A DNA stretch of 64,000 bases. It comes from Closterium sp. NIES-65. Lineage: Eukaryota > Streptophyta > Zygnematophyceae > Desmidiales > Closteriaceae. Numbering within the stretch: the first letter of the stretch is position 1; each line of letters opens with the position of its first letter. This document shows positions 1 to 64,000 of the stretch, one piece after another. The stretch covers positions 1,178,001-1,242,000 of the forward strand of contig CANXME010002317.1 in NCBI GenBank assembly GCA_948144175.1, written 5' to 3'. A program made the position numbers and the translations under genes. The notes under the pieces are model-generated. The model did no database searches, had not been told where the DNA came from, and saw nothing but the letters and a program-made list of their open reading frames with translations.

Positions 1-525
1 GCGGCGGGTCCAAACTCAGGGACGACGGTGGGGCCGGGAGGAGGCCGTAGAAGGCGGCTCGAGGGGCCAGGTGGAGCGGCGGCGAGGCCAGGTGGAGCGG
101 CGGCGGGGCCGGGTGAGGCGGCGTCGGGGCCGGGAAGGGTGGCGCCGGGGCCGCAGGAGTAGGCGCCGGGGCTGTTAGTGGAGGGCGGCGACGGGGCCGC
201 TGAAGGAGGCGGCAGAGCCGCTGAAAGGGCGGCGAAGGAGCCGCTGAAGGAGGCGGCGGAGCCGCTGAAAGGGCGGCGACGGGGCCGCTGTAAGAGGCGG
301 CGACGGGCCGTAAGGGGAGGGCGGCGACGGGACCGCTGAAGGAGGCGGCGAAGCCGCTGAAAGTGCGGCGACGAGGCCGCAGGTTAAAGGGCGGCGACGG
401 GCCATAGGGGGAGGGCAGCGACGGGCCGCCGAGGGCGGTACGACGGGGCCGTGAAAGGGGCGGCGCGACGGGGCCGTGAAAGGGGCGGCGCGACGGGGCC
501 GCAAAGGGGCGGTGCGACGATACCA
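1..525 (-). repeat. Cop-A GC-rich 5' leader (partial)
   Basis: Degenerate tandem GC-rich units (ggcggcgacggggccg-like) fill this stretch up to the LTR at 526. The same kind of DNA lies between 5' LTR and gag in Cop-C, Cop-E and Cop-G, so by position this is the untranslated leader of a minus-strand copia element whose body lies off the left edge. Next to the LTR the minus strand reads TGGTATCGTCGC, a primer-binding-site-like start. No protein is supported: the open frames here are products of GC-rich DNA without stops. Confidence 0.75.
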
Positions 526-657
526 TGAGGAAATGAGAACGAGAATGAAATGAACTATGAAACAGTTGGGTACAAGTACTAACCCTAATTGGGTTGTACC
601 CCTTATGGGCTACCCCACTATAGCCTACACAAATGCATAAGCTATAATGTTCTGACA
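526..657 (-). repeat. 5' LTR of Cop-A
   Basis: A 132-bp LTR of the short copia family, matching the other LTRs in the window in its core (gggttgtacccc... ctaccccactatagcctac) and ending ...ctgaca on the plus strand. It interrupts the pol of Cop-B: sequence to its right (from 658) aligns with Cop-C pol near 16575. The right-hand target duplication would be agaac (658-662); its partner is outside the window. Confidence 0.8.
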
Positions 658-3534
658 AGAACTCCTCCTGCCTGTCCTCAAGGACGTCCGTGCCAAGAGC
701 ACACTCACCCTCGATGGACAGAGGACAGACAGACTCCGACTCAGCAACAAGACTAGCAGCGAAGTCGAGGCGACAGGCAGCAGCAAAGTCAACAAGCTCA
801 GACTCTAAGGCAGACGCAGCAGCAGTCTCAAACGACGGGCCAGTGACAACAGTGGCTAGGAGACGAGTGACACTAGGGTGAGGATCACGAACCAGGTCAG
901 AATCAGGGTCCGAAATGCCAGGCAGAGAAGACGCAGGAGGAGACTGTAGGGGAACACACTATGGAACAGACGAAGGACGAAGTGCCATATGGTGCATGCC
1001 AGGGACAGGAGGCGGACGCTCACGAGGAACAAGACTACCAGTGCGACGCGCGCAAACAGGCGAGGCAGGACGAGACGCAGGCTCACGACGCTCTGTAAGC
1101 GAGTCTGTCTGCTCAGGGTAAGGAGAAGGAGCAGGCAGTGGTGCGCCGGGCTGTAACGGGAGGCCAGTAGAAGTTGGGAGGCTAAGAACCTGGCAAAGCA
1201 CGGAGTCAGGTGGTGGCAGAGACGACGGTGATGGCAGAGCGAAAAAACAGTCGCGACGGTGCAGTGCCACCAGTACCAGTAGCTCTAGCGCCTCCAGCAG
1301 CTCCAGAACCTCCAGCTCCAGCGCCTCCAGCAGCAGCACCTCCAGCTCCAGCGCCTCCAGCAGCTCCAGAACCTCCAGCTCCAGCGCCTCCAACAGCAGC
1401 ACCTCCAGCTCCAGCGCCTCCAGCAGCTCCAGAACCTCCAGCTCTAGCGCCCCCAGCAGTAGCACCTCCAGCTCCAGCGCCTCCAGCAGCTCCAGAACCT
1501 CTAGCTCCAGCGCCTCCTGCAGCAGCACCTCCAGTACCGGCACCTCCAGCCTCAAGGTCCCCCAACCCCAGGGTCGACAGGACCAACGCTAGGGCCTCCA
1601 GTAGCAGCACCCCCAGAACCGGCACCTCCAGCTCCAGGGTCGACAGTACCAGCTCCAGGGCCGCCAACCCCAGTACCTCCAGCTGCAGCACCCCCAGAAC
1701 CGGCACCTCCAGCTCCAGGGTCTCCAACGCCAGGGTCGACAGCACCAGCTACACGGCCTCCAGCCCCAGTACCTCCAGCAGCAGCACCCCCAGAACCGGC
1801 ACCTCCAGCTCCAGGAGCAGTAACAGTCTCGGCAGCTCCAGTACCTCCAGTACGAGCACCTCCAGGACCTGAGACACCAGCACTCCCAGCGCCTCCACGA
1901 CAAGCAGCTCCAGCAGCAGGACTCCTCAGGCGGGAACGCGACGCAAGCCACTCTTTTGAAATGAGACCCAGAGGAACGCCAGCACACTCAGCACCCCCAG
2001 GCTCCACACCCGCAAGCTCAGCACCCCCAGGCTCCGCACTCCCCAGCACCCCACGCGCAGGCTCAGCACCCCCAGAAGCAGCACCCCCAGCAGCACCTCC
2101 CGCAGCAGCACCTGAGTCGCTAGTGACCACTACAGGCTCAGCTAAGGGGGGCGGGTCTACCTGAGACACACCTGAAGGAGCAGGAGCAGCCAATCGAGGA
2201 AAAGCGGCGGGGGAGGGAGAGGGGCAGTGCGGTAGGGGAAGAGACGGTAGAAAGGAACTGACTCATCAAAAGTGACGTCCTGAGAGGGGAAGACACGGCG
2301 CAAGGTGGGGTGGTAAAACAGCCAGCCAGGCGCGTCAAGGACAAAACCAAGGAAGACACGGGAATGGTGCGGGAGGAGAGCTTGTCTGCGGACGTATCAC
2401 GGACAAGGGCACAAGCACCCCAGACCCAGAAACGCGACGCATCGCCAACCTCCCCCGTCCAACGTAGTGTGGGCGAGGTCTCCGGCAAGGAGACACTCGG
2501 CCAAAGGTTGAGCTGCTTCGCGGTGTACCGGACCGCAAACGGCCACAGAAAATGGGGAGCCGCTGCATGGATCAAGGAGGTACGAGCAACCTCCATGACT
2601 AAGTCAATGCGGCGCTCAGCAACCCCATTCTTCTGCTCGGATCCAAGGGATCAGGACAGCACGGACCTCACCCTTGGTGCGCAAGGGGAAGACCGTGGTG
2701 TAACGCGAGTAGTCGTCGACAAGCAGTAGAAAGTACCGCTCACCGCCCTGTCCACGAACGCGGGTTGGGCCCCACACGTCCAGGTGAAGGGTCTGCAGAG
2801 GAGCCTCTCTCAGGGGAAACGAGGAGTGAGGAGCGGCGCGCTGCCGCCCCTCGACGCAAGGAAGGCAAGGCGGCGCAGGCGAGGCAGGGAGGGGAGGGAG
2901 AGACCGGGGAAGACCAGACACAAGGAGGCGACGATGCATGCCACGAAGACGTGGCAAGGAGGGGTGACCCAGACGGTGGTGCCAGAGAAGAGTCTGGTGC
3001 GACAGGGAGCGACACTCACAAGGGGAGGCTACTAGACCTGACGCAGACACCTAGCTGGCAGCAGCAACCTGAGGAGACACAGTCATCAGTGTATAAAGAC
3101 TCGACCCTGGCCGACGGATGAACGTGGCCAGGTGACGGCCAGTCTGTGCACACGTGCAGATTGCCACACGCTGCCATGCACGGGTGAAGGTATTAACCCC
3201 CAGATCCTGAAAGGCAGGGTTGCTCACCAAGTTCGTCGAGATTGAGGGGAGGTGGAGACCTGATAGTGAGCGAGACGAGACCGCCGGACACGGAAGCACA
3301 GTGGTGGACCGTGCAAGAAGTGGGTTCCCTGAGAGGTCAGTCAGAGAGACGGCGACAGGCGCAAGGAGCGGTGTGAGTGCGGTACTGTCACGGAAGAAAT
3401 AGCAAGAAGCACCTGAGTCAAGCATGAAGGTGTGCAAGGCCTCAGTAGGCTCAGCACCTGAAAGAGCAGACTCACTAGCACCTAAGGCAGCAGGCTCTAT
3501 ACCCGGGTCAGGCGGCATACACTAGTAAGAGTCA
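658..3534 (-). pseudogene. Cop-B pol remnant (protease, integrase, linker)
   Basis: On the minus strand a protease-like DSGAS is followed by a GAG-pre-integrase region (LLWHHRLGHPSLPRLRGM), the integrase zinc-binding Cys pair (LPCVEG) and the first part of the catalytic core (VDDYSRYT). The frame then breaks near 2620; the integrase resumes in another frame at about 2596 (TSLIHAAAPHFLWPF). A long Gly/Ala/Pro linker follows (about 2190-1210), then the conserved pre-RT segment at 690-1100. A stop also lies between protease and integrase near 3050. The protein is non-functional as read. Confidence 0.8.
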
Positions 3535-4889
3535 CCATAAGCACTTACTTCCAATGCATACATAGCAGAGATAATAGCATCAAAGTCAAGAGCAAAAACA
3601 TCTACACCAGCCTTCCGCAGCTCATGCCAGCAAGGGCGCTCATACTCATTGCCCATCTCCTTACGCCAGGTGTCATCAAGGCCGGAGAAGCAGCGGTGCT
3701 GGGTGTGGAACTTGTTGCACCTCTGACCCTTGCGGTCACCTGTGCGAATGACATATGTGCAACGACCACCACCCCCAGACTTCCCACGCCGAGCAAGCCA
3801 CTCACGAAGCTGTTGGGACGTCTGGGGACGCTGCTGCTGGTGGTGTCTCTGGCCAGCGCCGGTGCCTCCACCCCGACCGCCACCGCCACCGCCACCACCG
3901 CCCTAGCCGCCACCACCGCCGCCACCGCCGCTGCCACCGCCGCTGCCACCCCCACCGCCACCCCCTCCGCCGCTACTGCCTCCACCACTGCTACCGACGC
4001 TACCACTCCCGCCAGCACTCCCGCCACCTACCCCTCCGCTACCTCCTCCTCATCCACCTCCTCCACCTCCACCCCCCCTGGAGCCACCTCCGCTGCCCTT
4101 GGCTCCCTTGCCCTTGCCGTTGCGGCGCCTCCCACTAGGAGCAGAAGCAGCACCAGCAGACTCAGCACCAAGGAAGTCAACAGCAGCAGCAGTAGCGAAG
4201 GAGGGGGCGAGGGGAGAGGGAGAGCACCCCTCGAAGATAGGGGTGCGAGGAGCGCCGCGGGCAGCTCCTACAGCAACAATGCTCTTCTCTGCTACAAGGA
4301 GGCGTTCCTCTAGGAGGTCTACAGTGAGGTCGGTGGGACTGCGAGCAAGAAAATAGTCCCTGACCGAGCTCAGAGAGTCAGGGAGGCGGGTAACTATGAA
4401 GTGGAGGGTCTAGTAAATCGGAGGCGGGTTTTTAGCACAGAACTCTGTGGGGAGGGCGGCGCGAAGGCGAGTGTCGCTAGTGCGAAGGTGGGTGATGAGA
4501 TCGGCAACCGTGGCAAAGGTGGACAGATTAGGAAACAGGTAGGGCAGCATGAGGAGGCTAAGCTCAGCTGTGGCAGGAGAGGTGTATCGAGCCACTACAG
4601 CGTCGTAAAGGGCCTTAGCGGTCTTGTGCTCGCCAAAGTGCGTAAGCTCGGCTAACGGCAGGTGATTGTGAACGGCTAGGCGAGAAGCATCGTCACAAGT
4701 CTGCCATTGGAAACGGGCACTAAGCTCAGCGGTGGCAGTGGGAGCGACCGAGGCACCAGACGTGTGGTCATAGAGCGAGACATTGTCCTTGCTATCGCTC
4801 ATTAGGAACAGCTGCAGGTCATCGAACCAGGCGTCGAGCTGAATCGGGCGGCCCTCGGCATCGATAGACAAAATGCGAAAGGTGGCCAT
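3535..4889 (-). pseudogene. Cop-B gag remnant
   Basis: The reading frame from ATG at 4889 (MATFRILSIDAEG) matches the Cop-C gag start (MATPSVLAFDAEG) and continues through the gag helical domain (LMLPYLFPNLSTFATVADL) to an in-frame TAG at 4410-4412, where Cop-C reads through. Beyond it the frame continues with homology: a basic and Gly-rich tract, then QLREWLARRGKSGGGG and a Cys/His cluster with spacing C-x13-C-x3-H-x4-C at about 3690-3790. This non-canonical cluster stands where copia gags usually have CCHC knuckles. A leader of GCA/GCT repeats precedes the start. Confidence 0.75.
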
Positions 4890-5895
4890 AGCTGCTGACA
4901 GGGCAGAGCGATTGCAGGCAAGCAGCAGTAGCAGCAGCGAGGAGGAGTAGCTGCAGCAAGTAGGAGCAGCAGCAGCAAGGTGGAGCAGCTGCAGCAAGTA
5001 GGAGCAGCAGCAGCAGCAGCAAGAAGGAGCAGCCGCAGCAAGGAGGAGTAGCAGCAGCAAGTAGTAGCAGCTGCAGCAAATAGTAGCAGCTGCAGCAATG
5101 AGGAGCAGCAGCAGCAGCAAGTAGTAGCAGCTGTAGCAAGTAGTAGCAGCTGCACCAAGTAGTAGGAGCTGCAACAAGTAGTAGCAGCTACAGCAAGTAG
5201 TAGGAGCTGCAGCAAGTAGTAACAGCTGCAGCAAGTAGTAGGAGCTGCAGCAAGTAGTAATAGCTGCAGCAAGTAGTAGGAGCTGCAGCAAGTAGTAGCA
5301 GCTGCAGCAACGCTGGTGCAGCAGCGCGCTAGGAGATCAGGCAGCGTATGGGGCTACAGGCGGCCGGCAGGTCAGCAGGGCGGGCCGCACGCAGAGCCTA
5401 ATGGGCGGCTGCAGGAGCAGGGCGGGCGGCGCCTAGATGCAGCAGGTAGCCGCGGCAGTAGGGCAGGCAGCGCACGGGGCGACGAGCGGCCGGCAGAGCA
5501 GCAGGGCGGGCGGCGCACGGGGCTGCGGGACAGCGCGACAAGCGGCGCGCGGGGCGTAGCAGGCAGGCGCGGCAGGAGCAGGTGGCACACGGGGCTACAC
5601 GGCCTACGGGGCTGCTAGCGAGCGGCGCGCGAGTCGGCAGAAGCTGCGCACGGGCTGCGCGGACGGCGGGCGGGTCGCACGGGCTCCTAACGGGCGGCGC
5701 GCGGGCCAGCAGAGGCGACTAACAGGTCGCGCGAGCTACTAACGGGCGACGCGCGGGCCGCATGGGCTGCTAGCGAGACGTGCGCGAGGCTAGGGCAGTA
5801 CGGGGCGTGGGGTAGCTCGATAACCGTAACTGGTAGGTGGTGGGCCCGGAAAAAAACGTTCCTAAGGTCCTAAGGACCTATGGCTCTTAATACCA
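4890..5895 (-). repeat. Cop-B leader: GCA-type repeats, GC-rich tract, PBS
   Basis: From 4915 to 5310 lies a tandem array of units like agcagctgcagcaagtagt. From about 5320 to 5830 the DNA is GC-rich and imperfectly repeated. Next to the LTR the minus strand reads TGGTATTAAGAGCC (5895 downward), a PBS of the usual copia type. Just inside it is a hairpin GGTCC-TTA-GGACC followed by a T7 run and GGGCCCACC, matching the first hairpin of the Cop-C and Cop-E leaders. The long leucine-rich frames in the array are repeat artefacts. Confidence 0.7.
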
Positions 5896-6028
5896 TGTTA
5901 GAGTTCTAGGTGGGAATGATGAGACTATCGAGAATGTTTGGTACAAGGGAAAACCCTAAGGGGTTGTACCCTACATTGGCTACCCCACTACAGCCTAAAT
6001 AATCAAGTATAACATATATAGTTTGACA
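5896..6028 (-). repeat. 5' LTR of Cop-B
   Basis: 133-bp LTR, plus-strand TGTTAG...TTTGACA, sharing the gggttgtaccc / ctaccccacta core with the other short copia LTRs. The base pairs after it (6029-6033, ctgta) are the expected target duplication; the partner is outside the window. Confidence 0.8.
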
Positions 6029-9000
6029 CTGTACTGTGATCAATCCGAAGGGGGATATCGGAAGGAAATTTCCAAGAGAATTTCTCTTGATAAGGTCAAA
6101 ATCAGGGACCACAGACTCGATACCCTATTGAGTCAGGGTCCACTTACAGGCTATTTTGTTACACTATACTCGAAATCAGGGATAGGAAAACTATTACTCT
6201 GATTTAAACAAGGTTGAGAAGTCAGTTATTCTTGATGTGATAACTAAAGGATCGTTGTGGATAGGATAAGGTTGCCAAGTGTAAGAGGAGAGCTTGTGAA
6301 GTCTTTGTAATGACCTTGTTAATACGTTGAAAGAAAACAAGATAGTTATAAGACAAAAGTACAAGGGTATAAATAGCATTTCTAGCTAGCCATGTACTCT
6401 GAGGGGCACATTCCCTTATAAACTGAATTGCATTGATATAGTAACATCGATAATTGCCATTCTAGATTGTTACCATGTTGCACTTCGTAACTGCCTTGTG
6501 CTGTTACTGGGCAGTTAAGGGTCACGGCCGTTGACTGTCTTCGACTGTTGACCTTCGGGTGACCCTCGACCTTTCGCGTGCTCTATATGAGCTGGTATGG
6601 TACTGATACAAATGTCTGCTTCCTGATGAAGGGACGCGACAGTGGAGAGCCTTCAAGAATGCTTATAATAACCTTTTGGTTATTCCAACAATTCTGAAAT
6701 ATCAGTCTCCGCAAAGTGAAAAGCCTTAAATCACCCTGAAATCAGGGTAAATACCCTGATAATAACTTATAAAATCAGCCCATATTTCTCCTCCGATGGG
6801 CATATCGTATGAGCGACGACGACACGTGGACCACTTCCGTTTCGCTACAAGGATATTCGGCCTTACGGGAATATTTGATGCCCCGGATATCGACCAACAC
6901 CCAAATTCTTGCTAGATCACTCTGTACGCATAAAAATCTACCTTTCGGGGACCCAGGCTCGGTCCGGCGACCTCGCCTTTCGAACGTACCTCGCGTCTCC
7001 CTCGGATTTTGGCAACGCAGAACCAGCACCCCAACTGTCACATCGTTCCGCTTTATCTGTGCTAGGCTTAATTATCTGAGTAGTAGCTGTAATCTTTTTG
7101 GCGATATTTCATTCTGCACACTCTTTCATTGTTTCTTTCATACTACATGAAGTGGTAGGCTCTGTCTCAAAAAGTAAACAGCTAATATTGGGGCACCTGA
7201 GGCTTCGACGTTCCGCCCCAGAGACCAATTGAGGGCGTATCCAGGTTCGGGTCATGAGCACTGTTCCGGGCATGCGCGAATTGCGGATGCTCGGAACAAC
7301 GCAAAACACCACTTTGGGTTCTTGGCACTCATGCGACCCCCAAATTGGCGCGGGGATTTTCACGCCAAAATTACGCCCCAAACAACAGTCGCATCCAATG
7401 GAGGGATGCCAGAACAGTCCGAAAGTTCAGTTACGACACCCACGCAAAACACAATCGTCAGAAATGTCGGCATGAATCCCCAAATGTTGGGAGCGCGACG
7501 CGGGAAATTTTAGACACATTCTTGGATCACTAGGGTCAATTTGCTGAGTAGTTGGGTGCAGAGGTGTAGGATACGGTCATTGCAAAATTGTGGCACTCGA
7601 CTGACGACCGCCAAAAGATGGCAGTCTAAAGTGTTTCGTGCAACCAGGTGATTGGTTGGGGGTGGGTCGTACACGTCAGTCGCCCAAGTGCTGCACATTG
7701 ACCCAAAACTGGGGCCGCGCGCGGCTCGGCAGCCCACTTTGGGTCATGCGCAATTTCCGCATGACCCGAACAGTAGCATGAACAGTGCTCATGACCGGAA
7801 CCAAAGATACGACCTGACAGGTCTGCTGCAGGATTCGTGTTTTTTAGAGCGTGTCTCGTTTTTGCCCTCGAAGGTTTGAACCTCGGACCGTCCGATTAGC
7901 GAAACGGTCCCTTAAATCGCAACGAATAGCAAGAGTACATGCGACATCGCCAACGGTTCGAATTGTCATGTCACTTTCCCTCCAAGGAACGGTTCACATT
8001 GTGAACATTCGGCAGTTCGAAATGCAAACGGACGGGAAACAATTCTGATACGGGATTGGCGAACGAAATCTCAGAAAAAACATAATCGAGTCACACAGAC
8101 AATTTACCAGGGGCAAGCGACGCCCGAATGAGCAGGGTTACGACAATACAGTCCTCTCGCGAGGCTACATTACTTCGGCAGGCTCCGAAATTGAGAAAAG
8201 TGACGTCTTTGTATTCGAACGGTCTGAAGTTTCAAAAATTCAAAACGGACTGTCCATTCCTGCTATTGGGACGGTCCGATTTGATACAATGTGGACAGCT
8301 GAAAAATCATGGAAAACTAAAAAGATACACGCCCTTAGTCTACGACTTGGGCTGCTCTCACGTGGCTGTTGTGTGTACGTGTATTCTGTGCGCTTCGGAG
8401 TGGTTCCCGTCGGACTCGGTTGAGCTGGTTTGACTTTCATGTGCAATAACTTTGCATCGTAAGACTTTGATGCGGCGATTCCCCAACGCCTACCACCAGC
8501 CTTTCCACTTTTGTTCCGCCTCCTTTCCCCATCTCAAATTTAATGAACCGTTTGACATAAGCTACATATACTTGCAACATACCCTGGGGTATACAAAAAG
8601 TATGGGTCGTTAGGGCTACCATAAAGTAGCATGCGTCGTAGGTATTTAGTATGGTTCGTTTAGTATGTAAACGGTAGAGCACCAATGCATACCAAAAACA
8701 TACCATTTGCACTAACAAAAACTTGCTCTTTAGTATGCATTTGTTTCTCCATCTGTTTACGGTTCCATACTAGCCGGTAAATAATATGCAATCTTTTATT
8801 ATGCTAACTGCAACCAAATACATAGCATTTTGCATATATTTGGAACGAACAATTAGGATTAAAAGACTCATCACAACCATACAAATCACTACCTAATGTG
8901 TTGCATATTCGGCCAGGGACATTGGATGTCGGAAAATTTTATATTAAAGTTGCATATACAATTTCAATAAACATATTGCATTACAAAGGCTCTACTACCG

Positions 9001-10578
9001 AAACTTTGCTGAATGCACTAACGCACATATCAGCTCTGAACTCCCTGAGAATAAGAACGAGCACACTTCAGTTTTAAATGTCAAGCAACGGCAGAGACAA
9101 CCACCTACCTCACTCGATTTAACAAAAGCTGCACAAAACAACAATCAGAAATGCATCAGTAGAGAACGAAAACTGTCAGCGCAATTACACAAGGTAGCGC
9201 ATAAAAACAAAATAACGACGTTAGTAAGTTAGTGTGGATGAGCACCTGGAAAATTCCCGAGGGATCTTCGCTTGGAGTATGCAACAAAAAAGGGTCAGAT
9301 GATAACAAAATAGCAAAAGAACAAGCAACCGCAGATCAGTAGCATAGATCGAATCTTACTGACAGCGACCGTGTGCCTTACTCCGACCTGAGAACAAACA
9401 CCGTTACGCCAGTCACGAATCCAGCTAGCAGCAGCAGCAGCAGAACTTGCGCCTTACGCCAACCTGCGCTAGCAGCAGGTAGCGCAGTGGATCCTTCACG
9501 CCGACGCGCCCAATGCCGCGATTCTCGCCAGGAACGTGTAGCGACGTGACAGCTTCAACGCTATTGCGCTGACAGCTGCGACTCGCCAGGAGCGTGTAGT
9601 GTAGCGTTGGTCTCACGCCACTGCGCTCATAACTTCCTACTTAAAGGAAGCACCGGGATTGAGGAGAGACACAGGGTGAGAACAGGCTGACGAAGGCAGG
9701 CACGCACGACATGGCAGTTACGGTTCGAAGGGCGCACACTAAGGTAGGCAAATGTACAGGCGAGATACTAAGGGAATGACGTACTAACACACGTAGAGCA
9801 TCAATCTGCTTCTGCTAAGATTTGAATGGAAACATGCGCAATAAGAATGAGAGGTGGGAGAGTTGGTGCAGTTGCGATGGGGAGAAGGGGGAGGATGGGG
9901 GGATTGGGGAGGAGAGAGAAATTGTGGCGCTGGAGATTGTGCGTTCGGCGGGCGCTGCTGCAATTGCGCCAGAGGCAATTGCAGCAGCAGCGGAGTTGCG
10001 CCAGCGACATTTACAGCAGCTGCGCGGTTGTTGCATTGCGCTGGCACTAGAGCGGCTGCGCTAGGTTGGCATATTCAGCGGTTGCGCTGGAAGCACCTGC
10101 AGCGCGATTGCTCAGCAGAGTTGCGATGGCAGTCCAATTCAAGCAAACTCATTGCAAACATCTTTCTTTAACCAATCAGAATGTATTTGTATTGCCCAAC
10201 CATTTGTTGCTGTAAATCGAATGAACCAATGAATGCCCAAAATGACGTGGATGTTGAAAAACGACGACAGAGGTGTTTGTGCGTGTCGCATCATTAAAAC
10301 TTCACAATACACACAAAAATATGATTTCTATATATCCGATTACTGTGCTAAATATTTGATAGACAACCAAGTGAAATCACTGGTATTTAAAAATCCCCGT
10401 CTATGATAGCAAATATACTCCCAAATAATCAAAAGGCCATGAATGAAATCTTTGTATTCAATATCATACACATGCGAAACCTTATACGAGTAATCATTAA
10501 TACATATACAGTCAATTGTGTTTAAGATCCGGTAAAACATATTATCAGCCCTACTGGTCACATAAGTCGATGCATCAG
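6029..10578. other. Intergenic region, no recognised gene
   Basis: About 4.5 kb with no open frame I can assign. It is AT-rich around 8500-9350 and has GCA/GCTG low complexity at 9420-9620 and 9950-10130. The stretch 6180-6700 has LTR-like features (a tataaatag box near 6370 and direct TTGAC-type repeats near 6530), but no partner or duplication was found. An inverted-repeat pair at 7226-7812 is listed separately. Confidence 0.5.
7226..7812. repeat. Inverted repeat pair with internal hairpins
   Basis: The arm at about 7226-7295 reappears in inverse orientation at about 7740-7812; both contain GGTCATGAGCACTGTTC. Each arm also folds on itself: 7741-7767 is a perfect 10-bp stem (GGGTCATGCG / CGCATGACCC) with a 7-base loop, and 7258-7292 is a similar imperfect one. 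This resembles a foldback or MITE-like element, but I found no target duplication. Confidence 0.5.
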
Positions 10579-10624
10579 ATTGTGACAAGACTCTACAAGG
10601 AGTCTGCAATGCAGTCGTCATAGG
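10579..10624 (-). repeat. DIRS-1 terminal repeat B2
   Basis: 46 bp (attgtgacaagactctacaa...) identical to 10888-10933. As the right-hand terminus of the element it would join A1 in a circular intermediate and recreate the internal B1A2 junction. Confidence 0.8.
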
Positions 10625-10738
10625 TTCATCATCAATTTGTACATGGCACACAATATATATATATATATAACTAAATAGCAAGAACAAGCAGTACACACTA
10701 TCGAAGCGTCTAAGCGTTCTAGGGGTGCGGCGGGCGGG

Positions 10739-10887
10739 AACTCAAACTGAGATGGATGAAATGAGACTAGGTGGCAGGTCCGTGGACCTGCCGAGGGACA
10801 AGAGGGGAATGCCTCCTTATTGCATTCCCCCCTTTTCGAATCTTATCACAATCATTAAATTTAGAAATTTATTTCTAAATTATTCAT
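10739..10887 (-). repeat. DIRS-1 internal repeat A2
   Basis: 149 bp matching 23225-23373 with two mismatches. It contains three palindromes: GGCAGGTCC-GT-GGACCTGCC, GGGGAATGC...GCATTCCCC, and AATTTAGAAAT...ATTTCTAAATT. It abuts B1 without a gap. Confidence 0.85.
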
Positions 10888-10933
10888 ATTGTGACAAGAC
10901 TCTACAAGGAGTCTGCAATGCAGTCGTCATAGG
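10888..10933 (-). repeat. DIRS-1 internal repeat B1
   Basis: 46 bp identical to B2 (10579-10624) and directly adjacent to A2. It begins 12 bp from the stop codon of the recombinase gene. Confidence 0.85.
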
Positions 10934-10945
10934 ACAAACGAAACA

Positions 10946-11986
10946 TCATGGCAACGGACGGTGGCGAACCCGGTTGACGGTGGCCGCATAACGTGCGGTA
11001 GCGCTTTGCCGAGTCGGGTCTTGCATGAGCCGGGATGCGCGAATTAACTCAGAGTCGAGTTGGGTGATGTACATCTCCTTCGCACCATCGCTGCGCCACC
11101 GCCCGAGCGCCTTGAAGAGGCTGTCTGGGACACCAGCATCAACAGCGAGGGTGGCCGCTGTCTTGCGAAAAGAATGTGTCCCGAGGGTGGTAGGATCCAA
11201 ACCAACGCGAGTAAAGGCCTCGCGGCACCAGTTCCGCACAGTGGTGTAAGATGGGGAAGAGTCTGACGTTGACGCACCGGAACCAGGCCGAAAAACGCGA
11301 ATGAGGGAGCCCATGGACACGCGGGAGAATCCCGCCAAGAAGAGAAATTCCTTAACGCGAGCAACGGGACAGTGGCGAGCGTCCGACGTTGCCACGGGAA
11401 CCCAAGCTCCGCCACCACTTTGATCAGTCTTGGATCGGGGAATGAAGAGCCACATGCAGTCAGCGTCAAACTCGATGTGATGCCACTGAAGGGCGACGAG
11501 GTCGGAGAAGCGCAAGAAGGCAGGGAACATGAGGAGTGGAATGAGCCCTTTTTGAAAGGTGGCAGGGTCTCGCGAGGAGAAGAAGAAGTCGCACATGTCG
11601 TAGATCTTGGAGGGGGGCACAGGATCCTTTGCCCGGTTGGGGCGGGCACACGTGCGGTGGGCGTAATCCTTGACGTGTGAGGAAAGCGGTCCCTTGATAG
11701 GGGATGGCACAACTAGGAGCCAGTGAGCGCAGGAGATGGCGGAACAAATTGAACGAATGGCTGATAGCGTCGCACCCAATCGGATTGATTGCAAGAGGAA
11801 GAGGGTTGTGGTGAGATCATTGGCCGGGAGCGATTGGAATGAGTGCTTTGAGCAAAAGGCCCGGTACTGCCGCCAGTATGGCTCATACGTGCGAATGGTG
11901 GATTGGGCACGAAGATCCACCGTGAGTGTCAGCAGGTCCAGAAAGAGTTTACAAATAGCCGATCCTGCCACGCATGAACGATTCAT
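10946..11986 (-). CDS. DIRS-1 tyrosine recombinase
   Basis: 346-residue tyrosine recombinase (phage-integrase fold) that would integrate a circular DNA copy in place of a DDE integrase. An N-terminal SAM-like DNA-binding part (about 25-110) is followed by the catalytic domain. Visible catalytic residues are R159 (FLRFSDLVAL), H271 and R274 (THSFRKTAA), W297 at the second His/Trp position (GRWRSD) and nucleophile Y306 (EMYI). The frame is intact. Its ATG shares one base with the stop of the upstream RT gene (TAATG at 11988-11984), suggesting coupled termination and re-initiation. It lies just before repeat B1, its expected substrate. Confidence 0.9.
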   Translation of the reverse strand: MNRSCVAGSAICKLFLDLLTLTVDLRAQSTIRTYEPYWRQYRAFCSKHSFQSLPANDLTTTLFLLQSIRLGATLSAIRSICSAISCAHWLLVVPSPIKGPLSSHVKDYAHRTCARPNRAKDPVPPSKIYDMCDFFFSSRDPATFQKGLIPLLMFPAFLRFSDLVALQWHHIEFDADCMWLFIPRSKTDQSGGGAWVPVATSDARHCPVARVKEFLFLAGFSRVSMGSLIRVFRPGSGASTSDSSPSYTTVRNWCREAFTRVGLDPTTLGTHSFRKTAATLAVDAGVPDSLFKALGRWRSDGAKEMYITQLDSELIRASRLMQDPTRQSATARYAATVNRVRHRPLP

Positions 11987-13971
11987 TATAACGAAAAATC
12001 CATGCGAAGAACAATGAGGGACGAGTTAGGTAGCCCGAGTCCACCAAACGCACAAACATCACTACCTAGTTCGAGACAACAAGAACCTAGGGGAAGCAGC
12101 AGATGGTCTAGTATGAAGGGGGCACATGAAGTACCGTCCGGGTATATAATGGGCCACCAGAAGGCACTAGGCCAGCGAGGGACAAGGAGCGTTAGCCTAG
12201 CGAGCGAGCGTCGTGCATGTGCGATAACCGCCGGGATCAATGATGGTGGCGGGAAGGCGTACGCATTCTCCGCATGCCAACTGAAGGAAAAGGCATCTTG
12301 CGTGACTGCACGGGGGTGGAAGACGAGCGTGCAAAAGCGGGGAAGCTGGTGGTTGGTGGATGTCGCGAACAGGTCGATTGTGTGGGGTCCCCATCGTCGA
12401 TCGACAAGGCGAAACCAAGGAGAACGAAGCGAGTAGTCATCGTAGTGGATGACCTTGGACAGATCGTCAGCCTCCGTATTGAGCTCGCGAGGAATCCATT
12501 GAACCGTCAAACGGATGCGGTAGCTGACGTAGAGCTGGATGATCGCACGACAGACAAGGGTAATCTCCAGACGTCGGGAACCTCCCTTCCGCATGATGTA
12601 GTAGGCAGCTTGGCTATCGCTGCGCAGTAGGACATGTTGGTCGCGTATGCCCGGGGCAAAGGAGGTGAGTGCCCAAAGAATGCCGCTGATTTCACGGAGT
12701 GTGCTAGAGCTAGCGGACAATGAGTGGGGCATGGGAGCAGAGAGCGGTTGTAACTTAGTTTTGAGATCAGAAAGTATTGCTCCCCAAGAAATGTCACTCG
12801 CGTCGACGTATAGAACCGCTTCGTATGTGTGTGGGTTATGAAATCGGGCGCCGTTGAACTCGTCGAACCGCGCCATCCAGAACTGGAGCTCGTCGACTGA
12901 GCTAGCGGAAAGGAGGACTCGGTGACCCCACGACGGACAATCTGCTATCTGTGTAAGCAAATTATGAGAGAATGCGCGGGCCACCGTGCCGAGCGCGAGC
13001 GACATGGATGCCAGCATGCCGATGATGCGCGCGAGGCGGCGAACTGGGATGAGACGCTTGTTAGTGCCCTCCAAGCAAGTGAGGCGCATCTCCTCAAGAA
13101 GGCGAGTGCGTCGTTCCGGGTCGACCGAGAAAGTCAGGTCCCTGGTGTCCAGGAGTAAGCCGAGAAACTTGAGGCGCTGCACTGGCTCGAGCAGGGATTT
13201 TTTCGAGTTCAAAAGGAATCCAGCGGATCGAAGGTCTTCGAGAATGACGCTTTGAGAACGCAGCGCGCTGGTATGGCTCGCAATAATAAAGAGGATATCG
13301 TCGACGTAAGGAACAACTCGAATGCCCTGGCTTCGCCACCGTTTGGCAAGCTGCTTGATCAGTTGAGTGAATACGAAAGGTGCTGTCGCGAGTCCAAAGG
13401 GGAGCGAGCAAAACTGATATTCCACACCGTTGAAAGAGAATCCAAGAAAATGCCAGTAGCGAGGGTGAATATCGACATGATGGTATCCGGATTTGAGGTC
13501 AATTGTGAATAACCAATCACTCTGTTGGACGAGATCGGGAATGCGGTTCAATCCTTCGTAGCGAAATTTGGACGTGCGCAAGAAACTGTTCACGTGCCTC
13601 AAGTCAAGGATGAGCCGCTTCTTGGTCGGTTGTACGACTACGTTCAGCGGACTGGAATAGGTATTCTTGGCTCGGGCTGGGAGAACACGAGCCCCGCCAC
13701 TGGCTACGAGCTCGGCAATTGCCTCTGTGGTGAAGTCGCTATACTGCGTCGCACCCGGGTGATTAGGTGCATGGCAAGATGCGGGCTCGGTGCTTGCCCA
13801 TGGCAACTGATAACCGCGCGAGATGACAGACAGTATGAAACTGCTGTCACACCATGTGGACCACCACTTAACGCATTCCCGTAACCGACCGCGCATGTGA
13901 GCGTGTATTGGATGTGGAAGCACGAGGCGCCTTGGAGTGCCTGGAGGGTGGGTGGCAACAATTAAATGCAA
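11986..13971 (-). CDS. DIRS-1 reverse transcriptase-RNase H
   Basis: 661-residue intact frame. RT motifs run in order: RLILDLRHVN (about 119-128), IDLKSGYHHVDI (157-168), QFCSLPFGLATAPFVF (186-201) and catalytic YVDD (222-225). RNase H follows with D390 (LYVDASDISWGA), E427 (TLREISG) and D452 (RSDSQAA). The C-terminal part (DLFATSTNHQLPRF... LLVPRWPSAFWWP) is the tail seen after RNase H in DIRS-type RTs. No methyltransferase domain is seen. Start taken at ATG 13971. Upstream sequence carries a 25-bp A run and is degraded, so the original gag-RT boundary is uncertain. The order RT-RH then YR is typical of the order DIRS. Confidence 0.9.
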   Translation of the reverse strand: MHLIVATHPPGTPRRLVLPHPIHAHMRGRLRECVKWWSTWCDSSFILSVISRGYQLPWASTEPASCHAPNHPGATQYSDFTTEAIAELVASGGARVLPARAKNTYSSPLNVVVQPTKKRLILDLRHVNSFLRTSKFRYEGLNRIPDLVQQSDWLFTIDLKSGYHHVDIHPRYWHFLGFSFNGVEYQFCSLPFGLATAPFVFTQLIKQLAKRWRSQGIRVVPYVDDILFIIASHTSALRSQSVILEDLRSAGFLLNSKKSLLEPVQRLKFLGLLLDTRDLTFSVDPERRTRLLEEMRLTCLEGTNKRLIPVRRLARIIGMLASMSLALGTVARAFSHNLLTQIADCPSWGHRVLLSASSVDELQFWMARFDEFNGARFHNPHTYEAVLYVDASDISWGAILSDLKTKLQPLSAPMPHSLSASSSTLREISGILWALTSFAPGIRDQHVLLRSDSQAAYYIMRKGGSRRLEITLVCRAIIQLYVSYRIRLTVQWIPRELNTEADDLSKVIHYDDYSLRSPWFRLVDRRWGPHTIDLFATSTNHQLPRFCTLVFHPRAVTQDAFSFSWHAENAYAFPPPSLIPAVIAHARRSLARLTLLVPRWPSAFWWPIIYPDGTSCAPFILDHLLLPLGSCCLELGSDVCAFGGLGLPNSSLIVLRMDFSL

Positions 13972-13990
13972 ATGGGTTAAGGTCTTCTTC

Positions 13991-14015
13991 TTTTTTTTTT
14001 TTTTTTTTTTTTTTT
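13991..14015 (-). repeat. 25-bp homopolymer (A on the minus strand)
   Basis: A T25 run on the plus strand between the decayed end of DIRS-1 gag and the RT start. It could be a slippage-expanded tract or the tail of a short retroposed fragment (about 14016-14170) that is not recognisable gag. Confidence 0.6.
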
Positions 14016-14172
14016 AGTATTAGGGGCTGACCCTGGGAATGGGACAGATGGGTTCACCAAGCTCATGAAAGAATGGCAAATGATGATCCAATATTGTAAT
14101 CTTATGTCATTTAAAACATTTTTCACATCCACCGTACAAGGCGTTTCACTTGAAGATATGCAAAACAGCCAA

Positions 14173-14570
14173 TTAGACGATGCGTGCAAGCTGGTTTGCC
14201 CCTTGCTCGCGCTGGGGGCATTGGGCAATACCATGGCCGGGCTCGCGGTATAGAAAGCAACGTCCATCCCCGTCGCGGCGCCACTTGTTCCAAGAACGAT
14301 CACCGTAACCCCTGCCGCGGCTATTCTGGTTGAACCGCTGGGGAAAGGAGGAGTTACGGTTGGGGCACCTCTTTTTCATTGCAGCCACGATCTGAGCGGC
14401 GGATTTCACCGTCTTATCCTCGACGACCTCTCCGTACTAAATCTTTAAAGCCACATTTGCCACATCAAACCCGCGTTGGTCGGCGGTGAATAAAAGCATA
14501 ATCTTTTCCTCGGCCTCTGGCTCAATCTCTTTTATGTAGAGAGCCGCTTGCTCGCTTCCCTCAGAGGGCA
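14173..14570 (-). pseudogene. DIRS-1 gag, 3' part
   Basis: Joins in frame to 21956-23147 across the Cop-C insertion. It has one in-frame TAG near 14440 and ends with a CCHC-like knuckle, CFLYREPGHGIAQC, in which the second Cys is Tyr. A basic Arg/Asn/Gly-rich stretch (QRFNQNSRGRGYGDR) precedes it. After this the frame decays before the homopolymer at 13991-14015. Confidence 0.7.
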
Positions 14571-14575
14571 AAGCG
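14571..14575. repeat. Target site duplication of Cop-C (left)
   Basis: AAGCG, repeated at 21956-21960. Removing Cop-C and one copy restores a continuous DIRS-1 gag frame, which confirms the element boundaries. Confidence 0.95.
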
Positions 14576-14706
14576 TGTGAAGCAAGGAAAACAGGAATGA
14601 AATAACTAAGTCAGGGTTGGGTACAAATACAACCCTAGAAAGCTGTACCCCATATGTGCTACCCCACTATAGCCTACAAACATGCATCAACTATGATAAT
14701 CTGACA
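14576..14706 (-). repeat. 3' LTR of Cop-C
   Basis: 131 bp, minus strand TGTCAG...TTCACA, identical to 21825-21955. Preceded on the minus strand by the polypurine tract ATGGGGGTG. Confidence 0.95.
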
Positions 14707-14917
14707 CACCCCCATAGGCAAAGTGGGGGAGAACAAGGGGTCACAAGACCAGTCAAGCAAAGCAAAGCAAAGCAAGCTCAGGGTGGATCACAAAGTCACC
14801 ACACAGTCCGAGCACAAGAGTAGGGCCAGAGGCCAGTTCACATGCAGGAGTACAGACATATATATAAAACTAGACAAACAAGAGCAGGTATATATATATG
14901 TCACAGTACAAGTGAAG

Positions 14918-17900
14918 TCAAGAGGAGAGCAAGTGAGGCAAGACAGGTACAAGACCCAGCTGGGTGCAAAAGCGCTGATGGTCACAAGGCGCGAGTGCCT
15001 TGGTGAACACATCAGCAGTGTTGGCCTCAGAGGCCACGTACGCAAGTCGCAACTGACCACGCTGCTGCAGCTCACGAGCAAGGAAGTAGCGGAGAGCAAT
15101 GTGCTTCGTTCTGTGCTCCAAGCGCTGCTCTCGACACAAGGCCAGCATGGCCTTGTTGTCTACGTACAGCACTGGAGGAGAACGAGGCGGCTCTCCAAGG
15201 TCAGTCAGCAGGTAGGTGAGCCAGCGAAGCTCCTGTGCAGCCATGGCCCCGGCGTAGATCTCAGCCTCACAACTGGAGCCGAGAACCGAAGACGAGCGAG
15301 TAGACCGCCACGAGACAGAGCCGGAACCAAGGCTGAAGGTGTAACCCTGTGACGACCGCTGCGTAGCCTGGTCGTCAGCCCAAGAAGCGTCCGCGTGGCC
15401 GGTAAGGACCACTGGACTCCGCCCTCCAAGCACTAGCCCCATGCCCGACGTACTGCACAGGTAACGCAATACCCTCTTCGCTGCAGCCATGTGCTCCGGT
15501 CTGTGTCTCCTAGGAGCAACATAGCGTGCAAGAATGCTCAGAGGGTATGCAAGGTCAGGTCGAGTGCAGGTCATCAGGTACATGAGGCAGCCAACAAGCT
15601 CTGCATACGGACCACTCGACTCTACGGACTCATCCGAAGGCAGAGCTGAGAGTGAGTGGCGAGTAGGCAGAGGAGTGGCCTGAGGCGAGGAGTACGTAAA
15701 GCCGAAGCGCTGAAGGACCTGCTGCACCATGTGTGACTGAGTCAAGGTAATGGTGCGGCGTGCTCTGTCCCGAGTGATCTGCAAGCCAAGGTAGCTGCGC
15801 AGTTCACCCAGGTCTGTACACGTGTGTCTCTTCAGCAGCTCGGACTTCACGTAGGCGAGTCCAGCAGTGTCCGCTGTGGCAAAGACCAAGTCGTCGACGT
15901 ACACGAGGATGTAGAACGGCGGCAGGGAAGTGTCGGTGCGAAGAAACAGCGACGGGTCAACAGTAGAAGGAGCAAACCCAAGAGCCGCAAGCGTAGTCCT
16001 CAGTGTGTCGTGCCACTCACGCGGTGCCTGGCGGAGACCGTAGACTGGCCGTCGGAGGCTCCACTGGGTGCCAGGAGGGAAAGTCCCAGTGAAGCCAGGT
16101 GGACGGCGAAGCCAGATCTCCTCGTGCAGGCTACCCTGCAAGAACGCAGTGCTGAAGTCGAGAGAGTGAAGCTCGTAGTCGCGCTGAGCGGCTATGTGCA
16201 GCAGCACCCGAAGAGTAGTCATCTTCGGGGTGGGAGAGAAGGTCTGAAAGTAGTCAACTCCCTGCTGCTGACTGAAGCCACGAGCAACGTACCGTGCCTT
16301 GAAGACAGGTGGAGAGCCCGGCGGCCGCTTCACCCTGAAGATCCACATGCCACTGACGATGTTCGCCCCAGGAGGGGGAACCGCGTCAACGTAGGTGCCT
16401 GTGGACTTCCAGGAAGCCATCTCTGCATCCATAGCTGCCTGCCACTGAGAGGAGTAGGGACCCTCTACGGCCTCCGCGTAAGAACGCGGAGTCGGGATGT
16501 CTAGTGCATCCGGGTCTCCCTCAGGGGCAAGCAGTACAGACGCGAGATGAGGTGAAGCAGCCGCTAGACGCTGTAACTCCTCCTGCCTGTCCTCTAGGAC
16601 GTCCGTGCCAAGAGCACACTCACCCCCGACGGACGGAGGACAGACAGACGCAGACTCAGCAACAAGACTAGCAGCGTAGTCGAGACGACAGCGAGCAGCA
16701 AAGTCGACAAGCTCAGCGACTAGAGCAGACGCAGCAGTGGACTCAAAAGAGGGGTCAGTGACGACAGTAGCAAGCAGACGCGTGACAGTAGGACTGGCAG
16801 CACGAAGAGAGTCCGACTCAGGGTCGGCAAGCGCAGGAAGAGAGGACTCAGGAGGAGAAGGCAAAGGGGCACGCAGAGGAGTAGTGGACGGACGCAAAGA
16901 CATCCGGTGCGTGCCACGGACAGGAGGAGGACGCTGACGCGAACTGCGACCACTAGCGCGAGCAGCACGAACAGGCGACGCGGGACGAGACGCAGGCTCA
17001 CGACGCTCAGCAAGACCTCCAGTAGGACCAGTGTAAGGAGAGGGAGCAGGCAGTGGAGAGGAAGGCTTCAGCAGGGACTGCGACTGGACAGGCGGTGGAC
17101 CCTCTACTGGAGGAGAAAGACCAAGAACCTGCTGCAGGAGCGGAACGAAGTACGGCCGAGGCCGCGCGGCAGCTCCAGACGCAGCAGGGACAGCACCAGC
17201 ACCCTCACCGACAGCACCAGTGCCACCCACACCTCCAGCGGCAGGACCAACAGCAGTAGGCTCAGCACCAACGCCCTCAGCAGCTCCAGCTCCAGGAGGA
17301 CCCGCAGGTCCAGCAGCTCCGGGACCGGCAGCACCCGCACCCTCGACGGTCGAAGAAGCTCCAGCTCCAGCTCCAACAGCACCTCCAGACTCAGCAGCAC
17401 GCCTCCAGCGGCGAGCGAACCACTCGCGCAGCTCCTGTGGAGAGAGGGGCTCCCGGCGAGACGCAGCAGCAGGAGAAACCCCAGGCTCAGCAGCTCCAGA
17501 CGCAGCACCCCCAGGCTCAGCAGCTCCCAGCTCAGCACCCCCAGGCTCAGCAGCTCCCGACCCAGCACCCCCAGACCCAGCACCTCCAGGCACAGCACCC
17601 CCCGGCTCAGCACCCCCAGGCTCCGCACCCTCCGCAGTAGCACCCTCAGGCCCAGCACCCCCAGCAGTAGCACCCCCAGGCTCAGCACCCCCACGCACAG
17701 CACCCCCAGAGTCAGCACCCCCAGGCTCAGCACCAGAGTCACCAGTAACCTCGACCGGGTCAACGGCGTCTACCTGGGACACACCTGAGGGGGCAGGAAC
17801 CTGAGGGGTGAGGGGGTCTACCGGGGGGGGAACCGGCACAAGGAAGTCCGGGGGAGGGGGGAGGGAAGGAGTGCGGTAGGGGAAGAGACGGTAGAAGGGG

Positions 17901-19441
17901 ACTGACTCGTCGAACGTGACGTCCTGGGAGGACAGAACACGACGAGAGGAGGGGTGGTAAAACTGCCACCCTGGGGCGTCAGTGGGGAAGCCAAGGAAGA
18001 CACAGGGAGCAGCACGAGGGGACAGCTTGTCCGCAGACAAGTCGCGGACAAACGCCCGAGATCCCCAGACACGGAACACAGACGCATCGCCAACCTTCCC
18101 CGTCCACAGCAAGGCTGGGGACATCGCAGGCCGAGAGACCCGGGGGTGAAGGTTGAGCTGATGCGCCGCGTACCTCACCGCAAACGGCCACAGAAAATGG
18201 GGGGCAGCCGCATGCATCATGGACGTACGAGCGACATCCATGACCATGCCAATGCGGCGCTCTGCAATCCCATTTTGCTGTGGTGAGTCCGGAAGCGTGA
18301 AGGTCTGGCGGATCCCCCGTGCACGACAGTAGTCCCGCAGAAGGCGAGAAGAGAACTCTCCGCCTCTGTCAGAGTGCAGACGTAGAACAGGAAAGTCCGA
18401 GCCAAAGCTCTTCCTGAGCTGGAGACGAGCCTCGCGGATCCAGTCGATCAGTACCTCAGTGACCGCACCCTTGCTGCGCAAGGGGAGGACTGTGGTGTAA
18501 CGCGAGTAGTCGTCAACCACCAACAGGAAGTAGCGCTCGTAACCCTGCCCACGGACGGGGGCTGGGCCCCACACATCCATGTGAAGCGTCTGCAGGGGAG
18601 CCTCTGTCGGGGGGAAGTGGGAGGAGTGAGGAGTAGCCCGGAGGCGACCCTCGACACAGGGGACACAGGAAGGTCCTGGCCCGGAGGGGAGAGGAGGGAG
18701 AGACTGGGGAAGACCAGAGACAAGGACACGGGAAGCCATGCTCCGAAGACGGGGCAAGGAGGGGTGGCCAAGACGGTGGTGCCACAGGAGAGTCTCGTGA
18801 GACAGGAGGCGACAAGAACAGGGGGCAGACTCAGGACCTGACCGGGACGCAGCAGCAAGCACCTGACCCGACGCAGCCACCTGACCAGACACAGGGACAG
18901 GAGGAGACTCAACGGTCAGGGTGTAGAGACTCGACCCCGGCCGACGCGAGAACGTGGCCAGGTGTCGGCCTGTGCGTGCCTCCGTGCAGTGGGTCACCCG
19001 CTGACTCGCAGGAGTGAACTGGTGAACCCCCACATCCTGCAGGTCCGCTCCACTCACCAAGTTCGTAGAGAACGAGGGAAGGTACAGACCCGACAGGGTG
19101 CCCGAAGGGGCAGCCGGACACGGGAGGACAGTGGAGAAGTGAGACAGGACAGGACCCCCAGAGGGGTCAGCAAGGGAGACCGCAACCGGCCGGCCGAGCG
19201 GCGTAAGGGTAGTGCGGTCTCGAAAGAAGGAGCGAGAAGCTCCGGAGTCAAGTGTGAAAGTGAGGGAGGACGAGGACGACGCAGTACCTGAGAGCGCAGT
19301 CTCACCAGTACCTGAGAGCACAGAAGCACTGGCACCTAGAGCAGCAGCCTCACAAGCACCTAGCGCAGCAGTACCAATGCCCGGGTCGGGCTGGAAACAA
19401 CGGTAACCCTCATTCTCCTCACTATAATCCACAACATACAT
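14918..19441 (-). CDS. Cop-C pol polyprotein
   Basis: 1507 residues from the first Met (19441); the frame is open back to the TAG at 19538, so Met is only a convenient start. Domains in order: protease (TLDSGASRSFF), GAG-pre-integrase and integrase HHCC (LLWHHRLGHPSLPRLRSM... CVPCVEG), integrase core with D (MDVWGP), D (LHSDRGGEF) and E (QNGIAERR), a Gly/Ala/Pro linker of about 200 residues including SPQELREWFARRWRR, RT with catalytic YVDDLVFA, and RNase H (HADASWADD, SCEAEIYAG, YVDNKAML). Intact throughout. It is nearly identical to Cop-E pol, although the LTRs and gag differ. Confidence 0.93.
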   Translation of the reverse strand: MYVVDYSEENEGYRCFQPDPGIGTAALGACEAAALGASASVLSGTGETALSGTASSSSSLTFTLDSGASRSFFRDRTTLTPLGRPVAVSLADPSGGPVLSHFSTVLPCPAAPSGTLSGLYLPSFSTNLVSGADLQDVGVHQFTPASQRVTHCTEARTGRHLATFSRRPGSSLYTLTVESPPVPVSGQVAASGQVLAAASRSGPESAPCSCRLLSHETLLWHHRLGHPSLPRLRSMASRVLVSGLPQSLPPLPSGPGPSCVPCVEGRLRATPHSSHFPPTEAPLQTLHMDVWGPAPVRGQGYERYFLLVVDDYSRYTTVLPLRSKGAVTEVLIDWIREARLQLRKSFGSDFPVLRLHSDRGGEFSSRLLRDYCRARGIRQTFTLPDSPQQNGIAERRIGMVMDVARTSMMHAAAPHFLWPFAVRYAAHQLNLHPRVSRPAMSPALLWTGKVGDASVFRVWGSRAFVRDLSADKLSPRAAPCVFLGFPTDAPGWQFYHPSSRRVLSSQDVTFDESVPFYRLFPYRTPSLPPPPDFLVPVPPPVDPLTPQVPAPSGVSQVDAVDPVEVTGDSGAEPGGADSGGAVRGGAEPGGATAGGAGPEGATAEGAEPGGAEPGGAVPGGAGSGGAGSGAAEPGGAELGAAEPGGAASGAAEPGVSPAAASRREPLSPQELREWFARRWRRAAESGGAVGAGAGASSTVEGAGAAGPGAAGPAGPPGAGAAEGVGAEPTAVGPAAGGVGGTGAVGEGAGAVPAASGAAARPRPYFVPLLQQVLGLSPPVEGPPPVQSQSLLKPSSPLPAPSPYTGPTGGLAERREPASRPASPVRAARASGRSSRQRPPPVRGTHRMSLRPSTTPLRAPLPSPPESSLPALADPESDSLRAASPTVTRLLATVVTDPSFESTAASALVAELVDFAARCRLDYAASLVAESASVCPPSVGGECALGTDVLEDRQEELQRLAAASPHLASVLLAPEGDPDALDIPTPRSYAEAVEGPYSSQWQAAMDAEMASWKSTGTYVDAVPPPGANIVSGMWIFRVKRPPGSPPVFKARYVARGFSQQQGVDYFQTFSPTPKMTTLRVLLHIAAQRDYELHSLDFSTAFLQGSLHEEIWLRRPPGFTGTFPPGTQWSLRRPVYGLRQAPREWHDTLRTTLAALGFAPSTVDPSLFLRTDTSLPPFYILVYVDDLVFATADTAGLAYVKSELLKRHTCTDLGELRSYLGLQITRDRARRTITLTQSHMVQQVLQRFGFTYSSPQATPLPTRHSLSALPSDESVESSGPYAELVGCLMYLMTCTRPDLAYPLSILARYVAPRRHRPEHMAAAKRVLRYLCSTSGMGLVLGGRSPVVLTGHADASWADDQATQRSSQGYTFSLGSGSVSWRSTRSSSVLGSSCEAEIYAGAMAAQELRWLTYLLTDLGEPPRSPPVLYVDNKAMLALCREQRLEHRTKHIALRYFLARELQQRGQLRLAYVASEANTADVFTKALAPCDHQRFCTQLGLVPVLPHLLSS

Positions 19442-19537
19442 AGCAGCAAGGATAGCATCAAAATCAAGATCAAAGATCGCTACACCAGCCCTGAGAAGCT
19501 CATCCCAGCGAGGGATCTCACTAGCCCCAGGGAACTT

Positions 19538-20809
19538 CTAACGCCAAGCGTCCGTCAGGCGGCCAAAGCAGCGCTGGGTGGCGTGGGCACCCCCACACTG
19601 CTCACCCGCGCGGTCGCCGGAACGAAGAACGTAGGTGCAGGGACCAGTACCCCCACCCCTCTGACGCCCAGCGTACCACTCACGAAGCTGCTGAGGCGGA
19701 GGGATGTCCCGCGAGCGCTGCTGCTGCTGCCGCTGCGAGCGCTGGCCACCACCACCGCCGCTACGCTGCTGGGTACCACCTCGACCAGCTCCACCTCCTC
19801 CACCACCACCGCCTCCTCCGCTGCCGCCTCCACCGCCTCCACCTCCGCCGCCTCCACCACCGCCGCTGCCTCCACCACCACCGCTGGCACCACCACCACC
19901 GTCTCCGCCACTGCTGCCACCACCACCACCACTCCCGCCACTAGTCCCGCCGCCACCCCCACTCCCTCCGCCGCCACCGCCGCCACCGCCACCGCTCCCT
20001 CCAGCTCCACCCACGCCCTTGCCCCCCTTGCCCTTGCTGGAGCGACGTCTCCCACTAGGGGCAGACGTCGCGCCGACCGACTCAAGACCAAGCAGGTCGG
20101 CAGCAGCAGCAGAGGCAACAGAGGGCAGCAAGGGGGAAGGAGAGCACCCCTCAAAGATGGGGGTGCGAGGGTCACCACGAGAAGCACCTACAGCGACTAT
20201 GCTCTTCTCCGCTGCGAGGAGGGCCTTCTCGAGGAGGTCGACGGTGAGGGTGGTGGGACAGACTGCGAGAAAGTGGTCCCTGACGACGCGAAGGGAGTCA
20301 GGGAGGCGCGCGACTACGTAGTAGAGAGCGATGTACATGGGGGGGGGGTTCTTAGCGCAGAACTCAGCAGGAAGGGCGGCGCGGTAGCGAGTGTCACTAG
20401 TGCGGAGGTGCGTAATGAGGTCAGCGACAGTGGGAAAGGCAGAGAGGTCAGGAAAGAGGTAGGGAAGCATGAGACGGCTCAGTGCAGCAGTGGCAGGGGA
20501 GGAGTAGCGCGCAACTACAGCGTCGTACAAGGTGTGAGCACTCTTGTACTGACTAAAGTGCGCACGCTCAGAGGTAGGGAGGTGGCGACGCACAGCAAGA
20601 CGTGCAGCAGCATCGCGGGTGGCCCACTTAGAGCGGACAGTGGGATCAGCATCAGCAGCAGGAGCAGGGGAGGCGCCAGAGGTGAGGTCAAAGAGAGAAA
20701 GGTCGTCAGCCCTGTCGCACTGTAAGAACAGCTGCAGGTCGTCTAACCAGACCTCAAAATCAATGGCGCGACCCTCAGCGTCAAAAGCTAGGACACTAGG
20801 GGTAGCCAT
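19538..20809 (-). CDS. Cop-C gag
   Basis: Structural protein of the virus-like particle. Start chosen at ATG 20809 (MATPSVLAFDAEG), which matches the Cop-B gag start; an upstream in-frame ATG at 20833 would add 8 residues. The helical capsid-type region (LMLPYLFPDLSAFPTVADL, then KNPPPMYIALYYVVARLPDSL) occupies about the first 200 residues. A Gly/Ser-rich tract of about 110 residues follows, then QQLREWYAGRQRGGG and the terminal cluster spaced C-x13-C-x3-H-x4-C, instead of a canonical CCHC knuckle. The stop is TAG (CGT TAG AAG); the next codon continues into pol in the same frame. In Cop-B and Cop-E/G the matching codon is sense. Confidence 0.9.
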   Translation of the reverse strand: MATPSVLAFDAEGRAIDFEVWLDDLQLFLQCDRADDLSLFDLTSGASPAPAADADPTVRSKWATRDAAARLAVRRHLPTSERAHFSQYKSAHTLYDAVVARYSSPATAALSRLMLPYLFPDLSAFPTVADLITHLRTSDTRYRAALPAEFCAKNPPPMYIALYYVVARLPDSLRVVRDHFLAVCPTTLTVDLLEKALLAAEKSIVAVGASRGDPRTPIFEGCSPSPLLPSVASAAAADLLGLESVGATSAPSGRRRSSKGKGGKGVGGAGGSGGGGGGGGGGSGGGGGTSGGSGGGGGSSGGDGGGGASGGGGGSGGGGGGGGGGGGGGSGGGGGGGGGGAGRGGTQQRSGGGGGQRSQRQQQQRSRDIPPPQQLREWYAGRQRGGGTGPCTYVLRSGDRAGEQCGGAHATQRCFGRLTDAWR

Positions 20810-20833
20810 GGCAACGTCAGTGACGCAGTGCAA

Positions 20834-21728
20834 GCAGTAGGGAAAGAGCTCGCAGTGTCAGTGGGACTGTGCTCACCAGGCAGGGCAGGTCGTGCAGCTA
20901 TGCAGAAAGGCGGCTCAGCGACCGGGCGGCTCGGGTGCACAGCGGCTCGGCTCCCGGGCGGCTCGGCGGCTGGGCGGCTCGGGCGCAGGGCGGCTCGGCT
21001 CCCGGGCGGCTCGGCGGCAGGGCGGCTCGGGTGCAGGGCGGCTCGGCTCCCGGGCGGCTCGGCAGCAGGGCGGCTCGGGTCCCGGGCGGCTCGGCGTTGG
21101 GCGGCTCGGCTCCCGGGCGGTTCGGCTGCTGGGGCGGCTCGGCCGGGAGATGCAGGGGCGGGGCCGTCAGGTGCAGCGGCGGGTCGACCGGTGCAGTGGC
21201 GGGCCGGCAGGTGCAGCGGCGGGCCGGCAGGTGCAGCGGCGGGCCGTAGGGTGCAGCGGCGGGCCGGCAGGTGCAGCGGCGGGGCCGTCAGGTGAAGCGG
21301 CGGGCCGCTGGGTGCAGCGGCGGGCCGCCAGGTGCAGCGGCGGGCCGGCAGGAGCAGCGGCGGGCCGGCAGGAGCAGCGGCGGGGCCGTCAGGTGAGGCG
21401 GCGGGCCGGCAGGAGCAGCGGCGGGCCGTAGGGTGCAGCGGCGGGGCCGTCAGAGGCGGTGGGCCGCTGGGTGCAGCGGCGGGCCGGCAGGTGCAGCGGC
21501 GGGCCGGCAGGAGCAGCGGCGGGCCGGCAGGAGCAGCGGCGGGGCCGTCAGGTGAGGCGGCGGGCCGGCAGGAGCAGCGGCGGGCCGTAGGGTGCAGCGG
21601 CGGGGCCGTCAGAGGCGGCGGCGGGGCCGCGGCAGTAGAGGCGGGGCCGCGTCAGGGGAGGCGGCGGGGCCGCGTCAGGGGAGGCGGCGGGGCCGCGTCA
21701 AGCAGGCGGCGGGGCCGCGAGGGAAAAG
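20834..21728 (-). repeat. Cop-C leader tandem repeats
   Basis: Two blocks of GC-rich tandem DNA between gag and the PBS-proximal hairpins: units around gggcggctcggctcccgg at about 20920-21130, and roughly 20-bp units (gcagcggcgggccggcaggt) at about 21160-21700. By position this is untranslated leader RNA. The Gly/Arg/Ala frames across it are compositional. Confidence 0.8.
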
Positions 21729-21812
21729 GCGACCCGAGGGGTCGCTAAAAAAAAGGCGCGCCTCGGGGCGCGCTTCGGTGGGCCCTAAAAAAAACGGTCC
21801 TAAGGCAGGACC
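21729..21812 (-). promoter_or_regulatory. Three-hairpin leader module next to the PBS (Cop-C)
   Basis: In minus-strand order after the PBS: H1 GGTCC/GGACC (21812-21796), then U8; H2, a 7-bp stem GCGCGCC/GGCGCGC with a 4-base loop (21773-21756), then U8; H3, a 7-bp stem GCGACCC/GGGTCGC with a 3-base loop (21745-21729). The same order and stems recur in Cop-E and Cop-G with different loops and run lengths, and H1 plus its T-run recurs in Cop-B. Position suggests a role in packaging, dimerisation or reverse-transcription start; function is inferred. Confidence 0.65.
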
Positions 21813-21824
21813 CGCTCTATACCA
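21811..21824 (-). other. Primer-binding site of Cop-C
   Basis: Minus strand TGGTATAGAGCGGG directly after the 5' LTR end. It resembles the TGGTATCAGAGC start of many plant copia PBSs (initiator-tRNA type, often an internal tRNA fragment); the exact tRNA is not identified. Confidence 0.65.
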
Positions 21825-21955
21825 TGTGAAGCAAGGAAAACAGGAATGAAATAACTAAGTCAGGGTTGGGTACAAATACAACCCTAGAAAGCTGTACCCC
21901 ATATGTGCTACCCCACTATAGCCTACAAACATGCATCAACTATGATAATCTGACA
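21825..21955 (-). repeat. 5' LTR of Cop-C
   Basis: 131 bp identical to the 3' LTR, followed by the second AAGCG duplication at 21956-21960. Confidence 0.95.
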
Positions 21956-23147
21956 AAGCGCTCAACGCGTGACGAGCAATAATCTGAATCCTTTCAAAAC
22001 CAAACATTTGAGTGCGAACTCCTTCGCTCTTGACAAGCGCCGATCGCAGTTGGGGACGTGATGGGGGGATTGGGATGAGCGCCGATGAGGAATGTGGAGG
22101 ATGAGCGTGCGGGAGGGAGCGAGGGCCATTACCTTCGTTAATCTCCTCGAAAATGCCTCGTTCGCCGTCCTCCTCTTCCTCGGCCGCCTCGGGGGCTTCG
22201 GCGTGGCGATTTGCTGGGCGATGATTCTCCGCAGGGGGAGGTCGGCCGTTGGCGTGATTGCGCTGGAGCATCGCAAGAAGCTCCGACATTTGGTGAAGCG
22301 CGTCGACGTTGTGCGGGGGGTGATTAATATTCTAGTACTCCATATGATCGCTCCACGAAGGTGTAGCTCGAATATTCGCCGGCGCTGGCGAAACGGGGCG
22401 CTCCATAACGCGTCTTGTAGGATCTCCTGAAAGTTGCCCCAGAATCTGGAGAAGATTCGCTTGAGTTGTGTGGTCGAGATTTTCTAGCATCGCCGCAAAA
22501 TCCGGACGAGCAGCAGCACGCGCCGTCCCGATTCCGTCAAGATTCTGCTGCGCCGGACGCCGCGAATTTTCGCCAGGCGAGAGATTCGCCGCACGCGCTG
22601 GTGCAGCAGGCGCGCGAGGCGTGTGCTCCTCAGGCGCGTGCCTGTCTCGGTCTGACGCGCGCCCCTGAGGGGCCTGAGGGGCCTGAGGCGCGGGTCCTTG
22701 CTCCACTTGCGCGTGCCTCTCCTGCTGGCCTGGCACGCGCCCCTGGGCTGTTACAGTGGCGAGAGGGGGGTTGACCTGGTTGAAAAATCCAGGCGGTCCC
22801 TCCTCATTACGAGTGGCGCGAGGTGCAGGGGTGCCGTCATTGCGCGTTCCTGCTCCTCCGTCGGTGGCGTTTGCAGGTTCGCGCGGGAGATTGTTACGGC
22901 AGCCCGTCGGAGAAGTTGCAGCGCGATCTTCATTTCGACGATTGGTCCCGCGATTTGCTGCACCAATTAAATCGAGAGCCGTGACTCCTCGACGAGACTC
23001 GTTTCTGGGCGAACGGGAACGATCCCTCCCGGAAGTCGAAGTTAGGTCATCGTCACGCCTTGGTGACCCACGCCTTGACGAGCTCCGGGTGGTAATGCGA
23101 GCGGGAGGGGGACGACCGTTAATCGCGGAAACAAATCCGCTCGCCAT
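21956..23147 (-). pseudogene. DIRS-1 gag, 5' part
   Basis: Start taken at MASGFVSAINGRPPPAR (ATG 23147); the frame is also open upstream to 23231. The N-terminal third is basic and Arg/Ser-rich (GRDRSRSPRNESRRG), then Gln/Pro/Ala-rich. An in-frame TAG at 22332-22334 follows WSDHMEY; the same frame resumes with MSELLAMLQRNHANG and runs into the Cop-C insertion, after which it continues at 14570. Apart from the insertion, two point stops disable it, while the two enzyme genes downstream remain open. Confidence 0.75.
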
Positions 23148-23224
23148 GTTGTTAAGTCTTACAGTCAAAACGACCGTAAGCAGGGTTGAGGGTTGAAAAC
23201 TACGCATAAGAGAGAATGTGTGCC

Positions 23225-23373
23225 AACTCAAACTGAGATGGATGAAATGAGACTAGGTGGCAGGTCCGTGGACCTGCCGAGGGATAAGAGGGGAATGCCT
23301 CCTTATTGCATTCCCCCCTTTTCGAATCTTGTCACAATCATTAAATTTAGAAATTTATTTCTAAATTATTCAT
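23225..23373 (-). repeat. DIRS-1 terminal repeat A1
   Basis: 149 bp matching A2 (10739-10887) with two mismatches and carrying the same three palindromes. It forms the 5' terminus of the element; sequence beyond 23373 belongs to the satellite array region. Confidence 0.85.
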
Positions 23374-23404
23374 CTTTATGAGAGTTGGATTTTCTCTTTT
23401 GAAC

Positions 23405-23541
23405 AAAGGAATAGTGGTAAAAAGGCATGCAGACGTTGGCGAGCTGACATGTTGCGCACATGCCTATCCTTGCACAGATTGAGGCCAGCAAACGCACGAA
23501 CAAGCGTCGGGAGCTGCGTAGTTGTGCGAAGAGGTCAACCC
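23405..23541. repeat. Satellite monomer fragment left of LARD-1
   Basis: Matches the 25094-27250 array (aatagtggtaaaaaggcat... acgttggcgagctgacatgttgcg... cctatccttgcacag). It shows that the array extends past LARD-1, which inserted into it. Confidence 0.8.
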
Positions 23542-23718
23542 TCTGAAGATTAGAGGTAGAAGTAGGCGCCATAGCTAGGAAAGCCCTAGCTAGGCAAGAA
23601 ACAGTTTAGGTAAAAGAGGAGGTTCACTAGCAGGAATGGGGATACTAATAGCAAACCCTAGAAGGGTTGTACTCGCTATAGAGCACCCCACTACAGGCTA
23701 GAGCATAACATTCTCACA
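23542..23718 (-). repeat. 3' LTR of LARD-1
   Basis: 177 bp matching 24917-25093 with several substitutions, including the outermost bases (tctgaag for tgtgaag). Confidence 0.8.
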
Positions 23719-24916
23719 CACCCCCATAGCCAAAGTGGGGTGTAATCAGCAGAGCAAGCAAAGCAGAACAAGCTCAGGGTGGATCACAATGTCACCACAC
23801 ATTCTGAGCACAAGTTCAAGAAGCAACAGTTTAAAGTTCAGAAATGTAAGCAAAGCTAGAGGCTATTGCAGAGGGCAAGTCAGGAGGAGGAGGCGAGACT
23901 GTAAGAGAAGAGGAGATAGGAGGCGACGACTGAAGCTGCAGACACACGGACAACAGGAGGCACACTGGCACAGCAGCTACCGGAACAACGCTCCGGACTA
24001 CTGGAGTAACTGGCCCCGAGGCTAAAAGTAGCGGCAGACGAGCAACGGACCCACGGGCGACTGGCACAGGTGGCTGCGACAAGGCTACCAGAGCAACTCC
24101 CCGGACTACAGGTGTTGCTGGCGACACGACGGAAACCTCCGTTCAACTTCCCCCAAACAGTCCCACCCCCCCTAATACACACCCCCTGCTTCACCCCTAG
24201 CTCCACTCCCCCTTCACCCCCCTTATTACCACTCCGACGACTCCAACAGGTCCACCCCCCCTCGGCGGCAGCTGCAGCACTGGGAGACGGAGGAGGAGGA
24301 GGAGCAGGGGACGGCACATAGAAGCTTCACCCCCATTCCCCTCACCCCCAAAACCTAATTCAGGAGAACGGGCAGCAACAGGGGTGGGGCGCCATCAGAA
24401 GCACGTGGGATAGCGGGCAACGCAGGGGAAGTGAAGAACGGGCCGCCGACGGGCCTGACACAGCCGCCCGAACCGCACGCAGGCGGCCCGAGCCGCGCGC
24501 GGGCCTAGCGCAGTTCGTACGGGCCGCGCGCAGGCCTGGCGCAGCCCGTACGGGCCGCGCGTCGGCTGTACGGGCCGCGCGCAGGCCACGACGGGCGACG
24601 GTGGGCGACGCGCGGGTCCCCGTCGCCCGTCGCAGCGCCTCCCGAGAGCAACGCGCGGCGTGACGGGGCAGAAACCCGCCGCGCGCCTCGGGGCGCCGGC
24701 GGGCAGTAGGCCGCCGCGCGCCTCGAGGCGCACGGCGGGAAGAAAACCGCCGCGCGCCCCGGGGCGCACGGCGGGCAGAAAACCGCCGCACGCACCAAGC
24801 GCGTGGCGGGATGAAAAATCCGTCGCACGCCACGGGGCGTACGACATAGAGAGTAGCAGTAGCAGCTGAAGCAGTGAGATGGGGCCACAGGCCAGGAGCA
24901 TAGGGCTCTAATACCA

Positions 24917-25093
24917 TGTGAAGATTAGAGGTAGAAGTAGGCGCCATAGCTAGGAAAGCCCTAGCTAGGCAAGAAACAGTTTAGGCAAAAGAGGAGGTTC
25001 ACTAGCAAGAATGAGGATACAAATAGCAAACCCTAGAAGGGTTGTACTGGCTATAGAGCACCCCACTACAGGCTAGAGCATAAAATTCTGACA
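24917..25093 (-). repeat. 5' LTR of LARD-1
   Basis: 177 bp, plus-strand TGTGAAGATTAG...CTGACA. A solo LTR of the same family is at 60422-60597. Confidence 0.85.
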
Positions 25094-27250
25094 AAACCAG
25101 TTCTTACGGCAAGGAAATAGGATTTACTAGGGAACTGTGTGAAGAAATAGAGGAAGAAACAACACCCAAATGTTGAAACAGTGACATGTTGCGCACAAAC
25201 CTATCCTTGCACAGTTTCAGGCCAGCAAATGCACAAACAAGCGCCACGTGCTGCGTAGTTGTGCGACCGAGGTCAAACCAGTTCCTATGGCTAGGGAATA
25301 GGATGTAACAGGGAAATGTGTGAAGAATAGAGGTAAAAACCACACTCAGACTTTGAAACAGTGACATGTTGCGCACAGGCCTATCCCTGCACAGCTTAAG
25401 GCCAGCAAATGCACAAACAAGCGCCACGTGCTGCGTGGCTGTGCGAACGAGGTCAAACCAGTTCCTATGGCTAGGGAATAGGATTTAATAGGGAAATGTG
25501 TGAAGAAATAGAGGTAAAAACAACACCCAGACGTTGAAACAGTGACATGTTGCGCACAGGCCTATCCCTGCACAGTTTCAGGCCAACAAATGCACAAACA
25601 AGCGCCACGTGCTGCGTGGTTGTGCAAACGAGGTCAAACCAGTTCCTATGGCTAGGGAATAGGATGTATTAGAGAAATGTGTGAAGAAATAGAGGTAACA
25701 ACAACACCCAGATGTTGAATCAGGGACATGTTGCGCACGGGCCTATCCCTGCACAGTTTCAGGCCAACAAATGCACAAACAAGCGCCACGTGCTGCGTGG
25801 TTGTGCGCACGAGGTCAAACCAGTTCCTATGGCTAGGGAATAGGATTTACTAGAGAAATTTGTGAAGAAATAGAGGTAAAAACAATACCAGACGTTGAAA
25901 CAGTGACATGTTGCGCACAGGCCTATCCCTGCACAGTTTCAGGCCAACAAATGCACAAACAAGCGCCACGTGCTGCTCGTTGTGCGAACGAGGTCAAACC
26001 AGTTCCTATGGCTAGGGAATAGGATGTACTAGAGAAATGTGTGATGAGGTAACAACAACATCCAGATGTTGAATCAGGGACATGTTGCGCACAGGCCTAT
26101 CCCTGCACTGTTTCAGGCCAGCAAATGCACAAACAAGCGCCACGTGCTGCTTAGTTGTGCGACCGAGGTCAAACCAGTTCATATGGCTAGGGAATAGGAT
26201 GTACTAGAGAAATTTGTGAAGAAATAGAGGTAACAATAACACCCAGATGTTGAATCAGGGACATGTTGCGCACAGCCCTATCCGTGCACAGTTTCAGGCC
26301 AGCAAATGCACAAACAAGCGCCACGTGCTGCGTAGTTGTGCGAACGAGGTCAAACCAGTTCATATGGCTAGGGAATCGGATGTACTAAGAAAATTTGTGA
26401 AGAAATAGAGGCAAGAACCACATCCAGACATTGAAACAGTGACATGTTGCATACAAGCCTATTCCTGCGCAGTTTCACCATGCAACGAACAAACATGCGC
26501 CACGTGCTGCGCAATTGTGCGAACGAGGGAAAACCAGTTCCTATGGCTAGGGAATATGATATATGAGGGAACCGTGTGAATAAATAGTGGTATAAAAGGC
26601 ATCCAGACGTTGGCGAGCTGACATGTTGCGTACAGGCCTATCCTTGCACAGTTTCACCATGGAACGCACAAACATGTGCCACGTGCCGCGTAGTTTTGCG
26701 AACGAGGTCAAAACAAATCCTATGACTAGGGAATAGGATGTAGTAGGGAATTGTGTGAAGAAATAGTGGTAAAAAAGGCATCAAGACGTTGGCGAGCTGA
26801 CGTGTTACGTAAAGGCCTATCCTTGCACAGTTTCACGATGGAACGCACAAACATGCGCCATGTGCCGCGTAGTTGTGCGAACGAATTCAAACAAGTTCCT
26901 ATGGCTAGGGAATAGGATGTAGTAGGAAATTGTGCGAAGAAATAGTGGTAAAAAAGGCATAAAGACGTTGGCGAGCTGACATGTTTCGCACAGGCCTATC
27001 CTTGCACAGATTCACCATGGAACGCACAAACATGCGCCACGTGCTGCGCAGTTGTGCGAACGAGGTCAAACCAGTTCCTATGGCTAGGGAATAGGATATA
27101 TTATGGAACTGTGTGAATAAATAGTGGTATAAAAGGCATCTAAACGTTGGCGAGCTGTCATGTTGCGTACATGCCTATCCTTCCACAGATTCACCATGGA
27201 ACGTACATACATGCGCCACGTGCTACGAAGTTGTGCGAATGAGCTCAAAC
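25094..27250. repeat. ~180-bp satellite array
   Basis: The anchor gaggtcaaaccagttcctat (or variants) recurs at 25269, 25449, 25630, 25811, 25990, 26165, 26346, 26525, 26704, 26883, 27062 and 27241, giving a period of 175-181 bp over about 12 monomers. Each monomer also has gacatgttgcgcacaggcc and gcgccacgtgctgcg. Monomers from 26400 onward diverge more from those before. No coding potential is seen. Fragments on both sides (23405-23541, 27631-27950) show a formerly longer array. Confidence 0.92.
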
Positions 27251-27625
27251 TGTCAGTAGATCTGCATTGTGGATGCCTGATTGATCCTGGAGAGGGTTAC
27301 AGGCGCGTTCGCCTGGGGGGTTATGGGCGCACTGACCCGCTACTGAAACAAGCCCTTTTATCCCAATGGTCTAGTGGTTGGGATTCCGACATGGTATCAA
27401 AGCGGTCTCGGGTTCGATTCCCGGTGTATGCACATGTAGGCCGTTGCCGCTGTGCTTAGTCCTGGGCCTCCCATTGTGGGGGGGTGTCAGTAGATCTGCA
27501 CTGTGGATGCCCGATTGATCCTGGAGAGGGTTACAGGCGCGTTCACCTGGGGGGTTATGGGCGCACTGACCCGCTACTGAAACAAGTCATTTTATCCCAA
27601 TGGTCTAGTGGTTGGGATTCTGACA
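27251..27625 (+). mobile_element. TRIM-1, miniature LTR element with tRNA-like Pol III boxes
   Basis: Two 141-bp terminal repeats (27251-27391, 27485-27625), TGTCAG...CTGACA, with a perfect 5-bp duplication CAAAC (27246-27250, 27626-27630). After the first LTR comes a PBS-like TGGTATCAAAGCGG; a purine tract (ttgtggggggg) precedes the second. The 93-bp interior has no coding capacity. The LTR end plus PBS region forms a 74-bp tRNA-like segment listed separately. It lies in a satellite monomer. Confidence 0.88.
27361..27434 (+). promoter_or_regulatory. tRNA-like segment with A and B boxes across the LTR/PBS junction
   Basis: A box TGGTCTAGTGG at 27367-27377 lies in the LTR end; B box GGTTCGATTCC at 27411-27421 lies in the interior, 33 bp further on. 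The T-arm-like CGGG/CCCG stem is present, but the outer ends do not pair as an acceptor stem, so it is not a functional tRNA gene. TTTT runs sit before the A box in LTR1 (27356-27359) and at the equivalent place in LTR2 (27590-27593), where a Pol III transcript could end. Confidence 0.6.
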
Positions 27626-27630
27626 CAAAC

Positions 27631-27960
27631 CAGTTCCTATGTAAAGGGAATAGGATGTACTAGGGAAATGTGTGAAGAAGTAGAGGTAAACAAAACAACC
27701 AAGCGTTGAAGTAGTGACATGTTGCGCACAAGCCTATCCGTGAACAATTTTCCCAGCTCAATTGTTTGAAACGGCATATCTTCCTACCAAATGCTGCGAA
27801 TGACACCAAATATTTTCCACCACGCTCACAACATAGTAAATGCTTGAATGATTAAAAGAAACATCGTTTAAAATGACAAACATACGATAATTTGGCACCA
27901 CGTGTCGGACAGACACATCCTTGCACAATTTTATGCGCTCAATTGTTTGAAACAACTTAT
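27631..27960. repeat. Diverged satellite units right of TRIM-1
   Basis: 27631-27745 continues the interrupted monomer. Beyond it, gctcaattgtttgaaac recurs at about 27757 and 27939 (182 bp apart), so the ~180-bp periodicity persists with a different sequence. Confidence 0.65.
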
Positions 27961-27962
27961 CT

Positions 27963-27990
<28 letters not shown>
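27963..27990. repeat. C28 homopolymer
   Basis: A run of 28 C on the plus strand at the edge of the satellite region, an assembly-risk point. From 27991 to 28547 I see no gene; the last part is probably promoter and 5' UTR of the gene starting at 28548. Confidence 0.8.
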
Positions 27991-27993
<3 letters not shown>

Positions 27994-28547
27994 ATACTCG
28001 GCAGTTTCATATTTTCCCGATGATTAGCTCAATCTGAGAACATTTGCAAGCAAGTAGGAGGAAATATATAAATTTAGCATATAAAAAATCGTTTTACAGT
28101 AGCGTTTTACATACTAAACCAATTATGGTAACTATAGAGTACACATTTACTTACCATACGGGGATTCATTTCGCCTACTGTTTGCGGAACGGAAAACCGC
28201 ATACCGAAAACCCTTTCGGGATTTTTGAGATGCCCTCCAGCCCGGCCTTCAGTTCCAACCCAGATCTCTTCCCACCAGTTTCCTTTTAAGGTCAAGAACC
28301 TGCTGCTCGTGTTTTGAGAACCACCAGCTGACTACTACTGCTGCTAGTGGTGCAAAGTTCAACGAGTTAGTGCTCTCAGACCGGCCAACCGCCGAGCGTG
28401 GGCTCTGCTAGAGGTGGGCTCGGCTTGTACTTCGACTGCGGTGAATTTCGCGGCGCTTGTACGACAGCAGGAAAGTTAGTACTAATTAGTGGACGATGGC
28501 CGTCTCGCTTTGAGTGATGCGAGTGCTGCGGCGGGTCGCGGAAAATC

Positions 28548-29894
28548 ATGGGATCCGCGCGAGCTCTTACTAGTACTGGTAACTCCGTTCTGCGCGCCGC
28601 GTTCGCGGTCCTCGTCGTCCTCTCGTGCCTCACTCGAGTGTCGCGTTACCATCAACTCACAGCACCGTCTCTGTCAGACGCTCCTTTCGCCTTCCACAAT
28701 GACGTCGCACTTCGTTATCTCCCCTCTCTAAAAAACCCGACCGACGATCCCCTGCCAACCAAGCCCGCCGCCACTGCTTCCCTTAATCTCACCGCTCCTG
28801 TGCTTCGCGCGCCTCTTCCTATTCAACCTCTCAGTATGGTTCGTCGAACCGCTTATAAGCGACCGGCGGCGAGGGGAGACAGCCAACCGGCGAGAGGAGA
28901 CAGCCAAACGGCGAGAGGAGACAGCCAACCGGCGAGGGGAGACAACCAACCGGCGAGGGGAGACAGCCAACCGGCGAGGGGAGACAGCCAAACGGCGAGA
29001 GGAGACAGCCAACCGGCGAGGGGAGACAGCCAAACGGCGAGAGGAGACAGCTCGGCGCATGCCCATCATCTCACGAGCGATTCGTGCGTGACGGCCATGA
29101 GTAACTCACCCACGGACGGCCCGGTACTGACTCGGCCGCAGAAGTGGCGTGCCGCAGCCGCATGCAGAAGGGAGCTACTGAACGCGCTGCGGCAGTGGGC
29201 GGCAAAGGTGAGGCCGAGAGAGGCCGAGGCGGAGCTGCTGGCGAGCCCCCACTTGCAGCTCACTCGCGAAGGTGACAGCCCTGCCAGCAGCCCCTCCGAT
29301 AGCCGTGCTACTACCGCCGACAGCCCCACTGCTAGTAGTACTGAAATTAGTACCAACACCGGCGCCAGTGGCGTGACCAGCACCATTGACACAACTAGTA
29401 AGAGCGCAGTTGCTGACTCTCTCAGCCCTGGCAATGCTGCTGCAGCTGCTGCTCCTGCACCTGCTGCTCCTTCTGCTCCTACTGCTCCTACTGCTCCTGC
29501 TGCTCGTGTTGCTCATGCGTCTCTCGCTGCTCCTACTCCTGCTTCTGCTCCCGCTGCTGCTGGTCCTGCTGCTCCTGTCGCTGCACCTGCTGCTGCTGCT
29601 GCTGTTGCTGGTGCTGCTGTGACAGCAGACTCCGCCGTGCTGCTGTGCTCCGCGGCCTGGCGGCGGGCGGCACTGGCGCGAGCGGCAGCGAGTGGGAACG
29701 TGCGGAGGTCGTTGAGGCGGAACGCGACGACGCTGGCGCGGATAGAAGCGGGCGTGGATGCTGTGTGCCGCGGGGTGCGCGAGATAGAGGCTAGACTGGT
29801 CGGCGAGTGCGGTGGCAAGGGCAACGCGGGTGGCCAGGGTGGGAAGGTGCTGGTAGCTGAAGCAGGAGGCGCAACAGGAGCGGGAGCAGGAGCG

Positions 29895-29985
<91 letters not shown>

Positions 29986-32900
29986 CAGCAGGAGCAGGGG
30001 CAGGAGCAGGAGCAGGAGCAGCGTCCAGAGAAGCAGCAGTAGCTAAGTGCAGCACGTGGCCTGAGGCGTGCTGGCCTGTGCCTCACATGCCCTTCTCCGA
30101 TGTCATGGTGCTCCCCATCCCCTTCCTTATCCCCCCTCCTTCCTCACCCTAATGCCTTCCTCCCTCGTCCATCGCAACACGCAAGCTTTCTCTCCTTGCC
30201 CACTCAAACAAGCGACTCTTAGTACTCGCCTGCACCCCTTCACACCCCCCTCCTCAAGTCTTCCTCCCCCGAGCCTGCCCCGTTTCCCCTTTCTCCACGA
30301 CATCCCCTCCAGTCCATTAGGGCACACAAGCACTAATGACACTTCTAAGCACCCCCCACTCCCCCCCCCCGGCCCCATGCCCTTTATTCCACCCGCAGGC
30401 CAGCAGGGCGCGCAAGTTCCTCGTATTCGCCTACTCCGACGAGCAGCTCTCCAACACGCGCTCTCACCTTGCAGAGGCCGCCCGCTTCGCCCAAGCCACC
30501 AACCGCACGCTCGTGCTGCCCAAGGTACCACCACTTCCGTGGAAACGCCTGCGGGCTTATGTGACGAAAATTTGAAAGGCAACCGCTCTGGCTCTGGATA
30601 ACCCCCGCTGTGGCCCGGTGGTCTATGGCACGGACAGCTATACCACTCCATCGCTTCCCAATGTACCACTCCCCTTGGTGCCCAAAGCACCACTCTGCAT
30701 GTTTCACTACACACTCTCTCCTGTCTCCCGCCTCTTCTGCTTATGTTTCCCCTTCCTCTCTGTGGGCCTCCCCTTCCTTTGCTGTCTTTCAAATCCCCAC
30801 TTTATCATTCCATTCCCCCCCCAACCCCTCTCCTCCTCTCCCCTCCTCCCCGTCTCCCCCTCTCCCCCTCTCCTTCCTCTCCCCGTCGCAACCATGGCAG
30901 CCAGTCGCAGCCGCCTCTCACTCGCACATTCCCTGCCACTCTGCACCTACTTAAACCTGTCTCGTCTCAAAACCCACTGGATCTCCCTTCCTCAGTCCTC
31001 TTCCCCTCCTCCCCCACATGCAAATCACCGCAGGCCAGTCGCAGCCGCCTCTCACTCGCACGTTCCCTGCCACTCTGCACCTACTTCAACCTATCTCATC
31101 TCAACGCCCACTGGATCTCGCCCGACCTCTTCCTGCTCCTCGCTAGAGCCGCTCTCGACCTCCCCTTTGCTGCTGCTGCACCTGGCGCCACCCCGTCCGT
31201 GGCCTTTGTGCATGTGCAGTCCTCCTACCTATGGCGCATGCCCTTCACTCGAAGCAAGTAGTCATTCTCCACAGATGGCGCACGCCCTTCACTCAAAGCA
31301 AATAGGCCAGCGCATGCCTCTAGTGCCATGCCATTTCCAAACGTCACATTTGACACTGCAATCTGTAGCCATTTCCGGCCATGCCGTAGCATCCCATCAT
31401 ATGACATCTGGTCTGGACATGCATAAAAAAAGCATTCGTTTCGTTGCATCTTGGTGTGCAGGGCCTCTGGTGGACATGCTGGGTGAGCTGATGGTGTATG
31501 GCATGGGGTACGCGCCATCCAGGCACAACAGTGTTGATATCATCATGCCCACCAACAGCACTGCAGTTCTCCAGAAGCTGTACAAGTGGTGCGTCACCTC
31601 GTGGGTTCATGACTAGAGATGTGTTCACCTCGTGGGTTCATGACTTGTGATGTGTTCACCTCGTGGGTTCATGACTTGTGATGTGTTCACCTCGTGGGTT
31701 CATGACTTGTGATGTGTTCACCTCGTGGGTTCATGACCCATTCGCCTTCCACCTCGTGAGTTCATGAGTTGTGGGTTCATCACCTTGTGATGTGTTCACC
31801 TCTTGGAACATATCCATTCCGCCCTTTTCCTCTTTCTGCAACCCAAGGCCTGCCACTGGAACTTAGAGCTTGCCGTTGCAACATGGCTTGTCAAAACAAT
31901 CGAGTGTCACACATACCGGCAATTGCAATGCAACCATCTTAGGCAGCACACCCATCTTTCAAACGACCTGACCACAATTCTGCCCTTTTCTTCATCCTTT
32001 GTGCATCCTTTGTATGGCACCTCCATGCCTGCAGGCGGTACACGGACGTGCTGGTGTGGATGAAGAGCACCTTCGGTGTGGTGGACTTTAACCCTCCCAC
32101 CAGCGCCATCTCGTTCCAGATGCTTCCATACAGCCGGGCGTGGCACGCCATGGCCCATCGAGCCATGACCCGCCTTCCCCAGCGGTACATTGCGGTACAT
32201 TATCGCTCCGAGTTCATCGCCTTCCACCTCGTGAGTTCATCGCCTTCCACCTCGTGAGTTCATCGCCATCCACCTCGTGAGTTCATCGCCTTCCACCTCG
32301 TGAGTTCATCGCCTTCCACCTCGTGAGTTCATCGCCTCCCACCTCGTGAGTTCATCGCCTTCCACCTCGTGAGTTCATCGCCTTCCACCTCGTGAGTTCA
32401 TCGCCTCCCACCTCGTGAGTTCATCGCCTTCCACCTCGTGAGTTCATCGCCTTCCACCTCGTGAGTTCATCGCCTTCCACATTCGAGGACACTTGGCTTT
32501 TGAGGGGACACAAAATTACTCACAAGTCACTTTGATTCGCATCTCACTGCTGCCGCGATCCCACCTCACCCACACTCTGTAGGCGCACAAGCTAGTGCGA
32601 AGAGGCTTCAAGGCGGAGGCAGGCGTGCTGGAGGAGCTGATGACGGGGTGCATGGAAGCGGCGCGCGATCTCATCAACGACATGAAGCGCCGCCACAACA
32701 TCTCTGCCGTCTTCATCGCCGCCGACGTGCCATTTGACGACAAGGCGGGCAGCGTGGTGCGGTCGGACTCGTGGAAAGAGACCACGTGGAAGTTTCAAGG
32801 GCAAGAGAGGGTGCTGCAGGCCCCACAGGAGAAGCTGCGGTGGCTGAGGGAGCAGGTGGCGGGGACTGTGATGGTGGACGAGCTCTTGCCCGCCATCAAC

Positions 32901-33460
32901 CAGTATGACCTCGGTCAGTGCACTCTGCTTGGGTGGGTGGCTTCTTTGATGTGTAACTGCTTCGATGGCTGCTTTGATGGCGATTTGGGCGGCTTCTTGG
33001 GTGCTTGGGCGGCTATTAGATGGCTGATTGAGTGGCTGCTTGGGCGCTTGGGAGGCAGCTACGTGGCAAGATCTGCCTGCCAAAGACTTTGTCCCACGCC
33101 CCTGCTCCTTCAGCCAACAGAAAGAGTGCAGCCAAAAGAGTGCACTTCCAAAAGAGTGCAGCCAGCTGTTCCTGTGTGCCATGCCAACCCTCACCCTTTT
33201 CCTACGCACCTCCTCTTCCTTTCCCGCTATCTCCACTCCGTTCCGTCCATGCAGGCATCGTGGCCATATTGGACAAGCTTCTGTGCGCACATGCCCATGC
33301 GTTCCTGGCTGGATCCAACATATGCGGGGGAGGCCATGGCTTTGAGCAGGACATTACTACCCACAGGGTTCACTTCAACAAGACTTACCTCCACAGATGG
33401 GTCTCACAGACAGACGAGCTTCTATGGCACTCAAATGCCAGCTCTGCACGTGTAGCGTAA
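28548..33460 (+). CDS. O-fucosyltransferase-like glycosyltransferase, 7 exons
   Basis: Spliced gene. Exons: 28548 to about 30107 (donor uncertain), 30399-30524, 31034 to about 31258 (donor uncertain), 31462-31588, 32035-32230, 32583-32913, 33255-33460 (TAA). Junction phases agree at 2/3, 4/5, 5/6 and 6/7. Exon 1 encodes a short N-terminus, one hydrophobic segment (about residues 15-28, type II Golgi anchor), RGD-type repeats, Ala/Pro-rich and (GA)n tracts. Exons 2-7 encode the enzyme-like part: FAYSDEQLSNTRSHL, NRTLVLPK, DIIMPTNSTAVL, YIAVHYRSE (the H-x-R-x-E pattern of GDP-fucose transferases), FIAADVPFD and a C-terminal block ending in exon 7. By motif resemblance it would transfer a sugar in the secretory pathway; donor and acceptor are not provable here. 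Exon 3/4 phases do not fit, so a missed exon or unusual site is possible. Confidence 0.72.
28863..29052 (+). repeat. 21-bp coding repeat (ARGDSQP units)
   Basis: About nine in-frame 21-bp units in exon 1 encode ARGDSQP/ARGDSQT-type heptads. Each contains RGD followed by Ser or Asn. The unit length keeps frame, so copy number can change without disrupting the protein. Confidence 0.85.
29877..30018 (+). repeat. (GGAGCA)n coding microsatellite
   Basis: In-frame 6-bp repeats encoding an alternating Gly-Ala tract of about 45 residues near the end of exon 1. It probably forms a flexible stem between the membrane anchor and the enzyme domain. Confidence 0.85.
30897..30986 (+). repeat. Partial duplicate of exon 3 inside intron 2
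   Basis: Closely matches the start of exon 3 (31034-31120), including the agtcgcagccgcctctcac and ccactggatctc segments, with an AG in front and an open frame (SRSRLSLAHSLPLCTYL). It is an imperfect tandem duplication about 136 bp upstream and could act as an alternative or decoy exon. Confidence 0.75.
31591..31768 (+). repeat. 31-bp minisatellite at the start of intron 4
   Basis: cacctcgtgggttcatgac recurs at 31595, 31626, 31657, 31688 and 31719 (31-bp period) immediately after the exon 4 donor (31589). A final unit at 31741-31768 reads ttcgccttccacctcgtgag, the exon 5/intron 5 junction sequence. Confidence 0.85.
32211..32480 (+). repeat. 23-bp minisatellite made of the exon 5 splice donor
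   Basis: Eleven copies of ttcatcgccttccacctc followed by GTGAG. The first copy is the real end of exon 5 (CACCTC|GTGAGT at 32230/32231); the other ten repeat the same donor downstream at 23-bp steps. Using a later donor would add 23 nt each time, restoring frame every third copy. Confidence 0.85.
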
Positions 33461-33770
33461 GGGGATCTGAGTACTGTTGGCCTGTAGGCCTTTGTAGGAC
33501 AGGAAGCATGCACCATATTCCCCCGAATATAACATCCCATGGTGCTCTCTTAGATTCCAAATAAACAATATGGGGGGCGGTCACATATGCTAAGAAAATA
33601 TAGCGCCTAGATGCATATACCGTATTCTCGCGTACATATGACCCTCCACGGACTGGTTCTGCACGTCCGTGGCTCCTTTTGTGTCGTGTCATGCTTTCAG
33701 CCGGTCGTTTGGAACCGCCGTACATTGGATGGGCTCGAGAGAGGGGAGAGAGGACAAGGAATGAATAGTA
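33461..33770. other. Intergenic, MITE-like fragments
   Basis: Sequence at about 33513-33537 (ccatattcccccgaatataa) and 33629-33655 (ataccgtattctcgcgtaca) resembles the terminal repeats of the MITE at 39943-40497. No gene is seen; the 3' UTR of the glycosyltransferase gene should begin here. Confidence 0.45.
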
Positions 33771-33775
33771 AGATT

Positions 33776-34194
33776 TGTTGGGCTGAAACGCCCTAGGATC
33801 TTAGTAGAGTTAAAGTCTGATAGCGGAAGCGTTTGAATAAAGTCCTTGAACCACCTTGCGCTAGTATGTGAGGGCAAAGTAAGTTGATTTCAACAAGCAA
33901 ATACAAAGGTTTATATAAGAGTACAAGGAATACGAATAGATATAATTAAACTGTTTTACTGTTGCGGTTCGATACAGTGCGACTCGGGCAACTGCTCAAT
34001 TTCGAGTCAGTTGTATGTCCTTGCTGTCGCGCTGTATTTGTCAAGTCAAAGGTCGCTGACCTTTGACCTTCGCGTAACCTCCAGCGGTTACTTTCACCTC
34101 CGATAGTTGACTCGTGGTGCTTCGATTTGAGCTGCTTCGCTTGTGTCTTGAGTTTCGACACGACAGAGGTGCTTAAGACTTTTTGTTCCCAACA
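33776..34194 (-). repeat. 3' LTR of Cop-D
   Basis: 419 bp, TGTTGGG...CCCAACA. It lacks the 14 bp gtaggatgatgtaa present in the 5' LTR. Confidence 0.93.
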
Positions 34195-36083
34195 CTCCCC
34201 TTCGCTTCTGGAGTGTCGCTGAGGGTGACGTGGCTTTGTCCAGTCAGCAGCATGCAGTACTCGAACTTCTGTTTTCCGAGTTTCTTGGTCAAGTAGTCGG
34301 CTGCCATCTCGGACGTGGGACAGTATGATAATTCGAGTTTTCCTTTCTCGATCTCGTCTTTCACGAAGAAATATCGCAGAGCGATATGCTTCGTTCTGTT
34401 CGCGAATCCGCTCTTGTTGGCAATGCGAATCGCAGATTGGTTGTCGCAGAACAAAGTGAAGTTGGGTAACTCGGCTAACTTCGCTTCTTCCAGCAGCTCG
34501 CGAAGATAGAGTCCTTCCTTGGTGGCTGAGCAGAGGGCGATATATTCTGCTTCAGCTGAAGAGAGAGTGATTAGTTCCTGCTTGCTCGATTGCCAGGAGA
34601 TAGGTCCGATAGGTTCGAGACGGTAGATGTAGCCAGTGCGGGAGCGCCTGTTGTCTGAATCGCCGGCGTGATCGGCGTGGACGTAGCCGATTAGTTTCGT
34701 CGGTGTAGTTTTATTCTTGTAGTATGTCAGGCCGATCGTCGAGGTGCTCACGAAGTAGTGTAGTGCGCGGTCGAGCTCCGTCAGGTGTTATGTTTTGGGT
34801 CTCTTGAGGTAGGTGGCGAGTTGACTTGCGGAGTAGGATAGATCTGGGCGGCAGGTGACGGCTGCAAAGAGAAGGCAGCCCAGCTTTCGCTGATAGTCGC
34901 GTATTCCGGCGGTTTTGAGTAGAGTGGAACCACCCTTGTCGTTCCCTGCCGTGTAGCGGTATGGCGTGGAGATAGTGGTAGGTGTGGGCGAGAAGCGCTT
35001 GGCGATAGTGTCGGCATATTTTTCGGCGCTGAGGTAGATCGCGTTCTCTTCTTCGCGGATGTTGAGTCCGAGATACTGAGTGACGGTAGAGGAGACCGTG
35101 AGTGTGAGGTCCTTCTTCAGCTCCCCTTCGAACCAGGTTGTGATGTCGTCAGTGGACCCAATGTAGAGTAGGTCGTCGACGTAGACGATCAGCAGGATGT
35201 AGTCGGCGTTTTTGGTGAGTCGATACATTCCTTGGTCGTGAGGCAGTTGGCGGAATCCGATGCGAGTGAGGCGAGTGTGTAGGTGTTGTTGCCACAGCCG
35301 CGGAGCTTGTTTGATTCCGTAGAGCGATTTCAGGAGTTGGCAAACCTGATTAGATTTCCCGTGGGTACCGTGTGGAAGCTCGACGAAGATTTCGGCGTCG
35401 ACGGGTGCGTAGAGGAACGCGTTGGCGACATCGATTTGTCGCAGTTTCTTCTTCTTCATGGCGGCGATCGTGAGAAGAATTCGGAGTGAGGTATGTCGGC
35501 TGACCGGGGCGAATGTCTCGGTGAAGTCCCGTCCGTGCTCCTGGTCGAATCCACGCACGACCCAGCGTGCTTTAAATTTCTCAATTGTGCCGTCTGCTTT
35601 CGTTTTGATGCGGAAGACCCATTTCCCGGTGAGGATGGTCTTGTTCCTTGCCACGCTTGCGGGAACGACTTTCCAGGTGTTGCGTTCCTCCAGCGCCTTT
35701 AGTTCTCTGTCCATGGCTTCACGCCATTTCTCCCTATGTTCCCCCCCCAGAGCCTGCTGAACCGTCGAAGGCTCTTTAGGAAGAGCACTGCCGTGGACTG
35801 TGGTGACGAGGCCGAGAATCTGCAGTCCAGTCTGTGAGTAGCGGAGGAGTGTTGGGTCCTCGGGATAAGCTGCTTCGTCTCCCGCTTCTGGGTCGGGTAT
35901 GAAATTCGGCCCTATCCGTTCTGCTTCGTTTGTGTTGACTCTCGCAGGTGTTACGTAACCGTTGTCGGCGAAGTGGTAGAAGACTTCGGCGTTGACACTG
36001 TCGCGAGGATTTTCTTCGTCCATGGGGACGTTGACGGAGCAGAACGGTAGAGGTCCGACTTCTTCCGATGCGTTGTCGACGTT
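34173..36083 (-). pseudogene. Cop-D RT-RNase H
   Basis: Continues in frame from the stop at 36084-36086. RT carries KWVFRIKTKADG, FKARWVVRGFDQ, the IDVANAFLYAP block and catalytic YVDDLLYIG. A TAA at 34788-34790 (after LKRPKT) splits RT from RNase H, which keeps HADHAGDSDNRR, SSAEAEYIAL, FCDNQSAIRIA and TKHIALRYFFVKDE. The last codons enter the 3' LTR. With this stop and the one at 36084 it cannot make the full polyprotein as read. Confidence 0.9.
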
Positions 36084-39000
36084 CTACTCTTCCCAGTCTG
36101 CTTCGTCCGTTGCTGAGGCGAAGGCTCGGTCACCACGAAAGCCACCTGTGGGGTCCTGATTTTCGTGCAAGTTGGCGAGGTACGTCTGAAGCGTGAGTCG
36201 TTCGTAGAAGATCACGTCACGTGCTGCTACTGTTTCCTTGGAGTGGACGTCGAAAATTTTCCACGCGTTGTAATTCTTTTCGATGCCGAGGTGTAGTCCC
36301 CACTGTGCACGTTGTGAAAATCTTCCCGCTCGTGCTTCTGGGGGTCGATACTGTACCATGCACCCGAAAACTCGAAACATTTTTGTGCTGCCCTGCTTCC
36401 CTGTCCACAGCAGGTGCGGTGATGCGTTGTTCGGAAGTGAGGACGACGACAACAAGTTGTGCAGCATGACAGCATGGTCCATTGCTGCAGGCCACTGGTG
36501 GTTGGGTAGCCGCATGCCACGTAGCAGTTTGCGCATGCTGTTCTGTAGGGTCCTGTTCATTCTTTCTGCGACACCTTGTTGCTGATGGGCGTAGGGAAGG
36601 GAGAGAAGCTGCTTGATTCCTCGTCCCGCCAAGTACTGCTTGAATCGCTGAGAGGTGTATTCTCCTCCTCGGTCTGACTGGAAGCTTTTCAGCAGTGTTC
36701 CCGACTCTCTCTTTGCTACTGGTAGCCAAGCGGCGAACGCTGCGAGTGCCATGTCGCGGCTGGGTAGGTTTAGGTGCCAGACGTATCGAGTGGCGGCGTC
36801 GATGAAGGTTATCGTGTAGTTGTAAATAACTTGTCCTGGTTCTCGATTGAAGAGAATATCGGTGTACACCTTCTCAAGTGGTGCGTACGCGGGTGCGCTC
36901 GGGTTGTGGTGAGGAGTAAACAGTCGATGTGGTAAGTCGGCTTCGGGGCAGATGAGGCAAGTTCCTCGTGCTCGTTGAAGTTCTCTGCCGTCGGGTAGTA
37001 GTAATGAATCCTTGTCTAGGACTCCTGCTCTTATTGTATTATTTAACACGGTGTTGCTTGGATGTCCCGTGCGTGCATGCCAGATGTCTTCGGAGGCGCG
37101 ATGTCCGGGTGAGCGTCGATAAACGTCGGAGTTGGAGTAGAAGCTGGCGACGAAGTTTGCGCTTCTGTGGACTTCTCGTTGAGTTGGGTTCAGCTGCTGT
37201 ACGGGTGTTGGTGGTGCTTCGTCGACGAGGACTGGTGTCGTTGGTCCTGCTGCTGCCGATGTTGTCTCTGCTACTACCGACGCTGTCTCTGCTGCTGCCG
37301 ATGTTGTCTCTGCTGCTACCGATGTTGTCTCTGCTGCTGCCAATGTTGTCTCTGCTACTGCCGATGTTGTCTCTGCTGCTGCCGATGTTGTCTCTGCTGC
37401 TGCCGAATGTTGAATTGTTGCTAACGCGCGTGTTTGTTCCGCTTCAGGGATGGTATGCGAATACCAAAAGCCCTCCGGGCTGAAGTCGGGGTCGAGATCC
37501 AGGGGATGTGTCCAGTCGGGGAAGTTCACGATGGCGTCGCTGTCTGCAGTGCCCAGGTCTGGGACGAAGTCGAGGACGAAGACGTTGTTCTTCAGGACCG
37601 CCTTTCCGATGTAGAGACCGCCCTTCCCGTGGTACAACTTGAACTCCTGGGTGGTACTGCCGGCTTCCAAGTGGATGCCTTTCGCCATCAACTGGCTGAC
37701 GCTCAGTAAGTTGTAGCCGAGTCCCTCCGCGATTAACACTTTTGACATGTGCAATATAACATTTGTCTCTCGTGACTGAAGTTGTACTACTCCTTGTCGT
37801 CGTGTGTGCAGGTTCTGGTTGTTGGCGACTGTGATGACGACCTCTCGTTGAAGTCGATGTTCGCGTTGAACGAAGCGTCCTGAGGAGCACATATGTTGTC
37901 CGCAGCAACTGTCCAAGAACCAAGTGTCTTGTCCGGACGGTTCGCTTTGAGCGATGGCAGCGTACGTCGGGTTCGGCTGGAGTGACTCGCGGCGAGGCGT
38001 GCTGTTGTCGAGTTGTTCTTCTGGTGAGTAGTATGGTGGTGACTCGGTTGTGCAAGAGTCTGTTATCTTCACCATGCAGTTGACGATGTTTCTTGCTCCT
38101 TGTGCAGGTTGTCCTGTTGGAGTCGTTGAAGCTTGGACTGAAGTTGTCGGATTTGCTTGCGTTGAGGTGACTTGGGAGCTTGAAGGCCGAAGTTGTCGCT
38201 GTGGTGTTGTCGATTGCTGACGAGACGGGCAGTGCGTACGAGGATGTCCTGAAGTCTTGCAGATGTGGCAGAACGGAGGTACTTGCTTCACTTGTTGCTG
38301 CCGGTTGTTGTTGTTGTTGTAGCGTCGCTGAGTGTGAAATGCGAACTCTGGTACTGACGTTTTCTTCTTGTGTCGTTCTTCTTGCAGGTCCATGTTCTGC
38401 TGCTCGGCATGGATTTTAGTGCAGAGTGGTGCTTCGGAGATTCTCTCGTGTGCTCGTAGTATAGCGCGAGTGGAGCGCCAGTGGGGGCCAAGACCGCCGA
38501 TGACTACCGTGACGAAGGCATCTTCTGAAATCGATCCTCCACATTGAAGAAGCTTGTCGCGCAATTCGCGGCATCGACTGATATATGCCATGCCCTTCTT
38601 GCCTGGTTTCATTTCGATTGTTGTCAGCTGCGCCATTAACCGGCTTTGGCTTACACTGTCTGTTGCTTGATACAGGTTCTTCAGGTGGTTGTACGCGAGC
38701 TCCGCGGAGTTACCGTAACCTCGGTAAGTCCTGATATTCTGCTGTTGGGTCGGGGTGATGTTCCTCAATAGTATTGTGTACGCCATCATCGATTGATAGG
38801 TGTACTGCTGCTTCTCATACTGCGTGCCGTTTGTTGGATATGGCAGGGACCCGTCGAAGAAGCCAAGGATCTGTGCTCCTTCCATCATCAGCTCGAATTC
38901 GAACGACCAGGTGAAGAAATCCTTTCCGTCGAAAGATTTTGTCGTTTGAAGTTTTAGAACATGCGCGAATTGCGACTGAATTTTTAGTGCGTCAAGTACT

Positions 39001-39383
39001 CTTTCTTGTCCCGGTGCAGGTTGTGGTTGCGGCATGAAGCTGACGGATCCGCGCTGGGGCTCGTACGGAGCGAAGGTAGGTTGTTGTTGTTGTTGATTCC
39101 CGCGTGCGTAGGATGAGCCATCGAGACTCATGGGCGTCACGTTGTTGTTGCTGTTGCTGTTGTTTGACTGCGCAGGTACTCCTTGCTGATGCTGCTCGTA
39201 GAAGGACATGAAGGAGAAAAACTTCTCCATCATACTTGGATCAAAACCCGCGTGTGTTTCCGTAGACCCAGCTGCTGGTCTCGTTGTTGTCCCTTCCTCT
39301 GTCTATAGGCCAGAGGTAGGAGGTGGAGTAGGGGTAGTGCCGGGAGAGCCGTTGGAGGAGCTCCTCTCCTTTCTAGCAGACAT
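36084..39383 (-). pseudogene. Cop-D gag-protease-integrase
   Basis: The frame from ATG 39383 (MSARKERSSSNG) has a stop at 39303-39305, then is open for 1049 residues from 39233. Gag carries a gag-polypeptide-of-copia domain (about 85-260 of the long frame) and a canonical knuckle CHICKTSGHPRTHC. The protease region is WFLDSCCGQHMC, with Cys where Gly of DSG/DTG is usual. An Ala/Glu/Thr repeat (21-bp units, 37244-37415) precedes the integrase, which shows HARTGHPS, CLICPEADL, YTDILFN, FQSDRGGEYTS and QGVAERMNRT. The frame ends with TAG at 36084-36086. Confidence 0.88.
37244..37415 (-). repeat. 21-bp coding repeat in Cop-D (ETTSAAA units)
   Basis: About eight in-frame 21-bp units encoding ETTSAAA-type heptads between protease and integrase. 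Frame-preserving and probably a flexible linker. Confidence 0.85.
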
Positions 39384-39446
39384 GTCTTCTTGATGTATTG
39401 AGTGTTGAGAAGGAGTAACTTTTAATTCTAACCTGCTCTCATACCA

Positions 39447-39879
39447 TGTTGGGCTGAAACGCCCTAGGATCTTAGTAGAGTTAAAGTCTGAGTAGGATGA
39501 TGTAATAGCGGAAGCGTTTGAATAAAGTCCTTGAACCACCTTGCGCTAGTATGTGAGGGCAAAGTAAGTTGATTAAAACAAGCAAATACAAAGGCTTATA
39601 TAAGAGTACAAGGAATACGAATAGATATAATTAAACTGTTTTACTGTTGCAGTTCGATAAAGTGCGACTCGGGCAACTGTTCTATGTCGAGTCAGTTGTA
39701 TGTCCTTCCTGTCGCGCTGTATTTGTCAAGTCAAAGGTCGCTGACCTTTGACCTTCGCGTAACCTCCAGCGGTTACTTTAACCTCCGATAGTTGACTCGT
39801 GGTGATTCGATTTGAGCTGCTTCGCTTGTGTCTTGAGTTTCGACACGACAGAGGCGCTTAAGACTTTTTGTTCCCAACA
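39447..39879 (-). repeat. 5' LTR of Cop-D
   Basis: 433 bp, followed by AGATT at 39880-39884. A TATA-like tatataagag lies about 150 bp from the left end on the plus strand. Confidence 0.93.
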
Positions 39880-39942
39880 AGATTAAGAAAGAAGGCAATA
39901 CACAAGAGCAATGGTAGTAATAACGTATTAAGAATAGGATAA

Positions 39943-40497
39943 TACCGTATACTCCCGGACAAAACACCCCCCCATAATTGTACACCCCCGGGTTTAGTGT
40001 GCGGGGTGGGTGTTATGATAGACCTCGTTTCTACTATACCCCCCTTTTTGGCTGATTTTCTATAACACCCCCCCTTTTCTTACGGATTCATTATTATAGT
40101 CGTCAACGAGTAGCTGCAATACGGAAGAATATCGTGTGGATTTCTCCCTCAATGAAATTTCGTGGTACATTCAAAGGCAAGATTTGCCCCCTCCCACTAT
40201 TTCTCTGTCGCCACGTGCAGGTGAATCTTCCGTTGCAAGTGGCAAGAGAGGTGCCACATGCAATTTTCGTGGGGGCGATGAAGTTCGAGGCCGAAACTCA
40301 CATTCGCGCCTCACGGAGTGATGCTAAAACGACCAGCAAAACACCCACATTGACTAATTAAAAAAACACTAACACTAAGATATGCCATATGTAAAGACCC
40401 GGGTATTATGTATTTTTTTCCTATGAGGAGACCCCCCCCATTTTTTCCTTGTATTTTTAGCTATACCCTAGGGTGTTATGTCCGGGAGAATACGGTA
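39943..40497. mobile_element. MITE with ~27-bp terminal inverted repeats
   Basis: Left end taccgtatactcccggac... and right end ...gtccgggagaatacggta are inverted repeats, about 25 of 27 matching, bounded by TA on each side. The interior is AT-rich with runs of C/T and no transposase. TA flanks fit Tc1/mariner-type target duplication; superfamily assignment is inferred. Confidence 0.65.
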
Positions 40498-41159
40498 ACA
40501 GAGTGGCGTGGTACACAAAGCGGAATGTGGACAATAAGAGGAGGGACAATAACGAGAAGCGAGAAAAAACCCTCCCACGCCCCCCCCAAGGCCCCCCAAG
40601 GCCCCCCAACCCCCAAATCCCCTCACAGCCCCCTACATAGCCCCCCATCATGGCCCCCTACCCCCCTCTCTCATCGGACATGACTGCCCCTCTACACCCT
40701 GGGCCCTTCAAGGCCTTCTCTTTTCCATCTCTTTTCTACCCTTGGATGTCACTTGGGTATTTCCCTGCTTGCTCTTTTCCTGCTCATGTTTTTGCTCCTG
40801 ATTCTGTTCTTTCTACTGTTCCTGCTCGTGTTCCTGTCCATGCTCCAGTTCATGCTCCTGTTCACTCGCCAAAAGACCTCCCCGGCTCTGGCCCCGCACC
40901 ACCTGGGGTCTGCCCGGACCTCCCAGAGTCCGCCCAAGGTGGCTCCTATCTATACATACAGACATCCTTGCTACCATTTTCCACTTCATGTGCTTGCTAT
41001 CCGTTTCTCGTACCTTCAACGTGCACAAGAGAGCCTTCACTTCACAGCGCCCCGCAGGAGAGAGAGAATGCCACCTGCGCAAGGTGGGGTGGGGCCGGGT
41101 GGGTGCGGGGGAATGGCAGGTGTGAGGTGTAACCAGCGCCGCGAGCGGCAGCATACTCG
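40498..41159. other. Intergenic low-complexity region
   Basis: C-rich stretches (40570-40670) and degenerate ctgctcatgttcctg repeats (about 40780-40870). Open frames here look compositional; no gene recognised. Confidence 0.5.
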
Positions 41160-42325
41160 GCATGTGACTAGTAACACGGTTACCCATGGCAGCAATAACA
41201 CAGGTTAACAATTGCAGCAGTAACACAGGTTACCATTGGCAGCTGTAACACGGATAACAATAGCAGCGGTAACACGGTTACCTGTGTCAGAGTTAATATG
41301 GGTTACCCATGGCAGCGGTAACACAGTCACCAATGGCAGCAGTAACACATGTGAACAAACAATGGCCGCGGTAACACATGTGAACAAACAATGGCAGCAG
41401 TAACACATGTGAACAAACAATGCCAGCGGGAACACATGTGAACAAACAATGGCAGCGGTAACACATGTGAAAAAACAATGGCAGCGGTAACACATGTGAA
41501 CAAACAATGGCAACGTACATGTCAACAAACAATGCAAGCGGGAACACATGTGAACAAACAATGACAGCCGTAACACATGTGAACAAACAATGGCAACAGT
41601 AACACATGTCAACAAACAATGCCAGCGGGAACACATGTGAACAAGCAATGGCAGCTGTAACACATGTGAACAAACAATGGCAACGGTAACACATGTCAAC
41701 AAACAATGCCAGCGGGAACACATGTGATCAAACAATGGCAGCGGTAACACATGTGAACAAACAATGGCAACGGTAACACATGTCAACAAACAATGCCAGC
41801 GGGAACACATGTGAACAAGCAATGGCAGCGGTAACACATGTGAACAAACAATGGCAACGGTAACACATGTCAACAAACAATGCCAGCGGGAACACATGTG
41901 ATCAAACAATGGCAGCGGTAACACATGTGAACAAACAATGGCAACGGTAACACATGTCAACAAACAATGCCAGCGGGAACACATGTGAACAAGCAATGGC
42001 AGCGGTAACACATGTGAACAAACAATGGCAACGGTAACACATGTCAACAAACAATGCCAGCGGGAACATATGTGATCAAACAATGGCAGCGGTAACACAT
42101 GTGAACAAACAATGGCAACGGTAACACATGTCAACAAACAATGCCAGCGGGAACACATGTGAACAAGCAATGGCAGCGGTAACACATGTGAACAAACAAT
42201 GGCATTGGTAACACATGTGAACAATGGCATTGGTAACACGGATAACAATGGAATTGGTAACACAGGTTACCAATGGCTGTAGTAACACATGAACAATGGC
42301 AGTGGTAACACGGTTACCTCGGTGA
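41160..42325. repeat. 29-bp minisatellite with 174-bp higher-order period
   Basis: Units such as caatggcagcggtaacacat followed by gtgaacaaa repeat every 29 bp. A variant (tgtgatc) occurs at 41723, 41897 and 42071, exactly 174 bp (six units) apart, which shows higher-order amplification. The 352-residue Cys/His-rich minus-strand frame (41205-42263) exists because the unit lacks stops; I do not call it a gene. Confidence 0.88.
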
Positions 42326-42680
42326 GTGGCAGCGGCGGCAATGGAGTTCCTTATACTCACCTGGGTACGTGTGATGGTGGTACCAAAATCAACAGTGGTA
42401 GTGGTAAACCAACCAAGTACCTCAGAAACTGGAAGCCTGATCAACTGCGGTAATGATACCGTAATAGCCCCGCTTACATGTGGCAAAGGGAGGGGAACAG
42501 GGTTACGGGTGGTAAGGTAATTTCCTGGTTGCCTTGCCAGCGGCGATGCTGAACCTTTTACCCATGGCAGCAGTAACCACAAAAACTATGGCCGAGTTGT
42601 CACCAAGTTGCCTCAGGCGCTAGTAACTAGGTTACCTGATACAGGGGAGAAGAGAAGCGCACGGGGTGAGCCAGAAAATA

Positions 42681-42848
42681 ATGGGTGGGCCAGAAATGGG
42701 TGGGTGGGCCAGAAATGGGTGGGTGGGCCAGAAATGGGTGGGTGGGCCAGAAATGGGTGGGTGAGCCAGAAATGGGTGGGTTGGCCAAAAATGGGTGGGT
42801 GGGCCAGAAATGGGTGGGTGGGCCAGAAATGGGTGGGTGGGGGGAAAT
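42681..42848. repeat. 20-bp minisatellite (gggtgggccagaaatgggtg)
   Basis: About nine near-perfect copies. A degenerate copy uses gagcc or ttggcc in place of gggcc. Confidence 0.85.
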
Positions 42849-42899
42849 GAAGGGAAGGGAGGAAATGATAAAGGGGTAAAATCATTAGACAAGGGGAAG

Positions 42900-43870
42900 G
42901 AGAAGAGAGTGGGTGAGGGGGAAAGAGAGTGGGTTCATGGGAATGAACCCAAAAGTTGCAAGCTATTTCAGAAGCTCTCATGTTCCATGATCTTTCATGT
43001 TGTACTTATTATTAATTATTTAGGCGGTTTATTCTTACCACGAAAGTGTAGTGCCACATGGACCGCTGTGATTGGCGGAGAGGAGCGCGGCGGCTGCGTG
43101 ATGTGCTGCCGACGGCTGGAGAGTGGCAGGGAGCGAGCGGGATGGAACCAGGGGGGAGGGCGGAGAGTGGAGGGGGGATGGGGGGAGACTCAAAGGGTGG
43201 GAAAACACAGGGAATAAGGATGGAAGTGGGATAGGCACAAGGACGGTAGAAGTGATGGAAAGGGGTGAAGGAGGGGAGAGCACAAGGGCACCATAGCTGG
43301 CAGCGATAAGGAAGGGTGAATAAGGAAACAGGACAACGTGTGAAATCAGGAGAATGTGTGAAATCTGGAGGTGTAAAATCAGGAATGGTGTACAATCAGG
43401 AGAAGTCGTGAAATCAGGAGGAGGTGTAAAATCAGGTGAAGGGGTCAAATCAGGAGGAGGGGTCAAAACAAGAGAAGGGGTCAAACAAGGAGAAAAGGTA
43501 AAGCAGGAAAAGGCAAAAAAAAAAAAAAAAAAATCTAGAGACAGGGGGAGGTGAAGAGAATGGGTTTGAACGAAAGAGAGTGGGTGCAGGGGAATGAATC
43601 CAAAAGGGGTTTCGCTGTCAATTGCTGGATGTGACCTTCGTATCTCATATGCTTCCATTCTCGTGATTCTATTATTATCTGTACTTGTATTTTCATTAAT
43701 GTTCTTGCGCATTGCTCTTACCGTGGAAGTGCAGTGTTACATGGACCACTGTGATTGGCGGAGAGGCACGCAGCAGCGGTGCGGTGTGCTATCAACGGCT
43801 GGAGGGAGAGAGGGAACGAGCGGGGCGAAACCAGGGGGGAGGAGGGGGGGAGACAGAATAGCGGCAGAAT
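42900..43870. repeat. Imperfect ~670-bp tandem duplication and purine-rich DNA
   Basis: A segment around 43033-43140 (cttaccacgaaag... cacatggaccgctgtgattggcggagagg) recurs at about 43717-43830, and gtgggttcatgggaatgaa (42928) recurs near 43581. Between them are roughly 16-bp repeats (aaatcaggaggaggtgt, 43360-43490) and an A18 run near 43515. No gene seen. Confidence 0.65.
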
Positions 43871-43923
43871 GAAGAGGAGGAGAACAACAGAAGGCACAAG
43901 GGCTTCAAAAGGAAGGGAGAGAG

Positions 43924-44055
43924 TGTGAGAATAAGCGAACAGGAATGAATGAACTAGCAGTGAAATGAGTACAAGTAGAAAACCCTAGAATTGTGTACCC
44001 CCTATAGGCTAACCCACTGTAGCCTACACAAGCATAACATATATAATGTTTGACA
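43924..44055 (-). repeat. 3' LTR of Cop-E
   Basis: 132 bp, minus-strand TGTCAAACATTATATATG...TCTCACA; one mismatch to the 5' LTR. Confidence 0.95.
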
Positions 44056-44261
44056 CACCCCCATAGGCAAAGTGGGGGAGAACAAGGGGTCACAAGACCA
44101 GTCAAGCAAAGCAAAGCAAGCTCAGGGTGGATCACAAAGTCACCACACAGTCCGAGCACAAGAGCAGGGCCAGAGGCCAGTTCACATGCAGGAGTACAGA
44201 CATATATATAAAACTAGACAAGCAAGAGCAGGTATATATATATGTCACAGTACAAGTGAAG

Positions 44262-47200
44262 TCACGAGGAGAGCAAGTGAGGCAAGACAGGCACAAGACC
44301 CAGCTGGGTGCAAAAGCGCTGATGGTCACAAGGCGCGAGTGCCTTGGTGAACACATCAGCAGTGTTGGCCTCAGAGGCCACGTACGCAAGTCGCAACTGA
44401 CCACGCTGCTGCAGCTCACGAGCAAGGAAGTAGCGGAGAGCAATGTGCTTCGTTCTGTGCTCCAAGCGCTGCTCTCGACACAAGGCCAGCATGGCCTTGT
44501 TGTCTACGTACAGCACTGGAGGAGAACGAGGCGGCTCTCCAAGGTCAGTCAGCAGGTAGGTGAGCCAGCGAAGCTCCTGTGCAGCCATGGCCCCGGCGTA
44601 GATCTCAGCCTCACAACTGGAGCCGAGAACCGAAGACGAGCGAGTAGACCGCCACGAGACAGAGCCGGAACCAAGGCTGAAGGTGTAACCCTGTGACGAC
44701 CGCTGCGTAGCCTGGTCGTCAGCCCAAGAAGCGTCCGCGTGGCCGGTAAGGACCACTGGACTCCGCCCTCCAAGCACTAGCCCCATGCCCGACGTACTGC
44801 ACAGGTAACGCAATACCCTCTTCGCTGCAGCCATGTGCTCCGGTCTGTGTCTCCTAGGAGCAACATAGCGTGCAAGAATGCTCAGAGGGTATGCAAGGTC
44901 AGGTCGAGTGCAGGTCATCAGGTACATGAGGCAGCCAACAAGCTCTGCATACGGACCACTCGACTCTACGGACTCATCCGAAGGCAGAGCTGAGAGTGAG
45001 TGGCGAGTAGGCAGAGGAGTGGCCTGAGGCGAGGAGTACGTAAAGCCGAAGCGCTGAAGGACCTGCTGCACCATGTGTGACTGAGTCAAGGTAATGGTGC
45101 GGCGTGCTCTGTCCCGAGTGATCTGCAAGCCAAGGTAGCTGCGCAGTTCACCCAGGTCTGTACACGTGTGTCTCTTCAGCAGCTCGGACTTCACGTAGGC
45201 GAGGCCAGCAGTGTCCGCTGTGGCAAAGACCAAGTCGTCGACGTACACGAGGATGTAGAACGGCGGCAGGGAAGTGTCGGTGCGAAGAAACAGCGACGGG
45301 TCAACAGTAGAAGGAGCAAACCCAAGAGCCGCAAGCGTAGTCCTCAGTGTGTCGTGCCACTCACGCGGTGCCTGGCGGAGACCGTAGACTGGCCGTCGGA
45401 GGCTCCACTGGGTGCCAGGAGGGAAAGTCCCAGTGAAGCCAGGTGGACGGCGAAGCCAGATCTCCTCGTGCAGGCTACCCTGCAAGAACGCAGTGCTGAA
45501 GTCGAGAGAGTGAAGCTCGTAGTCGCGCTGAGCGGCTATGTGCAGCAGCACCCGAAGAGTAGTCATCTTCGGGGTGGGAGAGAAGGTCTGAAAGTAGTCA
45601 ACTCCCTGCTGCTGACTGAAGCCACGAGCAACGTACCGTGCCTTGAAGACAGGTGGAGAGCCCGGCGGCCGCTTCACCCTGAAGATCCACATGCCACTGA
45701 CGATGTTCGCCCCAGGAGGGGGAACCGCGTCAACGTAGGTGCCTGTGGACTTCCAGGAAGCCATCTCTGCATCCATAGCTGCCTGCCACTGAGAGGAGTA
45801 GGGACCCTCTACGGCCTCCGCGTAAGAACGCGGAGTCGGGATGTCTAGTGCATCCGGGTCTCCCTCAGGGGCAAGCAGTACAGACGCGAGATGAGGTGAA
45901 GCAGCCGCTAGACGCTGTAACTCCTCCTGCCTGTCCTCTAGGACGTCCATGCCAAGAGCACACTCACCCCCGACGGACGGAGGACAGACAGACGCAGACT
46001 CAGCAACAAGACTAGCAGCGTAGTCGAGACGACAGCGAGCAGCAAAGTCGACGAGCTCAGCGACTAGAGCAGACGCAGCAGTGGACTCAAAAGAGGGGTC
46101 AGTGACGACAGTAGCAAGCAGACGCGTGACAGTAGGACTGGCAGCACGAAGAGAGTCCGACTCAGGGTCGGCAAGCGCAGGAAGAGAGGACTCAGGAGGG
46201 GAAGGCAAAGGGGCACGCAGAGGAGCAGTGGACGGACGCAGAGACATCCGGTGCGTGCCAGGGACAGGAGGAGGACGCTGACGCGAACCGCGACCACTAG
46301 CGCGAGCAGCACGAACAGGCGACGCGGGACGAGACGCAGGCTCACGACGCTCAGCAAGACCTCCAGTAGGACCAGTGTAAGGAGAGGGAGCAGGCAGAGG
46401 AGAGGAAGGCTCCAACAGTGACTGCGACTGGACAGGCTGTGGACACTCTACCGAAGGAGAAAGACCAAGAACCTGCTGTAGGAGCGGAACGAAGTACGGC
46501 CGAGGCCGCGCGGCAGCTCCAGACTCAGCAGGGACAGCACCAGCACCCTCAGCGATAGCACCAGCGCCACCCACACCTCCAGCGGCAGGACCAACAGCAG
46601 TAGGCTCAGCACCAACGCCCTCAGCACCTCCAGCACCAGGAGGACCCGCAGGTCCAGCAGCTCCGGGACCGGCAGCACCCGCACCCTCGACGGTCGAAGA
46701 AGCTCCAGCTCCAGCTCCAGCAGCACCTCCAGACTCAGCAGCACGCCTCCAGCGGCGAGCGTACCACTCGCGCAGCTCCTGTGGAGAGAGGGGCTCCCGG
46801 CGAGACGCAGCAGCAGGAGAAACCCCAGGCTCAGCAGCTCCAGACGCAGCAGGGACAGCACCAGCGCCCTCAGAGACAGCACCAGCGCCACCCACACCTC
46901 CAGCGGCAGGACCAACAGCAGCAGGCTCAGCACCAACGCCCTCAGCAGCTCCAGCTCCATGAGGACCCGCAGGTCCAGTAGCTCCGGGACCGGCAGCACC
47001 CGCACCCTCAACGGTCGAAGAAGCTCCAGCTCCAGCTCCAGCAGCACCTCCAGACTCAGCAGCACGCCTCCAGCGGCGAGCGAACCACTCGCGCAGCTCA
47101 TGTGGAGAGAGGGGCTCCCGGCGAGACGCAGCAGCAGGAGAAACTCCAGGCTCAGCAGCTCCAGACGCAGCACCCCCAGGCTCAGCAGCTCCCGACCCAG

Positions 47201-49430
47201 CACCCCTAGACCCATCACCTCCAGGCACAGCACCCCCTTGCTCAGCACCCCCAGGCTCCGCACTCTCCGCAGTAGCACCCGCAGGCCCAGTACCCCCAGC
47301 AGTAGCACCCCCAGGCTCAGCACCCCCGCGCACAGCACCCCCAGAGTCAGCACCCCCAGGCTCAGCACCCGCAGCAGCACCAGAGTCACCTGTAACCTCG
47401 ACCGGGTCAACGGCGTCTACCTGGGACACACCTGAAGGGGCAGGAACCTGAGGGGGGAGGGGGTCTACCGGGTGGGGAACCAGTACAAGGAAGTCCGGGG
47501 GAGGGGGGAGGGAAGGAGTGCGGTAGGGGAAGAGACGGTAGAAGGGGACTGCCTCGTCGAACGTGACGTCCTGGGAGGACAGAACACGACGAGAGGAGGG
47601 GTGGTAAAACTGCCACCCTGGGGCGTCAGTGGGGAAGCCAAGGAAGACACAGGGAGCAGCACGAGGGGACAGCTTGTCCGCAGACAAGTCGCGGACAAAC
47701 GCCCGAGATCCCCAGACACGGAAAACAGACGCATCACCAACCTTCCCCGTCCACAGCAAGGCTGGGGACATCGCAGGCCGAGAGACCCGGGGGTGAAGGT
47801 TGAGCTGATGCGCCGCGTACCTCACCGCAAACGGCCACAGAAAATGGGGGGCAGCTGCATGCATCATGGACGTTCGAGCGACATCCATGACCATGCCAAT
47901 GCGGCGCTCAGCAATCCCATTTTGCTGTGGTGAGTCCGGAAGCGTGAAGGTCTGGCGGATCCCTCGTGCACGACAGTAGTCCCGCAGAAGGCGAGAAGAG
48001 AACTCTCCGCCTCTGTCCGAGTGGAGACGCAGAACAGGAAAGTCCGAGCCGAAGCTCTTCCTGAGCTGGAGACGAGCCTCGCGGATCCAGTCGATCAGCA
48101 CCTCAGTGACCGCACCCTTGCTGCGCAAGGGGAGGACTGTGGTGTAACGCGAGTAGTCGTCAACCACCAACAGGAAGTAGCGCTCGTAACCCTGCCCACG
48201 GACGGGGGCTGGGCCCCACACATCCATGTGAAGCGTCTGCAGGGGAGCCTCTGTCGGGGGGAAGTGGGAGGAGTGAGGAGTAGCCCGGAGGCGCCCCTCG
48301 ACACAGGGGACAGAGGAAGGTCCTGGCCCGGAGGGGAGAGGAGGGAGAGACTGGGGAAGACCAGAGACAAGGACACGGGAAGCCATGCTCCGAAGACGGG
48401 GCAAGGAGGGGTGGCCAAGACGGTGGTGCCACAGGAGAGTCTCGTGAGACAGGAGGCGACAAGAACAGGGGGCAGACTCAGGACCTGACCGGGACGCAGC
48501 AGCAAGCACCTGACCCGACGCAGCCACCTGAGCAGACGCAGGGACAGGAGGAGACTCAACGGTCAGGGTGTAGTGACTCGACCCCGGCCGACGTGAGAAG
48601 GTGGCCAGGTGTCGGCCTGTGCGTGCCTCCGTGTAGTGGGTCACCCGCTGACTCGCAGGAGTGAACTGGTGAACCCCCACATCCTGCAGGCCCGCTCCAC
48701 TCACCAAGTTCGTAGAGAACGAGGGGAGGTACAGGCCAGACAGGGTGCCCGAGGGGGCAGCCGGACACGGGAGGACAGTTGAGAAGTGAGCGAGGACAGG
48801 ACCCCCAGAGGGGTCAGCCAGGGAGACTGCAACCGGCCGACCAAGCGGCGTGAGTGTGGTGCGGTCCCGAAAGAAGGAGCGAGAAGCCCCAGAGTCAAGT
48901 GTAAAGGTGAGGGAGGCCGAAGCCAACGCGGTACCTGAGAGCGCAGCCTCACCCGCACCTGAGGAAGCAGACTCACTAGCACCTAGAGCAGCAGCCGCAC
49001 CTGTACCTGGAGCAGGAGACTCACTAGCACCCAGAGCAGCAGCCTCACCAGTAGCTAGAGCAGCAGGTCCTATACCTGGGTCAGGCGGGACACACAGGTG
49101 ACCTGCACGGTCAGCACTAGTAGGCAATGCATACATGGCAGTGAGAATAGCATCATAGTCAAGAGCATATATATCTACCCTCTGCCTAAGCAACTCCACC
49201 CAGTCGGGAAGCTCAGCCTCGTCGCCAAACACGGTACGCCAGGCGTCGCTCAGACGGGCGAAGCAGCGGGACAGTGTATGACTACGTGTCCCACAAGGCT
49301 GACCAGTCCGAGTACCAGTGCAAATCACGTAAGAGCAGCGAACAGCACTGAGAGACCCTCCACTCTGAGCGTACCACTCACGAAGCTGGCGAGGCGTGAG
49401 AGACACGCGAGAGGGTCGCGGGAGCTGCAT
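44262..49430 (-). CDS. Cop-E gag-tail/pol polyprotein
   Basis: 1722 residues from ATG 49430. LTPRQLREWYAQ (11-22) is followed by a Cys/His cluster C32-x13-C46-x4-H51-x4-C56, then protease DSGAS (179-183), integrase HHCC (LLWHHRLGHPSLPRL, CVEGR), core D/D/E (MDVWGP, LHSDRGGEF, QNGIAERR), a Gly/Ala/Pro linker in which a block of about 106 residues (from SPAAASRREPLSP to GAVPA) is tandemly duplicated relative to Cop-C, RT with YVDDLVFA, and RNase H. Upstream, a related MQPQRRRRESLTPQQLRE frame begins at 49565, but a TGA replaces Trp in LREWYA, so translation as read would start at 49430. The capsid domain is missing. Confidence 0.93.
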   Translation of the reverse strand: MQLPRPSRVSLTPRQLREWYAQSGGSLSAVRCSYVICTGTRTGQPCGTRSHTLSRCFARLSDAWRTVFGDEAELPDWVELLRQRVDIYALDYDAILTAMYALPTSADRAGHLCVPPDPGIGPAALATGEAAALGASESPAPGTGAAAALGASESASSGAGEAALSGTALASASLTFTLDSGASRSFFRDRTTLTPLGRPVAVSLADPSGGPVLAHFSTVLPCPAAPSGTLSGLYLPSFSTNLVSGAGLQDVGVHQFTPASQRVTHYTEARTGRHLATFSRRPGSSHYTLTVESPPVPASAQVAASGQVLAAASRSGPESAPCSCRLLSHETLLWHHRLGHPSLPRLRSMASRVLVSGLPQSLPPLPSGPGPSSVPCVEGRLRATPHSSHFPPTEAPLQTLHMDVWGPAPVRGQGYERYFLLVVDDYSRYTTVLPLRSKGAVTEVLIDWIREARLQLRKSFGSDFPVLRLHSDRGGEFSSRLLRDYCRARGIRQTFTLPDSPQQNGIAERRIGMVMDVARTSMMHAAAPHFLWPFAVRYAAHQLNLHPRVSRPAMSPALLWTGKVGDASVFRVWGSRAFVRDLSADKLSPRAAPCVFLGFPTDAPGWQFYHPSSRRVLSSQDVTFDEAVPFYRLFPYRTPSLPPPPDFLVLVPHPVDPLPPQVPAPSGVSQVDAVDPVEVTGDSGAAAGAEPGGADSGGAVRGGAEPGGATAGGTGPAGATAESAEPGGAEQGGAVPGGDGSRGAGSGAAEPGGAASGAAEPGVSPAAASRREPLSPHELREWFARRWRRAAESGGAAGAGAGASSTVEGAGAAGPGATGPAGPHGAGAAEGVGAEPAAVGPAAGGVGGAGAVSEGAGAVPAASGAAEPGVSPAAASRREPLSPQELREWYARRWRRAAESGGAAGAGAGASSTVEGAGAAGPGAAGPAGPPGAGGAEGVGAEPTAVGPAAGGVGGAGAIAEGAGAVPAESGAAARPRPYFVPLLQQVLGLSPSVECPQPVQSQSLLEPSSPLPAPSPYTGPTGGLAERREPASRPASPVRAARASGRGSRQRPPPVPGTHRMSLRPSTAPLRAPLPSPPESSLPALADPESDSLRAASPTVTRLLATVVTDPSFESTAASALVAELVDFAARCRLDYAASLVAESASVCPPSVGGECALGMDVLEDRQEELQRLAAASPHLASVLLAPEGDPDALDIPTPRSYAEAVEGPYSSQWQAAMDAEMASWKSTGTYVDAVPPPGANIVSGMWIFRVKRPPGSPPVFKARYVARGFSQQQGVDYFQTFSPTPKMTTLRVLLHIAAQRDYELHSLDFSTAFLQGSLHEEIWLRRPPGFTGTFPPGTQWSLRRPVYGLRQAPREWHDTLRTTLAALGFAPSTVDPSLFLRTDTSLPPFYILVYVDDLVFATADTAGLAYVKSELLKRHTCTDLGELRSYLGLQITRDRARRTITLTQSHMVQQVLQRFGFTYSSPQATPLPTRHSLSALPSDESVESSGPYAELVGCLMYLMTCTRPDLAYPLSILARYVAPRRHRPEHMAAAKRVLRYLCSTSGMGLVLGGRSPVVLTGHADASWADDQATQRSSQGYTFSLGSGSVSWRSTRSSSVLGSSCEAEIYAGAMAAQELRWLTYLLTDLGEPPRSPPVLYVDNKAMLALCREQRLEHRTKHIALRYFLARELQQRGQLRLAYVASEANTADVFTKALAPCDHQRFCTQLGLVPVLPHLLSS

Positions 49431-49565
49431 CTGGCCGCCACCACGAGTAGAAGCAGCAGGAGTGGTAGTAGGAGTAGCGTTGCCACCCCTAGAGCCCCAA
49501 CCAGCGTATCACTCACGCAGCTGCTGCGGCGTGAGGGACTCACGCCGGCGTCGCTGGGGCTGCAT

Positions 49566-50662
49566 TTGGCTCCGCAAGTAGAAGCAGGAGCAGGACTAGC
49601 AGCAGGGAGGCAGGCAGCCAGGCAAGCCAAAAGGCAGGCAGGCAGGCAAGCAGGCGACGCGCAGCGTGCTAGCAGGGCAAGAGCTCACCAGTGGTGGGAA
49701 GAGTAGGCTCGGCGACTCAGCGGCTCGGCAGCTCGGCGGCTCGGCGGCTCGGGCGACTCGGGCGGCTCGGCGGCAAGGCGGCTCAGCAGCAACTGCAGCT
49801 CAGTAGCTCGGTGACTAGGCGGCTCGGCGGCAGGGCGGCTCGGCAGCAACTGCAGCTCAGCAGCTCAGCGACCCGGCGGCTCGGCGGCAGGGCGGCTCGG
49901 CTGTGGGGCGGCTCGGCTGCTGCAGTGGGAGATGAAGGAGGAGGAGAAGCAGGGGAGGCCACACACCTGCCACCCCTCTGCGGGCCTCTCAGGTCGCCTC
50001 GACAGGCGACGGGAAAAGGGGGGATGGGTGGTGGGGGGCCGGTAGGTGCAGCGGCGGGGCCAGCAGGTGCAGTTGCGGGGCCGGTAGAAGGGGACGGTAG
50101 GAGCCGTCAGGAGGGGACGGCGGGGCCGTCACGAAGGGACGACGGGGCCGTCAGGAGGTGACCGGGCCGCGACGGGGGCAGGCGGCGGGGCCGCGTAAGG
50201 GCCTGGGCGGGGCCGCGACAGAGCCGTCGGCGGGGCCGCGTGAAAGCCGGGGCGGGGCCGCGTAGAAGCCGGGGCGGGGCCGCGCGAGAGCAGGCGGCGG
50301 GGCCGCGAAGGAGCCGGGGCGGGGCCGCGTGAGAGCAGGCAGCGGAGCCGCGTAAGGGCCTGGGCGGGGCCGCGACAAAGCCGTCGGCGGGGCCGCGTGA
50401 AAGCCGGGGCGGGGCCGCGTAGAAGCCGGGGCGGGGCCGCGCGAGAGCAGGCGGCGGGGCCGCGAAGGAGCCGAGGCGGGGCCGCGTGAGAGCAGGCGGC
50501 GGGGCCGCGACAGAGAGGGCGGCGGGGCCGCGTCAGTGAAGGCGGCGGGGCCGCAGGGGAAATGGCGACCCGAGGGGTCACTAAAAAAAAAGATCGCGCC
50601 TCGGGGGGCGCTTCGGTGGGCCAAAAAAAAAAACGGTCCGTAGAAGGACCCGCTCTATACCA
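49566..50662 (-). repeat. Cop-E leader: GC-rich repeats, three-hairpin module, PBS
   Basis: 49700-49930 has ggcggctcgg-type repeats and 50160-50560 has gcggggccgcg-type repeats containing about two ~157-bp higher-order units (three in Cop-G). Next to the PBS: H1 GGTCC/GGACC (50650-50635) with a T11 run, H2 GCGCC/GGCGC (50611-50596) with a T9 run, H3 (50565-50581) with one mismatched pair. Same order as in Cop-C. Confidence 0.75.
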
Positions 50663-50794
50663 TGTGAGAATAAGCGAACAGGAATGAATGAACTAGCAGT
50701 GAAATGAGTACAAGTAGAAAACCCTAGAATTGTGTACCCCCTATAGGCTAATCCACTGTAGCCTACACAAGCATAACATATATAATGTTTGACA
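50663..50794 (-). repeat. 5' LTR of Cop-E
   Basis: 132 bp, followed by the second GAGAG (50795-50799). Confidence 0.95.
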
Positions 50795-50799
50795 GAGAG

Positions 50800-53040
50800 C
50801 ATATGCTTCCAATTTCCAGTTTGTATCTCTTGTTTTTTTGCTGTCCTTGATCAGTTTCGTCTAATTTCTTTGTGTGCCTTTCACGCCTGGTAGGGCCAGC
50901 GCTGGCAGTTTGAAAAAACATCTGGCGGAAGGGAGGGCATTTAGTGAGCTGCAGTGCGTGGCATATCCAGAGTGTGTGTACTCGTCCAGTTCACTGACCT
51001 GGAGTTGTTGGTTTAAGATTGGCTTGTTCCCGTCTTGCTTGACGGCTTTCGCGGTCAGCGCCGCAACTCCGCGCATGTCGTCGCGTTCGCCGCAAAGCAC
51101 CCGCGTGTGCACATCCCGGTCTAGCATAGCTCGCACAGTCCTTCCTCCTCACAGATATAACGCCATTGGCGCAATCAAAGCAGCGTGTTGACAGCGGGGC
51201 ACTGAGAGCGGGGTGTCAAGATCAGGGCAGGACAGATTGTGAATTAGCAAGGATTTTTTTGAAAGTAGCGAGGCTAATTGTGAAATTGCGAGGCTGAGTT
51301 AAAATTCGTGAGTCAGAAAGTAGATGTTGATTGCTATTACCTACCTTGCTTTGGTAGGAAAAGCCTCTCCTCTAGTGTGGTGTGGTATGGTGTGTCATCT
51401 GTGGATGTAAGGGGTTTGGGAAAATAATGCAGTTGGGTTGGGTGTTATGGTGTTCAGGGTAGGTGGGCCAGGTGGGGAATGAGGATAACCTGGCTGGGGT
51501 GGGGTGCCCTGGCTGCAAATGAGCTGGCTGCAGTTGAGCTGGCGTTCACTGTAGCATCGAACGTTGAGAAAGGGCGGTGAGCGCACCTCACAAAGTCACG
51601 CTGCTGTTCCTTGCGGCTCGACACGCTGGCAGCGATAAAGAAGGTTGGTGAGCGCACCTCACAGAGTCACGCTGCGCTGCTGTTATTTGCACCTCGCGAA
51701 CCGACACGCTGGCAGCGATAAGGAAGGGTGGTGAACGCACCTCACACAGTCACCTCGCGGCTCGACACGCTGGAAGCGATAAGGAAGGGTGGTGAGCGCA
51801 CCTCACACAGTCACCTTGCGGCTAGACACGCTGGCAGCGATAAGGGTGGTTGTACACCCTCTTTCTCAACCTTCTCACCTTGCGCGACTCGTCGCTGCAC
51901 TACTTGTCTCTTGCGATCTGGTGCCATTAAACTTTCCTAGCAACCTGGGGGGGAAAACCGAACCACGTGAGAAACTGGCTCAAGGGCGAAAAATTTCCGT
52001 AATCGCTGTAAACCCTTCTCAACCCAAAGAAAACGTTGACAAAGCTGTTTTTAAAGTTCATCACCTCACCTAACTGTATTTTTCACATTGTGGTTGTACA
52101 GTAGGTGACAAGACCATTCTGAATGTGGTGACACTCTACAACCCGTGTATGTTCTGCAAACAGATGCTCTACAGACGCAAAAGAGGGTGTAACAGCCGAA
52201 TGCTGCCAAGTACACATGATGCCTGATTGAGCCCCTCACTGTTGCCTTGTGAAGGGGGCGTATAAGCTGAATCGTGCATTTCGCCTAATTTTCGTCAATT
52301 CGCAGCTAGCTTAAAAGGATTCGCAGGTGCTTATATGAAGGATCTGTAACCTTATCCGTTGACATTTTGACTTTAGTCTCTTCATTTTGACTTCACTCAG
52401 TTCGTAACTATTGGTTCATAACCTCGCGACGCGCTTGTACCGTGGGTGCAACAGACTGGGGAAAAAACCTCGGGTGCAGCATTTCCATCCGGTGCAGAGC
52501 AAATTCGCGTGCATGGGGTGGGCATCATCTGTACAGTGCAGGTGGGCGGAAGTCAACCGCCACTTCACCCAAACCTCCGATTAGTCAAGCGCCTCAACCT
52601 GCAGCTGGGCGACCAGGTCCTGGCGCGCAGCCCAAGTCAAACCCTAGCGCGAAAATTAATACACGCAAAACACCCAAATTCCGACGCCTTGCCGACTTCG
52701 CCAACCACGCTGACGAAATTACAGCCCCGTAATCAAATTCGCCGACCAATCCCGTACCGCAAAAATCCCCTGAATTTCACGGCAAGGTTCATTTACAATG
52801 GAAGGGTTACCAATAGGAATTTAAGGGTGTCGCGACTTGGTAGTGCGACTCGATTTCTGAATGTGCTCTATAAAATTGTACTGTCAAATTTGTGAAGGCA
52901 TATTGTAAATCCCACAGAATTCTAGAGAGCATGTTGTCTTCGTTACTCAAGCCTACTCAAGCCTACTAAGGCTGATACCTCCCTGCCAGCAACGTTTCAC
53001 TGTAATTAGAGCCTGGTTATTCATTTCATACGCTCCTGCC
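50800..53040. other. Intergenic region with a ~60-80-bp minisatellite
   Basis: From about 51560 to 51860 a unit containing cacgctggcagcgataagga and gtgagcgcacctcacacagt repeats four to five times with variable spacing (62-79 bp). Elsewhere no coding sequence is recognised; short frames at 50861-51191 and 52442-52895 show no family features. Confidence 0.6.
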
Positions 53041-53054
53041 ATATTCTAGACCCT

Positions 53055-53924
53055 ATGGCTGGGCCGTCGGATATGATGCCGGAACTCTGGAACGAGTTTG
53101 TTGCTAATATGCGCCGAGAGATTGAACGCGGGGTGCGTGACCGGATTCTTGGCGAACTCCAGGAACGTGGACTCCTGGGCACACAGGTGCCGGCGCCAGC
53201 ACCTGCTGTGGTTTCTGCACGACCCAAAGCACCCGAACCAGAACCGTTCATCCCTGGAAAACGTCGCTTACCGGTGCGACGGTGGCTTTTCCAAATGGAG
53301 GAAAACCTCTCCCTTTGTCATGTCAACCGTGCGGAGTGGGCTCGGCACGCCGGCATGATGCTGCGGGGTGCAGGTGCTACTTGGTGGCAGAGTTGCCATG
53401 CTACGATTTCAACCATGGAGGAGTTTTCTGCATCGCTCTTAATGAACTTCGAACCGGTCAACGCCATCGAGCGCGCACATGACAACCTTGCTGATTTACG
53501 CCAACATCGCTCGGTCGTTGAGTACATCAACCGCTTCCGCAAGCTCATGCTTGAGATCCTTGACATCCCTGCTGCTGAACAGATGGACAAATTCAAGCGT
53601 GGTTTGAAGCCAAAAATCCACACCGAGGTTGAACTCCGCGGCGCTACGACGTTGGACGAGATGATTCGTGTCACTGAGCGTTTTGACACCATCAACTTTG
53701 CAGCGTACCAGAGATTCCAAGGTCGAACCGGGCAGCCCACCACTGCTGGACATACTAACCACTTCAACGGTCCTACTCCCATGGAGCTCTGTGTAGTGGA
53801 CCAGCGCACACGCAACCAGTCCACACTTACGTACTACTCATGCGGGAAAGTCAGTCACATCAAGCGGCACTGCCCAAACCTCCGCAACAACGAAACGACC
53901 CCGGGAAACGAACAGCGCCAGTAG
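53055..53924 (+). pseudogene. Ty3/gypsy-type gag remnant
   Basis: 289-residue open frame with a retrotransposon-gag domain (FIPGKRRLPVRRWLFQMEEN, MLRGAGATWWQ, FEPVNAIERAHDNLADLRQ, VVEYINRFRKLMLEI, FKRGLKPKIHTEVELRG), then a knuckle whose first Cys is Tyr (YYSCGKVSHIKRHC). The gag frame is open, but no LTR, protease or RT of the same element follows; the next 150 bp lead into an unrelated copia RT fragment. Confidence 0.8.
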
Positions 53925-54061
53925 CAGTGGGGCAGACCTCTGGCGCATCGCATGCCCCGCTTCTCCCGACACCATTATTCATCGGCACCTCTAAACTCTA
54001 CACCACATCAAACGCTCCATTCCCCGCTATCATTGTATACGCAAAAAAAAAGAATCGCTAA

Positions 54062-54840
54062 CGGGTCTTTCGCGTGAAGACCGCATCAGACAGGACCATC
54101 GAACGATTCAAGGCGCGCTGGGCGATACGTGGGTACGACCAGAGGCACGGCATAGATCTTGAGCGGGCCTTCACCCTGGTCAGCCGCCATACCTCCGTGC
54201 GAATCCTACTCGCGATCGCTGAAGCAAGGCATCTCCTTAAACCGTCAAATCGACGTAGAGAATGCGTTCCTATCAGCATAAGTAGATGCACTGATTTCCG
54301 TGGAGCAGCCACACACTTACGGCGAGGTTGAATCGCGCGTGTGTCAGCTCAAGAAATTCCTTTACGTGCTCAAACAAGCGCCGAGGCTCTAGCAGCAGCA
54401 TCTGCACAAAATTATTCTCGAAATAGGACTCACACAACTGCGGCATGACCCCGGGATGTATTACCTACATTCAAGTAGCGGCTAGATCCTACTCACTGTG
54501 TACTTAGATGATCTGCTCTACACAAGGACGAGCAACACGCTGCTCGATAAGTTTGAAATGAACCTGGCGATGGTCGTCAACATCATCACCAATCACTAGG
54601 TGAAGTAGTTTCTAGGCCTTAATATCTCCTATGCCCCAGAATCCATTCACCTCTCTGGTGCTAAGTACGCTGAAACGCTTGGGAAGCAAGTCAACATCTC
54701 CCCTGCACCACTCCCAATCCCCTATCGCACGCCTAGAATGAACCTAAAACCTGACAACAAAGCCATATCCTACATAGGACTTCACACCTACCAGCAGCTG
54801 CAAGGTTGCCTGCTCTTCGCCTCAGTAACATGCAGGCCCA
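54062..54840 (+). pseudogene. Copia RT fragment related to Cop-D
   Basis: Plus-strand RT remains in broken frames: IERFKARWAIRGYDQRHG, SRHTSVRILLAIAEA, LKQAPRL, a catalytic-box relic YLDDLLY (YVDD in Cop-D), GLNISYAPESIHLSGAKYA and QLQGCLLFASVTCRP. At least four stops. It ends abruptly at the TRIM-2 boundary (54841). Confidence 0.8.
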
Positions 54841-55044
54841 TGAAAGTATCCCAACCACTAGACCATTGGGATAAAAGGGCTTGTTAAGTAAAGGGTTAGT
54901 GCGCCCATAACCCCCCAGGCCAGCGGGCCTGCAACCCTTCCATAGGATCAATCGGGGATCAACAGTGGACCTCTGACACCCCTCCGCACTGGGATGCTCG
55001 TGGTGCACACACCGGGATTCGAACCCGAGACCGCTCAGATACCA
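54841..55044 (-). mobile_element. TRIM-2, partial miniature LTR element
   Basis: The 3' LTR (54978-54841, 138 bp) matches the TRIM-1 LTR, including the A box TGGTCTAGTGG. The interior (55044-54979) begins TGGTATCTGAGCGG, carries B box GGTTCGAATCC and a GTGCACCA end, then a purine tract. Its own 5' LTR is missing: the Cop-F 3' LTR sits exactly where it should be. Confidence 0.75.
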
Positions 55045-55179
55045 TGTTAGAATAAGTAGCAAGGGATGAATGAACTATCAAGAGAGTTTGGTACAAGTAC
55101 AAAACCTAAAAAGGTTGTACCCCATGTTGGCTACCCCACTATAGCCTACACATTATACCCTAAAATATATAGTTTGACG
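55045..55179 (-). repeat. 3' LTR of Cop-F
   Basis: 135 bp, plus-strand TGTTAGAATAAG...GTTTGACG, with the usual core gttgtacccc and ctaccccactatagcc. The terminal CA dinucleotide at one end has become CG. Confidence 0.8.
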
Positions 55180-55406
55180 CACCGACATAAGCAAAGTGGG
55201 GGAGAACAAGGGGTCACAAGATCAGTCAAGGAAATCAATGCAACCTCAGGGTGGATCACAGCGTCACCACACACACCGAGCACAAGCAAAAGGGCCACAA
55301 GGCCAGCTCACATGCAGAGGTATATATGCAACAACAGTACAGTGATCATTACCTAGCAAGAGTAAACATGCAGGTATATATGTATAGATCATAGTACAAC
55401 CAAAGT

Positions 55407-58400
55407 CTACAGCAAGTAGGGAAACGTAGGCACCAGGCCTAGAGTAGTGCAAAAGCGCTGATGATCACCACCCGGAAGGGCCTTGGTGAACACATCAGCC
55501 GTGTTCGCCCGGGTGGGCACGTGAGCGATACGAAGCTGACCACGCTGCCGCAACTCTCGAGCAAGGAAGTAATGCAGCGCGATGTGCTTTGTTTTGTGCT
55601 CCAGTACATGCTCCTTACACAAGAAAATGGCAGCCTTGTTGTCGACGTATAGAACTGGAGGAGAACGAGGCCTCTCTCCCAAGTTGTTCAGCAGGTAGGT
55701 GAGCCAGCGTAACTCCTGTGCAGTCATGGCTGGGGCGTAGATCTCAGCCTCACAACTAGAGCTGAGAACAGAAGACGAGCGTGTAGACCGCCAAGAAACA
55801 GAGCCAGAGCCAAGGCTGAACGTGTAACCCTGTGACGACCGCTGCGTAGCCATATCGTCAACCCAAGAAGCGTCTGAGTGCCCAGTGAAGACAATTGGAC
55901 TACGCCCTCCAAGCACGAGCCCCATGCCCCATGTACTGCAGAAGTAGCATAGTACCCTCTTCGCAGCATCAAAGTGCATCTTTCGGTGCCTACCAGGAGC
56001 CACGTAGCGTGCAAGAAGGCCAAGAGGTAACGCAAGGTCAGGACGAGTGCAGGTCATCAGGTACATGAGGCAGCCCACTAGCTCTGGGTACGGGCCACTC
56101 AGCTCTACGGACTCGTCCGAAGGTGGAGCTGAGAGCGAGTGACCTGTAGCCAGGGGAGTGGACTCTGGCGGGGACCAAGTGAAGCCAAAGCGCTAAAACA
56201 CCTGCAACAGCATGTGTGACTGAGTCAGTGTAATGGTGCGTCGTGCTCTGTCCCTGATGATCTGCAAGCCAAGGTAGCTACGCAGCTCACCCACGTCTGT
56301 GCACGTTTGTCTCTTCTGCAGCTCCGACTTCACAAGGGCGAGAGCCTTAGTGTCAGTAGTGGCAAAGACCAAGTCGTCGACGTACACGAGGATGTAGAAA
56401 GGTGGCAACGAAATGTCGGTGTGCAAAAACAGCAACGGGCCAACAATGGAAGGTGCAAACCCAAGAGCAGCAAGTGTCGTCCTCAATGTGTCGTGCCACT
56501 CGCGAGGCGCCTGACGGAGACCGTAGACCGGCTGGCGGAGGCTCCAATGGGTACCAGGAGGGAACAACCCAGTGAAGCCAGGTGGGCGGCGCAGCCAGAT
56601 CTCCTCGTGCTAACCTGCCCTGTAAGAACGATGTGTTGAAGTCCAGAGAGTGAAGCTCGTAGTCACGCTGAGCGGGAACGTGCAGCAACACCCGAAGAGT
56701 GGTCATGTTCGGGGTAGGGGAGAAGGTTTGGAAAAAGTCAACTCCTTGTTGCTCACTGAAGCCTCGTGCAACTTAGCTAGCCTTGAAGATAGGCAGAGAA
56801 CCCGGCGTCAGCTTCACCTTGAAAATCTACATGCCATCGACTACGTTGCCCCAGGAGGGGAGCTGCGTTGACGTAAGTGCTTGTGGACTTCCAGGATGCC
56901 ATCTCTGCATCTATGGCTGTCTGCTAGTAAAAGAGTACTCACCCGCGATCGCCTCAGCGTAAGAGCGCGGGTTCGGGATGTCTAGAGCATCCGGGTCTCC
57001 TTCAGGGGCAAGCAGCATCCGAGATGAGGCGCAGTGACTGCAAGACACTCAAAGTCCTCGTGCCTGTCCTCAAGGACGTCCGTGCCAAGAGCACACTTAC
57101 CCCCGACGGACGGAGGACAGACAGACTCAGACTCAGCAACAAGACTAGCAGCGAAGTCTAGGCGACAGGTAGCAGCATATTCAGCAAGCTTACAGACTAA
57201 AGCAGACACAGTAGCAGACTCAAACAACGGGTCAGTGACAACAATGGCTAGCTGTGAGAGTACGACGGCTTATGCCAGCTATGCTTGCTTGCCTTTACTT
57301 TATTATGCTATTTCTAGCATAGGATAATTATATGCATGCATGAATTGCTTGATTTCCTAGGCTAGGTGCTTTTCTATATTTTATTATAGTTATAGCACCG
57401 AGCTAGGTTGCGTGCACCGAATTCTAGCTTTTTCGGTTGTCACCGAATTGCCTTCTACCGAATTCGGGAAGGCTCTGTTCGGGACACTTCGCGACCCTCA
57501 GAACCTTCACGTAACACCTGGTTACGGGGCCTTGTGTCGAGCCTATATATAGCCTCGTGTTGTACCCAGGTGATCATTCAATTCACATTCTCTTTTCTGA
57601 GCTCAATCCTAGATCCTCACACTAGCAGACGAGTGACAGTAGGGTGAGCAGCATGAACCAGGTCAGACTCAGGGTCCGAAACGTTAGACAGAGAAGACGC
57701 AGGAGGAGACGGTAGGGGAACACGCTGTGGAACAGAGGAAGGACGAAGTGCCATAGCGGGTGTGCCAGGGTCAGGAGGCGAACGCTCACGAGGAACACGA
57801 CGACCAGTGCGACGCGTGCGAAGAGGCGAGGCAGGACGAGACGGAGGCTCACGACGCTCTGTAAGCGAGTCTCTTAACTCAGTGTAAGGAGAAGGAGCTG
57901 GCAGTGGCAAGCCGAGCCGTAACGGGAGGCCAGTAGAAGACGGGAGGCTAAGAACCTGGCGAAGCACGGAGACAGGCGGCGGTAGAGATGACAGTGACAT
58001 CGGAGCGAAAAATTGTCGCGGCTGGGCAGTGCCACCAGCACCAGTAGCTCCAGTGCCTCCAGCATCTCCAGAACCTCCAGCTCCAGTGCCCCCAGTAGCT
58101 CTAGAACCTCCAGCTCCAGCTCCTCCAGCAGCTCCAGAACCTCCAGTTCCAGCGCCTCCAGCAGCTCCATAAACTCCATCTCTAGCGCCTCCAGCAGCTC
58201 CAGAACCTCCAGCTCCAGCGCCTCCAGCAGCTCCAAAACCTCCAGCTCTAGCGTCTCCACCACCAGCACCTCCAGCTCCAGCGCCACCAGCAGCAGCACC
58301 CCCAGAACCGGCACCTCCAGCCCCAGGGTCCCCACCTACAGGGTCCATAGTACCAGCTCCAGGGCCTCCAACTCCAGTGTCTCCAGCAGCAACACCCCTA

Positions 58401-58813
58401 GAACCGGCACCTCCAGCTCCAGGGTCTCCAACTCCAGGGTTTACAGCACCAGCTGCAGGGCCTCTAGCCCAGTACCTCCAACAGCAGCACCCCCAGAACT
58501 GACACCTCCAGCTCCAGGAGCAGCACTAGTCCCGGCTGCTCCAAAACCTCCAGTTCTAGCACCTCCAGAATCAGAGACACTAGCACTCCTAGTACCTCCA
58601 CGACAAGCAGCTCCAGCAGCACGACTCCTCAGGCGGGTACGCAAAGCAAGCCACTCTCGCGCTTGATGTGGTGAGAGAGGCCCACGTCAGGAAACGAGGC
58701 CCACGTCGGGAAACGAGACCCAGAGGAACGCCAGCCGACTCAGCACCCCCCCGACCCGGCACCCTCCGGCGTAGCACCCCTAGGCTCCGCACTCGTAGGC
58801 TCAGTGCCCCCAC
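55407..58813 (-). pseudogene. Cop-F pol remnant
   Basis: RNase H is nearly intact (55407-56078: CLMYLMTCTRPDLALPL, GHSDASWVDD, SCEAEIYAPAM, YVDNKAAIF). RT follows at 56193-56706 with YVDDLVFATTD but with frame breaks near 56610 and stops near 56200. The pre-RT segment is at 56880-57247. After the solo LTR, the Gly/Ala linker fills 57627-58660, including a relic of the LREW motif near 58640. Non-functional. Confidence 0.8.
57253..57621 (-). mobile_element. Solo LTR (369 bp) in Cop-F
   Basis: TGTGAGAG...CCTCACA bounded by a perfect duplication CTAGC (57248-57252, 57622-57626). Removing it restores the Cop-F pol sequence. A tatatatagcc box lies near 57545 on the plus strand, so its orientation may be plus; the strand is uncertain. 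No partner element is in the window. Confidence 0.88.
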
Positions 58814-59215
58814 TGTGAGAGGACGTCCCAGTTATAATATTTTCTCACTATTATATTTTTCCGTTATCCTATTCTCCCTTTTCTCCTCTTTATTTTGGTC
58901 TTTATCTCATCTCAATCGGCCTACTATTCTATTTTCTAGAGCCTTCTATTTATTTCTCTTATTTCCTACTTTTCCCACCGACATACCTATTATACGGCAC
59001 CGACAGCGCCGACAGTGGTGTATACGGTGTAATCTGGGCGTAATCCCAAGTGCCAATAGACTTGCGTGCTTATGCGCACTTGTGATTGTAGTATCGGGAA
59101 GGGTGTGTTCCCGAAGGTTCGTTTTATCTCGTTTATCCTTGTACTTTCCGAGTATAAATAGGCCTTGTATTCAGTTTTAGTGACAAGTTTCGATTGAGAA
59201 TTCGATCCTGTGACA
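58814..59215 (+). repeat. 5' LTR of Gyp-1
   Basis: 402 bp, TGTGAGAGGACG...CTGTGACA, with a TATA-like gtataaatag box at about 59151. No second copy in the window, so the left boundary rests on the switch from Cop-F sequence. Confidence 0.75.
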
Positions 59216-59370
59216 CTTGGTAATCAGAGCCGTTCTCACTCGACAACTCTCGGCTAAGCAGCGGTCGCGGAAAAAATCGCCTCGAAAAACCGCCGGGGGC
59301 GACCAATTCGACGCCGATTTCTGGTAAGTACCAGTTCCGCGCTTTTCGAATTAACCCCCTCGCGTGGTTT

Positions 59371-60342
59371 TTGAACAGGATGGGTTCGCCGGCGACCAAC
59401 GACGTTACGCAGCAGCTCTTCGCGCAAATCGCCAAGATGGAAGCGGAGATGCGAGCGACGACTGAACGGTCGCGATTGGAGAACGAGCAGATGCGGAACG
59501 AACTGCAGCGCGTTACGCGGCTCCTCTCGACCATGAACATTCCTGCTTCGACGACTTCGCAGCAGTCGCAGCGTCAGTTCGAGGTTCCGAAACTTCGCTC
59601 GCCGGAATCGTTCGACCCTAGCGATCGAAAATCCGACGTCAGGCGGTGGCTCGCGACGATGGAAATTTATTTCGCGGCGATCGGATGGACGACGACGGAG
59701 TACAACGGCGAGAAAATTCGCCTCGCGACAACGTTGATGCGCGGTCCAGCTCTCGAGTTGCTCGGAAGCAACAGTAGCATTTTCCAGGGCGAAGCCACGT
59801 GGCAGCAGTTCCGGGCAGACCTTCTCAAACGTTTTGAGCCGATTAATTCCACTTATATTGCGCGCGAAAAATTACATCACCATAGGCAATACGGGAGTGT
59901 CGTGCAATACACGCAGCAGATGGAGGAATTTTATAATCGCATTCCCGACATTACCGAGGGTGAAAAAATTCAGTCCTACATCGCGGGGCTGAAAACTGAC
60001 ATTCGGCGCCAGGTTGCAGCAACGAATTGCAGCAGCTACAGCGAAATCGTATCGGCCGCGGAGCGTTTTGACTTGGTCAACTCCGGGACACGACGACCCC
60101 ACGTCGTCGGATCACGACAAGGGGATCGCTCGGCTTCAACCACGTTCGCCGACCCCATGGAAGTCGACAAATTCGACGCGAGTTCACGTCCTGCAAAAAA
60201 CAAAACACTTTGCGAATTTTGCGGCGGAAACGGACATCGCATTGTCGACTGTTTTCACATGAAATCAGCACGTGCGGCATTCCAAGCTCGTGGGAGTGGC
60301 GAAACTAAAGACAAAAAGTCAAAAAACGGATCTCGCCAGTGA
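59371..60342 (+). CDS. Gyp-1 gag
   Basis: 323-residue intact frame. A coiled-coil-like N-terminus (about 10-50, Glu/Arg/Gln-rich) precedes the retrotransposon-gag domain (LRSPESFDPSDRKSDVRRWL, IRLATTLMRGPALELL, WQQFRADLLKRFEPIN, HHHRQYGSVVQYTQQMEEF, YIAGLKTDIRRQV), then a canonical CCHC knuckle CEFCGGNGHRIVDC and a basic tail. ATG 59380 would be an internal alternative only if the first Met at 59371 is unused; the first Met fits the context. Stop TGA at the end; pol is not reached. Confidence 0.88.
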   Translation: MNRMGSPATNDVTQQLFAQIAKMEAEMRATTERSRLENEQMRNELQRVTRLLSTMNIPASTTSQQSQRQFEVPKLRSPESFDPSDRKSDVRRWLATMEIYFAAIGWTTTEYNGEKIRLATTLMRGPALELLGSNSSIFQGEATWQQFRADLLKRFEPINSTYIAREKLHHHRQYGSVVQYTQQMEEFYNRIPDITEGEKIQSYIAGLKTDIRRQVAATNCSSYSEIVSAAERFDLVNSGTRRPHVVGSRQGDRSASTTFADPMEVDKFDASSRPAKNKTLCEFCGGNGHRIVDCFHMKSARAAFQARGSGETKDKKSKNGSRQ

Positions 60343-60421
60343 TTGCGGATCGGGCTGGCGAGAAAAAACAGATCCGAAAGCGTCAGCGCAATCTGGACCG
60401 AATCGAAATTGAAGGACAGCA

Positions 60422-60597
60422 TGTCAAAGTAGTAGGTATAGTGAGGAGCCATAGCTAGGGTTTACCTAGCTAGGCAAGCGAGAGTTAGGCAAAAGAGGGT
60501 TTGCACTAGCAAGAATGAGGATACAAATAGCAAACCCTAGAAGGGTTGTACTCGCTATAGAGCACCCCACTACAGGCTAGAGCATAGCATTCTGACA
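60422..60597 (-). mobile_element. Solo LTR of the LARD-1 family
   Basis: 176 bp similar to the LARD-1 LTRs (gagccatagctaggg... aaaccctagaagggttgtac... ctacaggctagagca) with a perfect duplication CAGCA (60417-60421, 60598-60602). It arose by recombination between LTRs after insertion into Gyp-1. Confidence 0.9.
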
Positions 60598-60796
60598 CAG
60601 CATTGGGCGCGAGATTTGGAGAATCAAGGGCGAAATCCCAAGCCCCTTAACCGAAATTTGTCAGAGGAATTCGCCGAGGAAAAGAAAACCTCCGCGAAAA
60701 CAAACTCGACCAAGACGTGAACTCTCCAATTCGACCCCGGAAAAAAACAGAATTCGTTAATGTCAAAATTAGAAGAAAGAAAGAGGGGTTGAACTG

Positions 60797-60928
60797 TGTC
60801 AAACATTATATATGTTATGCTTGTGTAGGCTACAGTGGGTTAGCCTATAGGGGGTACACAATTCTAGGGTTTCCTACTTGTACTCATTTCACTGCTAGTT
60901 CATTCATTCCTGTTCGCTTATTCTCACA
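60797..60928 (+). repeat. 5' LTR of Cop-G
   Basis: 132 bp, TGTCAAACATTATATATG...TCTCACA, differing from Cop-E LTRs by about one base each. Confidence 0.93.
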
Positions 60929-62179
60929 TGGTATAGAGCGGGTCCTTCTACGGACCGTTTTTTTTGGGCCCACCGAAGCGCCCCCCGAGGCGCGATCTTT
61001 TTTTTAGCGACCCCTCGGGTCGCCATTTCCCCTGCGGCCCCGCCGCCTTCACTGACGCGGCCCCGCCGCCCTCTCTGTCGCGGCCCCGCCGCCTGCTCTC
61101 ACGCGGCCCCGCCCCGGCTCCTTCGCGGCCCCGCCGCCTGCTCTCGCGCGGCCCCGCCCCGGCTTCTACGCGGCCCCGCCCCGGCTTTCACGCGGCCCCG
61201 CCGACGGCTTTGTCGCGGCCCCGCCCAGGCCCTTACGCGGCTCCGCCGCCTGCTCTCACGCGGCCCCGCCCCGGCTCCTTCGCGGCCCCGCCGCCTGCTC
61301 TCGCGCGGCCCCGCCCCGGCTTCTACGCGGCCCCGCCCCGGCTTTCACGCGGCCCCGCCGACGGCTTTGTCGCGGCCCCGCCCAGGCCCTTACGCGGCTC
61401 CGCCGCCTGCTCTCACGCGGCCCCGCCCCGGCTCCTTCGCGGCCCCGCCGCCTGCTCTCGCGCGGCCCCGCCCCGGCTTCTACGCGGCCCCGCCCCGGCT
61501 TTCACGCGGCCCCGCCGACGGCTCTGTCGCGGCCCCGCCCAGGCCCTTACGCGGCCCCGCCGCCTGCCCCCGTCGCGGCCCGGTCACCTCCTGACGGCCC
61601 CGCCGTCCCTTCCTGACGGCCCCGCCGTCCCCTCCTGACGGCTCCTGCCGTCCCCTTCTACCGGCCCCGCAACTGCACCTGCTGGCCCCGCCGCTGCACC
61701 TACCGGCCCCCCACCACCCACCCCCCCTTTTCCCGTCGCCTGTCGAGGCGACCTGAGGGGGCCGCTTGGGGTGGCAAGTGCGTGGCCTCCCCTGCTTCTC
61801 CTCCTCCTTCATCGCTCACCTGCAGCAGCCGAGCCGCCCCACAGCCGAGCCGCCCTGCCGCCAAGCCGCCGGGTCGCTGAACTGCTGAGCTGCAGTTGCT
61901 GCCGAGCCGCCCTGCCGCCGAGCCGCCGAGTCACCGAGCTACTGAGCTGCAGTTGCTGCTGAGCCGCCTTGCCGCCGAGCCGCCCGAGTCGCCCGAGCCG
62001 CCGAGCCGCCGAGCTGCCGAGCCGCTGAGTCGCCGAACCTACTCTTCCCACCACTGGTGAGCTCTTGCCCTGCTAGCACGCTGCGCGTCGCCTGCTTGCC
62101 TGCCTGCCTGCCTTTTGGCTTGCCTGGCTGCCTGCCTCCCTGCTGCTAGTTCTGCTCCTGCTTCTACTTGCGGAGCCAA
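60929..62179 (+). repeat. Cop-G leader: PBS, three-hairpin module, 157-bp GC-rich repeats
   Basis: The PBS-like site starts at 60929. H1 GGTCC/GGACC with a T-run, H2 GCGCC/GGCGC with a T-run and H3 GCGACCC/GGGTCGC (61008-61024, perfect) lie before 61025. gcctgctctcacg recurs at 61091, 61248 and 61405, so the GC-rich block contains ~157-bp units, one more than Cop-E. 61800-62040 holds gccgagccgcc-type repeats. Confidence 0.75.
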
Positions 62180-64000
62180 ATGCAGCCCCAGCGACGCCGG
62201 CGTGAGTCCCTCACGCCGCAGCAGCTGCGTGAGTGGTACGCTGGTTGGGGCTGTAGGGGTGGCGACGCTACTCCTACTACCACTCCTGCTGCTTCTACTC
62301 GTGGTGGCGGCCAGATGCAGCTCCCGCGACCCTCTCGCGTGTCTCTCACGCCTCGCCAGCTTCGTGAGTGGTACGCTCAGAGTGGAGGGTCTCTTAGTGC
62401 TGTTCGCTGCTCTTACGTGATTCGCACTGGTACTCGGACTGGTCAGCCTTGTGGGACACGTAGTCATACACCGTCCCGCTGCTTCGCCCGTCTGAGCGAC
62501 GCCTGGCGTACCGTGTTTGGCGACGAGGCTGAGCTTCCCGACTGGGTGGAGTTGCTTAGGCAGAGGGTAGATATATATGCTCTTGACTATGATGCTATTC
62601 TCACTGCCATGTATGCATTGCCTACTAGTGCTGACCGTGCAGGTCACCTGTGCGTCCCGCCTGACCCAGGTATAGGACCTGCTGCTCTAGCTACTGGTGA
62701 GGCTGCTGCTCTGGGTGCTAGTGAGTCTCCTGCTCCAGGTACAGGTGCGGCTGCTGCTCTAGGTGCTAGTGAGTCTGCTTCCTCAGGTGCGGGTGAGGCT
62801 GCGCTCTCAGGTACCGCGTTGGCTTCGGCCTCCCTCACCTTTACACTTGACTCTGGGGCTTCTCGCTCCTTCTTTCGGGACCGCACCACACTCACGCCGC
62901 TTGGTCGGCCGGTTGCAGTCTCCCTGGCTGACCCCTCTGGGGGTCCTGTCCTCGCTCACTTCTCCACTGTTCTCCCGTGTCCGGCTGCCCCTTCGGGCAC
63001 CCTGTCTGGCCTGTACCTCCCCTCGTTCTCGACGAACTTGGTGAGTGGTGCAGACCTACAGGATGCGGGGGTTCACCAGTTCACTCCTGCGAGTCAGCGG
63101 GTGACCCACTGCACGGACGCACGCACAGGCCGGCACCTGGCCACGTTCTCGCGTCGGCCGGGGTCGAGCCTCTACACCCTGACCACTGAGTCTCCTCCTG
63201 TCCCCGCGTCCGGTCAGGTAGCAGCGTCGGGTCAGGTGTTTGCTGCTGCGTCCAGGTCTGGTCCTGAGTCTGCCCCCTGTACTTGTCGCCTCCTGTCTCA
63301 CGAGACTCTCCTGTGGCACCACCGTCTTGGCCACCCCTCCTTGCCCCGTCTTCGGAGCATGGCTTCCCGTGTCCTTGTCTCTGGTCTTCCCCAGTCTCTC
63401 CCTCCTCTCCCCTCCGGGCCAGGACCTTCCTGTGTCCCCTGTGTCGAGGGTCGCCTCCGGGCTACTCCTCACTCCTCCCACTTCCCCCCGACAGAGGCTC
63501 CCCTGCAGACGCTTCACATGGATGTGTGGGGCCCAGCCCCCGTCCGTGGGCAGGATTACGAGCGCTACTTCCTGTTGGTGGTTGACGACTACTCGCGTTA
63601 CACCACAGTCCTCCCCTTGCGCAGCAAGGGTGAGGTCACTGAGGTGCTGATCGACTGGATCCGCGAGGCTCGTCTCCGGCTCAGGAAGAGCTTCGGCTCG
63701 GACTTTCCTGTTCTGCGTCTGCACTCGGACAGAGGCGGAGAGTTCTCCTCTGGCCTTCTGCGTGCCTACTGTCGTGCGCGAGGCATCCGCCAGACCTTCA
63801 CGCTTCCGGACTCACCACAGCAAAATGGGATTGCAGAGCGCCGCATTGGCATGGTCATGGATGTCGCTCGTACGTCCATGATGCATGCGGCTGCCCCCCA
63901 TTTTCTGTGGCCGTTTGCGGTGAGGTACGCGGCGCATCAGCTCAACCTTCACCCCCGGGTCTCTCGGCCTGCGATGTCCCCAGCCTTGCTGTGGACAGGG
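62180..64000 (+). CDS. Cop-G gag-tail/pol polyprotein (partial)
   Basis: Open frame from ATG 62180 to the window end. It begins MQPQRRRRESLTPQQLREWYAG; a second LTPRQLREWYAQ follows about 45 residues later, so the motif is duplicated. Then come the C-x13-C-x4-H-x4-C cluster, protease DSGASRSFF, the LLWHHRLGHPSLPRL and CVPCVEG zinc region, and integrase core residues D (MDVWGP), D (LHSDRGGEF) and E (QNGIAERR). Unlike Cop-E the first LREWYA has no stop, so this copy shows the longer form. No stop is seen before the edge. Confidence 0.9.
   Translation, partial: MQPQRRRRESLTPQQLREWYAGWGCRGGDATPTTTPAASTRGGGQMQLPRPSRVSLTPRQLREWYAQSGGSLSAVRCSYVIRTGTRTGQPCGTRSHTPSRCFARLSDAWRTVFGDEAELPDWVELLRQRVDIYALDYDAILTAMYALPTSADRAGHLCVPPDPGIGPAALATGEAAALGASESPAPGTGAAAALGASESASSGAGEAALSGTALASASLTFTLDSGASRSFFRDRTTLTPLGRPVAVSLADPSGGPVLAHFSTVLPCPAAPSGTLSGLYLPSFSTNLVSGADLQDAGVHQFTPASQRVTHCTDARTGRHLATFSRRPGSSLYTLTTESPPVPASGQVAASGQVFAAASRSGPESAPCTCRLLSHETLLWHHRLGHPSLPRLRSMASRVLVSGLPQSLPPLPSGPGPSCVPCVEGRLRATPHSSHFPPTEAPLQTLHMDVWGPAPVRGQDYERYFLLVVDDYSRYTTVLPLRSKGEVTEVLIDWIREARLRLRKSFGSDFPVLRLHSDRGGEFSSGLLRAYCRARGIRQTFTLPDSPQQNGIAERRIGMVMDVARTSMMHAAAPHFLWPFAVRYAAHQLNLHPRVSRPAMSPALLWTG

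Follow-up and report, generated by a model that had tools for sequence, protein, structure and literature searches.

How a retrotransposon of a few hundred base pairs could fix both ends of its RNA is the question raised by TRIM-1, a short LTR element in the DNA of Closterium sp. NIES-65. The window analysed here is a stretch of 64,000 nt (contig CANXME010002317.1, positions 1,178,001 to 1,242,000), and a sequence-only reading of it had proposed that TRIM-1 carries a tRNA-type RNA polymerase III (Pol III) promoter split across the junction between LTR and primer-binding site (PBS). The accessible text of Kojima 2024 (PMC10886601) calls Cassandra the only validated Pol III-driven LTR element, gives its R region as 18 bp, proposes the class name TRIMp3 for Pol III-transcribed TRIMs and describes Helenus, a TRIM whose LTR contains a tRNA-like sequence, from fungi, animals and one lycophyte. 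Green algae are known to have TRIMs, according to the accessible part of a further paper (PMC4717578). The reading that we favour, with modest confidence and on the strength of sequence comparison, is that the TRIM is probably mobilised by Copia proteins and that its RNA most likely comes from Pol III, acting on a type 2 promoter assembled across the junction of the 5′ LTR and the internal part.

Anatomy and promoter boxes of TRIM-1

TRIM-1 is a complete element of 375 bp (27251-27625), inserted where a 179-bp tandem array ends, and the empty site is visible in neighbouring units of that array. It has two short LTRs, 95.7% identical to each other, and a total length below 1000 bp, as TRIMs do, and is noncoding as judged from size alone; a PBS and a polypurine tract lie at the ends of the internal part, and target-site duplications (TSDs) flank the whole. 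Its features are as follows.

25094-27250, 179-bp tandem array of about 12 units
27246..27250, + strand, left TSD CAAAC, 5 bp
27251..27391, + strand, TRIM-1 5′ LTR (LTR1), 141 bp, TGTCAG...CCGACA
27347..27359, + strand, AACAAGCCCTTTT, predicted Pol III start region (CAA) plus T4 terminator, together the predicted R
27356-27359, + strand, TTTT run of LTR1
27367..27377, + strand, A box TGGTCTAGTGG within the LTR
27392-27484, TRIM-1 internal part, 93 bp
27392..27403, + strand, PBS of TRIM-1, TGGTATCAAAGC
27411..27421, + strand, B box GGTTCGATTCC in the internal part
27476..27484, + strand, G-rich polypurine tract just upstream of LTR2, as read from the sequence
27485..27625, + strand, TRIM-1 3′ LTR (LTR2), 141 bp
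27590..27593, + strand, TTTT run of LTR2, predicted terminator of a transcript of ~247 nt
27601-27611, + strand, second A box, in LTR2, with no B box downstream
27626..27630, + strand, right TSD CAAAC

A second LTR block, CCTGGGGGGTTATGGGCGCACT (27312-27333, LTR positions 62-83), is identical in the window's three TRIM LTRs.

The A box of the LTR and the B box of the internal part lie 33 bp apart with the PBS between them, and both LTRs contain a TTTT run, as the sequence-only reading had described. By itself the B box is borderline, with two matches in the window, both in TRIMs, against 0.45 expected (5 of 100 shuffles reach two), and the A box by itself is not beyond chance (four matches against 2.16 expected; 18 of 100 shuffles reach four). 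The pairing of the two exceeds chance: an A and a B box spaced by 20-60 bp occur once in the window, the strict pair was seen in none of 300 dinucleotide shuffles and a looser pair in one of 300. Scans of viral contigs for the boxes gave no match, in a collection where algal nuclear DNA is not expected.

The junction was also aligned to provisional sequences of 13 tRNA genes and compared with shuffled junctions. It scored best against human tRNA-Glu (65.5 versus 18.5 ± 3.4 for shuffles), in an alignment that spans 58 nt with one 1-nt gap and has its mismatches mostly in the LTR end and the PBS, which occupy the place of the anticodon arm. In a stepped scan of the window, the TRIM-1 junction was the top place for this match, on the sense strand only. 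‘Glu’ is a label and not an assignment, because Arabidopsis tRNA-Gly scores 57.5 and Arabidopsis tRNA-Glu only 39.5. In antisense orientation the same 13 tRNAs gave scores of 14 to 22.5, close to the means for shuffled junctions (16.7 to 19); the two values for initiator tRNA-Met were 18.5 and 19.5, with shuffle means of 17.2 and 16.7. A functional tRNA gene at the junction was rejected: ARAGORN found no tRNA gene in the TRIM-1 unit and no tRNA in 58 fetched loci, and Rfam gave no tRNA match for the unit, even at E 10. An unusually stable RNA fold was likewise rejected (z −0.16 for 27349-27595 and 0.55 for the 74-nt unit). Rfam 5S models had no match in the window, nor at the TRIM-1 element at E up to 10. 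A search for a host tRNA-Glu with the provisional human query was empty, a result that says nothing on absence.

The family in the host assembly

Surveyed in the 874-Mb host assembly, the TRIM family looks young, recently active and numerous: among 1746 first-look candidates, the best 40 each match the query at 97% identity or more. Exact 5-bp TSDs were seen at 18 of 20 places fetched for reading; among the 52 complete elements compared below, 43 have one. The PBS reads TGGTATCAGAGC in 61 of 69 fetched junctions, TRIM-1 having a private A, and presumably corresponds to the 3′ terminus of plant initiator tRNA-Met. Upstream of the PBS, 30 loci have a full TRIM LTR (22), a Copia-related LTR (3) or a partial or inverted piece (5).

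The 69 distinct junctions are PBS-like sites that have one box or both close by, found with tolerant motifs and excluding bare Copia PBS sites; some may be haplotype pairs, and L001-L008 were omitted as duplicates or the window itself. The earlier reading had proposed to check whether the boxes are conserved among copies. In this box-bearing set, 61 junctions have both boxes, always with the A box in the LTR and the B box in the internal part, seven have the B box only and one the A box only. The B-only junctions comprise three hybrids (window, L030 and L055), two with an inverted U5 (L049 and L067) and two with point changes in the A box (L024 and L043), and the A-only junction (L027) has a point change in its B box. 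Among the fetched junctions, the A box is exactly TGGTCTAGTGG in 59 of 62 and the B box GGTTCGANTCC in 64 of 68; the gap between them is 33 bp in 44 of the two-box junctions and 36 bp in 17.

A tRNA-Glu-like genome-wide pattern that combined the tRNA-form A-box region TTAGGAT, absent from TRIM-1, with the B box, exact match required, returned 14 listed matches in 874 Mb, all of them TRIM junctions; the reversed control gave none. Each of the 14 has the TRIM PBS or a one-base variant of it between the boxes, and judged with their surroundings all are TRIM copies, with a further LTR subfamily at L079, L083, L088 and L089. The pairs L079/L080 and L090/L092 look like two haplotypes of one site. 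Being exact, the pattern would overlook any host tRNA-Glu that differs from it.

TRIM-2 and the Copia hybrids

TRIM-2, from a family that differs in its LTR and has a shorter internal part, lies on the other strand of the window, which also holds three Copia elements.

14576-21955, 33776-39879 and 43924-50794, − strand, three Copia elements with LTR pairs
54841-55044, − strand, TRIM-2 (LTR plus internal part)
54841..54978, − strand, TRIM-2 LTR, its only TRIM LTR; A box at 54855-54865
54979..55044, − strand, TRIM-2 internal part; PBS at 55033-55044, B box at 55015-55025
55045..55178, − strand, Copia-type 3′ LTR fused directly to the TRIM-2 PBS (hybrid), without an A box

TRIM-2 had been said to keep the same boxes as TRIM-1. 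The letters are present, but the TRIM-2 PBS is preceded by a Copia-type LTR, and therefore no A box stands upstream of the B box; TRIM-2 was rejected as a second intact example of the split promoter. Copia sequence precedes this LTR (55045-55178), which shares 79-81% identity with Copias A and B at their 3′ ends. We also discarded an argument from a constant A box beside a diverging LTR end: four of the last seven nucleotides of the LTR differ in the window's TRIM-2 copy, for which alone the argument is true, but not in its subfamily. In Copias A-C of the window a related PBS is present but no B box follows it, and two of the three have short LTRs of 131-132 bp and the PBS TGGTATAGAGC. Elsewhere in the window, reverse transcriptase/RNase H and tyrosine-recombinase ORFs adjoin on the minus strand (10946-14010), as in DIRS-like elements, and two Ty3-type gag ORFs lie on the plus strand (53010-53924 and 59224-60342).

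At three loci (window 55045-55178, L030 and L055), the TRIM PBS directly abuts a Copia-related 3′ LTR, with an exact join, and the LTRs are of different subfamilies: the one in L055 resembles Copias A and B at 84-86%, and the one in L030 resembles the Copia-related LTR at 23538 at 83%. The LTRs of two TRIM subfamilies are joined in the same manner at L053. L061, on the reverse strand, is a TRIM-2 tandem of three LTRs and two internal parts; it is flanked by a single TSD, ACGCA, and so probably existed before integration. The hybrids are probably heterologous tandems: where TRIM and Copia RNAs shared a particle, reverse transcription would have switched templates at the PBS common to both. Sabot and Schulman (2007), as cited in PMC7215508, reportedly described template switching in LTR elements.

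Other rearrangements bear on where the RNA begins. At L049, L050 and L067, which have identical flanks and TSD (CGCAG) and thus represent one event, the TRIM insertion begins with an inverted 47-nt U5 ending at TTAACAAG, perhaps a cDNA fold-back ending at the predicted RNA start. L054 is a composite of an inverted TRIM-1, a TRIM-2 and an inverted LTR fragment (TSD CACGA) with a piece that ends about 10 nt further upstream than TTAACAAG, and at L045/L046 a TRIM LTR is cut at position 58 and joined to an element end unlike the window's Copia LTRs. Because L054 and L045/L046 disagree with them, the inverted U5 ends are not proof of the RNA start; the cut at LTR position 58 does not fit a start at position 97 and counts against the transcript model set out below.

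Conservation, proposed transcript and alternatives

LTR1 of TRIM-1 and the TRIM-2 LTR share an identical block of 38 nt, AACAAG to GGGAT, which begins 20 bp before the A box and contains CAA. We compared 52 complete elements, 27 and 25 from two subfamilies, whose LTR starts and ends had to match set motifs; copies with identical 25-bp left flanks were dropped. Over the whole element, omitting the PBS, internal positions 31-42 and, in each LTR, the last 7 nt, fixed differences affect 1 of 92 promoter columns versus 66 of 245 others (Fisher p 1.3e-9), and shared plus fixed differences stand to singletons as 6:21 in the promoter versus 139:104 elsewhere (p 8e-4), counts that overstate the case because both LTRs, which are mutual copies, are included and the subfamily B alignment is uneven; alignment artefacts in subfamily B, seen when LTR5 is compared with LTR3, also inflate them. 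An earlier cut gave 1 of 55 versus 48 of 179, and its circular-shift control equalled the observed value in 17 of 234 shifts. When only the 5′ LTR was recounted, in 51 of the 52 elements (L053 dropped), fixed substitutions numbered 0 in 38 promoter columns (97-134) versus 12 in 96 upstream (p 0.019), or 0 versus 16 fixed differences with gaps included (p 0.006); the singleton control, 0:4 versus 28:27, was not significant (p 0.11). No fixed change separates the subfamilies in the LTR end (0 of 7 columns) or the PBS (0 of 12) either. Promoter conservation between the two subfamilies is real but modest.

The split tRNA-type promoter of the sequence-only reading draws support from the tRNA-like similarity and spacing, from the 61 of 69 junctions and from the genome-wide pattern, and modest support from conservation; use of Pol III by TRIM-1 seems likely. 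In the layout we propose, the A box would lie in U5 and the B box shortly beyond the PBS, which would take the place of the tRNA anticodon arm, and TFIIIC would bind both boxes. Plant tRNA genes often start at CAA. For TRIM-1 the transcription start would be near AACAAG (27347), some 20 bp before the A box, a more plausible position than the vicinity of 27361 put forward earlier. The first TTTT would be read through because it is located within the first ~13 nt, and transcription would stop at the corresponding TTTT in LTR2 (27593). The product would be an RNA of ~247 nt with a repeat of ~13 nt at both ends, which could serve first-strand transfer; a Met-type tRNA would prime at the PBS, and Copia proteins would carry out the remaining steps, including reverse transcription. 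No T4 run was counted outside the LTR site in 49 of the 52 complete elements. The full promoter would exist only where a 5′ LTR meets the internal part, and solo LTRs and the 3′ LTR, which have the A box alone, are therefore predicted to be silent.

Several observations count against the Pol III reading: TTTT is a weak terminator and sits in the 5′ leader, the junction has no tRNA fold, and the conserved stretch runs on into the LTR end and PBS, which reverse transcription needs anyway; recombination between the subfamilies near the PBS could, moreover, homogenise that stretch. The missing tRNA fold and the unchanged LTR end and PBS, together with the hybrids and tandems, in which recombination at the PBS is seen, and the modest size of the cleaner conservation counts, would also suit an ordinary Pol II-transcribed TRIM whose tRNA-like boxes are a relic and whose uniformity reflects the needs of reverse transcription and recombination between subfamilies. 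We consider this a less probable explanation, though one to be taken seriously. Against it count an unchanged block that extends 45 nt into the LTR, covering the T run and the A box, and the retention of the B box, at 7 nt beyond the PBS, by 68 of the 69 junctions (sites with at least one box), whereas 32 of 51 columns in the rest of the internal part distinguish the subfamilies, mostly through length; the window's Copias, with their related PBS, have no B box.

That same position of the post-PBS GGTTCGA segment, 7 nt after the PBS, could instead mark an extended pairing to the T arm of the primer tRNA, a signal of the primer-activation type and not a B box, the more so as T arms are near-palindromic and either strand would resemble one. 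Such pairing would leave the A box in the LTR unexplained, and the antisense scores near the shuffle means, against 65.5 for sense tRNA-Glu, led us to reject extended antisense pairing to the primer tRNA; we regard this explanation as very improbable. Hardly more credible is descent from a Helenus-type TRIM whose LTR originally contained the A and the B box, with the LTR end later moving upstream and leaving the B box internal. The element sizes are similar, and the accessible description of Helenus covers fungi, animals and one lycophyte (PMC10886601), but the B box lies past the PBS in all 61 two-box junctions of the 69 examined. A different origin is possible although we hold it doubtful: the element may descend directly from a tRNA-like Pol III transcript in which mutation had turned the anticodon arm into a Copia PBS, reverse transcription making the 5′ half of the RNA into the LTR ends, so that the PBS itself would divide the promoter.

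The comparison with known systems turns on where the promoter lies. Like tRNA-derived SINEs, in which the tRNA fold is often degenerate, the TRIM-1 family has a tRNA-type A/B promoter signal; unlike it, SINEs have no LTRs, PBS or polypurine tract and are mobilised by LINEs. Cassandra, in the accessible account, is a TRIM with a Pol III promoter whose start and stop give a short R, but its promoter is of the 5S rRNA type (type 1) and lies inside the LTR, and TRIM-1 has no Rfam 5S match. Ajax, as far as it is described in the accessible text, is a TRIM with a partial small-RNA promoter that is 5S-derived, located in the LTR and found in nemerteans (PMC10886601). Helenus is closest: the same text gives it a tRNA-like sequence with conserved A and B boxes and mostly no functional tRNA expected, a PBS and polypurine tract, 5-bp TSDs in fungi and plants and a Copia partner in fungi, but places the full tRNA-like sequence inside the LTRs, hence twice per element (PMC10886601). 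In the TRIM-1 family, the A-box half is in the LTR and the B box is internal with the PBS between, giving the full unit once per element; none of the 61 two-box junctions of the 69 has both boxes inside the LTR, which sets the family apart from Helenus as described. It thus misses the Helenus-defining location but probably works like Helenus. The suggestion that TRIM-1 is a tRNA-type counterpart of Cassandra by a different route survives in part, since Helenus already fills that role but does so with its tRNA-like sequence inside the LTR. Among freely accessible papers, a search of titles and abstract openings found none on a PBS-split Pol III promoter. The PBS-divided layout differs from the few known TRIMs that carry a whole promoter inside the LTR (Helenus and Cassandra).

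Few LTR elements are driven by Pol III, and a promoter divided by the PBS would offer a simple test of how such elements fix their RNA ends and R region. It predicts that solo LTRs have no promoter activity, and it suggests a route from a small RNA gene to an LTR retrotransposon. Were the direct origin from a tRNA-like transcript true, that route would need no SINE insertion into a pre-existing LTR, and each cycle of reverse transcription would restore one 5′ promoter while leaving the 3′ LTR and solo LTRs silent. As the family looks young and numerous, its transcripts should be easy to look for.
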